From Archangium gephyra (GTDB lineage: Bacteria > Myxococcota > Myxococcia > Myxococcales > Myxococcaceae), in assembly GCF_001027285.1 (NCBI RefSeq), contig NZ_CP011509.1, forward strand, positions 1,372,501 through 1,436,500: a stretch of DNA of 64,000 nucleotides. The letters are read 5' to 3'. Shown here piece after piece: positions 1 through 64,000 of this stretch. Numbering within the stretch: position 1 is the stretch's first letter; the number at the start of each line of letters is the position of its first letter. A program made the position numbers and the translations under genes. Below the pieces are notes generated by a model, which saw nothing but the letters and a program-made list of their open reading frames with translations, was not told the origin of the DNA and searched no databases.

Positions 1-116
1 CTGGAAAAACGTGCTTCCCTTGTGCTCTAAGAAAGTGCATCTTATCCCGCCAGTCCCCCCAGGAGGGGGAGGTCCAGTCGCTTCGCCTCTTCGTTCCCCC
101 CCAAGGAGTGCTGTTC

Positions 117-1724
117 ATGCACCCGTTCCGTAAGCCGTTGGCCACCCTGGCCGCTGCTCTTGCCCTGGCGGCCTGTGGCCCCCAGGAGCCCGCTCCCACC
201 CAGACCCCGGCCGTCACCGAGGACTCCCGCACGCCCGCCCAGCGCGAGGCCGAGCGCACCCCGTACGAGCTGGACGCGGCCTTCGCGAAGGCTGGCAAGG
301 ACTTCGGCGTTCCGGCCGACCTGCTCAAGGCCATCTCCTACACCGAGACCCGGTGGGAGATGCTCGAGACCCAGGTGGAGTTCGAGGGCATGCCCAAGGC
401 GTACGGCCTGATGGCCCTGCGCGGCGAGAAGCTCTCCGAGGGCGCGCGCCTGGCCGGCGTGTCCGAGGAGGCGGTGCGCACCCAGCCCGAGGCCAACATC
501 CGGGCCGCCGCGGCGCTGCTCTCCTCCTACGCGAACGAGCTGAAGCTGGACCGCGCGGACGTGGGCGCGTGGGCCCCGGCCGCCGCGAAGTACAGCGGCA
601 TCGACAACGCCGAGGCGCAGGCCCAGTACATCCACCAGGGCGTGTATGACGTGATGCGCAAGGGCGCGGTGGCCCAGACGCCCGCGGGCGACCTGGCCGT
701 GTCGCTGATGCCCACCCAGGCCCAGGCGAAGTTCCCCTCGGCCGGCGTGGTGCGCTCCATGAGCGCGGACTACACCCCCGCCATCTGGCGTCCCTCGCCC
801 AACTACAACTCGCGTCCGGCGGGCACGGACGTCTCGATGATCGTCATCCACACCTGTGAAGGCAGCTACTCGAGCTGCTGGAGCTGGCTGACGAACACCG
901 CCTCCGGCGTGAGCGCGCACTACGTGGTGAACGAGAGCGGCTCGGAGATCTCCCAGCTGGTGCTCGAGTCCAACCGGGGCTGGCACGTGGGCGCCAGCTA
1001 CGACTGCAGCCTCAACGGCAGCGTGATGTGCGGCCTCAACGGCTCGTCGGTGAACAACTTCTCGGTGGGCATCGAGCACGGTGGCTCGGCCAGCCAGACG
1101 TCCTTCCCGGCGGGGCAGATCGACGCCTCGGCGAAGCTCTCGTGCGACATCACCCAGGGTCAGGGGATTGTCCGTGACAGCTACCACATCGTGGCGCACG
1201 GCCGGCTGCAGCCCGCCACCCGCACGGACCCGGGTCCCAACTGGCCGTGGAGCACGTACATCAGCAAGATCCAGGGCTACTGCGGCTCCACCGGCACGGG
1301 CAGCATCATCATCGACAGCAACCAGGCCAACAACGACACCTCCAAGGGTTACGTCGAGGTGACGGGGGCCAGCTGGGTGTCCTCCACGAACGTGGCGGGC
1401 TACTACGGCTCGGGCTACTACGCGGCGTCCACGGCGGCGGTGTCCGAGCCGGTGACGTTCTACTTCTACCTGCCCGCGGCGGCCACCAAGACGATCGACG
1501 CCTGGTGGACCTCGGCGACGGACCGCTCCACGACGGCGCCCTTCATCGTCTACAACGCGGCCGGCACGAAGCTGGCCACGGTGAACGTGAACCAGCAGAT
1601 CAACGGCGGCCGGTGGAACACGCTGGGCACCTACAGCTTCTCGGCTGGCTGGAACAAGGTGCAGCTGAGCCGCTGGACCACGGCGGGCTACCAGGTCATC
1701 GCGGACGCCGTGCAGGTGCGGTAA
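117..1724 (+). CDS. N-acetylmuramoyl-L-alanine amidase lipoprotein with golvesin-like C-terminal domain
   Basis: Predicted to cleave the amide bond between N-acetylmuramic acid and the stem peptide at the cell envelope. The start is ATG 117, eight bases after AAGGAG (103-108); the in-frame GTG at 108 overlaps that ribosome site. The 535-aa product starts with a lipoprotein signal (lipobox ALAAC, Cys about 20). Residues about 51-183 are helical and resemble a lysozyme/transglycosylase fold. Residues about 235-380 are an Amidase_2 domain with likely zinc ligands H245 (VIHT), H361 (VAHG) and D371. Residues about 397-535 match the golvesin/Xly carbohydrate-binding-like beta domain ([22 protein letters not shown]). 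The amidase call is secure; catalysis by the N-terminal segment is inference. Confidence 0.85.
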
Positions 1725-1737
1725 TAGACGTGGCGTG

Positions 1738-2886
1738 ATGACTCGGGACTTCGCGAAACAGGCGTGGTGGGGTGGGGCACGGCGGTTGGCGGTGCTCGCC
1801 CTGCTCGGGGCTGGATGCAAGGCGGGCACGTGTGGCTCGGGCGCATCCGGCTCCGGGCCCCTCTCCGAGCAGGAGCGGAGGGGGCTGCCGGGAGTGATTG
1901 CCTTCGTGTCGGAGCGAGCGCCCCAGAAGGATGTCTGGTTGGTGCGGCCCGCCACGGGAGAGCAGACGCAGCTGACGCGAGGTCCCGAGGATGAATACCC
2001 CGGCGCGCCGTCTCCGGATGGCGCGTCGTTGGTGGTGGTGGCGGCGGCGGAGATTCAAGGGCTGCATGTGGAGCAGCTGAGGTTGGCGCCGTTGGACGGC
2101 GGGCCGGTGGTGATGTTGTCGGCGCCGCGAGGCCGGGCGCGCAACCCGAGCTGGTCGCCGGACGGCAGCTGGTTCGTGGCCGAGTCGGACGCGCAGAGTT
2201 TCAGTGACGTGGTGCGGCAGGCGCCGCGGGCGGACGCGGAGGTGGTGCGTCTGACGCAGGCGCCCGAGGGCAACTTCGAGCCGAGCGTGTCACCGGACGG
2301 GACGCAGGTGGCGTTCGCGTCGAGCCGGACGGGAGATCCGGAAATCTACGTGATGAAGGCGGATGGGACGGACGTGCGGCGGCTGACGTCGTTCCACAAG
2401 GAGGACATGGCGCCCAGGTGGAGTCCGGACGGGAAGTGGATTTCGTTCGTGAGCGACCGGGAGGGGCGGGTGCGGGTGTTCGTGGTGAAGCCGGACGGGA
2501 CGGACTTGAGGGCGGTGTCGGGGAGCCAGCAGACGGGGGAGGAGCGGGAGCCGGCGTGGAGTCCGGACGGGAAGAAGCTGGCGTTCGTGGGGAGGGCGAA
2601 GGACCAGAAGGCGCGCATCTGGGTGGCGGACGTGGCGGGAGGGGAGCCGGTGGCGCTGACGGATGGGAAGAATACGGATGACCAGCCGGAGTGGAGTCCG
2701 GATGGGAAGTACGTGGCGTTCGCGTCGGAGCGCACGGGAGACGTGGAGCTGTTCCTGATGAGGGCGGACGGGAGCGGCCAGACGCAGTTGACGAGCACGA
2801 AGGGGGCGGACTGGTTGCCGCGCTGGTTCGTGCCGAAGACGACCCCGTCCGCGGGGCCGGGAGCCGGGCGGGCCGAGGGCACCTGA
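1738..2886 (+). CDS. TolB-like WD40/PD40 beta-propeller lipoprotein
   Basis: An exported beta-propeller of the TolB/PD40 type, 382 aa, probably a periplasmic or outer-membrane binding scaffold. The N-terminus carries a lipoprotein signal with lipobox LLGAGC. At least five PD40 blades follow, each with the SPDG core (for example PSVSPDGTQVAFASS, PRWSPDGKWISFVSD, PEWSPDGKYVAFASE), spaced about 45-50 residues apart. Adjacent GTG (1735) and ATG (1738) codons are both possible starts; ATG is preferred. It lies 13 nt after the amidase gene and may be cotranscribed with it. TolB itself is larger and has an extra N-terminal domain, so this is a relative and not the Tol-Pal subunit. Confidence 0.8.
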   Translation: MTRDFAKQAWWGGARRLAVLALLGAGCKAGTCGSGASGSGPLSEQERRGLPGVIAFVSERAPQKDVWLVRPATGEQTQLTRGPEDEYPGAPSPDGASLVVVAAAEIQGLHVEQLRLAPLDGGPVVMLSAPRGRARNPSWSPDGSWFVAESDAQSFSDVVRQAPRADAEVVRLTQAPEGNFEPSVSPDGTQVAFASSRTGDPEIYVMKADGTDVRRLTSFHKEDMAPRWSPDGKWISFVSDREGRVRVFVVKPDGTDLRAVSGSQQTGEEREPAWSPDGKKLAFVGRAKDQKARIWVADVAGGEPVALTDGKNTDDQPEWSPDGKYVAFASERTGDVELFLMRADGSGQTQLTSTKGADWLPRWFVPKTTPSAGPGAGRAEGT

Positions 2887-2950
2887 GCCCGGGCCAGTCC
2901 GCACCCGATCGTCACTCCAAGCATCCCAGGTTCCCCCCCACTCCCCAACA

Positions 2951-3023
2951 TCCCCTCTCCCCTCGGGAGAGGAGCCCCCCGTCGTTCAAAGGGGGGGCAA
3001 GCCCCCCGGGGTGAGGGTATCGG
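2951..3023 (+). repeat. Dispersed palindromic repeat copy 1 (insert-bearing)
   Basis: Left half CCCTCTCCCCTCGGGAGAGG, right half GGGGTGAGGGTATCGG. In the other copies the halves are nearly adjacent; here about 34 nt separate them, and that insert is itself palindromic (GCCCCCC...GGGGGGC). It lies 3' of the TolB-like gene. Confidence 0.7.
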
Positions 3024-3123
3024 TCCCCCGGGTTCCCCCCTGGGAGAAGACCTCCGGGTCCTGAGCTCCGGTTGTGGAGCTCCCCGGGGGCACCTTGCCA
3101 TTCCCGAGAACGGATCGCAGACT

Positions 3124-3158
3124 CCCTGACCTGAGACGTCAGGGGCCTCCGCTATACT
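3124..3158 (+). promoter_or_regulatory. Inverted repeat with -10-like box upstream of nuclease-like gene
   Basis: Perfect 7-bp arms CCCTGAC (3124-3130) and GTCAGGG (3138-3144) flank a 7-nt loop, followed by TATACT at 3153-3158. The gene starts at 3219. It could be an operator overlapping a promoter or a weak terminator of the upstream gene; sequence alone does not decide. Confidence 0.35.
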
Positions 3159-3218
3159 GAGCAGGTTCAGTGAGGGAGAGGCCACGGGGAGCCTCTCCTC
3201 GAGGAGAGGGGGCGGGGA

Positions 3219-3734
3219 ATGGGACGAGGGAAGGCGGCCCTGAGGCGGGAGTACGAGGCACTGAAGCGTGGCCAGACGGAGCCCCACGAGCGGGGCCGAC
3301 GGCTCGAGGGGCTCGTGTACGAGTTGCTCGAGTCCGAGTCCTTGCGCCCCCGGCGCAACACCCGGCCACCTGGGGAGGAGATCGACCTGTCCTTCACGGA
3401 TGGACACCGGCACTTCCTGTTGGAGGCCCGGTGGAGGACGCGGGTGTCGGTGGGGGATGTGTTCGCCTTCCGAGGAAAGCTCGAGGGCAAGCTGGCGGGG
3501 ACGCTCGGGGTCTTCCTCTACCTCGGAGCGGAGTTCAGCAAGGGGGCCATCCAGGCCATGACCTGGGGCAAGGGCATCAACACCTTGCTGTTCAGCGAGC
3601 ACGACCTCGATGACGCCTTGTCGCCCGGGCACTCGTTCCGCGAGGTGCTCGAACTGAAGCTCCGGTACGCGGTGAGTTACGGGCAGTGCCACGCGACCTA
3701 CAGGTCAATCAGGGACCTCTGGAGGAAGTCATGA
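3219..3734 (+). CDS. PD-(D/E)XK nuclease-like protein
   Basis: A 171-aa protein that looks like a small restriction-endonuclease-fold domain. E30 lies in the helix RRLEGLVYELLE, D56 in GEEIDLSF and E69 in FLLEARW, matching the E...D...ExK layout of Mrr/PD-(D/E)XK nucleases. The expected lysine is Arg71, so activity could be altered or lost. The start is ATG 3219 after a purine-rich leader. Its stop overlaps the next start (ATGA at 3731-3734), so the two genes should be translated together. The fold assignment is by motif only. Confidence 0.55.
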   Translation: MGRGKAALRREYEALKRGQTEPHERGRRLEGLVYELLESESLRPRRNTRPPGEEIDLSFTDGHRHFLLEARWRTRVSVGDVFAFRGKLEGKLAGTLGVFLYLGAEFSKGAIQAMTWGKGINTLLFSEHDLDDALSPGHSFREVLELKLRYAVSYGQCHATYRSIRDLWRKS

Positions 3735-4357
3735 GAAAACCGGTCGAGCACCCAACGCAGCGGAAGATTGCCTTCCTCGTCGATGGGGATAAGGAGAAGC
3801 TGCTCGTGGAAGCACTGGCGCGGAAGGTGGTGGAGCGGCATCGCCCCGCATCACCACCTGACTTCGTGACCATCCGGCTCGCGGGCACTCCGCGCGAAGG
3901 CATCTTTTCCCTGGTCGAGGTGCTGCTCACCCAGACCTACCAGCGCTTCTTCATCCTCTTCAACACGGGCTCCACCAGTCGACGGCGCATCGCGGACATG
4001 GCCAGTGAGATCCACGAGCCGCTCGTCCGGGCGAGACTGGAGGACAAGGTGTCCATCATCCCCCTGGTGCCTTCGATCGACAGCTGGGTGCTCGCGGACG
4101 AGGAGGCACTCGCGCGGGCGGCGGGAAGACGTTGGACCGGAGACGTGCCCCACGAGCGGAGCCGGCCCGAGGACGTCCTGCGAGTGCTGCTCGGAGGGTG
4201 GGGTCCCAAGGAGCAGAAGCGCGTCGCGCGCTACCTGGACCCCGAGCGGATGCGCGGCGGGGACAAGGGCTTCGATGCCTTCGTCCGGGCGCTCCAACTG
4301 GCGCTCGGCGCGGGACACGCGCCCGTGTCCGAGGAGCGGGAACCCGCGGTCACGTGA
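3731..4357 (+). CDS. TOPRIM/DUF4276-like protein
   Basis: 208 aa, translationally coupled to the nuclease-like gene by an ATGA overlap with GGAGGAAG just upstream. It resembles the DUF4276/RloB-type TOPRIM-like group: residues 13-22 (IAFLVDGDKE) match the acidic first strand motif, and 113-123 (VPSIDSWVLAD) match the Pro...Glu-Ala-Trp-x-x-Ala-Asp motif near the family's end. The middle strand, where the family normally has an Asp pair, reads ILFNTGS (75-81), so metal binding may be lost. It probably acts with its partner on nucleic acid. Function is inferred; no immunity activity is shown by sequence. Confidence 0.5.
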   Translation: MRKPVEHPTQRKIAFLVDGDKEKLLVEALARKVVERHRPASPPDFVTIRLAGTPREGIFSLVEVLLTQTYQRFFILFNTGSTSRRRIADMASEIHEPLVRARLEDKVSIIPLVPSIDSWVLADEEALARAAGRRWTGDVPHERSRPEDVLRVLLGGWGPKEQKRVARYLDPERMRGGDKGFDAFVRALQLALGAGHAPVSEEREPAVT

Positions 4358-4432
4358 GGCGCGTGGCGCGCCGTTGAACGCGGGGAGGGCTACCGGACGA
4401 ACGAGCCCTCGTCAGGCCGCCTGCCCTCGGAG

Positions 4433-5290
4433 CTACGGAAGGTAGCTGCCCGGATACAGGGTGAGGACGAGCCCCATGCCCGCGGCGGCTCCCGCGTTGC
4501 GGGCCGGGTAGTCCCTGGAGCCCTGGATGGAGAGGCCGAAGGTCTCCGCTTCCGCGCCGGAGTGGACGTAGAGGAAGAGGCCGGTGGCACTGGTGCCGTC
4601 CTGGGTGGCGCTCTGGAAGTCCGGGGCCGGGTAGTAGATGCGGTGGGCGAGGTCGCCGCGGTCGAGCACCACCTGGGCGCCCGCGACGGGCGCGCCCGAG
4701 GCATCCACGACGCGGCCGAGGATGAAGCCGGCCTCGCGCAGCGAGCGGGCCCGGTCATCGGTATGGGCGCGAATCAACGACTCGCCGACGGCGCGGGTGA
4801 GGGCGTCGTGGAAGGAGGTGGGCAGCGCCCAGACGCGGGCGCCGATGATGTCGGTGCGCGGCCGGGTGCGGGTGAAGACGGTGTCGAAGACGACCGTGGA
4901 GCTGCGCACGAACCCTTCCTGCGCGAAGCTGGCGGCGAGGCTCAGGTGGATGTCGCGCACGGGCACATCGGGCACGGAGAACGCACCCTCGGAGCCGATG
5001 TCACCCTGGCCCAGCACGGAGTTCGCGTCGCTCACGCCGACGCGCAAGGGCTCCTCGATGATGAGCGGGAGTCCCTCGAGGGAAGGCACCGCCTGGCCCT
5101 GGGATTGGAGCAGGCGTGCGGCCTCGGGGAAGAGCTCGGCGTGGCCGGTGACGCTGATGGTCAGGTGGTCAAGGTCCACCATCGTGCTGTCACTGCGGTC
5201 CACACCAGGATCCGGGTCCACGGCGTCGCCACAGGCGGCCGGGGCGAGCCCGAGAAGAGCACAGCAGATGACGAGACTCGGACGCTTCAT
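4433..5290 (-). CDS. Lipoprotein with carboxypeptidase-regulatory-like domain
   Basis: 285 aa. The start at 5290 gives MKRPSLVICCALLGLAPAAC, a clear lipoprotein signal; an upstream in-frame extension would bury it. After a low-complexity linker the protein has an unassigned body. Near the C-terminus it carries a CarboxypepD_reg-like beta sandwich (EAGFILGRVVDASGAPVAGA and following), a domain common in exported proteins and used for stability or binding. No catalytic motif is seen. It stands alone on the minus strand between two plus-strand genes and the repeat-rich lipoprotein. Confidence 0.6.
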   Translation of the reverse strand: MKRPSLVICCALLGLAPAACGDAVDPDPGVDRSDSTMVDLDHLTISVTGHAELFPEAARLLQSQGQAVPSLEGLPLIIEEPLRVGVSDANSVLGQGDIGSEGAFSVPDVPVRDIHLSLAASFAQEGFVRSSTVVFDTVFTRTRPRTDIIGARVWALPTSFHDALTRAVGESLIRAHTDDRARSLREAGFILGRVVDASGAPVAGAQVVLDRGDLAHRIYYPAPDFQSATQDGTSATGLFLYVHSGAEAETFGLSIQGSRDYPARNAGAAAGMGLVLTLYPGSYLP

Positions 5291-5473
5291 GACTGGGCGC
5301 CAAGATCTCCACGCTCCCGCGTATCGGCAATCCACCCCGGGGCCCCAGACGTCCCGTGGAAGACGGAACACTTCGCCCCCCGGTGCGCACAGGTGGAAAA
5401 GGCGGAGGGCCGCCCCTGCCTCGCGAGAGGAAGGGAGCGGCCCTCGACGTCACGGACTGCTGGAAGTCACACG

Positions 5474-6780
5474 CTACCGGCGATTCCCGCGGCCCCAGCC
5501 TCCGCTGTTGCCGTTGCTCCCGCTGTTGCCGTTGCCGCCACTGTTGTCATTCCCACCGCCGCTGTTGCCACGGGGAGGGGGCGGGGAGCTGTTGCCACCG
5601 CCGCTGCTGCCGCCGCTGTTGCCCCAGCCGCCGCCACGGGGACGGTCCTCGTTGTTGTCACGGGGAGGAGGAGGCGGGGGAGGGCTGTTGCCGCCGCCGC
5701 TGCTGCCGCCGCTGTTGCCCCAGCCGCCGCCACGGGGACGGTCCTCGTTGTTGTCACGGGGAGGAGGAGGCGGGGGAGGGCTGTTGCCGCCACCGCTGTT
5801 GCCATTGCCGCCGCCGTTGCCCCAGCCACCGCCGCGAGGACGGTCCTCATTGTCCCGGCCCGGGCCGTTGCCGTTGCCGTTGCCGTTGCCGCCGCCGTTG
5901 CCCCAGCCGCCGCCGCGAGGAGGAGGAGGCGCATCGTCATTGTGGCCCTGGCCCGGGTTGTTGGTGTGGCCGGGCGGGTTGCCCCAGCCGCCCTGTCCCG
6001 GCGGAGTCCCACCGTGGCCCGGAGGCGTGCCACCGTGGCCCGGGGGCGGGTTGTTGCCGTTCCCCTGCGAGGGCGGATTCGGATTCTGGTTGCCCCAGCC
6101 GCCGCTGCTCGTGGGCGGGCGCGTCCCGGTGCCGGTGCCCGGAGGGGGCGGAGGCTGCTGGCCCCAGCCGCCCCCTGGGAGGGCGGATTCGGATTCTGGT
6201 TGCCCCAGCCGCCGCTGCTCGTGGGCGGGCGCGTCCCGGTGCCGGTGCCCGGAGGGGGCGGAGGCTGCTGCGAGTTGCCCCAGCCGCCGCTGGAGGGAGG
6301 AGGCCGGTTGCCGCCCCCATTCACGGGCGAGGCGTCGTGCTGGTCCCAGTCACGCGGCCGCGGAGGCGGACGGTAGTTGTTGTAGACGTACACCGAGCGG
6401 TCGCGGTCCCAGCGGTGCGTGCTGCCCGAGTACGAGTACGGGAAGTAGTCGTGGCTGTGGCGGCCGTGCATGTAGCAGTGATGGCCGCCCGGAATCGGGT
6501 GGTAGTCCAGGTACCAGATGACCCGCGGCGCCCGGTAGACGTACACGTCGTCCGAGTAGGAGTAGTCGTTGATCTCCGAGGGCGCGTAGCCGTGGACGTG
6601 GTTGTACGACTCGGTGCACCAGCCGCCGTACGCATCCGGGTGGGGACCCGAGTAGCGGTACTGGTAGACGGTGGCCGGGGGGGTGTTGTCCGAGTAGTAG
6701 CCAGGCTGGTGGTAGTGAGCGACACAGCCCGAGCCCATCACCAGGGCGGTAGGGACTGTGAGGAGCAGAAGGCGACGCAT
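5474..6780 (-). CDS. GGWGN-repeat, Gly/Asn/Pro-rich lipoprotein (frameshifted)
   Basis: The start at 6780 gives MRRLLLLTVPTALVMGSGC, a lipoprotein signal. Residues about 20-130 form a Tyr/His-rich region (YQYRYSGPHPDAYGGW, YHPIPGGHHCYMHG), followed by a long low-complexity tail of GGWGN blocks and PPPPPPRDNNEDRPRG. The frame breaks at a C-run (plus-strand 6171-6175). Past it the open frame turns into Arg/Ala-rich nonsense, whereas adding one base restores GGWGN blocks down to GGWGRGNRR and a stop at 5474. A 90-bp perfect duplication flanks the break with a period of 110 rather than 111. Function unknown; possibly a surface or cell-wall protein. Confidence 0.6.
5619..5860. repeat. Tandem 96-102 bp coding repeats
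   Basis: The block containing GACGGTCCTCGTTGTTGTCA begins at 5641, recurs 96 bp later at 5737, and recurs in diverged form at 5839 (102 bp). In the restored frame each unit is 32-34 residues: GGWGNSGGSSGGGNS then PPPPPPRDNNEDRPRG. The two left copies are nearly identical, so unit number could vary between strains. Confidence 0.75.
6071..6270. repeat. Perfect 90-bp direct duplication inside lipoprotein gene
   Basis: 6071-6160 and 6181-6270 are identical and are separated by 20 nt (6161-6180) holding the CCCCC run where the reading frame breaks. The period of 110 is one short of 37 codons. Confidence 0.85.
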
Positions 6781-6900
6781 GGAGGTTCTCCGGGGCCGGT
6801 GGTGGGGCCGGCCCGCCCAGTTCATCACGGTGAAGACAGGGAAGCAGACGGGCGGGCACGGAGGATATTCAACCCCCGTTTCCCCGTGATTTCCCGCCGG

Positions 6901-7572
6901 CTAATGCACCATGCGCTCGGACGAGCCGGCGCGCGGGGCGTGCAGCTTGCCCAGGCAGGTGAGGATGTGCTCGCGGTACTCGGACACCTCGCGCAGGCCG
7001 CACACCATCCACCGGCCGGCGATGACCAGGGTGGGCACGCCGCGCACGCCGCGGCTGGCGGCCAGCTGGTGCTCATCCAGGATGAGCTTGCGCGTGTCGT
7101 CCGAGTGGTACGCCGCCGAGAAGGGGCTCATGTCCAGGCCCACGCGGCTGGCCAGCTCGAAGATGACGTCCGTGCGCGTGACGTTGACGCCCTGCTCCAG
7201 CGCCGCCTTCTGCATGGCGCGCGCGAGGTGGCTCCTCGCCGCGGGGCTCTGCAGCCGCGCCGCCTCCAGGGCCGCCAGCGCGGGGATGCTGGTGCGCGGT
7301 GCGTCTCCGCCCAGCCACAGCTCCGGGGTCAGCAGCTTCGCCACCGGCTCCGGCTCCTGCTGCGCCCGGCGGACTTCCTCCGTCAGCCCGCGCAGCTCCT
7401 TCTCCGTGGGCCTCTTGTCGTGGACGCGCAGCGGGTACGGCCGCACGCGCCAGCGAATGAGGTCGCCGAACTCCTGTTTCAGGGTTTCCAGCCGCAGGTC
7501 GGCCAGGTAGCACCAGGAACACAACACATCCTGGTAGACGGTGATCTGCAGTGGCTTGGGCAGGGGCTTCAT
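6901..7572 (-). CDS. DsbA-family (FrnE-like) thioredoxin-fold oxidoreductase
   Basis: 223 aa, matching the DsbA/FrnE thioredoxin family in length and layout. The CxxC site is CSWC near residues 18-21 after the first strand (ITVYQDVLC). A helical insertion follows, and the cis-proline strand appears late as GVRGVPTLVI. There is no signal peptide, so it probably acts in the cytoplasm on disulfides or small thiols, as FrnE proteins do. It lies downstream of the RimK-like gene on the same strand with a 138-nt gap. The exact substrate is unknown. Confidence 0.8.
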   Translation of the reverse strand: MKPLPKPLQITVYQDVLCSWCYLADLRLETLKQEFGDLIRWRVRPYPLRVHDKRPTEKELRGLTEEVRRAQQEPEPVAKLLTPELWLGGDAPRTSIPALAALEAARLQSPAARSHLARAMQKAALEQGVNVTRTDVIFELASRVGLDMSPFSAAYHSDDTRKLILDEHQLAASRGVRGVPTLVIAGRWMVCGLREVSEYREHILTCLGKLHAPRAGSSERMVH

Positions 7573-7710
7573 GTGCGAGCGCCGCTGAGATTACGAAGGT
7601 CGCGCTCCCACTGCCAATCCCCTCCGACATTTTGCGGAGGTGCCCATTCCCAGGAGAGCCGAGCAAGAGGCTCGCCCGTCCGCCTGCCCCACGGGCGTCA
7701 CAGCCGTTCT

Positions 7711-8742
7711 TCACACTGCCTGTAGCTGGCCTCCCGCCGCCGCGTGCGTCCGCGCCAGGACGAGCGCATGGTCGACGATCGCCCCGGCGATGTCCTGCTT
7801 CGTCGCTCGCTCCAGGCCCTCGAAGCCCGGGCTGGAGTTGAGCTCCATCAACCGCGGCCCCGCGCGGCCCTCCAGCATGTCCACGCCGGAGATCTCCAAC
7901 CCCAGCACCTGCGCGGCCTTCACCGCCACGTCGACATAGGCGGCGGGCAGTTCCACCGGGTGGCCCTCGCCGCCGCGGTGGATGTTGGAGCGGAACTCGC
8001 CCTTCTTGGCCCGCCGCTGCATGGCGCCCACCACCTTGTCGCCCACCACCAGGGCCCGCACGTCCCGGCCCTTGCTCTCGGCGACGAACTCCTGGAGCAC
8101 CACCTCCTGCCCCAGGTCCCAGAAGGTGTTGAGGATGGTCTGCAGCTCCTGGAGCGAATGGGCGATCATCACCCCCACGCCCTGGGTGCCGCGCAGCAGC
8201 TTGATGATGACGGGCAGCCCTCCCACCTCCTCCACCAGCTTGCGCACGTTGCTGCGGTCATGCGCCATCACCGTCCGGGGCACGTCCAGCCCGGCCGCGC
8301 ACAACAGCTGGAGCGCCCGCAGCTTGTCGCGGCTCTGGGAGATGGCCGAGGCGCCGTTGAGCACCGCCACCCCCATCATCTCGAAGTGCTTCACCACCGC
8401 CAGGCCGTAGCCGGTGATGGAGGCGCCGATGCGGGGGATGACGACATCCACGCCCTTGATGTCCACCCCTCGGTAGAGCATCCGCGGCTGGCCCGGGGCG
8501 AGCACCATGGTGCAGCGCAGGGTGTCCAGCACGAGGGGACGGTGGCCGTGCTGCTTGATGGCCTCCACCAGCCGCCGGGTGGAGTACAGGGAGCGCTTGC
8601 GCGAGAGGATGACCACCGTCTTCTTGGCCTGGGGCCTGCGGGGGGCCGGGGCGTCGGACGGCGGTGGCTCGACGGGGCGAGCGGGGGCCTTCGGGCGGGC
8701 CCGGGCGGGCGCCTTCTTGGACGAGACCTTCTTGGCGGGCAT
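7711..8742 (-). CDS. RimK-family ATP-grasp ligase
   Basis: 343 aa. Residues about 1-40 are a Lys/Ala/Pro-rich extension (KKVSSKKAPARARPKAPA) not found in typical RimK. The rest is a RimK-like pre-ATP-grasp and ATP-grasp fold: TVVILSRKRSLYSTRRLVEA at the front, PVIIKLLRGTQGVGV as the nucleotide-binding loop, and LMELNSSPGFEGLE with metal-binding Glu/Asn. RimK homologues add glutamate or similar amino acids to a C-terminal carboxylate (ribosomal protein S6 in E. coli). The target here is unknown; the basic tail could bind ribosomes or nucleic acid. Confidence 0.82.
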   Translation of the reverse strand: MPAKKVSSKKAPARARPKAPARPVEPPPSDAPAPRRPQAKKTVVILSRKRSLYSTRRLVEAIKQHGHRPLVLDTLRCTMVLAPGQPRMLYRGVDIKGVDVVIPRIGASITGYGLAVVKHFEMMGVAVLNGASAISQSRDKLRALQLLCAAGLDVPRTVMAHDRSNVRKLVEEVGGLPVIIKLLRGTQGVGVMIAHSLQELQTILNTFWDLGQEVVLQEFVAESKGRDVRALVVGDKVVGAMQRRAKKGEFRSNIHRGGEGHPVELPAAYVDVAVKAAQVLGLEISGVDMLEGRAGPRLMELNSSPGFEGLERATKQDIAGAIVDHALVLARTHAAAGGQLQAV

Positions 8743-8811
8743 GGAAGGGGAGCGAGCCTACCACGGGTGGGGGCGGGTGGCGTCGGCTGTGTTTGCTATC
8801 ATCGAAAAGTG

Positions 8812-10263
<1,452 letters not shown>

Positions 10264-10455
10264 CGCACTGAGTCATGGCGGGGGGTCGTGGCTGGGTTCA
10301 GCTCCAGTCAGGGTCAAATGTCGCAGCCGGGCATGCAGGCGATTCCGCCGGTCCAGTTGACCGATGGGAAAGTCAGCGGTGGAGTGTGACAAAGGCCCTG
10401 ATATGAGCACCGAGGAGTCCCACCCCCCCAGGGACATGAATCCGGTCAGGCGGCC

Positions 10456-11211
10456 GTGGAAGCCGCGCTGACGTTGCCGCTCGTCATCTTCCTCGTGCTG
10501 GGGACGCTGCAGCTCTTCATGATGCAGCAGGGCCGCATCATGGCGGAGTACGCGGCCTTCCAGGCGGTGCGTGCGGGCAGCCGCAACCACGGGGACTGTG
10601 AGCCCATGGTGCACGCGGCGCTGGCCGGGCTGCTGCCCAGCGTGACGCCCTACCTGGGCGGCAAGGGGAAGGGCTCGGCGGGGGAGAAGCTGGCCTCTGC
10701 GTGGAAGGAGCGCCTCGGCTCCGCCTCCGAGGGCCCCAGGTACAGGCCGGGCAAGGGGAAGGATGGCCAGCACACCGGCCCCATCTTCTGGCTGGTGCGC
10801 GAGTCGCCCCGGGCCTCGGCCGTGAACTACACGGAAGACATCGGCTTCGACCTGCCCACGGGAGATGGCTCGCAGGCCATGCGCCTGGAGGTGCGCCTCA
10901 TCTATTGGTACCGGCTGCGCATCCCGTTCGCGGACTGGGTCATCAGCCGGATGCTGCTGGCCCACATGGGGTTGAAGAACTACGACGCCGTCAACCCGCT
11001 GATGCCGGCGGACGCCAAGGCGGGCTGGACCCAGAGCACCGAGCGCGTCATCAACCTGGATCCGCTCATCCGCGACGAGCTGCGCACCCGGGTCGGCTCC
11101 GCGGAGTACGTCTTCCCCATCCAGGCCACCTACGGCATGCGGATGATGACGCCCGCGCGGGGCATGTACTTCGAGCAGCAGAACTGCCCTGGCACTCCGG
11201 AGGGGCTGTGA
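10456..11211 (+). CDS. TadE-family pilus assembly protein
   Basis: About 251 aa from the first in-frame start, GTG 10456. The TadE-like hydrophobic N-terminal segment (VEAALTLPLVIFLVLGTLQL) sits at the very front, so the usual leader ending in GQAA is missing from this start. That leader is encoded just upstream (10444-10455, G-Q-A-A). An ATG at 10403 would join it only if the C-run at 10423-10429 had one more base, so the start is uncertain. The rest is an exported domain of unknown fold. The TGATG junction at 11209-11213 couples it to the next gene. Role: minor pseudopilin-like component of a Tad/Flp system. Confidence 0.72.
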   Translation: MEAALTLPLVIFLVLGTLQLFMMQQGRIMAEYAAFQAVRAGSRNHGDCEPMVHAALAGLLPSVTPYLGGKGKGSAGEKLASAWKERLGSASEGPRYRPGKGKDGQHTGPIFWLVRESPRASAVNYTEDIGFDLPTGDGSQAMRLEVRLIYWYRLRIPFADWVISRMLLAHMGLKNYDAVNPLMPADAKAGWTQSTERVINLDPLIRDELRTRVGSAEYVFPIQATYGMRMMTPARGMYFEQQNCPGTPEGL

Positions 11212-12818
11212 TGAGACGCCGTGGACAGACCCTGGTGGTGTTCGCCCTCAGCCTGCTGTTGCTGGTGCTGATGGTGACCATGACGCTCTCCATTGGCATG
11301 AAGGCCAAGGAGAAGATGGAGCTGCAGACGCTGGCGGATGCCGCCGCCTACTCCAACGCCGTGGCCACCGCGCGCGCCTTCAACTCCATCTCGCTGATGA
11401 ACCGGGCGCTGATGGGCCACATGGTGGCCATGACGGGCGTGGAGAGCCTCATCTCCTGGACTGGCTACTACCGCGGCTCCATCCTCGCGGCCAGCAAGGC
11501 CTACGACGGGCCCTTCAAGCAGTACGAGAAGATCGCCCTCACCGCCTGCCCCGCGGGTAACACCGCGCTCTGCACGTGCGCCAACAAGGCGATGACGGAC
11601 ATCACCCAGACGCAGAAGGACCTCATCCTGAAGGAGAAGGAGATCGACGACTCCTGGGACTCCCTGGACAAGCCCGCGGGCGAGGAGGCGGGCCTGCTGC
11701 AGCTCTCCTCCATCTGGGATGAGCAGCAGGACGTCTACAAGCAGCTCAAGGAGACCGTCATCGACGGGGGACTGGCCCGCAGCATCGTCTCCGAGGCGAA
11801 GAAGGGCGCCGCGTTCGACGGCAAGGACTTGTTGGTGCCGGATGAGATCCAGGTCAACAAGGACGAGCTCGACGGGGAATGGGGCTGCGCGGGCAAGGGC
11901 GCCGCCTGCCTGCGCCGCAACGCGGGCCACAAGCTGCACTTCATCGATGCCGCCATGGGCAGCCGTGGCTTCTCCTTCGTGACGGCGCGCGGGGCGGGCA
12001 GTGCCATCAAGAGCAAGCTGCAGACCCTGCTGCCCCCGCCGGACGCCGTCGTGAATGTGTCCAACATCGGCAGCAGCTACTTCCCTGGCGAGGGGCAGAA
12101 GTCGCACGCCGGACCCACCATCGACGGCACCGAGGTGTGGGGGGATGACCATGGCAGTGTGCGCGTCACCTTCGGCCGGGGCCAGCTGCCGTGTCCGATG
12201 GTGTCCTTGCCGGGCAGCTCCAATGCCCAGGCGCACGTGCGCAGCAACCACCTCGATGACCACGGGGACCAGCACGTGTGGGAGGGCGGTGGCGTGCGCC
12301 GGAGTGATCCCGACGCCGATGAGCGGCACACCATGGGCAAGTGCACCCAGTGCCCGGGCATCTGGCCCTCGCACATGGACTACAACTACAACCTGGTGGA
12401 CCAGGGGGCGGACAACTGGGGCCAGCCCAAGACCTACGCCGTCATCCAGCGCAACTACAAGGAGCGCCCGCTCAAGCGCGCGGACCCGTGGAACCTCATG
12501 TTCCGCTTCCGCTTCTCCCCGAAGAAGGAGGGCGTCGAGTTCGACAACCGCGGCATCGAGCTGTCCGAGGCCAATGGCGGCACGGACATCTCCCTGGCCA
12601 CGGCGCTCTCCGCGGGCATCACCTACTACAAGCGCGAGGGCCCCCACTGGCAGGAGCCGCCCAACTTCCTCAACCCCTTCTGGCGCGCCACGCTCGTGTC
12701 GGCCCACGTGGACACGGAGGGACGGACGACGGACGTGAAGGAGACGCTGCAGAAGGCCGCGCCCTTCGCCGCCGAGGCCTACGAGGCGCTCAAGAAGAAG
12801 GAGTACAAGGGATGGTAA
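11211..12818 (+). CDS. TadG-like pilus assembly protein
   Basis: 535 aa. The N-terminus RRRGQTLVVFALSLLLLVLM is the TadG-type signal-anchor motif (PF13400-like), followed by the ADAAAYSNAVATARAFN helix that packs as a pilin-like stalk. A large exported domain follows, Cys-containing (CPAGNTALCTCANK, CTQCPG). The start ATG 11211 overlaps the preceding TGA; the stop at 12816-12818 overlaps the next gene's start by 7 nt. No vWA motif is visible, so only the N-terminal part matches canonical TadG. It probably sits in the inner membrane or is exported with the TadE-like neighbours. Confidence 0.72.
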   Translation: MRRRGQTLVVFALSLLLLVLMVTMTLSIGMKAKEKMELQTLADAAAYSNAVATARAFNSISLMNRALMGHMVAMTGVESLISWTGYYRGSILAASKAYDGPFKQYEKIALTACPAGNTALCTCANKAMTDITQTQKDLILKEKEIDDSWDSLDKPAGEEAGLLQLSSIWDEQQDVYKQLKETVIDGGLARSIVSEAKKGAAFDGKDLLVPDEIQVNKDELDGEWGCAGKGAACLRRNAGHKLHFIDAAMGSRGFSFVTARGAGSAIKSKLQTLLPPPDAVVNVSNIGSSYFPGEGQKSHAGPTIDGTEVWGDDHGSVRVTFGRGQLPCPMVSLPGSSNAQAHVRSNHLDDHGDQHVWEGGGVRRSDPDADERHTMGKCTQCPGIWPSHMDYNYNLVDQGADNWGQPKTYAVIQRNYKERPLKRADPWNLMFRFRFSPKKEGVEFDNRGIELSEANGGTDISLATALSAGITYYKREGPHWQEPPNFLNPFWRATLVSAHVDTEGRTTDVKETLQKAAPFAAEAYEALKKKEYKGW

Positions 12819-13771
12819 GGCTTCGCGGCAGGGCGTCCGAGCGCGGCCAGGGCACCACGGAGCTGGCGCTCGGGCTGCTGCTCTTCGTCACCGTGCTCAT
12901 CTTCGGCATCCACTTCGCCGAGGTGGGCTACCTCTCGCTCAAGGTGCAGGAGGCGGCCACCAGCGCGCTGTGGGACACCACCAGCGCGAAGATGCACGAG
13001 CTGCCGAGGAACTTCGACCCCCTCACCAACCTCATCAGCTCGGACAAGCCGGGTCAGCTCGCCACCGAGCGCTACAAGGACTTCGACGGACGCACCTCGA
13101 AGGCGGGGGGCGGCAAGGTGGTGCAGCTCTTCACCTCGGCCCAGCAGCTCCAGGTCACCTGCGGCGAGGCGGCGAACATCTTCTTCGAGCCCTCCACGTC
13201 CACCAACACCCGGGTGTACCGCAACGTGGGCGGCATGACCTGCAACGCCCAGGCGCAGCTGTCCCCCGTGAAGAAGTTCACCCGCAGCTTCCTGGACAAG
13301 GGCAAGGGTGCCTTCTTCGACGTGCCCCACTACGCCGCGGGGGCCATCCCGGTGTGTGGCATGGGCCGCGCGCAGGGCGGCAAGTGCGCCGGCGGCTTCG
13401 GCATCCTCCTGGATGACTGGGCGCTGTCCAGCCGCTCCGAATCCGGGGAGTGCCATCTGCTGAATTGTGGCAACACGGCCTACTACGACTCCGCGAAGGT
13501 GGTCTACGACAAGCACAACCAGGTGAATGGCGCCTCGGTGACCCTGGCGCGCTCCATCGTGGGCGAGGCTCCCATCAATCCGGCGAAGTTCTGGATGAGC
13601 TTCCGGGGCAGGACGAGCAACTTCCTGGAGTCGGACATGCCCGGGGGAGACAGCGACACGAGGGACTGGGAGACGACGCCGGGCTTCAACAGCCGCACCC
13701 AGGAGTACCACCGGGCGTTCAATCGGCGGAAGACGTGCTTCCTGGGGAACGAATGTCCTTCCGCCATGTGA
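12812..13771 (+). CDS. Second TadE-like protein
   Basis: 319 aa. The start ATG 12812 lies inside the end of the TadG-like gene. The N-terminal motif SERGQGTTELALGLLLFVTV followed by IFGIHFAEVGYLSLKVQEAA is the TadE signature (Gly-Gln, then a Glu in the hydrophobic helix). The exported part has several Cys pairs (CGMGRAQGGKCAGG, CHLLNCGN), suggesting disulfides outside the cytoplasm. It overlaps the next gene by 19 nt. Together the three proteins resemble the minor pseudopilins of a Tad secretion/adhesion system whose motor genes are not in this window. Confidence 0.72.
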   Translation: MVRLRGRASERGQGTTELALGLLLFVTVLIFGIHFAEVGYLSLKVQEAATSALWDTTSAKMHELPRNFDPLTNLISSDKPGQLATERYKDFDGRTSKAGGGKVVQLFTSAQQLQVTCGEAANIFFEPSTSTNTRVYRNVGGMTCNAQAQLSPVKKFTRSFLDKGKGAFFDVPHYAAGAIPVCGMGRAQGGKCAGGFGILLDDWALSSRSESGECHLLNCGNTAYYDSAKVVYDKHNQVNGASVTLARSIVGEAPINPAKFWMSFRGRTSNFLESDMPGGDSDTRDWETTPGFNSRTQEYHRAFNRRKTCFLGNECPSAM

Positions 13772-14547
13772 GCGCCCGGACGGGGCTGCTGCTGGCGGTG
13801 CTGTGGAGCGGGGGGGGAGCGTCAGCGCAGCCGGCGGCCTCCGCGAAGCCCGCGGCGTCCGCACAGCCGGCGGCGTCAGCGCAGCCGGCGGCCTTCAGCT
13901 GGGACGTGCCCCGGGTGCTGGAGTGGGTGGAGGTGCCGGGGGTGATTCGGGCCGACGGCATCCCGGTGAAGCTGCGCTCGGTGAAGAGCGCGGAGAAGCC
14001 CCAGGTCATCCTCCAGCACCTGGTGGACCGCTTCGAGGCGGCGGGCTTCTACATTCCTCCGGACAAGCACCGCACCCAGTGGTTCCAGGAGCCGCAACTC
14101 ACCGCGCTGGATACGGAGCGGTTCATCTCCTACACCTTCGTACTGCAGCCCAACCCGGATGGGACCACCACGGTGGTGCTGGGCGAGGCCAACCTGGGCC
14201 TGGCCCGGCGCGAGCAGGGCGCCTTCGCCCCCGTCTTCCCCGGGGGGACGGACCTGATGCAGAGCGAGATGGAGGGCGCACGCACCATGACGTACTTGGC
14301 GTCGGCCGAGCCGGCGAAGGTGCGGGACTTCTACGGGGCGGAGCTGCGCGGGGCGGGGTTCTCCGAGACGTCCGAGGGGACGTGGCGCCGCGGCGGCGAG
14401 GAGCTGCGGGTGTCGGTGCGCCCCGTCAAGCAAGGCCGCGTGGCGGTCATCATCCTGCGCCGCACCGTCCTCGAGGACGTGCTGGAGCAGGACGTCCAGC
14501 AAGGCCCCCAGCCCGCCCGCTCGCGGCCCGAGCAGGGCCAGCGCTGA
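13753..14547 (+). CDS. Secreted protein linked to Tad-like cluster
   Basis: 264 aa. The start ATG 13753 gives a signal peptide (GLLLAVLWSGGGASA), then an 18-bp coding repeat (AQPAAS, AKPAAS, AQPAAS, AQPAA). Two similar alpha/beta segments follow (VPGVIRADGIPVKLRSVKSA and MTYLASAEPAKVRDFYGAEL); each may be a domain of the type seen in small periplasmic binding proteins. The family is not recognised. It overlaps the preceding TadE-like gene, so it is probably part of the same operon and may help assemble or regulate that apparatus. Confidence 0.6.
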   Translation: MSFRHVSARTGLLLAVLWSGGGASAQPAASAKPAASAQPAASAQPAAFSWDVPRVLEWVEVPGVIRADGIPVKLRSVKSAEKPQVILQHLVDRFEAAGFYIPPDKHRTQWFQEPQLTALDTERFISYTFVLQPNPDGTTTVVLGEANLGLARREQGAFAPVFPGGTDLMQSEMEGARTMTYLASAEPAKVRDFYGAELRGAGFSETSEGTWRRGGEELRVSVRPVKQGRVAVIILRRTVLEDVLEQDVQQGPQPARSRPEQGQR

Positions 14548-14651
14548 GCCCGGCGGCGGGGGGCTCCCGCTCCGTTCGGAAGCGTCGCTGGGAGGCGTCC
14601 GGTACGCTTGCGGATTGAAGCGCTTGCGGGCCCGTGTTACGGCCGGATGTC

Positions 14652-17546
<2,895 letters not shown>

Positions 17547-17583
17547 GCGCCTCCCGCGGTTCCATCCCCTCACTCCGTAACAA

Positions 17584-17645
17584 CCCCTCTCCCGCCGGGA
17601 GAGGGACGGGGTGAGGGTATCGAGGACCCCGGGTTGAGCCAGGGG
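17584..17645 (+). repeat. Dispersed palindromic repeat copy 2 (reference copy)
   Basis: Reads CCCCTCTCCCGCCGGGAGAG, then GGACGGGGTGAGGGTATCG, and ends near CCCGGGTTGAGCC. It lies 37 nt 3' of ileS. The first 20 nt can fold as a hairpin with 8-bp arms, and the right half recurs at other sites. Confidence 0.75.
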
Positions 17646-17714
17646 GGATGCAGGCAGGCGCCCGCATTCCATGGGCCCATGCACCTGCCCGCCCTGGCTC
17701 CTATCCTCGAAGGC

Positions 17715-19043
17715 ATGTCCAAATCGAGGAACCCGCCGGTCGGCCGGCTGGCCAGACTCGGCAAGGTGGCCGCGCTCTCCGCGCGAGGCTCCGCCGGGCT
17801 GGCGGTCCGTGCCCTGCGCAAGGTCGCGGGCTCCGATACCCAGGAGACGGAGCGCTCCACGATCGGCCACTTCGTCCAGGTGCTCGGGGAGATGAAGGGC
17901 GCGGCGATGAAGCTCGGCCAGGCGCTCTCCATGGAGGTGGATGCGCTGCCTCCCGAGCTCCGGCAGCTCGTGGCCCGCCTGCAGAGTGAAGCACCCCCCA
18001 TCGCTTCCGAGGAGATCGCCTCCATCATCGAGGAGGAGCTCGGCGCTCCGCCTGAACGGCTGTTCGCCGAGTTCGACCCCAAGCCCCTGGCCGCCGCCTC
18101 GCTCGGTCAGGTGCATGCCGCTCGCCTGGAGGACGGGCGGGAGGTCGTGCTCAAGGTCCAGTACCCCGGCATCGCCGACGCGCTCGACTCCGACTTCTCC
18201 AACCTCTCGGTGGTGGCCCGCGCGGCGGGGCTCACCTCGAAGCTGTTCGATGGCCGCGATTACGTGGAGGAGCTGCGCCGGGAGATCTCCCTGGAGACGG
18301 ACTACCTCCTGGAAGCCGAGCGGGCCCGGGCCTTCCATGCGCTGCTCGCGCCCGAAGGGGACCTGCTTGCCCCCGAGCCCATCCCGGAGCGCTCCTCCTC
18401 GCGGGTGCTCTGCCTCACCCGCGTGCGGGGCCAGACGCTCCAGCGCTTCATCGACTCGAACCCGGACGCGGAGGCACGCTGGCGTGTCAGCGAGCAGCTC
18501 ATCCGCGCCGTGCATGGCCCGTTCTTCTCCGCGGCTCGCATCCACGCGGATCCCCACCCGGGCAACTTCCTCGTCACCGAGGACGGGCGGTTGGCCTTGC
18601 TCGACTTCGGGTGCGTGAAGTCCTTCCGCCCGGACTTCGTCGAGGCCATCCGGGCCTTCATGCGGTCCGAGGTCCGGGGCGAAGCGTACGAGCCACTGGC
18701 CGGGGTGCGCGCCGCGGGCTTCGAGGTGGAGCTCGACGAGGCCATTGCCCGGAGCCTGCTGGCGGAGACGGTGGAGATCGCCACCCGGCCCCTGCGGACG
18801 AGCTGCTACGACTACGCGCGGGACACCTCGGTGCCGGACATGCGGGCGCTGGGGTTGCGCCGGACGCTGGACTTCCTGCGCATCCGTCCTCCAGCCGAGG
18901 CGGTGATGCTGGGACGCGCGGTGGGCGGCTGCGCGCAGAACCTGCGGGCGCTCGGGGCCCGGGGCGACTTCCGCTCCGTGTATGCCCGGTTGCTCGAGCG
19001 CATGGCTCCACGAGTCGCACAGGAGGCGCGGAGCCAGGGCTGA
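17715..19043 (+). CDS. ABC1/UbiB-family atypical kinase
   Basis: 442 aa. Carries the UbiB/ABC1 hallmarks: the KxGQ motif (K66-L-G-Q69), the Ala-rich nucleotide loop AAASLGQVH (126-134), Lys147 in VVLKVQY, the HADPHPGNF catalytic loop (277-285) and DFG (297). These proteins support quinone and prenyl-lipid synthesis. No C-terminal transmembrane helices are evident. It is followed after 21 nt by the lycopene-cyclase-like gene and then crtU, so it probably serves the same isoprenoid pathway here; that link is inference from operon layout. ATG 17715 was chosen over upstream starts for spacing and family fit. Confidence 0.88.
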   Translation: MSKSRNPPVGRLARLGKVAALSARGSAGLAVRALRKVAGSDTQETERSTIGHFVQVLGEMKGAAMKLGQALSMEVDALPPELRQLVARLQSEAPPIASEEIASIIEEELGAPPERLFAEFDPKPLAAASLGQVHAARLEDGREVVLKVQYPGIADALDSDFSNLSVVARAAGLTSKLFDGRDYVEELRREISLETDYLLEAERARAFHALLAPEGDLLAPEPIPERSSSRVLCLTRVRGQTLQRFIDSNPDAEARWRVSEQLIRAVHGPFFSAARIHADPHPGNFLVTEDGRLALLDFGCVKSFRPDFVEAIRAFMRSEVRGEAYEPLAGVRAAGFEVELDEAIARSLLAETVEIATRPLRTSCYDYARDTSVPDMRALGLRRTLDFLRIRPPAEAVMLGRAVGGCAQNLRALGARGDFRSVYARLLERMAPRVAQEARSQG

Positions 19044-19064
19044 CGACGGCGAGGGGGTGGCGGG

Positions 19065-20519
19065 ATGGGCGTCGAGAAGCTCGAATTCCAGGTACGCGAG
19101 GCGGGCGGGCCGGAGTTGCTCGAGCGCTTGAAGTGGCTCGACGCGGAGCGTGTCCGTCCTCCCGTGGAAGGGCCGTCCGTGCGCGCACCGGACAAGGGGA
19201 CCCACGCGGACTTCGACGTGGTGCTCGTGGGCGGAGGCCTTTCGCTGCTGTTCGCGCCCGTGCTGGCGGGGCTCGGCCTGAAGGTCGGCGTATTCGAGCG
19301 GGGCCGGGCCGGGGTGGTGCATCGTGAGTGGAACATCGGCGGCTCGGAGCTCTGGCCCCTGACGGCCAGTGGCCTCTTCCAACCGGAGGAGGTGGAGTCG
19401 CTCATCGTCGCCCGCTACGCGCACGGCGTGTGCCGCTGGCACGGTGGGGGCGAGTACCCGGTGAGAGGCGCGCTCGACCATGCGCTCGACGCGGGACGGC
19501 TGCTCGCGCAGGTGCGCCAGCGTGCCGAGCACCGGGGCGTCCGCTTCCATGAGGGCCACACGCTGACGGCATCGTGCGAGGGCCCCGATGCGGTCCGCCT
19601 CCACTTCGAGCGCACGGGTGGCGGACAGGCCGAGGTGACAGCGCGCCTGGTGCTCGACGGACGTGGAGTCTCCAGCCCCCATGCGACGGCGGATCTCCTC
19701 TGTCCCACGGTGGGTGGGGTGCTGACGGGGCTGCGGGAGGGCCGTGCGCCCGACGAGCTCAATCCCCGGGTGGGCGACATCCTGGTGACCACCGAGGGCG
19801 TGGACGAGGGGCGCCAGCACATCTGGGAGGGTTTCCCCGGGCGTCCGGGCGAGGCGACGGTCTACCTCTTCTATTACGCCCCCGCGCGAGAGGTCCGCGG
19901 CGAGCACACGCTGCTGCGGTTGTACGGGCGCTTCTTCGAGAGACTCGGGAGGTACAAGCGGGGCGAGCCGCGTCTGCTGCGGCCGACGTTCGGGTACATC
20001 CCGGGCTGGTCGCGTCTGGTGCCACCGCCTCGCGCGCCGGGGCGCCGGGTGGTGCTGGTGGGAGACGCGGCCGCGCGCCATTCAGCGCTCACCTACTGTG
20101 GCTTTGGCGCGATGATGCGCTCGTTCCTTCCTGGCGCGAAGGCCATCGCCGCCGCGCTCCAGGAGGGCCGGGTGCCCACGGGCCCGGTGGTCCACGACAC
20201 CCCACTGCACGCGGTGACGGGGGCACTGGCCTTCTTCATGGCCCGCCCCTCGCGCGAGCCGGAGCGCCGGGACGAGGTGAACGCGCTGCTCGACACCGCC
20301 TTCGCCGCCCTGCATGACATGGGCAACGAGGCGTACGCGGCACTCATCAAGGACCAGATGACGGGGACCGACTTCCTCCGGTTCCTCCAGCGCATCGCGA
20401 GGCGGAGACCCCGGGTGTACCGGGATGCCCTCACGCTCGCGGGCTTCGGACCCCTGGCCGCCGTGAGGTGGCTGGAGGGGCTCTCCCGCGCGGTGCTCCA
20501 ACTCCCCGCTTCCGCGTGA
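19065..20519 (+). CDS. CruA/CruP-type FAD-dependent lycopene cyclase
   Basis: 484 aa. An N-terminal helical segment precedes an FAD-binding Rossmann motif (DFDVVLVGGGLSLLFAPVLA, residues 49-68). The strongest family sign is HREWNIGGSEL (86-96), matching the Glu-Trp-Asn-Ile-Ser motif of CruA/CruP proteins. A second nucleotide-contact strand, VVLVGDAAARH, is near residue 330. CruA cyclises lycopene ends to beta-rings in green sulfur bacteria and cyanobacteria; CruP paralogues act in carotenoid redox control. The neighbouring crtU-type gene argues for a true cyclase. It could still be a paralogue with another polyene substrate. Confidence 0.65.
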   Translation: MGVEKLEFQVREAGGPELLERLKWLDAERVRPPVEGPSVRAPDKGTHADFDVVLVGGGLSLLFAPVLAGLGLKVGVFERGRAGVVHREWNIGGSELWPLTASGLFQPEEVESLIVARYAHGVCRWHGGGEYPVRGALDHALDAGRLLAQVRQRAEHRGVRFHEGHTLTASCEGPDAVRLHFERTGGGQAEVTARLVLDGRGVSSPHATADLLCPTVGGVLTGLREGRAPDELNPRVGDILVTTEGVDEGRQHIWEGFPGRPGEATVYLFYYAPAREVRGEHTLLRLYGRFFERLGRYKRGEPRLLRPTFGYIPGWSRLVPPPRAPGRRVVLVGDAAARHSALTYCGFGAMMRSFLPGAKAIAAALQEGRVPTGPVVHDTPLHAVTGALAFFMARPSREPERRDEVNALLDTAFAALHDMGNEAYAALIKDQMTGTDFLRFLQRIARRRPRVYRDALTLAGFGPLAAVRWLEGLSRAVLQLPASA

Positions 20520-20532
20520 CCACGAGGACACC

Positions 20533-22065
20533 ATGCACCTCTCCCTGGAAATGCCGGAGCTGTCCCTCGGGAGGTTGAGCCCCGAGCGGTTTCCTCCTTC
20601 TCCCCGGGCCCGGTTGCCGCGAGTGCCTGGGGCGCGGAGCGTGGCGGTGGTGGGCGGAGGACTGGCCGGCCTGTCGGCGGCGACGCTGCTGGCCGAGCGT
20701 GGCGTCACCGTCACCGTCCTCGAGCGCGAGCCGTACCTCGGAGGCCGGGTGGGCGGCTGGATGGAGCGGCTGGAGGAGGGGGAGTCCGTCGAGATGGAGC
20801 GCGGCTTCCACGCCTTCTTCCGCCAGTACTACAACGTGCGGTCATTGCTGCGGCGGGTGCATCCCCAACTGGAGTGTCTGCGGAAGCTGGAGGACTACCC
20901 CATCCTCGGACGCGGCGGGAGCATGGAGTCGTTCTCGCATCTGCCCGCGCTCCCGCCCTTCAATGTCCTGGGGCTCGTCCTGCGCACCTCGACGTTGAAG
21001 CTGAGGGACCTCGTCCGGATGGATCTGCGCTCCTCGATGGCGATGCTCTCCTTCGACATGGAGCGCACCTACGCCGCGTTCGACCAGCGCACCGCGCGCG
21101 AGTACCTGGACTCGCTGCGCTTCCCACCGCATGCGCGGCGGATGTTGTTCGATGTCTTCTCGCACTCCTTCTTCAACCCGGAGGAGGAGATGTCGGCGGC
21201 CGAGCTGCTGATGATGTTCCACTTCTATTTCATGGGGAATCCGGAGGGCCTCGTCTTCGACGTGCTCGACGAGCCGTTCTCCACGGCGGTGTGGCTGCCA
21301 CTGCGGCGCTACCTGGAGGGACTGGGTGTCCGCTTCCGGCTGGGCGAGGCGGTCACCGCGGTGGTCCCACGTGAGGGCGGTGGTGTCCGGGTTCTGAGCG
21401 AGGAGGGCGGGCTGCTCGAGGTGGATGCGGTGGTGCTCGCGACGCCGGTGCCGGCGCTCCAGGGGATTGTCTCCCACTCGCCGGAGCTGAGGGACGAGGC
21501 CTGGCGCGAGAAGATCGACGCGCTGGCGCTCACCTCGCCCTTCGCGGTGTGGAGGATGTGGCTGGACAGGCCCTCGGCGCCGGGCCGGCATCCCTTCGTG
21601 GGGACCACGGGGATGGGGATGCTCGACAACATCTCGCTCTACCACCTGTTCGAAGGCGAGAGCCGGCGCTGGGCGGCGCGCACGGGCGGCGCGGTGGTGG
21701 AGCTGCACGGCTACGGCCTGCCCGAGGGCGTGGACGAGGGCTCGGTGCGGCGCGAGCTGCTGGAGGGGCTGCACCACCTCTATCCGGAGCTGCGCGGAGC
21801 ACGTGTGGTCGCGGAGCGGTTCCTGATGCGCCAGGACTGTCCGGCCTTCGCGCCGGGCTCGTTCCGGATGCGGCCCACGGTGGAGACGCCCTTCCCCGAG
21901 GTGGTGCTCGCGGGAGACTTCGTCCGACTGCCCATTCCCACGGCGCTGATGGAGCGCGCGGCGACGTCGGGCTTCATGGCGGCCAACCAGCTGCTCGCGG
22001 GCTGGGAGGTGCGGGGACAGGACATCTGGTCCGTGCCCCGGCGGGGATTGTTGGCCGGCCTTTGA
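20533..22065 (+). CDS. crtU: CrtU-type carotene desaturase/methyltransferase
   Basis: 510 aa. FAD-binding motif VAVVGGGLAGLSAATLLAER (37-56) with GGRVGGW downstream, typical of carotenoid desaturases. The segment RGFHAFFRQYYNVRSLLRR and the LPALPPFNVLGLVLRT region match bacterial CrtU (isorenieratene synthase), which desaturates and shifts a methyl group to make aromatic end rings from beta-rings. The C-terminus VVLAGDFVRLPIPTALMERA is the family's FAD clasp. It lies 13 nt after the CruA-type gene, so the two would act in order: cyclise, then aromatise. It is distinct from phytoene desaturase by these motifs; substrate is inferred. Confidence 0.75.
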   Translation: MHLSLEMPELSLGRLSPERFPPSPRARLPRVPGARSVAVVGGGLAGLSAATLLAERGVTVTVLEREPYLGGRVGGWMERLEEGESVEMERGFHAFFRQYYNVRSLLRRVHPQLECLRKLEDYPILGRGGSMESFSHLPALPPFNVLGLVLRTSTLKLRDLVRMDLRSSMAMLSFDMERTYAAFDQRTAREYLDSLRFPPHARRMLFDVFSHSFFNPEEEMSAAELLMMFHFYFMGNPEGLVFDVLDEPFSTAVWLPLRRYLEGLGVRFRLGEAVTAVVPREGGGVRVLSEEGGLLEVDAVVLATPVPALQGIVSHSPELRDEAWREKIDALALTSPFAVWRMWLDRPSAPGRHPFVGTTGMGMLDNISLYHLFEGESRRWAARTGGAVVELHGYGLPEGVDEGSVRRELLEGLHHLYPELRGARVVAERFLMRQDCPAFAPGSFRMRPTVETPFPEVVLAGDFVRLPIPTALMERAATSGFMAANQLLAGWEVRGQDIWSVPRRGLLAGL

Positions 22066-22151
22066 GCCCCGCGGCCGCTTGCGCGGACGCTGCACCCGGA
22101 GTGACAGTGAGACCATCACGTCAGGGATGCGTGGCACTCAGGGGACAGCAC

Positions 22152-22910
22152 ATGCGCTTCGCGGGAAAGTCAGCGGTCATCACGGGTGCGAGTGAGGGAA
22201 TCGGCTTCGCGATCGCGGCCGGGCTCGTCCAGGAAGGCGCGCGGGTGGTGCTGGTCGCCCGGCGCGAGGACAAGCTCGAGGAGGCCGCGCGGAAGCTGGG
22301 GGCCCAGGCCTCGTACGTGGTGGGAGATGTCGCGAGCCTCGAGACGGCCGAGCGCGCCGTGGAAGCGGCGGTGAGCCGCCATGGAGGGCTGGAGCTGCTC
22401 GTGAACAACGCGGGAATCCTCCGCCCCGGGGTGGTGGGCGCGTTCTCGATGGCGGACGTGGACGCGATGTTCGCGGTGAACGTGCGGGGGACGGTGGTGT
22501 TCGCCGACGCGGCCGTGAAGGTGATGAGCGGGCGCAAGGGCGCGGCCATCCTGAACATCTCGTCGGCGGCGGGGCGCCTTCCCCTGCCGAACCTCGCCAT
22601 CTACGGCGCGACCAAGGCGGCGGTGCAGCACCTGACGCGGACGTGGGCCATCGAGCTCGCCGCACGCGGGATTCGTGTGAATGCCCTGTGCCCCGGAGCC
22701 ATCGAGACACCCGCCTTCCGCTCGGTGGCGGATGCGGTTCCGGGCTTCGAGCAGTCGGCGCTCGACAAGAGTCTCATCAAGCGTGTCCTCCCCGCCGAGG
22801 AGCTCGCGCGGCATGCGCTGACGCTGCTCGACGAGAAGGACGGCGGCTTCGTGACGGGCGCCATCTGGGATGTGGATGGCGGCTACCAGCTCAACCGCTT
22901 CGTGGATTGA
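22152..22910 (+). CDS. SDR-family oxidoreductase
   Basis: 252 aa, the normal length of a classical short-chain dehydrogenase. The NAD(P)-binding TGASEGIG is at 11-18, NNAG follows near residue 87, and the catalytic Tyr151/Lys155 lie in YGATK, with a preceding SS. The C-terminal VTGAIWDVDGGYQ is typical. RR after the second strand (VARRE) suggests NADP. It follows the carotenoid genes by 86 nt and may have its own promoter. The substrate cannot be told from sequence. Confidence 0.9.
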   Translation: MRFAGKSAVITGASEGIGFAIAAGLVQEGARVVLVARREDKLEEAARKLGAQASYVVGDVASLETAERAVEAAVSRHGGLELLVNNAGILRPGVVGAFSMADVDAMFAVNVRGTVVFADAAVKVMSGRKGAAILNISSAAGRLPLPNLAIYGATKAAVQHLTRTWAIELAARGIRVNALCPGAIETPAFRSVADAVPGFEQSALDKSLIKRVLPAEELARHALTLLDEKDGGFVTGAIWDVDGGYQLNRFVD

Positions 22911-22930
22911 GAGGCTGACAAGAGTGTTCC

Positions 22931-23740
22931 ATGGTGCCGCACACCATGACCCCTCGCGCGCGGCTTCTCCTCACACTGCTGTCCTTCACCTGGCTGATGC
23001 CCATTGGAACCTCCTGTTCCAAGGACACACGGGAGGGCAGTGGGGCTTCCGCCCAAGGCACGCCCACCGCCACGCAGGGGACGTCCCTGCCCGTGCAGGT
23101 GATGCCAGGGCTCGAGGTCTCGTCACCGGCGGAGGCCGCCGCGGCCCTCACCCGGGAGTGGCGTTCACCCTATGCGCTTCGCAAGGGGAAGCTCCCGGCG
23201 CGGCGGGAGCGTAAGCTTCGTCGTTGTACCGACCTGGACGGAGTCGAGGTGAACGACGTCGACGTCACGGTGACCCAGGAGTTCCACGCCTTCCAGATGA
23301 AGGCCATCCAGTGTCTTGCCTTGCGGCGGGTGGCCCGAGCCCAGCCTTCGCGTGTCAGTCACGTGCGAGACGTCCTCACGATGCAGGCTCCCGGTGACGT
23401 GCTTCCGGCGGCCCTGGCGGCGGCGTTCTCCGACGAAGACGTCGCGGGGCTCGCACAGGCCGCGCGGGTGGGGCGCTCCTGGCGTGACTTCGACAAGGCG
23501 CTACAATTCGAGGAGGCACCGAACGGCGCTCACTGGCGTGAGCTCCTGGTCCAAAGTGAAAGTGACGAGGGGTATCTGCAGTGGTGGGCGACGGGGGACT
23601 TCAATGCCGACGGGTACGAGGACGTGCTCGTTTTCCGCAGTTTGGGTGCCACGGGTGGAACCATCGCCGACCTGGCGGCCTTCGTGCTGACCCGTACCCA
23701 GCCGAAGGGCGTTCTCCAGGTGTTGGAACGCCTGCGGTAA
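22931..23740 (+). CDS. Exported protein with FG-GAP/VCBS-like calcium motif
   Basis: 269 aa with a lipoprotein-like signal ending in IGTSCSKD. A second ATG (22946) is also possible. The central part is unassigned; the C-terminus has GDFNADGYEDVLVF, a D-x-N-x-D-G-x-x-D calcium-binding loop as in FG-GAP/VCBS repeats. A similar loop ends the next gene's protein. It lies 20 nt after the SDR gene and 156 nt before the lytic cassette, with a hairpin in between, so operon membership is uncertain. It could be an exported partner or immunity protein. Confidence 0.55.
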   Translation: MVPHTMTPRARLLLTLLSFTWLMPIGTSCSKDTREGSGASAQGTPTATQGTSLPVQVMPGLEVSSPAEAAAALTREWRSPYALRKGKLPARRERKLRRCTDLDGVEVNDVDVTVTQEFHAFQMKAIQCLALRRVARAQPSRVSHVRDVLTMQAPGDVLPAALAAAFSDEDVAGLAQAARVGRSWRDFDKALQFEEAPNGAHWRELLVQSESDEGYLQWWATGDFNADGYEDVLVFRSLGATGGTIADLAAFVLTRTQPKGVLQVLERLR

Positions 23741-23762
23741 CCGCAGCGTAAATTTCCGAGGG

Positions 23763-23789
23763 GAGCCCGCCGTCCTGGAGGACGGGCTC
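23763..23789 (+). terminator. Hairpin between lipoprotein gene and lytic cassette
   Basis: GAGCCCG is followed by GTCC-TGGA-GGAC and then CGGGCTC, giving an imperfect stem-loop. No T-run follows, so it may be only a weak terminator or a structural leader. Confidence 0.4.
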
Positions 23790-23896
23790 TCCGCTGTCGT
23801 GTCGTTGCTCTAGAATCCCGCCGCGGGCTGAATGCCATGTGTCCTGGGGGGGGGCCATGTCCCCACCGATCCTTGAATCCAGAAAGGCGGTTCTCG

Positions 23897-24799
23897 ATGT
23901 TCCCTGTCGATGAAGGTGCTTCCCGCGGTGGCGCGGCGGGTTGGAGAACCCTCTCGGCCGTATGTGCCCTGGTGGTGCTCGCCGCGCCGCAACGGGCGCG
24001 CGCGGAGCCGCTCTGTGACCAGGACTGGGACGTGGGGAACCTCGTCATCCAGATTGGCGAGCGCAAGAACGATGGCTCTCCGTTGCCGCGGTTCGACCCT
24101 CAGCAACCGATGAACCCCTACGAGTTCCCCGGGGAGCGCTATGTCTTCCGCCAGAAGGGCCGGGTCTACCGGGCCGTGGGCAGGTTCCAGGATCGCCAGG
24201 AGGGTGAGGCGGCGTTGAAGCAGGTCTACAACGATATGCCTCACCTCTATACGGGCTCCTATCCTCCGTTTCTCTCGAATCCAGGTGCGTATCTGGTGGA
24301 CGAGTCACGCACCTGCAAGGTCAACCGGAAGAACCCCATCATCGATCCGGCCTGGTGGATCCTGGAGAAGGATGGCGTTCTGCTGGTGGGGTCTCAGACA
24401 GAGTGCAAGAAGGGCCAGCTCACCAAGACCATCACCGTGGTGTCGTGCGACGGGATGAAGAACCTGATGACCGACTCGGTGTCGGCGCCCTGCGACGCGG
24501 GACGGGTCACCTCCTGCATCCACCCCGTCGTGCCGGGCGTGTTCGCGTTCAATCACTCCTATTCGGCGCCGGCCCAGGGCACGCAGGTCCGTCTGCGCGT
24601 CTATGACGTTCCCAAGAAGAAGCGGCTCCACTCCCTCGACGCGGGTCATGACGGGGGGCCGGAGACCGAGTTGATGAGCGTCCAGGACATCGACAATGAC
24701 GGCGTGCCCGAGATCGTTCACACCATCGCGGGGACCGGGGAGCGCACGTCGGTGCTCAAGTGGAGCAAGGGCAAGTTCGCCAAGGTGAAGGCCCCATGA
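23897..24799 (+). CDS. Exported protein heading the lytic cassette
   Basis: 300 aa. ATG 23897 follows AGAAAGGCGG and gives a signal peptide ending near ARA-EPLCDQ, so the product is exported to the periplasm. Conserved Cys residues occur in CDQDWD, CKVNRK, ECKKGQ and CIHPV, suggesting disulfides. The C-terminus SVQDIDNDGVPEIVHTIAG has a calcium-loop pattern like that of the preceding gene. The stop overlaps the next start (ATGA, 24796-24799). Placed just before two peptidoglycan-active proteins, it is a candidate immunity or chaperone protein; no known family was recognised. Confidence 0.6.
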   Translation: MFPVDEGASRGGAAGWRTLSAVCALVVLAAPQRARAEPLCDQDWDVGNLVIQIGERKNDGSPLPRFDPQQPMNPYEFPGERYVFRQKGRVYRAVGRFQDRQEGEAALKQVYNDMPHLYTGSYPPFLSNPGAYLVDESRTCKVNRKNPIIDPAWWILEKDGVLLVGSQTECKKGQLTKTITVVSCDGMKNLMTDSVSAPCDAGRVTSCIHPVVPGVFAFNHSYSAPAQGTQVRLRVYDVPKKKRLHSLDAGHDGGPETELMSVQDIDNDGVPEIVHTIAGTGERTSVLKWSKGKFAKVKAP

Positions 24800-27700
24800 G
24801 CTACGGCTATCAGGAGCCGACTCGCCTGTGCACCACCAAGGCCGAGGTCAGGCTCGAGTCCAACTACGGTCCTCCGAAGACCAAGGACGAGTTCGAGGGC
24901 GGCAACTCGTTCGAGAAGATCTCCAAGGTCTTCGGCAACCCCCTGCTCGAGAGCTTCTGCGCCAACCACATCGTTCCCGTGGAGTTGGTGGGCTTCGGGC
25001 CGCAGAAGAGCCAGGTCCGGAAGATCGACGTCAACCGCAAGCTGGCGCCTCTCTTCGCGGCGGCGTTCGAGAAGATCAAGGCAGCCAACCTGCCCTATGT
25101 GCTGCATGCGGTCGGTGGCCACTACTTCCGTTACAAGCTGAACGACCAGGTCAAGGCCGTGCTCGTGAACCGCCCTGAATACGCCGAGCTGCGCAAGCAG
25201 CCTGGCTTCATGGGCAGCTGGAACGTCGAGTGTGCCAGGCATGATCTCAAGCAGCAGTCCTTCGATGAGCTGGTTCCGTGGAGGAAGGGCCACGTGCCCA
25301 AGAAGGTGCTGCTCTCCAATCATTCCTGGGGCAACGCCATCGACCTCAATGACCAGACGAACCCGTTCGACGAGACCAGGCGCTTCGACATGCCACGAAG
25401 AATCGTGGAGATCATGGCGAGCTTCGGGTTCCACTGGGGCGGCTACTACCACGACTACATGCACTTCGAGTACCTGCGCGCCACCGTGGCCGGGCTCCCC
25501 GACGAGGAGCCACCGCAGGTGTTCTTCCCCTTCAACGCGGAGCAGAAGCGCGAGTCTCCACTCAAGTATTTCTTCCTCAACGAGAGCGGCAAGGGGGGCT
25601 ACTTCCCGCTGGGACAGCAGCAGAACCTGCACGGGGGCGTGCATCTGGAGCCGGACTCGCCCAAGACCCTGGTGCCGGTCCAGGCGGCCATGCCCGGGTA
25701 CGTCGTGGCCGCGCGGCTCATGGCGCCGGGGACGGGCGGAGACAATGCGTTCCTTCGGGAGGCCACCGAGGGACGCCACCTGGGCTTCGTGCTGATCCGC
25801 CACGAGCTGGCGGCGGTCGAGGAGGGCAAGGAGTCCGAGCGGGTCCATCCGCTCTACAGCCTGTACATGCACCTGGCGTCCCCGAAGTGGGACAGGGCGA
25901 ACGAGGAGTTCGAGAAGGCACCCTGGCTCGCGTCCTTCCTGAAGATGCAGTTCGGCGGGGTGGTGAACCTGGATCCGCTCAGCGCGGACGTTGGCAAGAC
26001 GCTCTGGGCCCAGGAGAAGCTGGATCCAGAGGCGGCCTCCTTCAAGGTCCAGGGCCGCGAGCAGCCCCTGCCCGCCAGGAGCGGCGAGCGCATCGTGGCC
26101 CTGGGCAAGCCGAGCCCCAAGGACGTGGAGGAGGCCATCCAGGCCTTCAAGGAAGGCTCCATCGTCACCTTCGACCGGCCGATCTTCCCGGTGGCCGCGG
26201 GCGAGACGATCGGCTTCGTCACCCAGGGCCACCCCGTCACCCCACAGCCGCCCAGGTACCTGCACTGGGAGCTGTTCTCCCTCTCGGGAGGCGAAGGGGG
26301 TTTCGAGCTCCTGCTGGAGAAGTCGGGGCGGTTGAAGAACCTGTTCAAGCAGGTCCAGGAGCACCGGCCGGACAACTTCCTGGAGATGCCTTCCTCGAGC
26401 ACGCCGGATGGCGCCAACGAGGTCCAGAGCATCCTCGGGCAGACTGGCGTCGAGCTCGTCAACGACCTGCTCAACGACAGGTACGGCACGCCGCTGCGGA
26501 GGCACTTCAACGACGGCAAGACGTTCTTTCCGGCGGGTGGGTCGTCCGGGGACACCCAGGCACCACCGTTCACCTATCCCTTCGACCTCGAGCTCTCGAA
26601 CCCGCACGAGTACAAGGGCGAGCCGGGGAGTGGGTCCTGCGTTCTCGAGGTCACCTACCAGAAGGCGGGAGTGCCGCTCCCGGAAGCACGGCGAGGGCAG
26701 CGCCTCACGTTCACTCCGAACCAGGGCAAGGTCACGCTGACCGTGCCCGCGGAAGCGGATGAGATCGTGCTCTGGTCGGAGCACTTCTTCCTGGATCAGC
26801 CCCTGGTGGTGAAGGCGGAGGAGGTGCGTCCGAAGCGTCTCGAGAGCCGCGAGGCCCTCTTCGAGAAGGCCGTGGCCCAGCGCTGGCGCAACCTCGTGTT
26901 GGACCACCTGAACGAGTGGACGCCGAAGGGGCTTGGCGAACAGCTCGAGGCTCGCAAGAACGCCAGGCACATCGACCTGCCGGATGAGGACGACGCTTTC
27001 GAGGAGGTGAAGAAACAGCTCCTGCCGCTGTGTTGGTGGTCCCGTCCGAAGACCGATGAGGACAAGTTCGGTGAGGTCCCGGTGCTGGGACCGGATGCGA
27101 GCAAGAGCCTCTTCGGGGCGGACGGACATCTGCTGCCCGAGGACGCGAAGATCCTCACCATGCACCCGGTCACGGCGCTGTGGCTCACCGACCTGTTGAT
27201 CGAGAAGGGGGCCATTGCACTCAAGAAGACGTGGCCGCCGGGCACGCTCAAGCGTGACGAGAGTACCCAGCAGCCGCCCTACCTGGGCGTGCTCTACAAG
27301 GGGGACAAGCCGCTGCTCGGAATGGAGATGCTGCCCGTGCTGGTTCAGCACGGCTATGGCACGACCGACGGCGCGGACGCGACCGATGTGTCCTTCTGGG
27401 TGAGCGCGCGGGAAGGCGGCCCGTCACAAGGACCGATGCGGGTATGCCGCACGGTCTACACCGAGGGTGTTGCCCTGGGGCGCCTCCGCTTTCCCTTCTG
27501 GGGGAAGTGGGAGCTGTACGCCACCAACGGGGCCGATCAGCGCTTCGAGCCCGTGAAGACTGGGACGACGGTGCTCGAGATGTCCAGGCCCGAGCTCTCC
27601 GGACAGACCTTCGCGCTTGGTACGGGCAAGCCCGCTCCCAGTGGCAAGCTCCGTACCCTCGTCACGGGCAGCTTCACCCTCAGCGCGAACAGGCCCGTCG

Positions 27701-29253
27701 GCCTCGCGGGCTACATCGTGTTCGAGTACTGGCGGGTGCCGAAGACGGGTGAGCCCGAGGCGCCGGTCTTCAGCAAGCTGGCGGTCCCCCTCACCGCGCA
27801 GCGGCCTCCCGAAGAACGGGTGGAAGGGGGCCTCCGGTTCAAGGGCGAGTTCATCGTGGGAGTGGAGAAGGGGAAGGGCAACCCCAAGGTCACGCCCAAC
27901 TTCTTCTTCCAGGATTTCGTGAGCCACAAGCGTCTGGGGCCGGTCTTCATGGGCACGCAGACGGATTTCAAGCTGGCGGTTCCCCTGGTACGGCGTCTCC
28001 AGGAACTGAGGGAGAAGTGCCGGCCCAGGAGCCGCACGGAAAAGGAGCTCTTCCTGACGGTGATACGGCTCGAGGCTTCCGGTCTCGAACTGCTCGTCAT
28101 CCCCTCCTCGAACAAAGTCGAGGACCTCAAGGCCATCGTGGAGAGACTGCCTCTGCTCTCCGAAGACCCCGACCTCCAGGTCGTACCAGCGGAGGAGGAA
28201 TCGGCGATCCGGATCACCTACGAGCCGAAGCCAGACTCCGGCCCGCTCGGTTTCGAGTTCGATCCGGGGCCCGCGTTGGGGCGGCTCGCCGCGCAAGCGC
28301 TCTCCCAGGAGGGGGACAGCCTCCATGTCCGTCCCCACTTCATCGCGCCCAACGGCGGGCACACGTTGCTGGCCGGCAAGCCCGCCGTGGAGGGCGAGGC
28401 GAACCTGATCGAAGCCTCGGTGGAGGACATCAAGGCCGCCTGTGGCAATGACTTCCTCGAGCTCGCCGCGGACAAGGAGTTGCCCCCCGTGAGCCGGTTC
28501 GAGTTCGGCGACTACGCCATCAAGATGGGCCGGGGCAAGCTCATCACGGAGGTGCGCCTCCACGGCGATGTCCGTCAATGGACCGCCGCCGGCCCCACCC
28601 TCAAGCTCACCGGAGGGGCGGAGTCGAAGAGCACCCTCGTGGGCCCGGTGGTCAGGGCGGATTGGGAGCTCATCAACAAGAAGAACGAGGTCCTCCCGGG
28701 ACGCTGGGGCGCGACGCTCGAGTTCTCCGCCAGCATCACCCAGCCCCAGAAGGTGGCGACGCCTCCTCCCCCGGTGAGCTGGAAGGTCGAGGTCAAACCG
28801 AGCCTCGAGGAGCTCACGCTGGAGCCCCGGAAGTCGGAGCTCCGGTTCGTGGGCAAGGCCCGCTTCGTCCCCACGGACGTCGATCTCCAGATCGTCTGTG
28901 AGCGGATGATCCGGGCGGGCGTGGGACAGGAGGTCTCCGTCCTCACGGGAGACCCGTCCGCCGACGGCGCTGGTGAGCAGCCGGTGGAGGCGCTGTGGCA
29001 GGAGGACGCGGTCATCACCGGCTCCATCCGCTACACGGTCTCGGCCCGCGCGCACTTCGGGCGTTGTACGGAGACGGGGGTCTTCGAGGCCACCCTTCCC
29101 AAGGCCGCGCTCAAGAAGGATCAGGGCCCCTTCCGCTTCTCCTGGCGTCCCCGCGTGGCCAGGGAAGGCGAGCCGCTCATGATTCACGGCATCGCCGTCC
29201 AGGCGCCGTCCACTCCAGAGTTCACCTCCAAGGATTTGGGACTCGTCAAATGA
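24796..29253 (+). CDS. Giant M15 D,D-peptidase-like protein with degenerate M23 domain
   Basis: 1485 aa without a signal peptide. Residues about 100-235 form an M15 (VanY/D-Ala-D-Ala carboxypeptidase-like) domain: SNHSWGNAIDLND with H176 and D183, then HDYMHFEY with H223. Residues about 255-500 resemble an M23 (LytM) domain: LHGGVHLE (H279, H283 where Asp is expected), FVLIRHEL (H336), YSLYMHLA (H359) and YLHWELF (H490, with the first His of the usual His-x-His replaced by Tyr), so this unit is probably inactive. The remaining 1000 residues are mainly beta-rich segments of unknown function. Coupled by ATGA at both ends. The target is probably peptidoglycan; the export route is unknown. Confidence 0.75.
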   Translation: MSYGYQEPTRLCTTKAEVRLESNYGPPKTKDEFEGGNSFEKISKVFGNPLLESFCANHIVPVELVGFGPQKSQVRKIDVNRKLAPLFAAAFEKIKAANLPYVLHAVGGHYFRYKLNDQVKAVLVNRPEYAELRKQPGFMGSWNVECARHDLKQQSFDELVPWRKGHVPKKVLLSNHSWGNAIDLNDQTNPFDETRRFDMPRRIVEIMASFGFHWGGYYHDYMHFEYLRATVAGLPDEEPPQVFFPFNAEQKRESPLKYFFLNESGKGGYFPLGQQQNLHGGVHLEPDSPKTLVPVQAAMPGYVVAARLMAPGTGGDNAFLREATEGRHLGFVLIRHELAAVEEGKESERVHPLYSLYMHLASPKWDRANEEFEKAPWLASFLKMQFGGVVNLDPLSADVGKTLWAQEKLDPEAASFKVQGREQPLPARSGERIVALGKPSPKDVEEAIQAFKEGSIVTFDRPIFPVAAGETIGFVTQGHPVTPQPPRYLHWELFSLSGGEGGFELLLEKSGRLKNLFKQVQEHRPDNFLEMPSSSTPDGANEVQSILGQTGVELVNDLLNDRYGTPLRRHFNDGKTFFPAGGSSGDTQAPPFTYPFDLELSNPHEYKGEPGSGSCVLEVTYQKAGVPLPEARRGQRLTFTPNQGKVTLTVPAEADEIVLWSEHFFLDQPLVVKAEEVRPKRLESREALFEKAVAQRWRNLVLDHLNEWTPKGLGEQLEARKNARHIDLPDEDDAFEEVKKQLLPLCWWSRPKTDEDKFGEVPVLGPDASKSLFGADGHLLPEDAKILTMHPVTALWLTDLLIEKGAIALKKTWPPGTLKRDESTQQPPYLGVLYKGDKPLLGMEMLPVLVQHGYGTTDGADATDVSFWVSAREGGPSQGPMRVCRTVYTEGVALGRLRFPFWGKWELYATNGADQRFEPVKTGTTVLEMSRPELSGQTFALGTGKPAPSGKLRTLVTGSFTLSANRPVGLAGYIVFEYWRVPKTGEPEAPVFSKLAVPLTAQRPPEERVEGGLRFKGEFIVGVEKGKGNPKVTPNFFFQDFVSHKRLGPVFMGTQTDFKLAVPLVRRLQELREKCRPRSRTEKELFLTVIRLEASGLELLVIPSSNKVEDLKAIVERLPLLSEDPDLQVVPAEEESAIRITYEPKPDSGPLGFEFDPGPALGRLAAQALSQEGDSLHVRPHFIAPNGGHTLLAGKPAVEGEANLIEASVEDIKAACGNDFLELAADKELPPVSRFEFGDYAIKMGRGKLITEVRLHGDVRQWTAAGPTLKLTGGAESKSTLVGPVVRADWELINKKNEVLPGRWGATLEFSASITQPQKVATPPPPVSWKVEVKPSLEELTLEPRKSELRFVGKARFVPTDVDLQIVCERMIRAGVGQEVSVLTGDPSADGAGEQPVEALWQEDAVITGSIRYTVSARAHFGRCTETGVFEATLPKAALKKDQGPFRFSWRPRVAREGEPLMIHGIAVQAPSTPEFTSKDLGLVK

Positions 29254-31325
29254 GCACACAGGGCAGCGCAGGACAGACCGCCGCTCCGGTTCCGAGCGCC
29301 GTGCGAGAGACGGAGTCGACCCGCCTGAGCGCGGGCTACCGGAGCTCCATCCCCTTCGTACTCGTCCCTCGGACCGCCATCACGTTCGATCCGATGGATG
29401 CCGCGACCACGAGGAACATCGCGAGCCCGGGAGAGCTGCTCATCGACGTCCCCATCCGGGGCAAGGGCAAGAACTTCAAGCCCGGAGACGTGACGTGTGC
29501 GCTCACCTGGTTGGTGACGAGCGAGGGGAAGACGGCCTCGTACCCCGTGGATGGCGCGGTGATGAAGGTCGCGCCGGATGGGAAGTTCCATGTCGAGGTC
29601 GCGGGAAAGACACCCGTCCTCGACGTGGTGGCCCAGCGTCTGGTGGGCGAGGGGCTGGTGGGCTTCTCCCTGACGCCGGACTTTCCCCACGCCGAGACGG
29701 CCACCTTCCCGCCGTCCCTCCGGTTCAACAACACCTGTGCCGTCAAGACGAAGCTGCCCAAGCCGGAGCAGATGCTCCTGGGGGCGCTCGTGACCTTCTC
29801 ACCCGACTTCGGGTGGACCTTCAAGAAGGCGGAGCTCGAGCTGCGCGTCATCGAGGTGGATGACGGCTCGACCGAGATCTCTGCCACGGTGCCCCGGAGT
29901 GCCTTCTCCCACCGGTGGGAGGCGGGCAGCTTCTGGTCGGGTGACCAGGACTGGGCCATCGGCTTCACGGGCGACTCCTGTGAGCAGCTCGCGGACGTGG
30001 GCGAGGAGGAAGCCGGAAGCTACGAGTTCGGCTGGCAGCTGTGGGGCGCGAGCCGGGCGGGCGGTCCGCAGACGCTGCTGCTCGAACAGCGGGACTTCAT
30101 CCGGCTCCCGAAGCCGAAGCTCGAGGAGTTCAAGATCGAGTACGACAGGACCTGGCATGGGACCTGGGAGGTGAGCGGGAAGATCTCGGGTGTGGCCCCG
30201 CGCGCCCATCTCATGCTCGACGTGGCGCTGGTGGAACCGGCCGCCGCCGCTGGGGCGGAGCCCCCGGACTACCGTGTGTCCCGGATCCAGATCGCCCTGG
30301 GTGATGACGGCGTCTTCGAGGCCTACCTGGGAGACCGGCACCTGCCCTGGACGGCGGATCCCCTGGCACCCGCGGAGCCCGCGCCGCTCCTGGTGCCCAG
30401 GGCTTCCCAGGAGGCGCTCTGCCTCATCCCCGAGGCCGAGCCACAGGCCTTCGCGATCCTCTCGTTCCCGGCCGCGGCGCGCGACGGAAAGCCGGGCCCC
30501 ATGGTGGCCTACCTGGACTTCGACGAGGACAAGTTCTCCGCCTTCAAGGGGCAGGGGCTGTCCTGGGACCCGGATGCCGATTGGATCTGCTCGCAGGAGG
30601 GCGTCTCGCTGATGACGCGGCCCCCGAAGCCGAAGCGGCGCAACTCGGGGCTCACCACGAATCCGGCACCGCCAGTCGATGCGGGAGATCAGAAGTCGGT
30701 CATCACCTTCGAGGAGATGTGGCTCGACATCATCGCCTGGGAGGGCGTCGTCCCGTACATGTACCGGGATACCGTGGGCCATGTGACGGTGGGGGCCGGC
30801 AACATGCTCAGCCGCCTGGAGAAGAACGGCCCCGAGGACGTGATGGCGGCCAAGGGCCTGCCCTTCCAGAACATGGACACCGGCAAGCCGGCAACGGAGG
30901 CGGAGATCGCCAAGGCCTTCGAAGAGGTCCAGAAGCTGCCCAAGGCCATGCGGGCCACGGATTACGCGCTGAGGCCGACCATCGCGCTCACCGACCAGAC
31001 CATCCGCGCGCTCGCCAAGAAGCGGCTCGACAACGAGTTCCTCCCCCACCTCGTGAACAACTTCCCCGGCTTCCACAGCTATCCCCGCGCCGCCCGCCGC
31101 GGGCTGCTCGACATCGTCTACAACGTGGGGGTGGGCAAGTTCCCGGGAAGGCCGAACAAGCCGGGCAAGGACTTCCTGTTCGACAGTCTCACCAAGGCCG
31201 CCAGGGCCCGGAACTGGGCCGTGGCCGCCGAGAACTGTCACACCTCGGGTACGCCCGAGAACCGGAACGCCTGGCGCAAGGCGCTCTTCCTGTACGCCGC
31301 CACCGTCGAGGCCAAGAAGACGTAG
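29250..31325 (+). CDS. GH24-type (phage-like) lysozyme with large N-terminal region
   Basis: 691 aa without a signal peptide; starts at ATG 29250 overlapping the preceding TGA. Residues about 1-480 are beta-rich and unlike known lysozymes; parts resemble segments of the upstream giant protein. Residues about 484-691 are a T4-type lysozyme domain: catalytic Glu in AWEG (about 498), Asp in YRDTVGH and Thr in VTVGAGN. These cut the glycan backbone of peptidoglycan. With the M15-like partner it could break both glycan and peptide bonds. Absence of a signal peptide argues for a specialised export system or lysis release. No phage structural genes are near. Confidence 0.8.
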   Translation: MSTQGSAGQTAAPVPSAVRETESTRLSAGYRSSIPFVLVPRTAITFDPMDAATTRNIASPGELLIDVPIRGKGKNFKPGDVTCALTWLVTSEGKTASYPVDGAVMKVAPDGKFHVEVAGKTPVLDVVAQRLVGEGLVGFSLTPDFPHAETATFPPSLRFNNTCAVKTKLPKPEQMLLGALVTFSPDFGWTFKKAELELRVIEVDDGSTEISATVPRSAFSHRWEAGSFWSGDQDWAIGFTGDSCEQLADVGEEEAGSYEFGWQLWGASRAGGPQTLLLEQRDFIRLPKPKLEEFKIEYDRTWHGTWEVSGKISGVAPRAHLMLDVALVEPAAAAGAEPPDYRVSRIQIALGDDGVFEAYLGDRHLPWTADPLAPAEPAPLLVPRASQEALCLIPEAEPQAFAILSFPAAARDGKPGPMVAYLDFDEDKFSAFKGQGLSWDPDADWICSQEGVSLMTRPPKPKRRNSGLTTNPAPPVDAGDQKSVITFEEMWLDIIAWEGVVPYMYRDTVGHVTVGAGNMLSRLEKNGPEDVMAAKGLPFQNMDTGKPATEAEIAKAFEEVQKLPKAMRATDYALRPTIALTDQTIRALAKKRLDNEFLPHLVNNFPGFHSYPRAARRGLLDIVYNVGVGKFPGRPNKPGKDFLFDSLTKAARARNWAVAAENCHTSGTPENRNAWRKALFLYAATVEAKKT

Positions 31326-31340
31326 GCGTGCACGCCGCGC

Positions 31341-32093
31341 CTACGGGTGCTGCTCCAGCTCGCGCAGCTTGTCGATGATGACCTGCATGCGGTCGTGGTG
31401 CGAGCCCGCCCAGAACACCCGCTTGCACTCGGGGCACTGTTGGAAGCGGGTGAACGTGGCGTGCACGTTCTCGGGCACGCGGCCGCGCACCTCGTCGGGC
31501 GAGGCCCCCGAGAGCGCGCCATTGCACGGGATGCACCGCGAGAAGGGGCGCATGTGCGCGGTGAGCTGGAAGCGCCGCACCACCTCCACCAGCTGCTGCG
31601 AGGGGTCCGTCTCGCGGGGGAAGTACCCGTGAATGACTTCGGAGCGCTTGAGCACGCCGAGGTCCCGCGTGAGCAGGATGCGCTGCTCCTCGCGAGACTG
31701 CCGGGCGAGCACGTCATCCGCGTAGTCGTTGCGCCACAGCGTGTCGAAGCCGAGCATGCGCAACAGGCCCGCGAGCCGGCCGAGTCCCACGTCCAACAGG
31801 AAGCGCGGCTCGGGCAGGGCAGGGGGCCCCACGCGCACCATCGGCGTCACGTCGATGGAGGTGAAGGCGGGGTAGACGGCCACCCGCTGCCCGTCCCCCA
31901 CGCGGTGCGAGAAGTCCACCGCCTCTCCGTCCACCAGCACCACGTCCACCTCGGGGTGGGGCGGGCCGAGCGACTCGATGAGATCCTTCACCGAGGGGGA
32001 GCCCTGGACGGTATGGGCGAACTCCACCCCGCGCCGCTCGGGCGCGAGGAAGTCATTGAGCGCGCCGTAGAAGCGCACCTGGAGCCGCGTCAT
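31341..32093 (-). CDS. Mut7-C RNase-like protein with ubiquitin-like N-terminal domain
   Basis: 250 aa. The start is at 32093, overlapping the preceding DUF1279 gene (ATGA on the minus strand). Residues about 1-80 form a ubiquitin-like fold of the Mut7-C ubiquitin family. The rest is the Mut7-C PIN-like RNase domain: LGRLAGLLRMLGFDTLWRND with acidic residues, RILLTRDLGVLKR, and a zinc knuckle CIPCNG...CPEC. Likely a small RNA nuclease; the target is unknown. Domain order and length are those of the usual bacterial form. Confidence 0.82.
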   Translation of the reverse strand: MTRLQVRFYGALNDFLAPERRGVEFAHTVQGSPSVKDLIESLGPPHPEVDVVLVDGEAVDFSHRVGDGQRVAVYPAFTSIDVTPMVRVGPPALPEPRFLLDVGLGRLAGLLRMLGFDTLWRNDYADDVLARQSREEQRILLTRDLGVLKRSEVIHGYFPRETDPSQQLVEVVRRFQLTAHMRPFSRCIPCNGALSGASPDEVRGRVPENVHATFTRFQQCPECKRVFWAGSHHDRMQVIIDKLRELEQHP

Positions 32094-32476
32094 GGGCCGG
32101 CGGGCGGGTCGGCCGGGTTGGGACCCTTGTTGCGCAGGCGCCGGATGAGCCTGTCGATCACCGGCGTGAGCGCGAACGTGGCGGCGAAGCGCGGAATCTT
32201 GATGACCTGGCAGGCGACATACGCGCCGGTGAAGGTGCTCGCGGCGCCCACGGCGCCCTCCACCTGGAAGCCCGCGCGGATGAGCACCATGAAGCCGGCC
32301 AGACACAGGCCGAAGATGGTGTAGTGCACCACCAGGGCCAGCGGGCCGTAGCGCATGATGAACGCCTGCAGGCGCTCCATGAGCTTGGGCTTCGCCGGGG
32401 CCACGGCCGGGGCGTTGGGAGTCTCGTTCGGATTCGGCGTCACGGGTGGCTGAACAGTCTCCATCGGCCCCACCAT
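32090..32476 (-). CDS. DUF1279 membrane-associated protein
   Basis: 128 aa. The start is at 32476, or 32464 at the next Met. A Pro/Ala-rich cytoplasmic segment precedes a DUF1279/FAM210-like domain: FIMRYGPLALVVHYTIFGL then LAGFMVLIRAGF, with probable membrane-buried helices, ending in FALTPVIDRLIRRLR. Function unknown in bacteria; eukaryotic relatives affect mitochondrial translation or membrane organisation. Its stop overlaps the Mut7-C gene start, so the two should be translated together. Confidence 0.72.
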   Translation of the reverse strand: MVGPMETVQPPVTPNPNETPNAPAVAPAKPKLMERLQAFIMRYGPLALVVHYTIFGLCLAGFMVLIRAGFQVEGAVGAASTFTGAYVACQVIKIPRFAATFALTPVIDRLIRRLRNKGPNPADPPAGP

Positions 32477-32577
32477 GCCCCACTTCGAGGCTTCCAGCGA
32501 GTCAACCCGGTGCCTGCCCGGCTGCTTTCCGGCCCCGATTGTCAGGCTCCCAGTCCCAGGGTAGACCTGTGGGTCTC

Positions 32578-33198
32578 ATGGTGCACCGCTTTCGCGTCCT
32601 GATCCTCGTGGGCCTCGCCACCCTCGCCGCCGACCAGGTGACCAAGTACCTCGCCGTGGCCCACCTGACGGAGGCGCTCGATGGGCGCACCGGCCTGGCC
32701 CGGGTGGAGGGCTTCGTCTCCGAGCAGAACCTGGACAACGATCCGCCCCTGCCGGGGGCGTACCGGCGCTCGACGCGGCCCTACCGCTTCATCGAGAACT
32801 ACTGGCACTTCCGCTACGTGGAGAACCCGGGCGCCGCCTGGGGCCTCTTCGGCAACCTGCCCGAGTCCGTGCGCCGCCCCTTCTTCCACCTGGTGAGCCT
32901 GGTGGCGCTCGGCTTCATCACCTTCATGTACGTGCGGCTCACCCCGGACCAGCGGCGGGTGCGCTGGGCGCTGGCGCTCGTGGCGGGTGGCGCGGTGGGC
33001 AACTTCGTGGATCGGCTCCTGCGCGGCTACGTCATCGACTTCATCGACTGGCACTGGCGCAACCAGCCCGGCATGCGCTGGCCCACCTTCAACGTGGCCG
33101 ATGCCGCCATCTGCGTCGGTGTGGGTCTGCTCCTGCTGGACTCCTTCCTGGAGCGCAAGCCCGTGGAAACCGTGACGCCCGGGGAGCAGGTGGTATAA
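32578..33198 (+). CDS. lspA: Signal peptidase II (first copy)
   Basis: Cleaves signal peptides of diacylglyceryl-prolipoproteins at the inner membrane. 206 aa. The catalytic Asp pair is D145 (GNFVDRLLRG) and D175 (FNVADAAI), both intact. The loop between transmembrane helices 1 and 2 (about residues 35-75) is longer than in E. coli. A second copy begins 9 nt downstream, and lgt follows. Myxobacterial LspA paralogues are known in connection with lipoprotein-targeting antibiotics; which is the main enzyme here is not clear. Confidence 0.93.
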   Translation: MVHRFRVLILVGLATLAADQVTKYLAVAHLTEALDGRTGLARVEGFVSEQNLDNDPPLPGAYRRSTRPYRFIENYWHFRYVENPGAAWGLFGNLPESVRRPFFHLVSLVALGFITFMYVRLTPDQRRVRWALALVAGGAVGNFVDRLLRGYVIDFIDWHWRNQPGMRWPTFNVADAAICVGVGLLLLDSFLERKPVETVTPGEQVV

Positions 33199-33207
33199 CC
33201 ACCCCCC

Positions 33208-33840
33208 GTGCCTCGCAAATACATCCTCCTGCTGACGGTGGCGCTCGGCGTCATCGTCCTCGACCAGTGGACGAAGTACCTCGTCGTGCGCGAGCTCACC
33301 ACGCGCTTCGATGACCGGCCCACGCTGGGCGAGCGGCTGTCGGCCATGTACGGCGAGCCTCCTCCCCAGGGCTTCGATGGACTGCACTACCGGTCCAAGC
33401 GCTACATCGAGGTCTCCGACTCCTTCTTCCGCCTGCGCTACGCGGAGAACCCGGGCGCGGCCTGGGGCCTGTTCCGCAGCCTGCCGCCCGCCACGCGCGG
33501 CCTGCTCTTCCACGTAGTGAGCATCGGCGCGGTGGTGCTCATCACCTGGTACTTCAGCAAGCTGAGCGGGAAGGATCCCCAGGAGCGCTGGGCCCTGTGG
33601 GGCCTGCCCCTGGTGCTGGGCGGCGCCATCGGCAACTACATCGACCGCATCGCCCGGGCCTTCGTCATCGATTTCCTCGAGGCCCATTGGTACGACAAGG
33701 CCGCCTGGCCGTCCTTCAACGTGGCCGACTCGGCCATCGTCGTGGGCGTGGGGCTGCTCCTGGTGGACGCCTTCGTGCGCAAGGAGACGCCCGACAAGGA
33801 GACGCCCAAGCAGGACAAGTCGGCCACGGCCCGCACCTGA
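33208..33840 (+). CDS. lspA: Signal peptidase II (second copy)
   Basis: 210 aa, starting GTG 33208. Same reaction as the first copy; catalytic D146 (GNYIDRIARA) and D174 (FNVADSAI) are intact. It shares the layout but differs in the middle loop (YIEVSDSFFRLRYAENPGAA) and has a Lys/Thr-rich C-terminal tail. Tandem placement suggests duplication and divergence, perhaps to give resistance to LspA inhibitors or to serve special lipoproteins. Confidence 0.92.
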   Translation: MPRKYILLLTVALGVIVLDQWTKYLVVRELTTRFDDRPTLGERLSAMYGEPPPQGFDGLHYRSKRYIEVSDSFFRLRYAENPGAAWGLFRSLPPATRGLLFHVVSIGAVVLITWYFSKLSGKDPQERWALWGLPLVLGGAIGNYIDRIARAFVIDFLEAHWYDKAAWPSFNVADSAIVVGVGLLLVDAFVRKETPDKETPKQDKSATART

Positions 33841-33950
33841 CGCCGGGCCGCTCCCCCAGCGGGCGGTCCTGTACGAGGGCCGCCACACCCCACCCCCGCG
33901 GCGCCGTGAACGGGTAACCTGCGCGGCCTCGCGTCCCCGAGGCTCCCGCC

Positions 33951-35267
33951 ATGCTTCCCGTCCTCGTTCACTTCACCTTCACCTCCCTCTGGTCCCAGCT
34001 CGTCCTGTATGCCCTGGCGCTCGGCGTCGTGGGCTACATCGCCTACAACGGCTGGCGCGGCGCCGAGGGCACGCCCAAGGCCCCCGGGGAGAAGCCCGAG
34101 CCGCCCACCTCCAGCGACCGCCTGCAGCGCGCGCTCGGCTATGGGGCCTTCGCCGCGGCCCTGGCGTGGTTCGGCCTGCGTCATGCGCTGCCCGCCTCCG
34201 CCATTCCTGGTGGCAAGGGCGAGGGCATCCCCATCCACACCTATGGCGTGCTGCTGGCCACGGGCTTCATGACGGCCCTGACGGTGGCGGCGCGGCTGGC
34301 GCGGGACGAGTGGCGCAAGCCCACGTGGGTGCCGGACGCCCAGGGCGGCGGCGTGTGGGTGGACACCGAGGGCCCGCGCAAGCAGGAGGCCATGATGGAC
34401 TTCGGCTTCTACGCGCTGGTGGGCGGCCTGGTGGGCAGCCGCGTCCTCTTCGTCATCGTCAACTGGAAGGACTACTCGCGCGACTGGACGCAGGTGTTCT
34501 CCCTGGGCGGCGGGCTCGTCTTCTACGGCGGCCTCATCGGCGCCACGCTGGCCTCGCTGCTCTTCGCCAAGCAGCACCACATGGAGTTCATGCGGCTGGC
34601 GGACCTGGCCATCCCCACGGTGTCGCTGGGCCAGTGCCTGGGGCGGCTCGGGTGCTTCTCCGCCGGCTGCTGCTGGGGTGACGTCACCCACGCGGGCGCG
34701 CGTTTCGCCGTCCACTTCCCGGGCGCGGGGCTGGCCAAGGACATTTTCGGACGGCTCGGCGGTACCTCCAGCCTCGCCTTCCAGTCCCAGGCGCAGGACT
34801 CGCGCTACGTGGTGGAGGCCACCGGGGAGATCCTGCACCACATGGCCCCCGGCGCCGTGCGCATCTCCGACTGGGTGGCCCAGCACGGCACCACGCTGCC
34901 CATCTACCCCACGCAGATTTTCGAGTCCGTGGGCCAGCTCGTCCTCTTCCTGGCGCTGCTGTTCGCCCGGCGCTACCGGCGCTTCCACGGCCAGATTTTC
35001 GCCCTGTGGCTGATGTGCTACGCGGTGCTGCGCACCACGGTGGAGCTGTTCCGCGGCGACACCGAGCGCGGCACCCTGCATGGCCTGCTCGAGTCGCTGG
35101 GCGCCTCCCGCCTGGCCGACTCGGTGCCCCTGGAGGCCTGGTACAATATCTCCACCAGCCAGTTCATCTCCCTGTGCATGTTCACCTTTGGTGCGACTTT
35201 GCTGTACCGGCGGATCCGCCGGGCAGGCGAGCCGGCTGGCGTCGGCCCGACACCGAGCCCTGCCTGA
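33951..35267 (+). CDS. lgt: Prolipoprotein diacylglyceryl transferase
   Basis: Transfers diacylglycerol from phosphatidylglycerol to the lipobox Cys, the first step of lipoprotein maturation, at the inner membrane. At 438 aa it is much longer than the usual about 270; the extra length is an N-terminal region with additional membrane segments (LVLYALALGVVGYIAYNGW) and an internal loop. Core motifs are present: GIPIHTYGVLLATGF, GGLVFYGGLIGA, GRLGCFSAGCCWG and the C-terminal YPTQIFES. With both lspA genes upstream it forms a lipoprotein-maturation cluster. Confidence 0.93.
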   Translation: MLPVLVHFTFTSLWSQLVLYALALGVVGYIAYNGWRGAEGTPKAPGEKPEPPTSSDRLQRALGYGAFAAALAWFGLRHALPASAIPGGKGEGIPIHTYGVLLATGFMTALTVAARLARDEWRKPTWVPDAQGGGVWVDTEGPRKQEAMMDFGFYALVGGLVGSRVLFVIVNWKDYSRDWTQVFSLGGGLVFYGGLIGATLASLLFAKQHHMEFMRLADLAIPTVSLGQCLGRLGCFSAGCCWGDVTHAGARFAVHFPGAGLAKDIFGRLGGTSSLAFQSQAQDSRYVVEATGEILHHMAPGAVRISDWVAQHGTTLPIYPTQIFESVGQLVLFLALLFARRYRRFHGQIFALWLMCYAVLRTTVELFRGDTERGTLHGLLESLGASRLADSVPLEAWYNISTSQFISLCMFTFGATLLYRRIRRAGEPAGVGPTPSPA

Positions 35268-35308
35268 GGTTGATCCCCGGGCGCGTCTTGAGGACACTCT
35301 AGGAACCC

Positions 35309-36376
35309 ATGGCGTACGAGTCCTCGAAGTCCTCCACGAAGAACCAGGCCCTGAAGGCCGGAACCTCGGCGAAGTCGTCCGCCAAGCTGGCCGCGACCAG
35401 TGGCGACACCAAGTCCGGGATGCCCACGATGTCGGGCAGTGAGGTGGCGTTCCAGGAGTGTGACGCCATCGAAGCCGACATCGCCGCCCTCAAGGTGGCC
35501 TACGAGTTCTACTTCATGGGCAACGAGCGCCTGCCGCCCACGCGGGCGTACGAGGACCTCAAGAAGCGGCTGGAGCGGCTCAAGACGAGCTTCATCCGCA
35601 ACACCGCGGCCAAGTTCCGCGTGCAGGCCATCGCCACCAAGTTCGGTACGTACGAGCGGCTGTGGCAGCGCACGCTGCAGGAAATCGAGAACGGCACCTA
35701 CAAGCGGGACGTCGCCAAGGCGAAGCGCCGCACGCAGAAGCAGACGGGCTCCGACAGGCCCAAGACGCTGGGGGCCATCGAGCTGCCGGACGAGGATTTC
35801 GATGTCGAGGAGGTGAAGCCCTCCAAGGTGCCGTCCATCGCGCCCCTGACTCCCGCCGTGGAGCCGGTGCCCTTCCGGGGTGGGGTGCCGTCGGTGGCGC
35901 CGCTGGTCCCCTCGGTGGCGCCGCTGGTGCCGTCGGTGGCGCCGCTCGTGCCTCCCGTGGCGCCCGTGGCGGGCACGCCGGCCCGGGGCACCGCGGTTCC
36001 GTCCATTCCCTCCGTGGCCCCGCGCGTGGCTCCCGTGGTGCCGCCCGTGGCGCCCGCCGTGCCGCGCGTGGCGCCCGCCGTGCCGCCCGTGGCCCCGGGG
36101 GCCCGTCCTCCCGCCGCCAAGCCCGCGGGGGCCCGTCCTCCGGTGGCGGCCAGCGGCGGTGGGCTGTCCGACGACAAGCTGAAGTCCGTCTACGACGCCT
36201 ACGTCACCGCCAAGCGGCAGAACAAGGAGGACACCTCCAAGATGAGCTACGACTCCATCGCCGCCACGCTGCGCAAGCAGGTGCCCGAGCTGATGAAGCA
36301 GCACAACGCCAAGTCGGTGGAGTTCAAGGTCGTCATCAAGGACGGCAAGGCCGTCCTCAAGGCCGTTCCCAAGTAG
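35309..36376 (+). CDS. MXAN_5187-type protein with PSVAPLV repeats
   Basis: 355 aa without a signal. Residues about 45-150 are helical and charged (LKVAYEFYFMGNERLPPT, TKFGTYERLWQRTLQEIE). A Pro/Ala/Val-rich spacer follows, holding three in-frame copies of PSVAPLV and then PPVAP/PRVAP variants. The C-terminal about 90 residues (LSDDKLKSVYDAYVTAKRQN) match the MXAN_5187 C-terminal domain, a myxobacterial family of unknown role. The paired N- and C-terminal domains may bind partners across the flexible spacer. Start ATG 35309. Confidence 0.7.
   Translation: MAYESSKSSTKNQALKAGTSAKSSAKLAATSGDTKSGMPTMSGSEVAFQECDAIEADIAALKVAYEFYFMGNERLPPTRAYEDLKKRLERLKTSFIRNTAAKFRVQAIATKFGTYERLWQRTLQEIENGTYKRDVAKAKRRTQKQTGSDRPKTLGAIELPDEDFDVEEVKPSKVPSIAPLTPAVEPVPFRGGVPSVAPLVPSVAPLVPSVAPLVPPVAPVAGTPARGTAVPSIPSVAPRVAPVVPPVAPAVPRVAPAVPPVAPGARPPAAKPAGARPPVAASGGGLSDDKLKSVYDAYVTAKRQNKEDTSKMSYDSIAATLRKQVPELMKQHNAKSVEFKVVIKDGKAVLKAVPK
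35888..35950 (+). repeat. Three 21-bp coding repeats (PSVAPLV)
   Basis: Units at 35888-35908, 35909-35929 and 35930-35950 are nearly identical and encode PSVAPLV three times; degenerate PPVAP/PRVAP units continue. A flexible spacer, and a site where unit number could vary. Confidence 0.8.
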
Positions 36377-36387
36377 GACGCGCGCGG

Positions 36388-36897
36388 ATGAACCAGAACC
36401 TCGAGTCGCTCAAGGAGCGGGTGAGCCGCCTGTCGGTGATGATTTTCGACATCGACGGCACCCTCACCGATGGCCGCATCTTCTGGGTGCCCAACTCGGG
36501 CTGGACGCAGATGTACAGCGTGCGCGACGGCATGGGCATCAAGCGGCTGCAGGAGGCGGGGCTGGAGGTGGCGGCCATCTCCGGCGGCGACAGCCTGTCC
36601 GCGCAGATGCGGATGCAGTCGCTGGGCCTCAAGCACGTGCACTTCGGCAGCCAGGACAAGGTGGCGCACTTCGAGAAGCTGCTGGAGCTCTTGAAGGTGA
36701 CGGCGGACCGGTGTGGGTACATGGGCGACGAGACGGTGGACCTGCCGCTGCTCAAGGCGGTGGGTTTCTCGGCGGCGCCGCCCGAGGCCCCGGACGAGGT
36801 GCGTTCGCAAGTGCACTATGTGGCGCAGCGCCCGGCGGGCTTCGGCGCGGCGCGCGAGGTGTGTGAGTTCATTCTTCGTCACCGGCAGGTGCCGTAG
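36388..36897 (+). CDS. KdsC-like HAD phosphatase (KDO-8-phosphate phosphatase family)
   Basis: 169 aa, the usual length of this family. The HAD motif FDIDGTLTDG (D21, D23) opens it, SGGD follows as the second motif, and GDETVDLPLL is the family's metal-binding end motif. KdsC removes phosphate from KDO-8-phosphate in lipopolysaccharide core synthesis. It follows the MXAN_5187-type gene by 11 nt. It could also be a close relative acting on another sugar phosphate; kdsA/kdsB are not in this window. Confidence 0.82.
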   Translation: MNQNLESLKERVSRLSVMIFDIDGTLTDGRIFWVPNSGWTQMYSVRDGMGIKRLQEAGLEVAAISGGDSLSAQMRMQSLGLKHVHFGSQDKVAHFEKLLELLKVTADRCGYMGDETVDLPLLKAVGFSAAPPEAPDEVRSQVHYVAQRPAGFGAAREVCEFILRHRQVP

Positions 36898-36974
36898 CGC
36901 CCTGGAGGACGGGGTAAGCGTCGGCTGCTGGAATCCGTTACACGCCGGGGAGATCAATCCGTCCTGGGGGGAGG

Positions 36975-37003
36975 TTGTCCCCCGGAAGAGGGCTCCCTAG
37001 TTT
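36975..37003 (+). promoter_or_regulatory. Possible promoter for small lipoprotein gene
   Basis: TTGTCC (36975-36980) and TAGTTT (36998-37003) are 17 nt apart, resembling a housekeeping promoter. It would serve the lipoprotein gene starting at 37070. A GGGGG/CCCCC stem (36967-36983) overlaps the -35 side. The evidence is only the match. Confidence 0.3.
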
Positions 37004-37069
37004 GCGCCACGCGAGAGGCCCAACCGGGTGCTCGTGGGCGGACAAACGCACCGGACTTCGAGGTGGGCG

Positions 37070-37438
37070 ATGGCGGGTCGGACACGGCGCTGGGGGCTCG
37101 GGGTGGCGGCGATGGCGCTGTGGCTGGCGAGCGGCTGCGCGGAGCCTCCCGAGGACGCGGAGGCGCGCCTGGCGCAGCTGGAGGCCGAGGACAAGCAGAT
37201 GGACGCGGCGCTCGACGTCGTGGAGACGCGGCTGCTGGGCAATCAGTCCAAGCTGCACCTGTGGCAGGAGATGGAGCGGCGGCACGAGCAGGTGTCGGCC
37301 ATCCAGTGCCGGGTGGCGGACTCGCACCTCATGGCCATCGCCGAGCACTACGAGAAGCAGGAGGCCAAGGCGCGCCAGCTCACCAAGCGCCGCCGCATGG
37401 CCGCCGTGGATGCCGCGGTGATGACCGGAAGCCGTTGA
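37070..37438 (+). CDS. Small lipoprotein with helical domain
   Basis: 122 aa. ATG 37070 gives a lipoprotein signal ending LASGC. The mature part is a charged, mostly helical coil (EARLAQLEAEDKQMDAALDV), perhaps a coiled coil. No family recognised. It lies tail to tail with the TOPRIM-like gene on the other strand. Confidence 0.6.
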   Translation: MAGRTRRWGLGVAAMALWLASGCAEPPEDAEARLAQLEAEDKQMDAALDVVETRLLGNQSKLHLWQEMERRHEQVSAIQCRVADSHLMAIAEHYEKQEAKARQLTKRRRMAAVDAAVMTGSR

Positions 37439-37460
37439 GCGGCCACTGGCGCTCCAGGGT

Positions 37461-38321
37461 TCAGAGGTTGCGTAGCACTGCCCCGGCGCCAGGGCTCGAG
37501 GTCTCGGCGTGACACGTCCCGGGAAAGGGGTTGTCCACCTCGAGGGCCTCGGAGAGGTCCGCGAACAGTGAGCGCGCGAGCCGGGCGTGGGACTCCTGGG
37601 ACAGGGCACCGGACCAGTCGAGCTCGCGCAGGGCCTTCACTCCGCCGTGGGTCTCCCGGTAGCGGTGGGGGCTGGGGTTCTGCTCGTCCCCTTCCGGGTC
37701 GCAGAGGTACTGGAGATACCGCTTGGGGTGGCGCTGGCGGTCGGGCGTGGCCCAGTACTTCGCCTTGTCCGGCACTTCGAGGAACGGCGGCTCGTGGGTG
37801 ATGAAGTCCTCGACGTCGAGGGCTCGGCCATCCACGGTGGAGGGGCGCTGTGCACCCGCACGGTTGAGCGCGCCGGGCTCGCCGTAGAAGTAGGCCTCCA
37901 CCATGGGACAGAGCACGTGGAAGGAGCAATGCTCGCGCAGGCGCTGGATGACCTGCTCCTGACGCCGGGCGCTGGGCCATGGGTAGGCCTCGAGATGGTG
38001 CTTCACGGCCTCCCGTAATTGGCCGACGACCACGTCCACCTGGTCGAGGTTCGGTAGCTCCACGTCATCCACGGCGATGACGAGGTCGGGGCGCTCTCCG
38101 GTCCGTCCCGGGTCCGTGGCGGCGACCATGGCCGCCGCGAGCCTGTCCACCTGGCTCGGGCGGGTTCCCCCCGTCCGGGGAACGAGCTTCAGGCGTGCGC
38201 TGGTGAAGGAGTCGAGGAAGAGGGGACGCACGAACTCGGCGGAGGGGAAGTACCGCTGGAGCGAGGGCACCAGCCCGGCTCGCTCGCACTCGCCCGTGGT
38301 GATGAGGACGACCTTCTTCAT
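37461..38321 (-). CDS. TOPRIM/DUF4276-like protein coupled to AAA ATPase
   Basis: 286 aa. Starts at 38321 and overlaps the ATPase gene's stop by one base (TGATG). Candidate TOPRIM-like acidic residues are E11/E13 (TTGECER), D85-D86 (VIAVDDVELPN) and E142 in CPMVEAYFYGE, the latter matching the family's Glu-Ala-Trp segment. DUF4276/RloB-type proteins are predicted nucleases and often act with an SMC/OLD-like ATPase in anti-phage systems. The basic Arg/Lys-rich middle could bind nucleic acid. Function is by family and neighbour only. Confidence 0.6.
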   Translation of the reverse strand: MKKVVLITTGECERAGLVPSLQRYFPSAEFVRPLFLDSFTSARLKLVPRTGGTRPSQVDRLAAAMVAATDPGRTGERPDLVIAVDDVELPNLDQVDVVVGQLREAVKHHLEAYPWPSARRQEQVIQRLREHCSFHVLCPMVEAYFYGEPGALNRAGAQRPSTVDGRALDVEDFITHEPPFLEVPDKAKYWATPDRQRHPKRYLQYLCDPEGDEQNPSPHRYRETHGGVKALRELDWSGALSQESHARLARSLFADLSEALEVDNPFPGTCHAETSSPGAGAVLRNL

Positions 38322-39445
38322 CAGGAGGGCTCGGGCTCCCGGGGGGCGCCGAACTCGAGGTGCGCGTAGAGGTCTCCCAGCGAGAAGTGGGAGAGGTACT
38401 CGGGGTCGCGGAACTGGCTCAGGGGGATCGGGTTGGTCTCCTGGGACGGCTCCATCACGTAGACCTGCTCGGGGCAGTCGCGGAACTGGTCGAGCACGAC
38501 GGGCGAGTGCGTGGCGAGCAGCACGGTGCTCTTCGTCTGGGCCGCCCAGGTGCGGAACGCCTCGATGAGCCGCTTGATGGCGAAGGGATGGAGCGCGTTC
38601 TCCACTTCATCGAGGGCGACCATGCCGCCCTCGGGGACGGAGGCCACCGCGCACAGGTGCAGCAGCGCGACGAGCAGGCCATTGGCCGCGAAGGTGATGG
38701 GATAGGTGGTGTCGGGTCTCGGGGCCACGACGCGTGCGGCGACGGTCGTTCCCGCGGTCTCGAAGTCCAGGTCCGCGAAGTTGTCCGGAAAGAGGGTGCG
38801 CAGGCCCTCCATCACGAAGTTGAAGCGGACACGGTCTGCGCGCGTGTCCCGCCAGTTGCGCAGCACGGAGAAGACATTGCGCCCGTGGATGTCCAGCGCC
38901 TTCTCCGAAGAGAGCGGGGAGCCGTTCTCGCGGATGTGGGCCAGATGGTAGTCCGCGTAGCAGCGGTAGCCCTGGAGCACCGCGAGCAGCGATTGAATCC
39001 CCGGAGCTGTGGTGGGGTTGTCCGCAGCAAGGCGGAGCACGCTGCGCTCATCCGCGGGCAGGGGAATGTCGTTGAGCCAGACCTCATTGAGCATGCCCAT
39101 GCGGCGACCGCTCAGTCCTGGTCCATACAACTCTTCGAGATAGTAAGAGCCAATGCGGAGTTCCCTGGCCGTGAACTGAATGAGCCAACTGATGTTGGGA
39201 AGCATGGCCTGGAGGGTGACAACTCCAGCCGGCGCGGCCTCGAAGTGTATGAGGTTGGCGGCTCCACCGCGGTGATCGAGTGCACGCATCAGTCCATGTT
39301 CGAGGATGTGCCGGAGCAACTGAGGCACATCCAGCAGCGTGCTCTTGCCGGCGCCGTTTGGACCGACGAGCGCGCAGACGCCCTGTGGACTCCAGTCGGT
39401 GTTCCGGAGTGCTCGGTAATTCTCGACCCTGAATGTCAGCGGCAT
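38321..39445 (-). CDS. AAA (OLD/RecF-like) ATPase
   Basis: 374 aa from the start at 39445 (MPLTFRVENY). Walker A is GPNGAGKST (28-36), the signature-like ANGLLVALLH is at 254-263, Walker B MVALDEVE at 275-282 with D279/E280, and the H-loop LATHSP at 310-315. This is the layout of AAA_15/AAA_21 ATPases of the OLD/RecF group. The 39118-39300 stretch is visibly less GC-rich than its surroundings, a hint of transfer. It is coupled to a TOPRIM-like protein, a gene pair arrangement like OLD-class or PARIS-type defence modules, though neither component is a clear match to a named system. Confidence 0.75.
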   Translation of the reverse strand: MPLTFRVENYRALRNTDWSPQGVCALVGPNGAGKSTLLDVPQLLRHILEHGLMRALDHRGGAANLIHFEAAPAGVVTLQAMLPNISWLIQFTARELRIGSYYLEELYGPGLSGRRMGMLNEVWLNDIPLPADERSVLRLAADNPTTAPGIQSLLAVLQGYRCYADYHLAHIRENGSPLSSEKALDIHGRNVFSVLRNWRDTRADRVRFNFVMEGLRTLFPDNFADLDFETAGTTVAARVVAPRPDTTYPITFAANGLLVALLHLCAVASVPEGGMVALDEVENALHPFAIKRLIEAFRTWAAQTKSTVLLATHSPVVLDQFRDCPEQVYVMEPSQETNPIPLSQFRDPEYLSHFSLGDLYAHLEFGAPREPEPS

Positions 39446-39552
39446 CCGGACACCCTCGTCTCTCCGGTCACGCGGACGTGCTACCACGGATATAGCCACG
39501 GCTCTGCACTCCAGACGCGGCCCTGTACACGGGTGCAACCTGGGGCCCGAAA

Positions 39553-39587
39553 TACCCTCACCCCGGCCCTCTCCCGGAGGGCGAGGG
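39553..39587 (-). repeat. Dispersed palindromic repeat copy 3
   Basis: Contains ACCCTCACCCCGGCCCTCT and CCCGGAGGGCGAGGGT; the partial mate CAGGTTGCACCCG (minus-strand reading) lies next to it. It sits between divergent genes (AAA and small lipoprotein), unlike most copies, which lie 3' of genes. Confidence 0.65.
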
Positions 39588-39664
39588 TGCTCGGAACCCG
39601 GGGAAGCGGCCGGACGGGCGCCGGCTTCCGTGACGAGGGCGCTGAATCCGGGTAGAACCGCCTC

Positions 39665-39922
39665 GTGAGAACCCGGATTGGAGCACTCGTCCTTGCTGTC
39701 GTGGCCGGGCTCGCCGGCTGCGGTATCCCTCCGCCCGAGGAGTGCCTCCAGGCGCCGGAGCCGGTGCTGGATGCCCAGGGCGCGGTCTCCCGCTGCATCG
39801 CCTCCGAGGACTGTCCCCGCTCCTCCCGTGTATCCCTGTGCGTCGACGACGCCGGTGGCCAGGTGGCCTGTATCCGCTGCCTCGAAACCCGGTGTGTCAC
39901 CATTGCCCCGGAGACCTGCTGA
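39665..39922 (+). CDS. Small cysteine-rich lipoprotein
   Basis: 85 aa, starting GTG 39665. A lipoprotein signal ends with GLAGC. The mature part has about eight Cys (CLQAPE, CIASEDC, LCVDD, CIRCLETRC, ETC), suggesting a small disulfide-knotted domain outside the cytoplasm. No family recognised. It overlaps the next start (TGATG at 39920-39924), so the two are coupled. Confidence 0.55.
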   Translation: MRTRIGALVLAVVAGLAGCGIPPPEECLQAPEPVLDAQGAVSRCIASEDCPRSSRVSLCVDDAGGQVACIRCLETRCVTIAPETC

Positions 39923-40857
39923 TGCGGCGCGTGATGCTCGCCCTCGCCCTCGCGCTTGCCCCGGGTTGCTCCCGGGATGGCGCCACCGACCACATGCAGC
40001 GCGCCCGCGACGCCATCTTCGAGAAGCGTCCCGATGAGGCCCTCGTCGAGTACCGCAAGGCGCTCGACTCCCTGCGCATGGACGAGTCCGCCCAGGCCCA
40101 GGTGCTCAAGGCCCGCGCCCTCAAGGGCGCCGCCGACGTCTACTGGCTCGAGCTGCGCAAGGTGAAGGAGGCCGTGAGCGTCTACAAGGAGCTCATCACC
40201 CAGTGCCCCGAGTCTCCCGAGGCCCTCGAGGGCCGCGTGGTGCTCGCCGAGCTGCTGCGCGTGCACTTCCGCGACCTGCGCGGCGCCATTGATCAGCTCA
40301 CCGCCGCCCTGGCCCGCAACCCGCCCCAGAGCGCAGAGCTGCACTACCAGGTCGCCAAGCTGTACTTCGAGCTGCAGGACTACCAGCAGTGCGTGCTCGA
40401 GTCGCGCAAGCTCGTCGAGCGCTTCGCCACCAGCGCCTTCGTGGACGATGCCATCTACCTGCAGGCCCAGGCGCTGCACATGCAGGCGCTCAAGTCCGAG
40501 CCCGGCTCGCCCGAGATTCCCCGCTTCCGCCAGGAGGCCTCGCGCACGTACGCGGACCTCATCACCCGCTTCCCGGACTCGGAGCTCGCTCCCCATGCCG
40601 TCTTCGAGACGGGCAAGCTCAAGGCCGAGGCCGGTGACAACGAGAAGGCCATCGAGACGTGGGTGCAGGCCCTGAAGAACCACCCGGAGCCGGCCACCGT
40701 GCAGGACGCCATCGCCCGCGCCCGGCGCCGCATCGCCGCGACGACGCCGGAAGAGGTCGGCTCGCGCACCACGGCCTTCGAGCGCAACCGCCCGCCCCCG
40801 CGCAACTCCATCGAGGCCGTCGGCGGTTCGGCCGATGAACGCGACCACGGCGACTGA
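39922..40857 (+). CDS. TPR-repeat lipoprotein
   Basis: 311 aa. ATG 39922 gives a lipoprotein signal ending APGC. The mature protein is made of tetratricopeptide-like helical pairs (RARDAIFEKRPDEALVEYRK, LHYQVAKLYFELQDYQQCV, FETGKLKAEAGDNEKAIETW). Such lipoproteins act as scaffolds, for example in outer-membrane assembly (BamD-like) or motility. It follows and overlaps the small Cys-rich lipoprotein. The exact partner is unknown. Confidence 0.72.
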   Translation: MRRVMLALALALAPGCSRDGATDHMQRARDAIFEKRPDEALVEYRKALDSLRMDESAQAQVLKARALKGAADVYWLELRKVKEAVSVYKELITQCPESPEALEGRVVLAELLRVHFRDLRGAIDQLTAALARNPPQSAELHYQVAKLYFELQDYQQCVLESRKLVERFATSAFVDDAIYLQAQALHMQALKSEPGSPEIPRFRQEASRTYADLITRFPDSELAPHAVFETGKLKAEAGDNEKAIETWVQALKNHPEPATVQDAIARARRRIAATTPEEVGSRTTAFERNRPPPRNSIEAVGGSADERDHGD

Positions 40858-40870
40858 CACTCCCGCTTCC

Positions 40871-40905
40871 CCCCTCTCCCCCTGGGAGAGGGCCGGGGTG
40901 AGGGT
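40871..40905 (+). repeat. Dispersed palindromic repeat copy 4
   Basis: CCCTCTCCCCCTGGGAGAGG then GCCGGGGTGAGGGTCTGCC, right after the TPR lipoprotein gene and before the MarR gene. Confidence 0.7.
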
Positions 40906-40944
40906 CTGCCTCCCCGTCTTTCCGTTGCCTCCGCGCGCCAAGGT

Positions 40945-40960
40945 CGTTAGGCTCCTAACG
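40945..40960 (+). promoter_or_regulatory. MarR-type operator O1
   Basis: The 16-nt palindrome CGTTAGGCTCCTAACG has perfect 7-bp arms around a 2-nt centre and lies 2 nt before the marR start. A close relative (O2) precedes the next gene. Palindrome length and position fit MarR-family autoregulation. Confidence 0.7.
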
Positions 40961-40962
40961 AG

Positions 40963-41472
40963 ATGGCGCTCGAACTGAAAGACGTCCCGAGGCACGAGAC
41001 CCTCCTGCGGGACGCGAGGCGCTACCCGGAGTCGGATGCGTCGGCGGTGGAGGCGTGTCTGACGCTGCTGCGGATCTCCGATGACGTGGAGGCGGCCTAC
41101 GGGGCGCACTTCGCGCGGCACGGCCTGTCCCAGGCGCGCTTCATCGTCCTCATGCAGCTCCAGCGCGAGGAGGAGGGCCTGCGTCCCGCCGAGCTGGCCG
41201 AGCGCACGGGCGTCACCCGCGCGACGATGACGGGGCTGCTGGACGGGCTGGAGAAGGAGGGGCTCGTCCTGCGCCGGGCGCATGCCGAGGACGGGCGTAT
41301 GTCGGTGGTGCGCCTGGCGGCCAAGGGGCGCCAGCGGCTGGAGGGAATCCTCCCGGACCACTACCGCCGCACCGCCGCCCTGATGAGCGGCCTGTCCGCC
41401 GGGGAGCGCCAGCAGCTCACGGCCCTGCTCACCAAGGTCGCCGCCGGCATCCCTCATGTCCGGGACCCCTGA
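40963..41472 (+). CDS. MarR-family transcriptional regulator
   Basis: 169 aa. The winged-helix MarR fold is clear: HGLSQARFIVLMQLQREEEG then LRPAELAERTGVTRATMTGL (recognition helix), EKEGLVLRRAHAEDGRMSVV (wing). A dimer-forming C-terminus follows. The start is ATG 40963, immediately after operator O1, so it probably represses itself and the downstream monooxygenase. The ligand may be a phenol or quinone, by analogy with other MarR-monooxygenase pairs. Confidence 0.88.
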   Translation: MALELKDVPRHETLLRDARRYPESDASAVEACLTLLRISDDVEAAYGAHFARHGLSQARFIVLMQLQREEEGLRPAELAERTGVTRATMTGLLDGLEKEGLVLRRAHAEDGRMSVVRLAAKGRQRLEGILPDHYRRTAALMSGLSAGERQQLTALLTKVAAGIPHVRDP

Positions 41473-41492
41473 GTCTCTTTTTTTACCCCAGT

Positions 41493-41508
41493 AGTTAGGA
41501 GGCTAATC
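41493..41508 (+). promoter_or_regulatory. MarR-type operator O2
   Basis: AGTTAGGAGGCTAATC aligns base for base with O1 at GTTAGG and at CTAA, and lies 2 nt before the monooxygenase start. The pattern AGGAGG inside it also serves as a ribosome site, so a bound repressor could block both. Confidence 0.6.
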
Positions 41509-41510
41509 AC

Positions 41511-41849
41511 ATGGAAGCGGCCACGACGCGCATCGTTCCGGGCAGTGGGGTGTGCACCCTCATCAACATCTTCACCGTGGCACCCGAGCGGCAGGCGGAG
41601 CTGGTGAGGTTGTTGGAGGAGGCGACGGAGGAGGTGATGCGGCACCTGCCGGGCTTCATCTCGGCGAACCTCCACCGGAACGTGGAGGGCACTCGCGTGG
41701 CCAACTACGCGCAGTGGGAGAGCCGCGAGCACTTCGAGGCCATGCTGCGCAATCCCCAGGCCCAGGTGCACATGCGGGCCGCGGCGGCGCTGGTGGAGAA
41801 GTTCGAGCCACACCTGTACGAGGTGGTCTCCACGCACGCGCGTGCCTAG
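41511..41849 (+). CDS. Antibiotic biosynthesis monooxygenase (ABM)-domain protein
   Basis: 112 aa. A small ferredoxin-like ABM fold: CTLINIFTVAPERQAELVRL with the HLPGFISANLHRNVEG hairpin and ANYAQWESREHFEAML. ABM proteins act on aromatic or polyketide substrates, or remove quinones or heme. Start ATG 41511 next to O2. Paired with a MarR regulator, it is probably induced by a toxic aromatic compound. Confidence 0.85.
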   Translation: MEAATTRIVPGSGVCTLINIFTVAPERQAELVRLLEEATEEVMRHLPGFISANLHRNVEGTRVANYAQWESREHFEAMLRNPQAQVHMRAAAALVEKFEPHLYEVVSTHARA

Positions 41850-42775
41850 GCGGGCACGCCCTCCAGCACCGTCTCGAAGAGGGGCGCGGCCTGCGTGGGG
41901 TCATCCGCGTCCGCCACGAGCAGCAGGTGGATGCGGCCGCCCTCCACCCGCGCGTCCACGCCCTCCAGCTTCACCTTCGCGTCCACGCCATCGAGGAACA
42001 TGGGCGTGCCATCCGGCGCCAGCACGCCCACCGCCGAGCCCATCACCGCGCCATCCGCGTAGGCGTCCCGCGTGTCCTCGGCGGCGGCGGTGAAGACGAT
42101 GCGGCCGTCCGGCAGCGGCGCCGCATCCGTGAAGGACAGGCGCACGGTGCCCGCGCGCCCCAACTCCCAGCGGCGCACGATGCGCACCACGTCCGCCTCC
42201 AGCGGCGCGCCCGCCTCCAGTGCGCGCACCACGCGGCCCGCGTCCAGGTCCACCACCGCGTCCTTGCCCTCGTCCCCGTTGCCGCGGTTGAGCAGGCGCA
42301 GGCGCGCGCCCGACACCGCCGCTCCCTCCACGTTGAGCGGGCCCAGCTCTCGCGCGAGCTGCGCGTACAGGCTGGTGAAGTCCACCTCGCGCACCGGGCC
42401 GGCCGCGCTTCCGTCCGCCGCGAGCGGTATCAGCGCTCCCTTCTGCCTCACCGCCGTGCTCCCCGAGGGCACCGCCAGCAGCGCCCCATGCGGCGCCCCC
42501 GTCAGGCCCTGCACGAGGCAGAGCGCCTCCATGTCGGGCTTCTGGGCCTTGCGGCTTTTGGGCTCCAGGGGCAGCTCGCCCGGGAGCAGGCGCTGGAATG
42601 CGCCGGGGGCCTCGCCGACCAGCGGGAAGCTGGCCAGGAACAGCGAGTCGTCCGCGACGACGTGCAGCCACTGGCCCGCGCGCACCAGGCCGCTCGCGGC
42701 CGACACGTGGGCGTGGCCTCCGGCCGTCTCGGGTGCCTGCAGAATCAGTTTCCGGCGCTGGGTGAGGCGGAGCAT
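41846..42775 (-). CDS. DUF6929-like protein
   Basis: 309 aa from the start at 42775 (MLRLTQRRKL). Regularly spaced beta strands fit a propeller-like fold: ASGLVRAGQWLHVVADDSL, APHGALLAVPSGST, DGRIVFTAAAEDT. It resembles the DUF6929 family, known from sequence only. No signal peptide. Its stop overlaps the monooxygenase gene's stop in the convergent arrangement. Confidence 0.6.
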   Translation of the reverse strand: MLRLTQRRKLILQAPETAGGHAHVSAASGLVRAGQWLHVVADDSLFLASFPLVGEAPGAFQRLLPGELPLEPKSRKAQKPDMEALCLVQGLTGAPHGALLAVPSGSTAVRQKGALIPLAADGSAAGPVREVDFTSLYAQLARELGPLNVEGAAVSGARLRLLNRGNGDEGKDAVVDLDAGRVVRALEAGAPLEADVVRIVRRWELGRAGTVRLSFTDAAPLPDGRIVFTAAAEDTRDAYADGAVMGSAVGVLAPDGTPMFLDGVDAKVKLEGVDARVEGGRIHLLLVADADDPTQAAPLFETVLEGVPA

Positions 42776-42818
42776 GCGGATCCTCGGGGGGGTCCTCGGG
42801 AGACAACCACGGGCTGGC

Positions 42819-42856
42819 GATACCCTCACCCTAACCCTCTCCCGGCGGGAGAGGGG
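42819..42856 (-). repeat. Dispersed palindromic repeat copy 5
   Basis: ATACCCTCACCCTAACCCTC then TCCCGGCGGGAGAGG, inverted relative to copy 2, with a GGTTGTCTCCC (minus-strand) extension. It lies 3' of the HEAT-repeat gene ending at 42911. Confidence 0.7.
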
Positions 42857-42910
42857 ACTTCTCACCGGTCCTGTGTCCGCTCCTGGGTCCGGTGTCTCGC
42901 GGGTGGGGGC

Positions 42911-44044
42911 TCAGCCCTTCTGGCCCCGGCCGTGCTCCATCGCCAGCTTGTCGCGCAGCAACAGGTTCCACGTCTGCGGCTGCGAGGCCAGCAGCATGAG
43001 CCAGGTGTCGAGCTCCCCGTCCATCGACGGGTCCACGCCCTTGAGCTTCTGAAGCACCGGTACCGCGCTCGCGAGCCCCAGCCGTGAGATGCTCTCCAGG
43101 ATGGCGCCGCGCACCTCGCGCGAGCTCTCCGTGGCGAAGCGCTCCGTCAGCGCCTTCATCGTCCGCTCCGTCTCGCCCACCCGCACCGTGCCCAATGCCT
43201 TCGCCGCCGCGGCTCGCACCTCGGGGTGCTCGGACTCCCGTAGCAGCTGTCGCACGGAGTCCACCGCGGGTGTCCGCGCCGCCTCGAGGGAGGACGCGCC
43301 CAGCAGCCCCGCCGCCGTCTTCGGATCGCTCGCCTCCGTCGCGAGCGTCACCGCCTGCTCCGCCACGCCCTGGAAGCGTCCGAAGTTGCGCGCCGCCTCG
43401 TCCGTCAGGTTGCCCACCACCGCCTCGCGCACCTCGGGCGCCGGGTCCTTCACCCACTGGTGATACGCCTGCCGCGTGGACTCCGCCTTGGCCAGCACCT
43501 CGCTCGCCGGCTCGTCCAAGGCCCGCAGTGCGCGCACCATCACCGCCTTGCGCCCCGGGTCCGTCTCACGCCCCGCCTTGTCCAGCACCCGCTCCAGCAC
43601 CGCCCGGTCCCCCGTCAAGTTGAAGCGCATCACCCACAGCGACGTCAGCGCCTCCAGCACCTCCGGGTCCTGCTCCGCCTCCACCTTCGCCCACAGCTGC
43701 TCGGGAGGCAGGTTCTCCAGGATGCCGCGCAGTTGCTCCCTCACATAGCGGCGCCACGCCGGCGAGCCCTTGCCCTGGCGGTACTCCTCCACCAGCGAGT
43801 CCAGCTCGCACGGCACCGCCCGCAGCATGTCCTGGGGCGGGGGACCCTTCGCCACGGGGGCCGAGGCCGGCGTGGACGGAGCCTTCTGCCCGCCCCCCGC
43901 GCTCGCGCCGTCCGAGGCCCCGGGGGCCGGTGTCTCACCGGAGGGCTTGTCCCCCCTGCCCGAGAGCCACACCATCAATCCCGCGAGCACGGCGATCAGC
44001 CCCGCGCCAACGCCCACCCACTTCTTGTTCGCTCCCGTGCTCAT
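42911..44044 (-). CDS. Membrane-anchored HEAT-repeat protein
   Basis: 377 aa. Residues about 9-28 (WVGVGAGLIAVLAGLMVWLS) form a membrane anchor. A Pro/Ala/Ser-rich linker follows, then HEAT-like helical pairs (PAPEVREAVVGNLTDEAARN, SEHPEVRAAAAKALGTVRVG, ESSREVRGAILESISRLGLA). It is a probable scaffold. The downstream neighbour is another HEAT protein, separated by 3 nt, so they may form one complex. Confidence 0.7.
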   Translation of the reverse strand: MSTGANKKWVGVGAGLIAVLAGLMVWLSGRGDKPSGETPAPGASDGASAGGGQKAPSTPASAPVAKGPPPQDMLRAVPCELDSLVEEYRQGKGSPAWRRYVREQLRGILENLPPEQLWAKVEAEQDPEVLEALTSLWVMRFNLTGDRAVLERVLDKAGRETDPGRKAVMVRALRALDEPASEVLAKAESTRQAYHQWVKDPAPEVREAVVGNLTDEAARNFGRFQGVAEQAVTLATEASDPKTAAGLLGASSLEAARTPAVDSVRQLLRESEHPEVRAAAAKALGTVRVGETERTMKALTERFATESSREVRGAILESISRLGLASAVPVLQKLKGVDPSMDGELDTWLMLLASQPQTWNLLLRDKLAMEHGRGQKG

Positions 44045-44047
44045 CGC

Positions 44048-45100
44048 CTACCCCTCCGAGCCGCCGCAGCGGTGGTGGTTGGCCTTGCCGGAGAACACCC
44101 GGTCGAAGTCGACCTGGCCCGCGTCATACAGCGCCTTGAAGTCGGCGTAGTCCTGCCGGAAGCGCGCGTCCTGCCGCGCGAAGTCCTTCAGCAGCGGCAG
44201 GGCCCGAGTGCCCGCGGCCCGCACCGCGTAGCGGACGATGGCCCAGCGCACGCACTCGTTCTTCTCCTGGAGGAAGGACTCGCCGAAGGAGTCGAGTACC
44301 CTCTGCGTGTCTCGCCCCGAGGACATCGCCAGCGCGGCCATCTCGCGCACGTCCGGGTCCGGGTCCTCGCGCTGGAGCTTCGCCAGCTGCTGGAGCGACT
44401 GTCCCTCGATGCGGGCGTCCGGGTAGGTGCCCATCTCGATGGCCAGCGCGCGCACGTCCGGCTCGGTGGAGTCCAGCGCCACCTCCAGCAGCTTGCCCAT
44501 GTACGGCTCGAAGCGGCCGGTGCGCTGGAAGTCGTTGTCCATCACCCGGCCGATGGTGCGCACCGTGTGCATGGCCACGCCGGTGGCGAGCGTGTCCTTC
44601 CTGGCCAGCGTGGTGAGGCGCTCCAGCATGGGTGGCTCGAAGCGATGCTGCGTCTCCAGGGCCATGAGGGCGCTGGCCTGGTGGCCAGGGTCCTGGTGGC
44701 TCTCGGCCAGGGTGGCGAGCCTGTCCACCACCGCGGGCGCGCGCACCGCCTCCGTCTCCCGCACCGCGCGCAGGTAGAGCGACATCTCCGGGTCCGGCGT
44801 GGCGTGGGCCCACTCCACCACCTGGAGCGCCGCCCGCGGGTCCTCGCCGATGACCTCGGCGAGCCGCTGCTCCAGGAAGAGCAGCGCGGCCTGATCGTTT
44901 TGGGCGATGGCCTGGTGGATGGCGGCGCGCACGCCCTCGAGCCCGTGCAGGGCCTCGCGCTTCAGGTAGCCCGCGTAGCAGGTGAGCCGGGGGAGCCGGG
45001 GCTCGGCGATGGGCCGCTCGTCGACGGCGGAGGCCGAGGTGGTGCCGAGCGCGGCGAGCAGCGCACCCAGGCGCCAGCACCGGGTGATGGACGAATGCAT
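44048..45100 (-). CDS. Exported HEAT-repeat protein
   Basis: 350 aa with a signal peptide (LGALLAALGTTSASA). The mature part has HEAT-like repeats (SHQDPGHQASALMALETQHR, STEPDVRALAIEMGTYPDAR, DPDPDVREMAALAMSSGRD). Exported scaffold partner of the anchored HEAT protein downstream, which lies 3 nt away on the same strand. No enzyme motif. Confidence 0.68.
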   Translation of the reverse strand: MHSSITRCWRLGALLAALGTTSASAVDERPIAEPRLPRLTCYAGYLKREALHGLEGVRAAIHQAIAQNDQAALLFLEQRLAEVIGEDPRAALQVVEWAHATPDPEMSLYLRAVRETEAVRAPAVVDRLATLAESHQDPGHQASALMALETQHRFEPPMLERLTTLARKDTLATGVAMHTVRTIGRVMDNDFQRTGRFEPYMGKLLEVALDSTEPDVRALAIEMGTYPDARIEGQSLQQLAKLQREDPDPDVREMAALAMSSGRDTQRVLDSFGESFLQEKNECVRWAIVRYAVRAAGTRALPLLKDFARQDARFRQDYADFKALYDAGQVDFDRVFSGKANHHRCGGSEG

Positions 45101-45421
45101 GCGCGAGGCCTAACACCCAACCCACACCCAGCCAACCCACCCGTGCCCCCCACCCCTCGCCCCCCGGGAGAGGGACGGGGTGAGGGTATCGGAGCTCACG
45201 GGTTGCGCCCGGGAGCCACGTGTCGGACCCCCCCGGGCATATGCATCCGGGCCCGAGTCCGTATAAAACCGCTGCCGGGGTTTTTTCTCCCACCCTGCAA
45301 TAATCAGAAAAACCTGGATTCTATGGCGCCATGTCGATGAACGCATGGCGGAAATCAAGCAGCGGACTGGCGACGCATGAGTGACGCCGGTGGTGCGCAG
45401 GCCGCGTGTTATGGAGCCCTC
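45101..45421. other. 321-nt intergenic region with repeat copy 6 and AT-rich block
   Basis: Contains repeat copy 6, then an AT-rich stretch before hemL with TATAAA (45262-45267), a hairpin AAAACC(N8)GGTTTT (45265-45284) followed by more Ts, and AAAAACC (45308-45314). The hairpin could be a bidirectional terminator. A -35/-10 pair of good quality is not visible. An in-frame ATG at 45377 would extend HemL by 15 residues that the family lacks. Confidence 0.5.
45153..45213 (+). repeat. Dispersed palindromic repeat copy 6
   Basis: CCCTCGCCCCCCGGGAGAGG then ACGGGGTGAGGGTATCGG, followed by CACGGGTTGCGCCCGG, the same right-hand extension seen in copy 2. It lies upstream of the exported HEAT gene and of hemL. 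Confidence 0.72.
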
Positions 45422-46717
45422 ATGAACCACTCGCAGAGCAAGGCCCTCTTCTCCCGAGCGCAGGAGCGCATTCCGGGAGGTGTGAACTCCCCGGTGCGCG
45501 CCTTCCGGGGTGTCGGCGGTGAGCCCGTCTTCTTCAAGGAAGGCGCGGGCGCGTGGCTGACGGATGTGGACGACAACCGGTACGTGGACCTGGTGGGCAG
45601 CTGGGGCCCGCTCATCCTGGGCCATGCCTATCCGCCCATCATCGCGGCCGTCACCGAGGCGGCGCGGCGGGGCACCACCTTCGGCGCGCCCACGGACCTG
45701 GAGGTGCAGTTCGCCGAGCAGATCTGCGCCACGGTGCCGAGCGTGGAGAAGGTGCGGCTCGTCTCCAGCGGCACGGAGGCCACGGTGGCGGCCATCCGGC
45801 TGGCGCGCGGCTACACGGGCCGCGACTACATCCTCAAGTTCGAGGGCTGCTTCCACGGCGCGGGGGACCCCTTCCTGGTGAAGGCGGGCAGCGGCGTGGA
45901 GACGCTGGGGCTGCCGGACTCGCCGGGCGTGCCCAAGGACGTGGCGGCCCTGACGCTGACGGCGCCGTACAACGACCTGGGCGCGGTGGAGAAGCTCTTC
46001 TCCGAGCGGGCCAAGGACATCGCCTGCGCCATCATCGAGCCGGTGGTGGGCAACATGGGCGTGCTCATCCCCGAGGAGGGCTACCTGCAGAACCTCCAGG
46101 CGCTGTGCCGCGCGCACGGGGTGCTCTTCATCCTGGACGAGGTGATGACGGGCTTCCGGCTGGCCCGCGGCGGCGCGCAGGAGGTGTACGGCCTGCGTCC
46201 GGACCTGAGCACCTTCGGCAAGGTGGTGGGTGGCGGCATGCCGCTGGCGGCCTACGGCGGCCGGCGCGACATCATGTCCAAGATTGCCCCCGAGGGTCCG
46301 GTGTACCAGTCGGGCACGCTGTCGGGGAATCCGGTGGCGGTGGCCGCGGGCATCGCGAGCCTCCAGGCGCTGCGCGCGCCGGGCGTCTACGAGCGCCTGG
46401 ACTTCATCGGCCGCGAAATCGAAGCGGGCCTGCGCGCTGAGGCGGAGGAGAGCAAGGTGCCCGTCACCATCAACCGCGTGGGCAGCATGTTCACCGTCTT
46501 CTTCACCGAGGGGCCGGTGTTCGACTACGCGAGCGCGAAGAAGAGCGACGCGGCCCGCTACGGCCGCTTCTTCCACCTCATGCTGGAGGAGGGCGTGTAC
46601 CTGCCGCCCAGCCAGTTCGAGGCGGCCTTCCTGTCGCTGGCCATCAACGAGCCCGAGGTGGCGCACATCCTCCGGGCGGCTCGCAAGGCATTCCGCGCGC
46701 TTGGACAGGGCGCCTGA
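45422..46717 (+). CDS. hemL: Glutamate-1-semialdehyde 2,1-aminomutase
   Basis: Converts glutamate-1-semialdehyde to 5-aminolevulinate for heme and tetrapyrrole synthesis; PLP-dependent, cytoplasmic. 431 aa, the standard length. Family motifs: SQSKALFSRAQERIPGGVNS at the start, SSGTEAT, the cofactor strand ILDEVMTGFR, and the Schiff-base Lys in STFGKVVGGGMPLAAYGG. The start ATG 45422 matches other HemL proteins. It overlaps the likely start of the kinase gene. Confidence 0.97.
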   Translation: MNHSQSKALFSRAQERIPGGVNSPVRAFRGVGGEPVFFKEGAGAWLTDVDDNRYVDLVGSWGPLILGHAYPPIIAAVTEAARRGTTFGAPTDLEVQFAEQICATVPSVEKVRLVSSGTEATVAAIRLARGYTGRDYILKFEGCFHGAGDPFLVKAGSGVETLGLPDSPGVPKDVAALTLTAPYNDLGAVEKLFSERAKDIACAIIEPVVGNMGVLIPEEGYLQNLQALCRAHGVLFILDEVMTGFRLARGGAQEVYGLRPDLSTFGKVVGGGMPLAAYGGRRDIMSKIAPEGPVYQSGTLSGNPVAVAAGIASLQALRAPGVYERLDFIGREIEAGLRAEAEESKVPVTINRVGSMFTVFFTEGPVFDYASAKKSDAARYGRFFHLMLEEGVYLPPSQFEAAFLSLAINEPEVAHILRAARKAFRALGQGA

Positions 46718-48127
46718 GCCAGAGCAGGCCTCGAGCCCGGGGCCCATTCCCTTCGGTCCCTATACCCTGGTGCGGCGCATCGGGTATGGGGGCATGGGAG
46801 AGGTGTTCCTGGCGCGCGAAGAGGCTCAGGGCGAGGCGCCCGGCCGCGCCTGCGTGGTGAAGAAGGTGCTGCCGGGCCTGGCGGGCAACGCGAACTTCCT
46901 CGCCCGCTTCCGGGACGAGGCGCGCGTGGTGCTGCGCCTGTCCCACCCCAACATCGCCCGCGTGTGGGCCATGGGCGAGGTGTCCGGCGCGCTCTACCTC
47001 GCCATGGAGTACGTGGCGGGCAAGACGCTCAACCGGCTCGCCTGGCGGCTGCGCAACCGGGGCAAGTCCCTCTCCCCGGGGCTGGTGCTGCTCATCGGCG
47101 AGCGCATGTGCGAGGGCCTCGCGTACGCGCATGACGCCACGGACGAGCAGGGCCAGCCGCTGCACCTGGTGCACCGCGACCTGTCCCCCGCCAACGTGTG
47201 CATCTCCTACGGCGGCGAGGTGAAGATCATCGACTTCGGCGCGGCGCAGTCCACGCTCAAGCAGGCCCAGACGGCGCCGAGCGTGGTGATGGGCAGCATC
47301 TCGTACATGGCCCCGGAGCAGGCCCGCAAGAGGCGCGTGGACCGGCGGGCGGACGTGTACGCGACGGGCGTGGTGCTCTGGGAGCTGCTCGCCTGGCGCC
47401 CCCTGGCGCAGAAGGGGGATGTCACCGAGCGGTGGAAGCGCGCGGCCTACCCCCAGTGGGAGCCGCCGGGCCAGCACCGGCCCCTGCCGCCCGAGGTGGA
47501 CGCGGTGGTGCTCAAGGCGCTCTCCGTGGAGCCCGAGGCGCGCTTCCCGGATGCCGCGGCGCTCGGGGCCGCGCTGCGCGGGCTGCGCGAGAAGTACGCG
47601 CCCGGCGTGGGAGACGCGGACCTGGCGCGGGTGATGGGCGAGGCCTTCGCCAAGGAGAAGGTGGTGGAGGACGGCGTGCTCGCGGAGCTGCTGCGGCGCG
47701 ACTCCTCGCCCCAGCGGCGCATCGCCGAGAAGGACATGCCCGCCTTCGCGCCGCCCACCGCGCTGGCCTTCGAGCACCGGGCCCTCGACGCCCCCGCCGG
47801 CTTCGTCCCCTCCGGCGAGGTGGTCATCATCGAGGAGTCCCCGTCCCAGGCGCGGCCCGAGGCCCCCCGGGCCCCCGTGCCGACGCCGCACTCGCGCGAG
47901 GTGCGCGTGGCCTTCGACGTGGAGCAGCCCGGGGAGGAGTCCGGGTTGGTGCGCGCCATCGAGCAGGGAGGCGAGGCCGAGAGCGGAGAGGCCGAGGGCG
48001 CGGACGCCGTGGCTTCCGCCTCCGCCCCCACCGCGACGCCCCCGCCGTCCCGGGGGGGTGGCTCGCCGCCGGGCTGTTCCTCGCCGCGCTCGTGGCGGGC
48101 TTCCTCCTGGTGTGGCTGCTGGGGTAG
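46701..48127 (+). CDS. Ser/Thr protein kinase with C-terminal membrane helix (frameshifted)
   Basis: About 475 aa once one base is restored. Likely TTG start at 46701, overlapping hemL. The kinase domain is intact: glycine loop RRIGYGGMGEVFLARE (25-40), Lys in CVVKKVL, HRDLSPANV (158-166), DFG (178-180), APEQARK and the usual DVYATGVVLWELL. After the kinase there is an acidic linker. At G-run 48052-48058 the frame breaks; one more G would let the protein end RGGWLAAGLFLAALVAGF plus a few residues, a clear transmembrane helix. As given, the frame runs on to 48230 in nonsense. It may act on the partner-switching cluster; that is inference. Confidence 0.85.
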
Positions 48128-48321
48128 CCCCGGCCGCGCTTCTCCCCGCCGTCCGCCCGGGACATTCACTTCGCGTGCCAGGACCCCCTCCGGGAATTTC
48201 ACTCCCGCCCCGAGGGCTATCGGGAAGTGAACATTCGTCACAATCGTCTACCTGGGGCGGATGCTGAGCCACGAGGGCGCGGGTGCCGTGTGGTAGAGGC
48301 CAGACTTCAGGGAGGCGTTCG
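48128..48321. promoter_or_regulatory. Leader region of the partner-switching cluster
   Basis: Inverted 8-bp arms TTCACTTC (48165-48172) and GAAGTGAA (48224-48231) lie 51 nt apart, and GGGAATTTCACTCCC lies between. The RsbR-like gene begins with TTG at 48322, 7 nt after GGGAGG. No strong promoter box is evident. Confidence 0.35.
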
Positions 48322-49191
48322 TTGACCACTCGTATTCACGAGATTCTCAAGAAATATCCGTCCGAGCTGCTCGCGGAGTGGATTGGTGCCATGACGGCCG
48401 GTGGGGTGCGCCGTGACGCGCTGATGAAGGAAGCGGAGCTGCGCGAGCAGTGCGCCGAGTTCCTCCGGCTGCTGACGCAGGCCACCGAGCACGGCAACCT
48501 GACGGACATCACCGGGTCCTCGTTCACCCCGGCCCGGGAGATGCTGGAGCGCTTGTCGCGCTCGCGCAGCCTGCAGGGGTTCTCCCCCGCGGAGACGGCC
48601 ACCTTCATCTTCAGCTTCAAGCAGCCCCTGTTCGACCGGCTGCGCAGCGAGTACGCCAGTCAGCCGCTGGTGGCGAACGAGGAGATGTGGGGCGGCACCC
48701 TCCTGCTGGACAAGCTGGGCCTGTACACCACCGAGGTGCACCAGCGGGCGCGCGAGGAGGTCATCATGCGCCAGCAGCAGGAGATGATGGAGCTGTCCAC
48801 CCCCGTGGTGCAGCTGTGGGACCGCATCGTCTGCCTGCCGCTCATCGGCACCCTGGACAGCGGGCGCACCCAGACGGTGATGGAGACGCTGCTGCAGCGC
48901 ATCGTCGAGACGGGCGCGGAGATCGCCATCATCGACATCACCGGCGTGCCCACCGTGGACACCCTCACCGCCCAGCACCTCATCAAGACGGTGACGGCCA
49001 CCCGGCTGATGGGCGCCGAGTGCGTCATCAGCGGCATCCGTCCCCAGATTGCCCAGACCATCGTCCACCTGGGCGTGGACCTGGCCGGCGTGGTGACCAA
49101 GTCCAGCGTGGCCGGGGCCTTCAACTGGGCCCTCAAGCGTCTCCACCAGAGCGTCAGCGTCCCGGGCCAGCGGACCCCGGGCAAGGCCTAG
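48322..49191 (+). CDS. rsbR: RsbR-like STAS protein (stressosome scaffold)
   Basis: 289 aa. TTG 48322 follows GGGAGG. The N-terminal region resembles an RsbRD-type sensor domain. The C-terminal STAS domain (about 170-285) contains both phosphorylation sites of RsbR: T214 in VPTVDTLTAQH and T246 in RPQIAQTIVHLG, in the same places as T171 and T205 of B. subtilis. Together with the next gene it would form the stressosome core. Confidence 0.85.
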   Translation: MTTRIHEILKKYPSELLAEWIGAMTAGGVRRDALMKEAELREQCAEFLRLLTQATEHGNLTDITGSSFTPAREMLERLSRSRSLQGFSPAETATFIFSFKQPLFDRLRSEYASQPLVANEEMWGGTLLLDKLGLYTTEVHQRAREEVIMRQQQEMMELSTPVVQLWDRIVCLPLIGTLDSGRTQTVMETLLQRIVETGAEIAIIDITGVPTVDTLTAQHLIKTVTATRLMGAECVISGIRPQIAQTIVHLGVDLAGVVTKSSVAGAFNWALKRLHQSVSVPGQRTPGKA

Positions 49192-49203
49192 CCGGAGCCA
49201 TCC

Positions 49204-49605
49204 ATGGAGCGCATTCCCATCCTCCGCATGGGCCAGGTGCTGCTGGTCACCATCCAGGTGGACATGCATGACCAGCTCGCGGTGACCCTGCAGGACGACC
49301 TGACCGCGAAGATCGTCGACACGGGCGCGCGCGGCGTGCTCATCGACATCTCGTCCCTGGAGGTGGTGGACTCCTTCATCGGGCGCATCCTCGGCAACAT
49401 CGCCACCATGTCGCGCGTGCTGGATGCGCAGACGGTGGTGGTGGGCATGCAGCCGGCGGTGGCCATCACCCTGGTGGAGCTGGGCATGTCGTTGCCCGGC
49501 ATCCGCACCGCGCTCAACGTCGAGAAGGGCATGGCACTGCTGCAGTCCTCCATGGACGCGGACGAAGCCGTGCTCGAGGTCGCGGATGCAAGTCTTGAGG
49601 ACTGA
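49204..49605 (+). CDS. rsbS: RsbS-like STAS anti-anti-sigma protein
   Basis: 133 aa, a single STAS domain. The phosphorylated Ser is S57 in VVDSFIGRILG; MQPAVAITLVELG closely matches the B. subtilis protein. It binds and restrains RsbT until RsbT phosphorylates it. It lies between rsbR and rsbT in the canonical order. Confidence 0.88.
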   Translation: MERIPILRMGQVLLVTIQVDMHDQLAVTLQDDLTAKIVDTGARGVLIDISSLEVVDSFIGRILGNIATMSRVLDAQTVVVGMQPAVAITLVELGMSLPGIRTALNVEKGMALLQSSMDADEAVLEVADASLED

Positions 49606-49990
49606 GGTGATGCCCATCCGCTCGGCGCAGGACCTGGTGCTCGTGCGCCAGGCGGTGCGCACGTGGTCGGCCGAGCTGAAGTTCAGCCTCGTGGAGCAGA
49701 CGAAGATGGTGACGGCCGCCAGTGAGCTGGCGCGCAACACCCTCGATTATGGCAAGGGCGGACAGGTGACCCTGCAGATGCTCCAGGAAGGCCTGCGCAA
49801 GGGCCTGCGGCTGTCCTTCGAGGACCAGGGGCCGGGTATTCCCGACATCGACCTGGCGCTGCGCGATGGCTACACCTCGGGCGGCGGCATGGGGCTCGGG
49901 CTGGGGGGCGCCCGGCGGCTCGTGAACGAGTTCGACATCGTCTCCAAGGTAGGGGAGGGCACGAGGGTCACGGTGACACGATGGAAGTGA
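49586..49990 (+). CDS. rsbT: RsbT-like switch kinase
   Basis: 134 aa from ATG 49586 (MQVLRTEVMPIRS); ATG 49610 is an alternative start. HATPase fold with the N-box SELARNTLDYG, then DQGPGIPD and GGGMGLGLGGARRL. It phosphorylates RsbR/RsbS and then activates a downstream phosphatase. It overlaps both neighbours (20 and 10 nt). Confidence 0.88.
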   Translation: MQVLRTEVMPIRSAQDLVLVRQAVRTWSAELKFSLVEQTKMVTAASELARNTLDYGKGGQVTLQMLQEGLRKGLRLSFEDQGPGIPDIDLALRDGYTSGGGMGLGLGGARRLVNEFDIVSKVGEGTRVTVTRWK

Positions 49991-50994
49991 GCTCCACGGC
50001 GATTCCAGTGACGGAGAGCAGTCAGGCGGGCCATGCACGCCGGACGGCGGCGGCGCTGGCTGCTCGCCTGGGGTTCAGCGAGGAGGCCCAGGGCAAGGTG
50101 GCCATCGTGGTGAGCGAGGCGGCCAAGAACCTGGTCGCCCATGCGCGCGAGGGCTTCATCCTCCTGCGCGCGCTCCATGCGGGCCCGCACGTCGGCGTGG
50201 AGGTGCTCGCGCTGGACAAGGGCCCGGGCATCGCGGACGTGGAGCGCTGCCTGCGGGACGGCTTCTCCACCGCGGGCACCAGCGGCGTGGGACTGGGCGC
50301 CATGCGGCGCATGGCCACCGTCTTCGACATCCACTCCGTGCCGGGCGTGGGCACGGCGCTGCTGGCCCAGCTGTGGGCCGACAAGCCGCCCCCCGCCTCC
50401 GGGGTGGAGGTGGGCGCGGTGTGCGTGCCCATGGCGGGCGAGGAGGTATGCGGGGACTCCTGGGCGGTGGACCGCAAGAACGGCCACTTCGTCTTCCTCG
50501 TCGCGGATGGGCTCGGCCATGGGCCCGAGGCGGCCCGGGCCTCGCGCGCGGCGGTGGTGTCCTTCCTGGAGCAGGGCCCTCACGGGCCGGTGGAGCTGCT
50601 GCGGGGCGCGCACCAGGAATTGCGCAGCACCCGGGGCGCGGCGGTGTCCTTCGCCTCGCTGGACGGCACGCAGCTGCACTACGCGGGGGTGGGCAACATC
50701 TCCGCGGCCGTGATGTTGCCCGAGGGGAGTGTCCAGCGGCTGGTCTCCATGAATGGCACCCTCGGGCACCAGGCGCCCCGCATGCAGCAGTTCAGCTACC
50801 CGTGGAACGCGAGGGCCACCCTGGTGATGTGCTCGGATGGACTGGCCACGCAGTGGCGGTTGGACGCCTACCCGGGGCTGCTCGCCCGTCATCCCAGCCT
50901 GGTGGCCGGGGTGTTGTACCGGGACTTCGTCCGGGGCCGGGACGACGCAACGGTGCTGGTGGCACGCGAGGTGCCGCGCGGAGAATCACGTTGA
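49981..50994 (+). CDS. RsbT-type HATPase fused to SpoIIE/RsbX phosphatase
   Basis: 337 aa. Residues about 1-135 form a second RsbT-type ATPase: SEAAKNLVAHA as N-box, DKGPGIAD and GTSGVGLGAMRRM. Residues about 145-335 form a PP2C-like (RsbX/SpoIIE) phosphatase: GDSWAVDRKNGHFVFLVADG with acidic metal ligands, GLGHGPEAARAS and SDGLATQWRL. The fusion joins a kinase-fold unit and the phosphatase that resets the stressosome. It overlaps rsbT by 10 nt and the next gene by TTGA. Confidence 0.85.
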   Translation: MEVSSTAIPVTESSQAGHARRTAAALAARLGFSEEAQGKVAIVVSEAAKNLVAHAREGFILLRALHAGPHVGVEVLALDKGPGIADVERCLRDGFSTAGTSGVGLGAMRRMATVFDIHSVPGVGTALLAQLWADKPPPASGVEVGAVCVPMAGEEVCGDSWAVDRKNGHFVFLVADGLGHGPEAARASRAAVVSFLEQGPHGPVELLRGAHQELRSTRGAAVSFASLDGTQLHYAGVGNISAAVMLPEGSVQRLVSMNGTLGHQAPRMQQFSYPWNARATLVMCSDGLATQWRLDAYPGLLARHPSLVAGVLYRDFVRGRDDATVLVAREVPRGESR

Positions 50995-52742
50995 GCTCTT
51001 CTCTCTTCCAGGCCGAGCTGCGCACCGGACAGGACGTGGTGAACACCCGGCAGCGGGGGCGGCACATCGCCCAGTCCCTGGGCTTCGACGGCCAGGATCA
51101 GGTGCGCATCGCCACCGCCATCTCCGAGGTGGCGCGGCTGGCCGCCACCCACGCCAACGGCCACATCGAGTTCCTGCTGGAGGAACAGCCCGTGCCCTCC
51201 CTGCTCGTGCGGGTGCGGGCCTCGGCGTTCAACGAGGGGCTCGTCGTGGGCAGCACGCCGGAGACGCTCCGGCCCGGGCCCGCGCTCGCTCCGGCGCAGC
51301 GGCTGATGGACCAGGTGGTGTTGCGCAAGGACGGCGAGGGCTGGCTCCTGCTGGAGCTGGCCCAGCGCCTGCCGCAGCTCTCCCCCATGCCCCAGGCGCT
51401 GGAATCGCTGAAGGCGGAGCTGGAGCGGCAGCGGCGCTCCAGTGCCGCCGACGAGCTGCAGAAGCAGAACGCGGACCTGCTGCGCATCCTCGACGAGCTC
51501 CAGGCGCGCAAGGCCGAGGTGGACCGGCTCAACCGCGAGCTGGAGGAGACCAACCGCGGCGTGGTGGCCCTCTACGCCGAGCTCGAGGAGAAGGCCGAGG
51601 CCCTGCGCCGCGCCTCGGACATGAAGACGCGCTTCATCTCCAATGTCAGCCACGAGCTGCGCACGCCCATCAGCTCCGTGCTCAACCTCTCGCGGCTGAT
51701 GCTGGACCGCATCGACGGGCCGCTCACCGCCGAGCAGGAGAAGCAGGTCCTCTTCATCCGCAAGTCCGGCGAGGCCCTCCAGGAGCTCATCGACGATCTG
51801 CTGGACCTGGCCAAGATTGAATCCGGCCGCTCCGAGGTGCTGTGCACGCGCTTCTCGGTGGCGGACCTGTTCGGCGCGCTGCGTGGGATGCTCCGGCCCC
51901 TGCGGGTGCACGAGGGCGTCTCGCTCGTCTTCGATGAGCCAGACGGCCTGCCGGAGCTGCACACGGACGAGCGCAAGCTGTCGCAGATATTGCGCAACCT
52001 CGTCTCCAACGCGCTCAAGTTCACCCAGCGGGGCGAGGTGCGGGTGTCGGCGAGGCCGGGACCCCGGGACTCGGTGGTGTTCTCGGTGCGGGACACCGGT
52101 GTGGGCATCGCGCCCGGGGACCAGGAGCGCATCTTCGAGGAGTTCGTCCAGGTGGAGGGCCCCCACCAGCAGGGGGTCAAGGGCACGGGCCTGGGGCTGC
52201 CGCTGTCCCGGCGGCTGGCGGAGCTGCTGGGGGGGGCGCTCACCGTGGAGAGCCTGCCAGGACAGGGCAGCACCTTCCATGCGGCGGTGTCCCGGGACTA
52301 CACGCAGCGGCCGGGCGCGGCCGGGGAAGAAGGTGGGGACTCCCAGGAGTTGGAGCGGGATACCCCTCATGCCCGAACCGTACTCATCATCGACGACGAC
52401 GAGGTCGCCCGCTATCTGCTCCAGCGGCTGTTGGCCGATGCCTCGCTCCAGTTCCGCGAGGCCTCGTCGGGGACGGAAGGGCTGCGGCTGGCGGGTGAGA
52501 TGCGGCCCGCCGCCATCCTCCTGGACCTCTCACTGCCAGGGATGGACGGCTTCGAGGTATTGGAGGCGCTCCGGCGCGAGCCCTCTACCCGGAACATCCC
52601 CGTCATCATCCACACCAGCCGCTCGCTGACCGAGCAGGAGCGCGGGCGCCTCCTCCCCCATGCGGTGGGGATTCTTTCCAAGAGTGGGCTCACCCGGGAC
52701 GTAGCGCTCGACCTGCTTCAGAAGGCACTCTCCGAGCCCTGA
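50991..52742 (+). CDS. Hybrid histidine kinase with degenerate RsbT-like N-terminal domain
   Basis: 583 aa, starting TTG 50991 (TTGA overlap with the preceding stop). Residues about 1-125 look like a third RsbT-type ATPase whose N-box has lost its Asn (SEVARLAATHA) and whose DxGxG motif is missing, so it is probably inactive. A coiled coil follows, then HisKA with H221 (SNVSHELRTP), HATPase (N-box NLVSNALKF, DTGVGI, GTGLGLPLS) and a receiver domain with D512. It connects the stressosome to phosphorelay output. Confidence 0.88.
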   Translation: MSSSLFQAELRTGQDVVNTRQRGRHIAQSLGFDGQDQVRIATAISEVARLAATHANGHIEFLLEEQPVPSLLVRVRASAFNEGLVVGSTPETLRPGPALAPAQRLMDQVVLRKDGEGWLLLELAQRLPQLSPMPQALESLKAELERQRRSSAADELQKQNADLLRILDELQARKAEVDRLNRELEETNRGVVALYAELEEKAEALRRASDMKTRFISNVSHELRTPISSVLNLSRLMLDRIDGPLTAEQEKQVLFIRKSGEALQELIDDLLDLAKIESGRSEVLCTRFSVADLFGALRGMLRPLRVHEGVSLVFDEPDGLPELHTDERKLSQILRNLVSNALKFTQRGEVRVSARPGPRDSVVFSVRDTGVGIAPGDQERIFEEFVQVEGPHQQGVKGTGLGLPLSRRLAELLGGALTVESLPGQGSTFHAAVSRDYTQRPGAAGEEGGDSQELERDTPHARTVLIIDDDEVARYLLQRLLADASLQFREASSGTEGLRLAGEMRPAAILLDLSLPGMDGFEVLEALRREPSTRNIPVIIHTSRSLTEQERGRLLPHAVGILSKSGLTRDVALDLLQKALSEP

Positions 52743-52786
52743 GTTCCGCCCCTCCCCCCAACCGCGAGTCTTTTGAGGAGACCGAC

Positions 52787-54697
52787 GTGTCTCACAGGGA
52801 AACCATCCTCCTCAACATCAACGATAACGAGGCCAACCGCTATGTCGTCACGCGCATGCTGCGGGCGGCGGGCTTCCAGGTGCGTGAGGGGGGCACCGGG
52901 GCCGACGCGCTGCGGCTGGCCGCCGAGGTGCTGCCGGACCTCATCATCCTCGATGTGAAGCTGCCGGACCTCAACGGCATCGAGGTGTGCCGGCGGCTGA
53001 AGGCGGAGCCGCGCACCGCGGGCGTCGCCGTGCTGCACCTGTCGGCCAACTACATCCGCCCCGAGAACAAGGTGGAGGGGCTGGAGAGCGGCGCGGACGG
53101 CTACCTGGCGCAGCCGGTGGACGCCTCGGAGCTGCTGGCCACGGTGCGCTCGCTGCTGCGCATGCGCCGGGCGGAGGATGAGGCGCGCGCGGCGGCGGTG
53201 CAGTGGAAGAGCACCTTCGACTCGCTGGGGGACGGGGTGTGTCTGCTGGATGGGAGCGGGCGGGTGATGCGCGCCAACCAGGCCCTGCTGCAGCTGCTCG
53301 GGCTCTCCGAGGCGCAGGTGTTGGGCCGGCCCTTCGATGCGCTGATGCGGTCCGCGGCGGGCACGGAGGCCGAGCTGCCTCCGAGCTGTGGCGCGGTGCT
53401 GTCCTGCCACGAGGAGACCGAGGTGAGCCTGGGCGGACGCTGGTACCGCGTGGCGGCCAACCCGGTGGAGGGCGCGGAGGGCACGGTGGTGGGGGCGGTG
53501 CGCATCCTCACGGACATCACTCCCCGGCGCGAGCTGGAGGACGCGCTGCGGCAGCGGGCGGCGGACCTGGCCGAGGCGGACCGGCGCAAGGACGAGTTCC
53601 TGGCCATGCTGGCGCACGAGCTGCGCAACCCCCTGGCGGCCATCACCAACGCCCTGCACCTGCAGGCGGCCACGCAGCCGGAGTCCGGCGAGTCCAAGTC
53701 CATGCGGGTGATGATGCGGCAGAGCCAGCACCTGGCGCGCATGGTGGATGACTTGCTGGACGTGTCGCGCTTCAACCGCGGCCACATCGAGCTGCGGCGG
53801 GCGCCGGTGGACCTGCGGCAGGTGGTGCAGCACAGCGTGGAGGCGCGCCGGCGCTCGCTCGACGAGAAGCAGCTGCACCTGGAGGTGGCGCTGCCCGCCT
53901 CGGAGAGCCTGTGGCTGGAAGGGGATGCCACGCGGCTGGAGCAGGTGGTGTCCAACCTGCTGGACAACGCGCGCAAGTACACCGAGCCCGGAGGCCACGT
54001 CTTCGTCGGGGTGACGGTGGAGCGCCGTGGGCAGGCGCGCCAGGCGGTGTTGCGCGTGCGGGACACGGGCATCGGCATGAGCCCGGAGCTGCGGGCGCGG
54101 GTGTTCGATCTCTTCGTGCAGGCGCAGCAGCAGCTGGCGCGCTCCTCGGGCGGACTGGGCATCGGGCTGACGCTGGTGCGGCGCCTGGTGGAGCTGCACG
54201 GCGGCGAGGTGTCGGCGCACAGCGAGGGCGAGGGCAAGGGCAGCGAGATGGTGGTGCGTCTGCCCCTGGAGGTGGCGGCACAGCCCGCCGCCGCCGCGCC
54301 CGTGCAGGCAGCGCCGTCGCCGGGCACCGAGGCGTCCTTGGCGCGGCGGGTGCTGCTGGTGGAGGACAACGAGGACACGCGCGAGGTGCTGCGCGAGCTG
54401 CTGGAGATGTGGGGGCACCGGGTGGAGGTGGCGGAGGATGGCTTCAAGGGGGTGGAGCTCTTCCCCTCGCTGCGGCCACACGTGGCGCTGGTGGACCTGG
54501 GGCTGCCGGGGATGGATGGCTTCCAGGTGGCGCGCAGGATTCGCGAGTCCGAGGGCGGCCGGGACGTCTTCCTGGTGGCGCTGACGGGCTACAGCGGCGA
54601 GCACCGGACGCAGGCGGTGGAGGCGGGCTTCAACCTGCACATCGTCAAGCCCGTCAAACCGGACGAGCTCGAGCGCCTGCTCGAACAGCTCCCGTGA
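52787..54697 (+). CDS. Hybrid histidine kinase (REC-PAS-HisKA-HATPase-REC)
   Basis: 636 aa, starting GTG 52787. An N-terminal receiver (D56, LIILDVKLPDLNG), a PAS domain (about 140-260), HisKA with H277 (MLAHELRNPL), HATPase (DNARKYTEPGG, RDTGIGMSPEL, GGLGIGLTLVRRL) and a C-terminal receiver with D570 (VALVDLGLPGMDG). It follows the other hybrid kinase by 44 nt; the N-terminal receiver could take phosphate from that kinase. No sigma factor gene follows, so output to transcription is unclear. Confidence 0.9.
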   Translation: MSHRETILLNINDNEANRYVVTRMLRAAGFQVREGGTGADALRLAAEVLPDLIILDVKLPDLNGIEVCRRLKAEPRTAGVAVLHLSANYIRPENKVEGLESGADGYLAQPVDASELLATVRSLLRMRRAEDEARAAAVQWKSTFDSLGDGVCLLDGSGRVMRANQALLQLLGLSEAQVLGRPFDALMRSAAGTEAELPPSCGAVLSCHEETEVSLGGRWYRVAANPVEGAEGTVVGAVRILTDITPRRELEDALRQRAADLAEADRRKDEFLAMLAHELRNPLAAITNALHLQAATQPESGESKSMRVMMRQSQHLARMVDDLLDVSRFNRGHIELRRAPVDLRQVVQHSVEARRRSLDEKQLHLEVALPASESLWLEGDATRLEQVVSNLLDNARKYTEPGGHVFVGVTVERRGQARQAVLRVRDTGIGMSPELRARVFDLFVQAQQQLARSSGGLGIGLTLVRRLVELHGGEVSAHSEGEGKGSEMVVRLPLEVAAQPAAAAPVQAAPSPGTEASLARRVLLVEDNEDTREVLRELLEMWGHRVEVAEDGFKGVELFPSLRPHVALVDLGLPGMDGFQVARRIRESEGGRDVFLVALTGYSGEHRTQAVEAGFNLHIVKPVKPDELERLLEQLP

Positions 54698-54785
54698 AAT
54701 CCGGTGGGGAAGCAACTTCCGTGACGCTCGTGCGATAATTCCATCGCCGTCACTGATTTTCAGTGCCTCCCCCCCGGAGCCGCCC

Positions 54786-55901
54786 GTGAGCACCATCTCC
54801 TCGTCCCGCCCCAGCGCCGCCCGCACCACGGCCGCCGCCTCGTCCGCTCCCACCCTGCCCACGGGCACGCTGTCCAAGGGAGCCAAGGGCCCGGCGGTGC
54901 AGCAGCTCCAGTCGGCCCTGGTGAAGCTGGGCCACATGACGCAGGCGCAGATGAACACCGGCCCGGGCATCTTCGGCCCCCAGACGGAGGCCTCGCTCAA
55001 GAAGTACCAGGCGGCCAACAAGCTGACGGCGGACGGGGTGTTCGGCCCGAAGACGCGCGCCGAGATGCTCAAGGATCTCACCCCGGCCAGGCCCGCGCCC
55101 ACGCCGAGCAAGCCCTCCGGTGTCACCGCGCCCCCCGCGGGCCTGGAGCGCGGCAGCACCGGCGCCGCCGTGAAGCAGCTCCAGAGCGCCCTGGTGAAGC
55201 TGGGCCACCTGTCCCAGGCGCAGATGAACACCGGCCCGGGCATCTACGGCCCGGCCACCGAGGCGGCGGTGAAGAGCTTCCAGTCCCAGTGGAAGCTGGG
55301 CGTGGACGGCGAGTACGGCCCCAAGACGAAGGCGGCCATGGACAAGGCGCTGGCCGGCCAGAAGCCGCCCACGTCCACCCCGACGACGCCGAACACCCCC
55401 ACGGGCAGTGTGAAGAAGCCGGACATGAAGTGGGTGCCCTCGGCCAACTTCAGCTCGCGCGGCGGGGCGGACATCGACGCCATCGTCCTGCACCACACCG
55501 CTTCCAACAACGAGGCCGGCGACCTGGCCACGCTCACCAAGAAGGGCACGGACGTGAGCGCGCACTACCTGATTGGCCAGGACGGCACCATCTACCACCT
55601 GGTGGATGACAAGATGGCGGCGTGGCACGCGGGCGTGTCGACGCTGCACGGGGACAAGAGCCCCAGCGTGAACGCGCGCTCCCTCGGCATCGAGATCACG
55701 AACGACGGCAGCGGCAAGACGCCCTTCACCGAGGCCCAGTACAAGGCGCTGGAGAAGCTCGTGCCGTACTTGGCCAAGACGTACGACGTGCCGATGAAGA
55801 ACATCCTGGGCCACAAGGACGTGGCCCCGGGCCGCAAGGTGGACCCGGCGAGCAACTTCAACTGGGACCGCATCCGCCGCGCCACCGACGCGGTCATCTG
55901 A
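54786..55901 (+). CDS. N-acetylmuramoyl-L-alanine amidase with two peptidoglycan-binding domains
   Basis: 371 aa, starting GTG 54786, without a signal peptide. Two PG_binding_1 domains (about 30-98 and 121-188) are near-duplicates: both contain LVKLGH, AQMNTGPGI and GPKTR/K. The Amidase_2 domain follows (about 217-355): IDAIVLHHTASNNEAGD, SAHYLIGQDGTIYH and ILGHKDVAPGRKVDP, all zinc ligands present. It cuts the stem peptide from muramic acid. Missing an N-terminal export signal, it needs another route or acts on release. Confidence 0.87.
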   Translation: MSTISSSRPSAARTTAAASSAPTLPTGTLSKGAKGPAVQQLQSALVKLGHMTQAQMNTGPGIFGPQTEASLKKYQAANKLTADGVFGPKTRAEMLKDLTPARPAPTPSKPSGVTAPPAGLERGSTGAAVKQLQSALVKLGHLSQAQMNTGPGIYGPATEAAVKSFQSQWKLGVDGEYGPKTKAAMDKALAGQKPPTSTPTTPNTPTGSVKKPDMKWVPSANFSSRGGADIDAIVLHHTASNNEAGDLATLTKKGTDVSAHYLIGQDGTIYHLVDDKMAAWHAGVSTLHGDKSPSVNARSLGIEITNDGSGKTPFTEAQYKALEKLVPYLAKTYDVPMKNILGHKDVAPGRKVDPASNFNWDRIRRATDAVI

Positions 55902-55919
55902 GCCCATCCGCTCCCAATA

Positions 55920-55958
55920 TCCCCTCTCCCCCCGGGAGAGGGTCAGGGTGAGGGTGCC
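55920..55958 (+). repeat. Dispersed palindromic repeat copy 7
   Basis: CCCCTCTCCCCCCGGGAGAG then GGTCAGGGTGAGGGTGCCC. Confidence 0.7.
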
Positions 55959-56020
55959 CGGGCCCGTTCTCCAACCCGTGGCCTCCAGTGGGGACAGGGG
56001 TTCAACCCGGGTACACCCGA

Positions 56021-56056
56021 CACCCTCACCCCGTCCCTCTCCCGAAGGGAGAGGGG
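56021..56056 (-). repeat. Dispersed palindromic repeat copy 8
   Basis: CACCCTCACCCCGTCCCTCT then CCCGAAGGGAGAGGGG, opposite in direction to copy 7; the extension GGGTTCAACCCGGG lies on its left. Confidence 0.7.
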
Positions 56057-56133
56057 AAATCCGCGAACCCGCTGCGCGGTGTCCCGGCCCCGGTTAGGTT
56101 GTCCGCCCTGTGCTGTAGGCACGAGGAGAGCGG

Positions 56134-57021
56134 ATGACGACGATCAACGCGGCGGCGAGCGGTACCTTCCGGATTGGCGGCGACCTCGAGGTGAATCGCC
56201 TCGGTTTCGGCGCGATGCGCATCACGGGCAACGGCATCTGGGGAGACCCGGAGGACCCGAAGGAGGCACGCCGCACCGTGGCGCGCGTCCCCGAGCTCGG
56301 CATCAACTTCATCGACACCGCCGACAGCTACGGACCCTTCGTCAGTGAGGACATCCTCGCGGAGGTGCTCGCGCCGTACAAGAAGGGCCTGGTGATCGCC
56401 ACCAAGGGCGCGCTCACCCGGCACGGGCCCAACATCTGGCTCCCCGTCGGCCGGCCCGAGTACCTCAAGCAGTGCGTGCTGATGAGCCTCCGGCGCCTGA
56501 AGCAGGAGCGCCTCGACCTGTGGCAGCTGCACCGCATCGATCCGAAGGTGCCTCGCGACGAGCAGTTCGGCGCCATCGCGGAGATGCAGCGCGAGGGGCT
56601 CATCCGCCACGTCGGCCTGAGCGAGGTCTCCGTCGAGGAGGTCCAGGCCGCGAGCCGCTTCTTCAAGGTCGCGACGGTGCAGAACCTCTACAACCTCGTC
56701 AACCGCCAGAGCGAGGCGGTGCTCGACCACTGCGAGAAGAACGGCATCGGCTTCATTCCCTGGTACCCGCTCGCCGGCGGGCCGCTGGCCAAGGAGGGCG
56801 GGGCGCTGGACACGCTGGCGAAGAAGCTCGGGGCCTCGCCGTCGCAGATCGCGCTCGCGTGGGTGCTCAAGCGCTCGCCCGTCATGCTGCCCATTCCCGG
56901 CACCGGCAAGGTGAAGCACCTGGAGGAGAACACCGCGGCGGTCAACCTCAAGCTCAGTGACGAGGACTTCCGCGCGCTCGACGCCCAGGGGCAGGAGGCG
57001 TGGCGCGCGCAGAAGCGCTGA
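56134..57021 (+). CDS. Aldo/keto reductase
   Basis: 295 aa TIM-barrel oxidoreductase. The catalytic set is in place: Asp and Tyr in [14 protein letters not shown], Lys in [10 protein letters not shown] and His in WQLHRIDP. The end [19 protein letters not shown] is the NADPH-binding site of this family. It reduces aldehydes or ketones with NADPH in the cytoplasm; the substrate is not predictable. Head to tail with the kelch gene on the other strand. Confidence 0.93.
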
Positions 57022-57078
57022 AGACGTCTCGTGCGGCGCGGGTGCCCCCGGCAACGGCGAGGGCACCCGGCCCGGTGC

Positions 57079-58677
57079 TCAGCGCGTGTAGCGCTGCGCG
57101 GTGGTGACGTCGGAGCCGGAGGTGAAGCCGCCCGTCACGAGCACCTGGCCCGAGTGCAAGAACGTCGTGGCATGGCCGGGGAGCGGCGCCGACAGCGAGC
57201 CCGCGGACAGCCACGCGTTCGCCGCCGGGTCATACAGCGACGCCTGGCCGGTGGAGTGGGTGACGAGCACCTCGCCCGAGTAGAGCAGCGTCGCGCTGAT
57301 GGCGGAGGCGCCACCGGAGAGGGTGGGGCCCGGGTACCACGGGGTGGCGTTGTACGGGTCGTAGAAGTCCACCGCGTCGTGGCCGCCGCCGAGCACCATC
57401 ACCGTGCCCGAGTAGAGCCGGACGGCGACGTGGCCGGAGCGGGCCCTGGGCATGGAGTCCACGCGCGACCAGGTGTTGGTGGCGGGGTCGTACTCCTGCG
57501 CGTTCCGGAGCGCGCCGGACGCATAGGTCTTTCCGCCCGTCACCAGCACCTTGCCCGAGTAGAGCAGGGTGGCGGTGTGGCTGTCGCTGGCCGTGAGGGC
57601 CGAGGCCGCCGGGCTCCACGTGTTCGTGGCCGGGTCATACAGCTCCGCGGTGTTCGTCTCCCCCTCGGTGGAGTAGCCACCCACCACCAGCACCTTGCCC
57701 GAGTCGAGCAGGGTCGCCGTGTGGTTGCCGCGCGGCGTGCTCATGGTGTTGCTCGTGGCCGTCCACGTGCCGGTGGTCTGGTCATACACCTCCGCGGTGC
57801 GGCGCCAGTAGAGCGGCGCCGAGCCGATCCACCCGCCCGCCACCAGCACCGTGCTCGAGGAGAGCGGGGTCGCGGTGTGCTTCGTGCGCGCGTAGATGGG
57901 CGCGGCCGTGGGCACGGACACGTTGCTGTAGGGGTTGAACACCTCGGCCGTGGGGCCGCTCACCACCAGCACGTCGCCCGTGCCGTTGAGCAGCGTCGCG
58001 GTGTGACCGGAGCGCGCGCTGGCCAGCCCGCCGGTGACGCTCCAGGAGCCCACGCTCGTCGGCTCGGGAGCCGTGGAGGCCGTGATGGCGGGGGCCGTGG
58101 TGCTGGTGAAGAAGTTCGGGAACGTCGCGACGTAGTAGTTCCCGCTGCCCGTCTCTCCCCCGAGGATGCCGGCCTTCTCGCCGCGGACCTTCAGGGTGGT
58201 GCCATCCGTCAGGATGGACAGCTCCCCGCTGTACATGTGGCCGGAGCTGAAGTTGACGTGCGCCGAGAGCGTCACCGAGCGCACCACCGCCAGGGTGTCC
58301 GGAGCCACGTGCCGCAGCTCCAGCCAGGTGCCGGAGGAGCCGCTCGGCGAATACTTGTTGGTGTAGCTGACGGCGACCCCGAGGTCATTGGCGGCCAGCG
58401 ACAGCTGGGGCACCGAGTACGCGCCCGGGAGCTCCACGCTCCCCGCGCCCCACGGGCACGTGGAAGAGGCCTGCCGGGTGACGACGGGCACGTACGTGGG
58501 CGGGAAGGGCGGCATCACCTCCTTGTACGTGAGGGTGAAGGTGCATCCGCGCGACACCGCGGTGGTCAGCGCGGCGGCGCTCGTGGCGAGCCGCGACGGC
58601 TCCTCGCTGGCGGGGGCTCCACAGGCCTGCATCACGAGTGCGGCGGAGAGGGATGCTGCGAGCTTCAGGGTGCGCAT
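57079..58677 (-). CDS. Kelch-repeat lipoprotein
   Basis: 532 aa from the start at 58677. A lipoprotein signal ends VMQACGAP. After an N-terminal region of about 200 residues come at least six kelch repeats, each with GHTATLL / VLVVGG-type strands and a Tyr-Asp-Pro-A-T-N-T-W core (AELYDPATNTWSPAA, AQEYDPATNTWSRVD). Such exported kelch propellers are common in myxobacteria; the binding partner is unknown. Confidence 0.82.
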   Translation of the reverse strand: MRTLKLAASLSAALVMQACGAPASEEPSRLATSAAALTTAVSRGCTFTLTYKEVMPPFPPTYVPVVTRQASSTCPWGAGSVELPGAYSVPQLSLAANDLGVAVSYTNKYSPSGSSGTWLELRHVAPDTLAVVRSVTLSAHVNFSSGHMYSGELSILTDGTTLKVRGEKAGILGGETGSGNYYVATFPNFFTSTTAPAITASTAPEPTSVGSWSVTGGLASARSGHTATLLNGTGDVLVVSGPTAEVFNPYSNVSVPTAAPIYARTKHTATPLSSSTVLVAGGWIGSAPLYWRRTAEVYDQTTGTWTATSNTMSTPRGNHTATLLDSGKVLVVGGYSTEGETNTAELYDPATNTWSPAASALTASDSHTATLLYSGKVLVTGGKTYASGALRNAQEYDPATNTWSRVDSMPRARSGHVAVRLYSGTVMVLGGGHDAVDFYDPYNATPWYPGPTLSGGASAISATLLYSGEVLVTHSTGQASLYDPAANAWLSAGSLSAPLPGHATTFLHSGQVLVTGGFTSGSDVTTAQRYTR

Positions 58678-58801
58678 GCGTTGGCTCCTTGTGCGCGCCC
58701 ATATTCCGGATCCGAGGTCACCCCGTCTATCCGTATTTTCCCTGTATTCCTCTTCTTCTTTTCCAAGACGCCAGGATGCGAAGTCTCCGGTCACCGCCCC
58801 C

Positions 58802-59224
58802 ATGGCCCTCGACCTGGGTTATGTGGAGAGCATGGCGATTGAGACAGAATCGGGAGTGACGCTCCCCTTCGACCGCTTCTGGGACTGGATCCTGGATCAC
58901 ACCAACTGCATCCTCAGCGTCGGCACGGAGGAGTCCTGGCTGTACGACGCCGAGGCGCTCCACTGGGTGCTCTTCGCGGAGGAGAACGGCTCGCCCGTGG
59001 TGCAGCTCATCCTGGGCAAGCGGCTGGTGGGGGAGATGGTGCTCGACACCACGGACCTGCACCAGGTGCAGGTGATGGTGGATCCAGACAACGTGGAGCG
59101 CGGCTACTTCCTCTTCAAGGTGGTGGGGGGCCTGAAGTCGGCCCCCCGGGTGCGTTACACCTTCCAGCTCGCCCACGGGCTGGAGAACCTGCCCACCCCG
59201 CACGTGGCGGGGTTGAAGCACTGA
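58802..59224 (+). CDS. Conserved hypothetical protein
   Basis: 140 aa from ATG 58802. A compact alpha/beta protein (LPFDRFWDWILDHTNCILSV, ALHWVLFAEENGSPVVQLI, VMVDPDNVERGYFLFKV), no signal and no known motif. Convergent with the fumarase gene. Function not recognised. Confidence 0.5.
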   Translation: MALDLGYVESMAIETESGVTLPFDRFWDWILDHTNCILSVGTEESWLYDAEALHWVLFAEENGSPVVQLILGKRLVGEMVLDTTDLHQVQVMVDPDNVERGYFLFKVVGGLKSAPRVRYTFQLAHGLENLPTPHVAGLKH

Positions 59225-59231
59225 GGGCGGC

Positions 59232-60863
<1,632 letters not shown>

Positions 60864-60888
60864 CGTGGCCTTCTCCAACGGTGGGCTC

Positions 60889-60903
60889 CGCCGATTGTCG
60901 GCG
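60889..60903 (-). promoter_or_regulatory. Palindrome in fumarase leader
   Basis: CGCCGA, TTG, TCGGCG: perfect 6-bp arms, 26 nt before the fumarase start on the minus strand. Possible operator or hairpin; no family assigned. Confidence 0.35.
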
Positions 60904-61057
60904 CAGAGCGGCCCGGGTGGGAGCCCTCCGGGAACACATCGAAAACCTTCCCTCATGCGAGCAACGAGCCCTGGTAGGGGAACCGCCCGCCGGCCCTGGG
61001 GGCGGCCGGGGGTGGTGCGCTGGACAGCCTCCCGGGCGGTGCCATTGTTGCGGAGCC

Positions 61058-61402
61058 ATGACCTCGCCCGCCGCGCCTTCCCCGGCCATCTATGTCGACG
61101 TCGATGACACCCTGGTCCGCAGCTTCGGCGCCAAGCGCATTCCCATGACGGGGATGGTGGAGCGGGTGCGGGAGCTCGCCCAGAAGGGGGCCACGCTCTA
61201 CCTGTGGAGCACGGGGGGCGCCGAGTACGCTCGCCGCACCGCGGCGGAGCTGGGGCTCGAGGACTGCTTCCAGGCCTTCCTGCCCAAGCCCGAGGTCCTC
61301 ATCGACGACCGGGCGCTGGAGGACTGGAAGGTGTCGGAGATCCACCCGGCCGCCTGTCATTCCATGCGGTTGGAGGACATCCTGCGCACCCGGCGCGGCT
61401 GA
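61058..61402 (+). CDS. Small HAD-like hydrolase
   Basis: 114 aa from ATG 61058. HAD motif [15 protein letters not shown] with the two Asp, motif II-like [14 protein letters not shown], and a late DD in [11 protein letters not shown]. No cap domain. Divergent from the fumarase gene. The substrate is unknown. Confidence 0.7.
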
Positions 61403-61468
61403 GCGGCGTGCAGGCGGGCGGGGGGCCTCCCTTGCCTCGTACGGGTTTTCCCTGTCACGCTGAAGGGG

Positions 61469-61930
61469 ATGGTGACCCCGAGCAACATCACCTTCGATGA
61501 CTCCTTGTGGCCGCTGTTGGTCGTGCGTTTCTCTGGCACGCCGACGAAGCAGCAGTTCGAGGAGTACATGGCCAGGCGGGGCAGCTACCTGGCGCGCAAT
61601 CAGAAGCACACGCTCATCTACGACACGGTGAGTTTCTCCGTGCTCACCCCCGAGCAGCGCCAGCGGCAGATTCAATGGCTCAAGGAGCACAAGGAGCCGT
61701 TGCAGACGCTCTCGCTGGGCAGCGCCCTCATCATCACCTCGCCCGTCGTGCGGCTGTTGCTGAGCGGCGTCCTGCACTTCTCCCAGGCGAACGCGCCGTA
61801 CCATGCCGCGCGCTCGCTTCCGGATGCCGCGAGCTGGTGTGCGGGACGCCTCGCGAGCGCCGGTCTCCTCACGGAGGCCCAGCGCGTCCGGACGCACTTC
61901 GGGCTGGCTCCGCGACAGGGCACGGGCTGA
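61469..61930 (+). CDS. Hypothetical protein, possible STAS/SEC14-like fold
   Basis: 153 aa from ATG 61469. Alternation of strands and helices (WPLLVVRFSGTPTKQQFEEY, HTLIYDTVSFSVLTPEQRQR, LGSALIITSPVVRLLLSGVL) resembles a small STAS/SEC14-like domain, but this is weak. It ends before a strong hairpin shared with ligA. Confidence 0.5.
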   Translation: MVTPSNITFDDSLWPLLVVRFSGTPTKQQFEEYMARRGSYLARNQKHTLIYDTVSFSVLTPEQRQRQIQWLKEHKEPLQTLSLGSALIITSPVVRLLLSGVLHFSQANAPYHAARSLPDAASWCAGRLASAGLLTEAQRVRTHFGLAPRQGTG

Positions 61931-61954
61931 GCCCGGTCCGGACGCGAGGTCGAG

Positions 61955-61981
61955 CAACTGGTCCGATTGTTGGACCAGTTG
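61955..61981. terminator. Hairpin between convergent genes
   Basis: CAACTGGTCC, GATTGTT, GGACCAGTTG: perfect 10-bp arms with a 7-nt loop, placed between two gene ends and probably used by both. Confidence 0.6.
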
Positions 61982-61997
61982 GTGACGCGCGCCTCCG

Positions 61998-62012
61998 GAG
62001 GGGAGCCTCCCC

Positions 62013-62014
<2 letters not shown>
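61998..62014. terminator. Palindrome at ligA 3' end
   Basis: GAGGGGAG, C, CTCCCCTC: perfect 8-bp arms overlapping the ligA stop codon. It may act with the previous hairpin. Confidence 0.45.

Positions 62015-64000
<1,986 letters not shown>

Follow-up and report, generated by a model that had tools for sequence, protein, structure and literature searches.

A two-gene module of predicted HEC-01 type on a myxobacterial chromosome, with a hypervariable ATPase segment and a divergent DUF4276-like partner

Results

Gene pair and base composition

The window, by which we mean the whole 64-kb stretch of DNA analysed, carries on its minus strand a gene for an ATPase immediately followed by a gene for a smaller protein, here called the partner (Table 1). 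The stop codon of the former and the start codon of the latter have the A of TGATG in common, so that the genes overlap by one base, as a sequence-only reading of this DNA had described. Genes of relatives were called with a simple purpose-written script, one genome being used per species. An overlap of 1 or 4 bases was found in 15 of the 18 ATPase-partner pairs examined, and every intact partner (18 loci) has an ATPase gene directly upstream. Evidently, the overlap is more than chance.

Part of the ATPase gene had also been described as AT-richer than its surroundings, and the GC profile bears this out. In 300-bp windows, the minimum within the gene is 59.7% GC (39061-39360), against a mean of 69.4% for the 64-kb window; 0.16% of 300-bp windows are as low as this. 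GC3 is 0.715 in the first 130 ATPase codons, compared with 0.91 in the rest of the gene and 0.93-0.95 in neighbour genes.

Table 1. Features of the ATPase-partner locus (coordinates of the window)
Feature	Position	Strand	Description	Basis
ATPase gene	38321..39445	-	374 aa; ATG at 39445, TGA at 38321; OLD/PtuA/AriA-type ABC ATPase by sequence and model, HEC-01A-like	
Partner gene	37461..38321	-	286 aa; ATG at 38321, stop at 37461; divergent DUF4276/Toprim-like putative effector	
Stop/start overlap	38319..38323	-	TGATG, linking ATPase and partner genes	sequence
Walker A	39338..39364	-	GPNGAGKST, ATPase residues 28-36	sequence and ATPase alignment
Walker B with following Glu/His	38585..38611	-	DEVENALHP, ATPase residues 279-287	sequence and ATPase alignment
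H-loop	38501..38515	-	ATHSP, ATPase residues 311-315	sequence and ATPase alignment
Hypervariable segment	38981..39295	-	ATPase residues ~51-155; putative sensor surface	regional identity, pN/pS, Fisher tests, GC
Toprim motif I remnant	38283..38297	-	TGECE, partner residues 9-13; invariant Thr9 in place of Glu, with Gly10 and Glu13 conserved	
DDVE	38058..38069	-	partner residues 85-88; DxD-like D86xE88	alignment
MVEAYF (E142) to HPK (198-200) region	37722..37898	-	DUF4276 counterpart MEaWfLaD...K	hhalign alignment and invariant residues
Stretch absent from congener G004	37447..39605		about 2.16 kb replaced by 22 bp	

ATPase family

Walker A, Walker B and H-loop are all complete, in agreement with the sequence-only reading, and their key residues (G28, N30, G31, G33, K34, T36, D279, E280, H286, T312 and H313) are invariant in the ATPase alignment. 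The protein matches AAA_21 of Pfam (4.9e-18). Its best PADLOC model is HEC-01A (PDLC04178, 8.9e-29), which places it as the HEC-01A-type AAA ATPase of PADLOC HEC-01; weaker matches were to mad3 (7.7e-19), AriA (PDLC02980, 4.2e-18), AbiLi (9.6e-18) and GajA. An AlphaFold model (pLDDT 64) aligned with PtuA of retron/Septu systems (Z 17.1), OLD 6p74 (Z 15.8) and AriA 8v46 (Z 15.8), and also with Rad50/SMC heads. Judged by sequence and model, the protein is an OLD/PtuA/AriA-type ABC ATPase. Neither protein had at first been recognised as a named type; this no longer holds for the ATPase in view of its HEC-01A match, whereas the partner is indeed left uncalled by PADLOC.

Partner protein

Searched directly with the partner, Pfam, PADLOC, NCBIfam and the PDB yielded no meaningful match, and sequence searches of the PDB with DUF4276 were likewise without a match. 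With a limit as loose as E<=10, none of 8 partners was matched by an HEC-01B model. Since two of eight partner relatives gave a faint DUF4276 signal (E 0.089), a set of DUF4276 proteins was gathered from Myxococcota and aligned for profile comparison. With hhalign, the partner alignment matched this DUF4276 alignment over 211 columns (probability 96.9, E 1.7e-10, score 75), the best score among 20 column-shuffled controls being 22. DUF4276 in turn matched the OLD Toprim domain (members of PF20469) with E 2.5e-5 and a score of 40 (shuffled maximum 11), in an alignment that matches up the VEGxxE of motif I and the DxD. Compared directly, the partner and OLD Toprim gave a weak match (E 0.012), VTGxxE being set against VEGxxE. 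On the strength of these profile-profile matches and their shuffled controls, the partner is classed by sequence as a remote homologue of DUF4276, and DUF4276 as a relative of Toprim, so that the partner is linked to Toprim transitively, via DUF4276. The DUF4276-like character proposed earlier for the partner is thus supported. The AlphaFold model of the partner is too poor for use (pLDDT 48, shallow) and its fold search returned generic alpha/beta matches only (lumazine synthase, MID domain); because the models are shallow, the predicted Toprim fold comes from the profile chains only.

Conserved partner residues are Gly10, Glu13, D86, S133-F134-H135, P139, E142, H198-P199-K200 and a C-terminal RN. 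Position 88 is E in 15 rows of the alignment and D, giving DxD, only in L093, the most divergent member. Of the Toprim-like acidic positions claimed before, E13 and D86xE88 are therefore conserved in homologues rather than absent from them, but the motif-I Glu is not among them: its position is held by Thr9 in 16 of 16 partners, whereas E9 is invariant in the DUF4276 alignment sampled. In BpOLD, metal A is held by E400 of motif I, while E404 contributes to the binding of metal B; single mutants are tolerated and the triple metal-A mutant is dead (PMC6755086). In AriB, E26A, termed the Toprim mutant, abolishes activity (PMC12409363). By analogy with these mutants, loss of the motif-I Glu would be a serious change for the partner, not necessarily a fatal one. 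The Toprim fold could be inactive. Since the whole clade carries Thr in place of this Glu, the chemistry of the partner may instead depend on E13, D86/E88, E142 and K200, or the partner may act without canonical two-metal cleavage.

These data bear on the proposal that the pair belongs to PARIS (AriA-AriB) or is another member of OLD class 4. As in PARIS, a split OLD-type ABC ATPase gene lies next to a separate gene for a Toprim-like putative effector, the AriA model of PADLOC matches the ATPase and the ATPase folds align. However, HEC-01A models match the ATPase better than AriA does. AriB is a DUF4435 protein, and neither Pfam, PADLOC nor hhalign detected similarity of the partner to DUF4435/AriB (hhalign E 0.6, score below shuffles, with three sequences only on the DUF4435 side). 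The Glu that AriB requires for catalysis is apparently missing from the partner, if E26 corresponds to motif I (PMC12409363). PARIS membership was rejected because of the missing DUF4435/AriB similarity, and we regard any such assignment as highly improbable. What stands of the split OLD/PARIS-type pairing first suggested is an OLD/PARIS-like ATPase-Toprim pair; strict membership of PARIS or OLD, with neither DUF4435/AriB similarity nor the canonical Glu, does not. By sequence, the pair is a variant of the HEC-01 type.

A hypervariable ATPase segment

The AT-rich stretch of the ATPase gene coincides with a segment of exceptional divergence. When orthologues from the same slot are compared within genus g23, identity over ATPase residues 51-150 is 34-49%, against 70-100% in the remaining ATPase bins and 70-100% in the partner bins. 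pN in the segment is 0.37-0.41 as compared with about 0.05 elsewhere (Fisher p<1e-30), and pS is raised too, 0.67-0.78 against 0.38-0.47. In all three comparisons within the g23 trio, no gene of the locus has a 100-aa block as divergent as this segment (0.60-0.63 against at most 0.52), and the same applies to the L089/L090 locus.

Canonical ATPase-DUF4276 pairs show this block as well, again directly behind Walker A. In such pairs from one myxobacterial genus (L050-L053), where it is far sharper than in the clade of the window pair, residues 76-175 are 16-56% identical and the rest mostly 92-100%; at the DNA level, an identity of about 90-100% gives way to 40-66% in the block and then recovers, and pN is 0.19-0.41 against 0.02-0.03. 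The block is mild in cyanobacterial plasmid pairs and absent in L077/L078. In L079/L080, a close pair, it is weaker or absent and does not stand out, and in L083/L085 it is likewise unexceptional. Two residues inside it, W87 and E104, are invariant in the ATPase alignment, which indicates a block that has diversified rather than one that is unrelated between proteins. Cassette exchange with other loci was considered as its source and set aside, no donor having been found in them.

Raised pS and low GC3 indicate that old alleles or recombination, together with weak codon bias, contribute to the divergence; given the same two features, diversifying selection is a candidate cause rather than a proven one. 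The block may accordingly be read as weakly constrained sequence and no sensor under diversifying pressure, in which case the pair might still serve defence. The raised pS and lowered GC3 favour such weak constraint, as do the pairs in which the block is mild, absent or not exceptional. Against it speak the rank of the segment as the most divergent block of the g23 trio locus, the high pN of L050-L053 within genes otherwise nearly identical, and the invariance of W87 and E104. We consider weak constraint a substantial possibility, though short of an even chance. By analogy with related systems, residues ~51-155 might instead form a virus-sensing surface.

Defence loci carrying distant relatives

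Whether homologues occur in defence islands had been put forward as a check. They do in the case of two distant members, at 2 of about 11 independent sites, where the association is real. The pair of G069 (L093) has cas7b-cas8b-cas3 on one side; on the other are an HEC-02A ATPase, cas4-cas1, cas2 and the CRISPR array, of 23 repeats. In G138 (L092) an Avs3a gene (1.4e-181) and transposases adjoin it. The window pair and most myxobacterial copies, on the contrary, have ordinary chromosomal genes as neighbours, and the window site is therefore no defence island. Nor is the slot it occupies a defence hotspot, a possibility dismissed since the other occupants are ordinary (NADAR, SDR, hydrolase and two-component genes). 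A canonical Aeromonas media pair, present on two plasmids, sits between genes for a SNF2 helicase and a DNA methyltransferase.

The L093 locus (554-16865) is a type I-B CRISPR-Cas locus with cas8b-cas7b-cas3, a cas4-cas1 fusion, cas2, the 23-repeat array and a WYL gene; two ATPase modules, the pair and HEC-02A, are embedded between its effector and adaptation genes, and cas3 is apparently split over two frames. In L092 (6228-9263) the ATPase is fused behind an N-terminal region of ~600 aa that has its own P-loop, GNVGVGKSS, the whole protein counting 1011 aa.

Distribution and chromosomal site

Of 195 Myxococcota genomes, 14 contain relatives of the pair, a count that takes in G015 and G082, whose copies are decayed or fragmentary; within the genus, the pair is present in two of six genomes. 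Both genes were found together in 18 loci, with two copies in G000 and three in G004. At the window site the flanks of the stretch absent from G004 are a lipoprotein-like gene ending at 37438 and a small lipoprotein-like gene starting at 39665; in all five congeners the pair is absent and the flanks are joined. The pair is thus accessory, and not a set of core housekeeping genes conserved here in all relatives, an alternative raised together with the sequence-only reading.

Throughout the family the slot itself, between the lipoprotein-like gene and lip85-TPR genes, is conserved. Its occupant is the pair in G000 and three g23 genomes; elsewhere it carries ordinary genes or, in several genomes, nothing. 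The second copy of G000 adjoins a transketolase gene, as do copies in G004 and G155. From shared slots and frequent empty sites we infer that the pair is long-resident yet missing in many cases, in keeping with repeated loss or exchange.

Long residence, suggested by the common slot beside the TPR lipoprotein gene and by the transketolase locus, would also suit a chromosomal function in DNA maintenance or regulation, retained at a handful of conserved sites. Such a role has been proposed for Cran1, an archaeal OLD protein (PMC12796447). Cran1 is essential, however, whereas the pair is dispensable across species, its slots being empty in five congeners and most family members; ATPase hypervariability and the defence-locus relatives do not fit either. 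We hold a maintenance function to be quite improbable.

The pair might also be a toxin-antitoxin-like or selfish addiction module, with a toxic partner neutralised by the ATPase and phage defence incidental or absent. Tight translational coupling, sporadic presence, several copies per genome and the decayed copies would agree with this. On the other hand, the plasmid, phage and viral-contig collections contained no relatives of the window pair, addiction gives no reason for a hypervariable ATPase segment, and relatives are embedded in CRISPR-Cas and Avs loci. Addiction is, in our estimate, unlikely, if somewhat less so than maintenance.

Some copies are imperfect. In G015 (L095, 7706-9761) the pair is reduced to fragments in several frames, and in G082 (L094, 4743-5300) the partner contains a stop and no adjoining ATPase was found; both are cases of pseudogenisation. 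In G004:C378 (L082, 9499-9560) the partner has no recognisable start and lacks its first ~20 in-frame residues, possibly by a frameshift or an assembly error.

A REP-like repeat, CCCTCACCCCGGCCCTCTCCCGGAGGGCGAGGG, is located at 39527-39603 of the window and is interspersed in dozens of copies in the source genome and congeners. It was rejected as a mobile boundary of an insertion because the empty site of G002 contains it too, as does G001 in part, besides its dozens of copies elsewhere.

Discussion

HEC-01 of PADLOC consists of an AAA ATPase, HEC-01A, and a DUF4276 protein, HEC-01B, and is an Hma-embedded candidate. In most cases, the DUF4276 genes detected in myxobacteria immediately follow a gene for an ATPase of ~370 aa with GxNGxGKS, and PADLOC names four of five canonical DUF4276 proteins HEC-01B; for these reasons the window pair belongs beside HEC-01. 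The two share gene order, coupling, ATPase family, a partner homologous to DUF4276/HEC-01B and, in several canonical myxobacterial pairs, the block after Walker A. They differ in that the window partner is unseen by HEC-01B models, is about 70 aa longer and has Thr for the motif-I Glu, and in that partners of its clade have new conserved motifs, SFH, HPK and a C-terminal LRNL/I. PADLOC would consequently call the ATPase of the window pair only, the partner being too diverged for an HEC-01B call. Among the papers available, none mentions DUF4276 and none on HEC-01 was relevant; the guilt-by-embedding approach is cited in PMC12988326.

With OLD of classes 1 and 2 (P2 Old, TsOLD, GajA of Gabija) the pair shares the ABC ATPase superfamily and, through DUF4276, a relationship to their Toprim half; unlike them, it is made of two separate genes, has no UvrD-like helicase neighbour and carries an altered motif I. 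Likeness to mad3 of MADS and to AbiLi is at the level of the ATPase. For MADS, the score is 70 bits against an NCBIfam MAD3 cut-off of 420, and other MADS genes were not seen near the pair.

Taken together, the HEC-01A, AriA, mad3 and AbiLi matches of an ATPase with intact motifs, the profile chain from partner to OLD Toprim, the consistent pairing and coupling, accessory distribution, defence-locus relatives and the hypervariable block suggest that the pair is probably a two-gene immune module of the ATPase-DUF4276 (HEC-01) type, acting like split OLD and PARIS systems. By analogy with both of these, the ATPase is most likely sensor and gate, the variable block its trigger-binding surface and the partner the effector. 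The OLD-type ABC ATPase would oligomerise and hold the partner. Its fast-changing surface segment after Walker A would recognise an invader-specific trigger, upon which an ATP-dependent rearrangement would free or activate the co-translated partner. The latter, as a Toprim-derived enzyme, would cleave nucleic acid (DNA or tRNA) and so halt replication of the phage or plasmid, or the cell itself. Trigger sensing, release, nuclease activity and substrate are in this scheme all modelled on the PARIS and OLD families.

More tentatively, the clade may comprise modules in which a Glu-to-Thr effector, with re-wired or non-nuclease chemistry, is combined with a discrete, quickly diversifying ATPase segment behind Walker A, shared across the wider HEC-01-type class, that re-targets the conserved effector to new phage triggers through changes in about 100 residues; we put this forward as a conjecture that may well prove wrong.

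With the window pair, a defence type predicted by computation and apparently little studied is extended to members that current tools miss. Chained profile comparison puts DUF4276 into the Toprim superfamily. That the hypervariable block is a phage-sensing surface is a directly testable idea, and natural orthologues from the same slot, which differ almost only in the block, provide material at hand for swapping it. For its part, the Glu-to-Thr change probes what a Toprim effector really needs.

A separate observation was made elsewhere in the window, at 32578-33840, where two adjacent lspA-like (signal peptidase II) genes stand in tandem ahead of lgt; throughout the family, this tandem is conserved.
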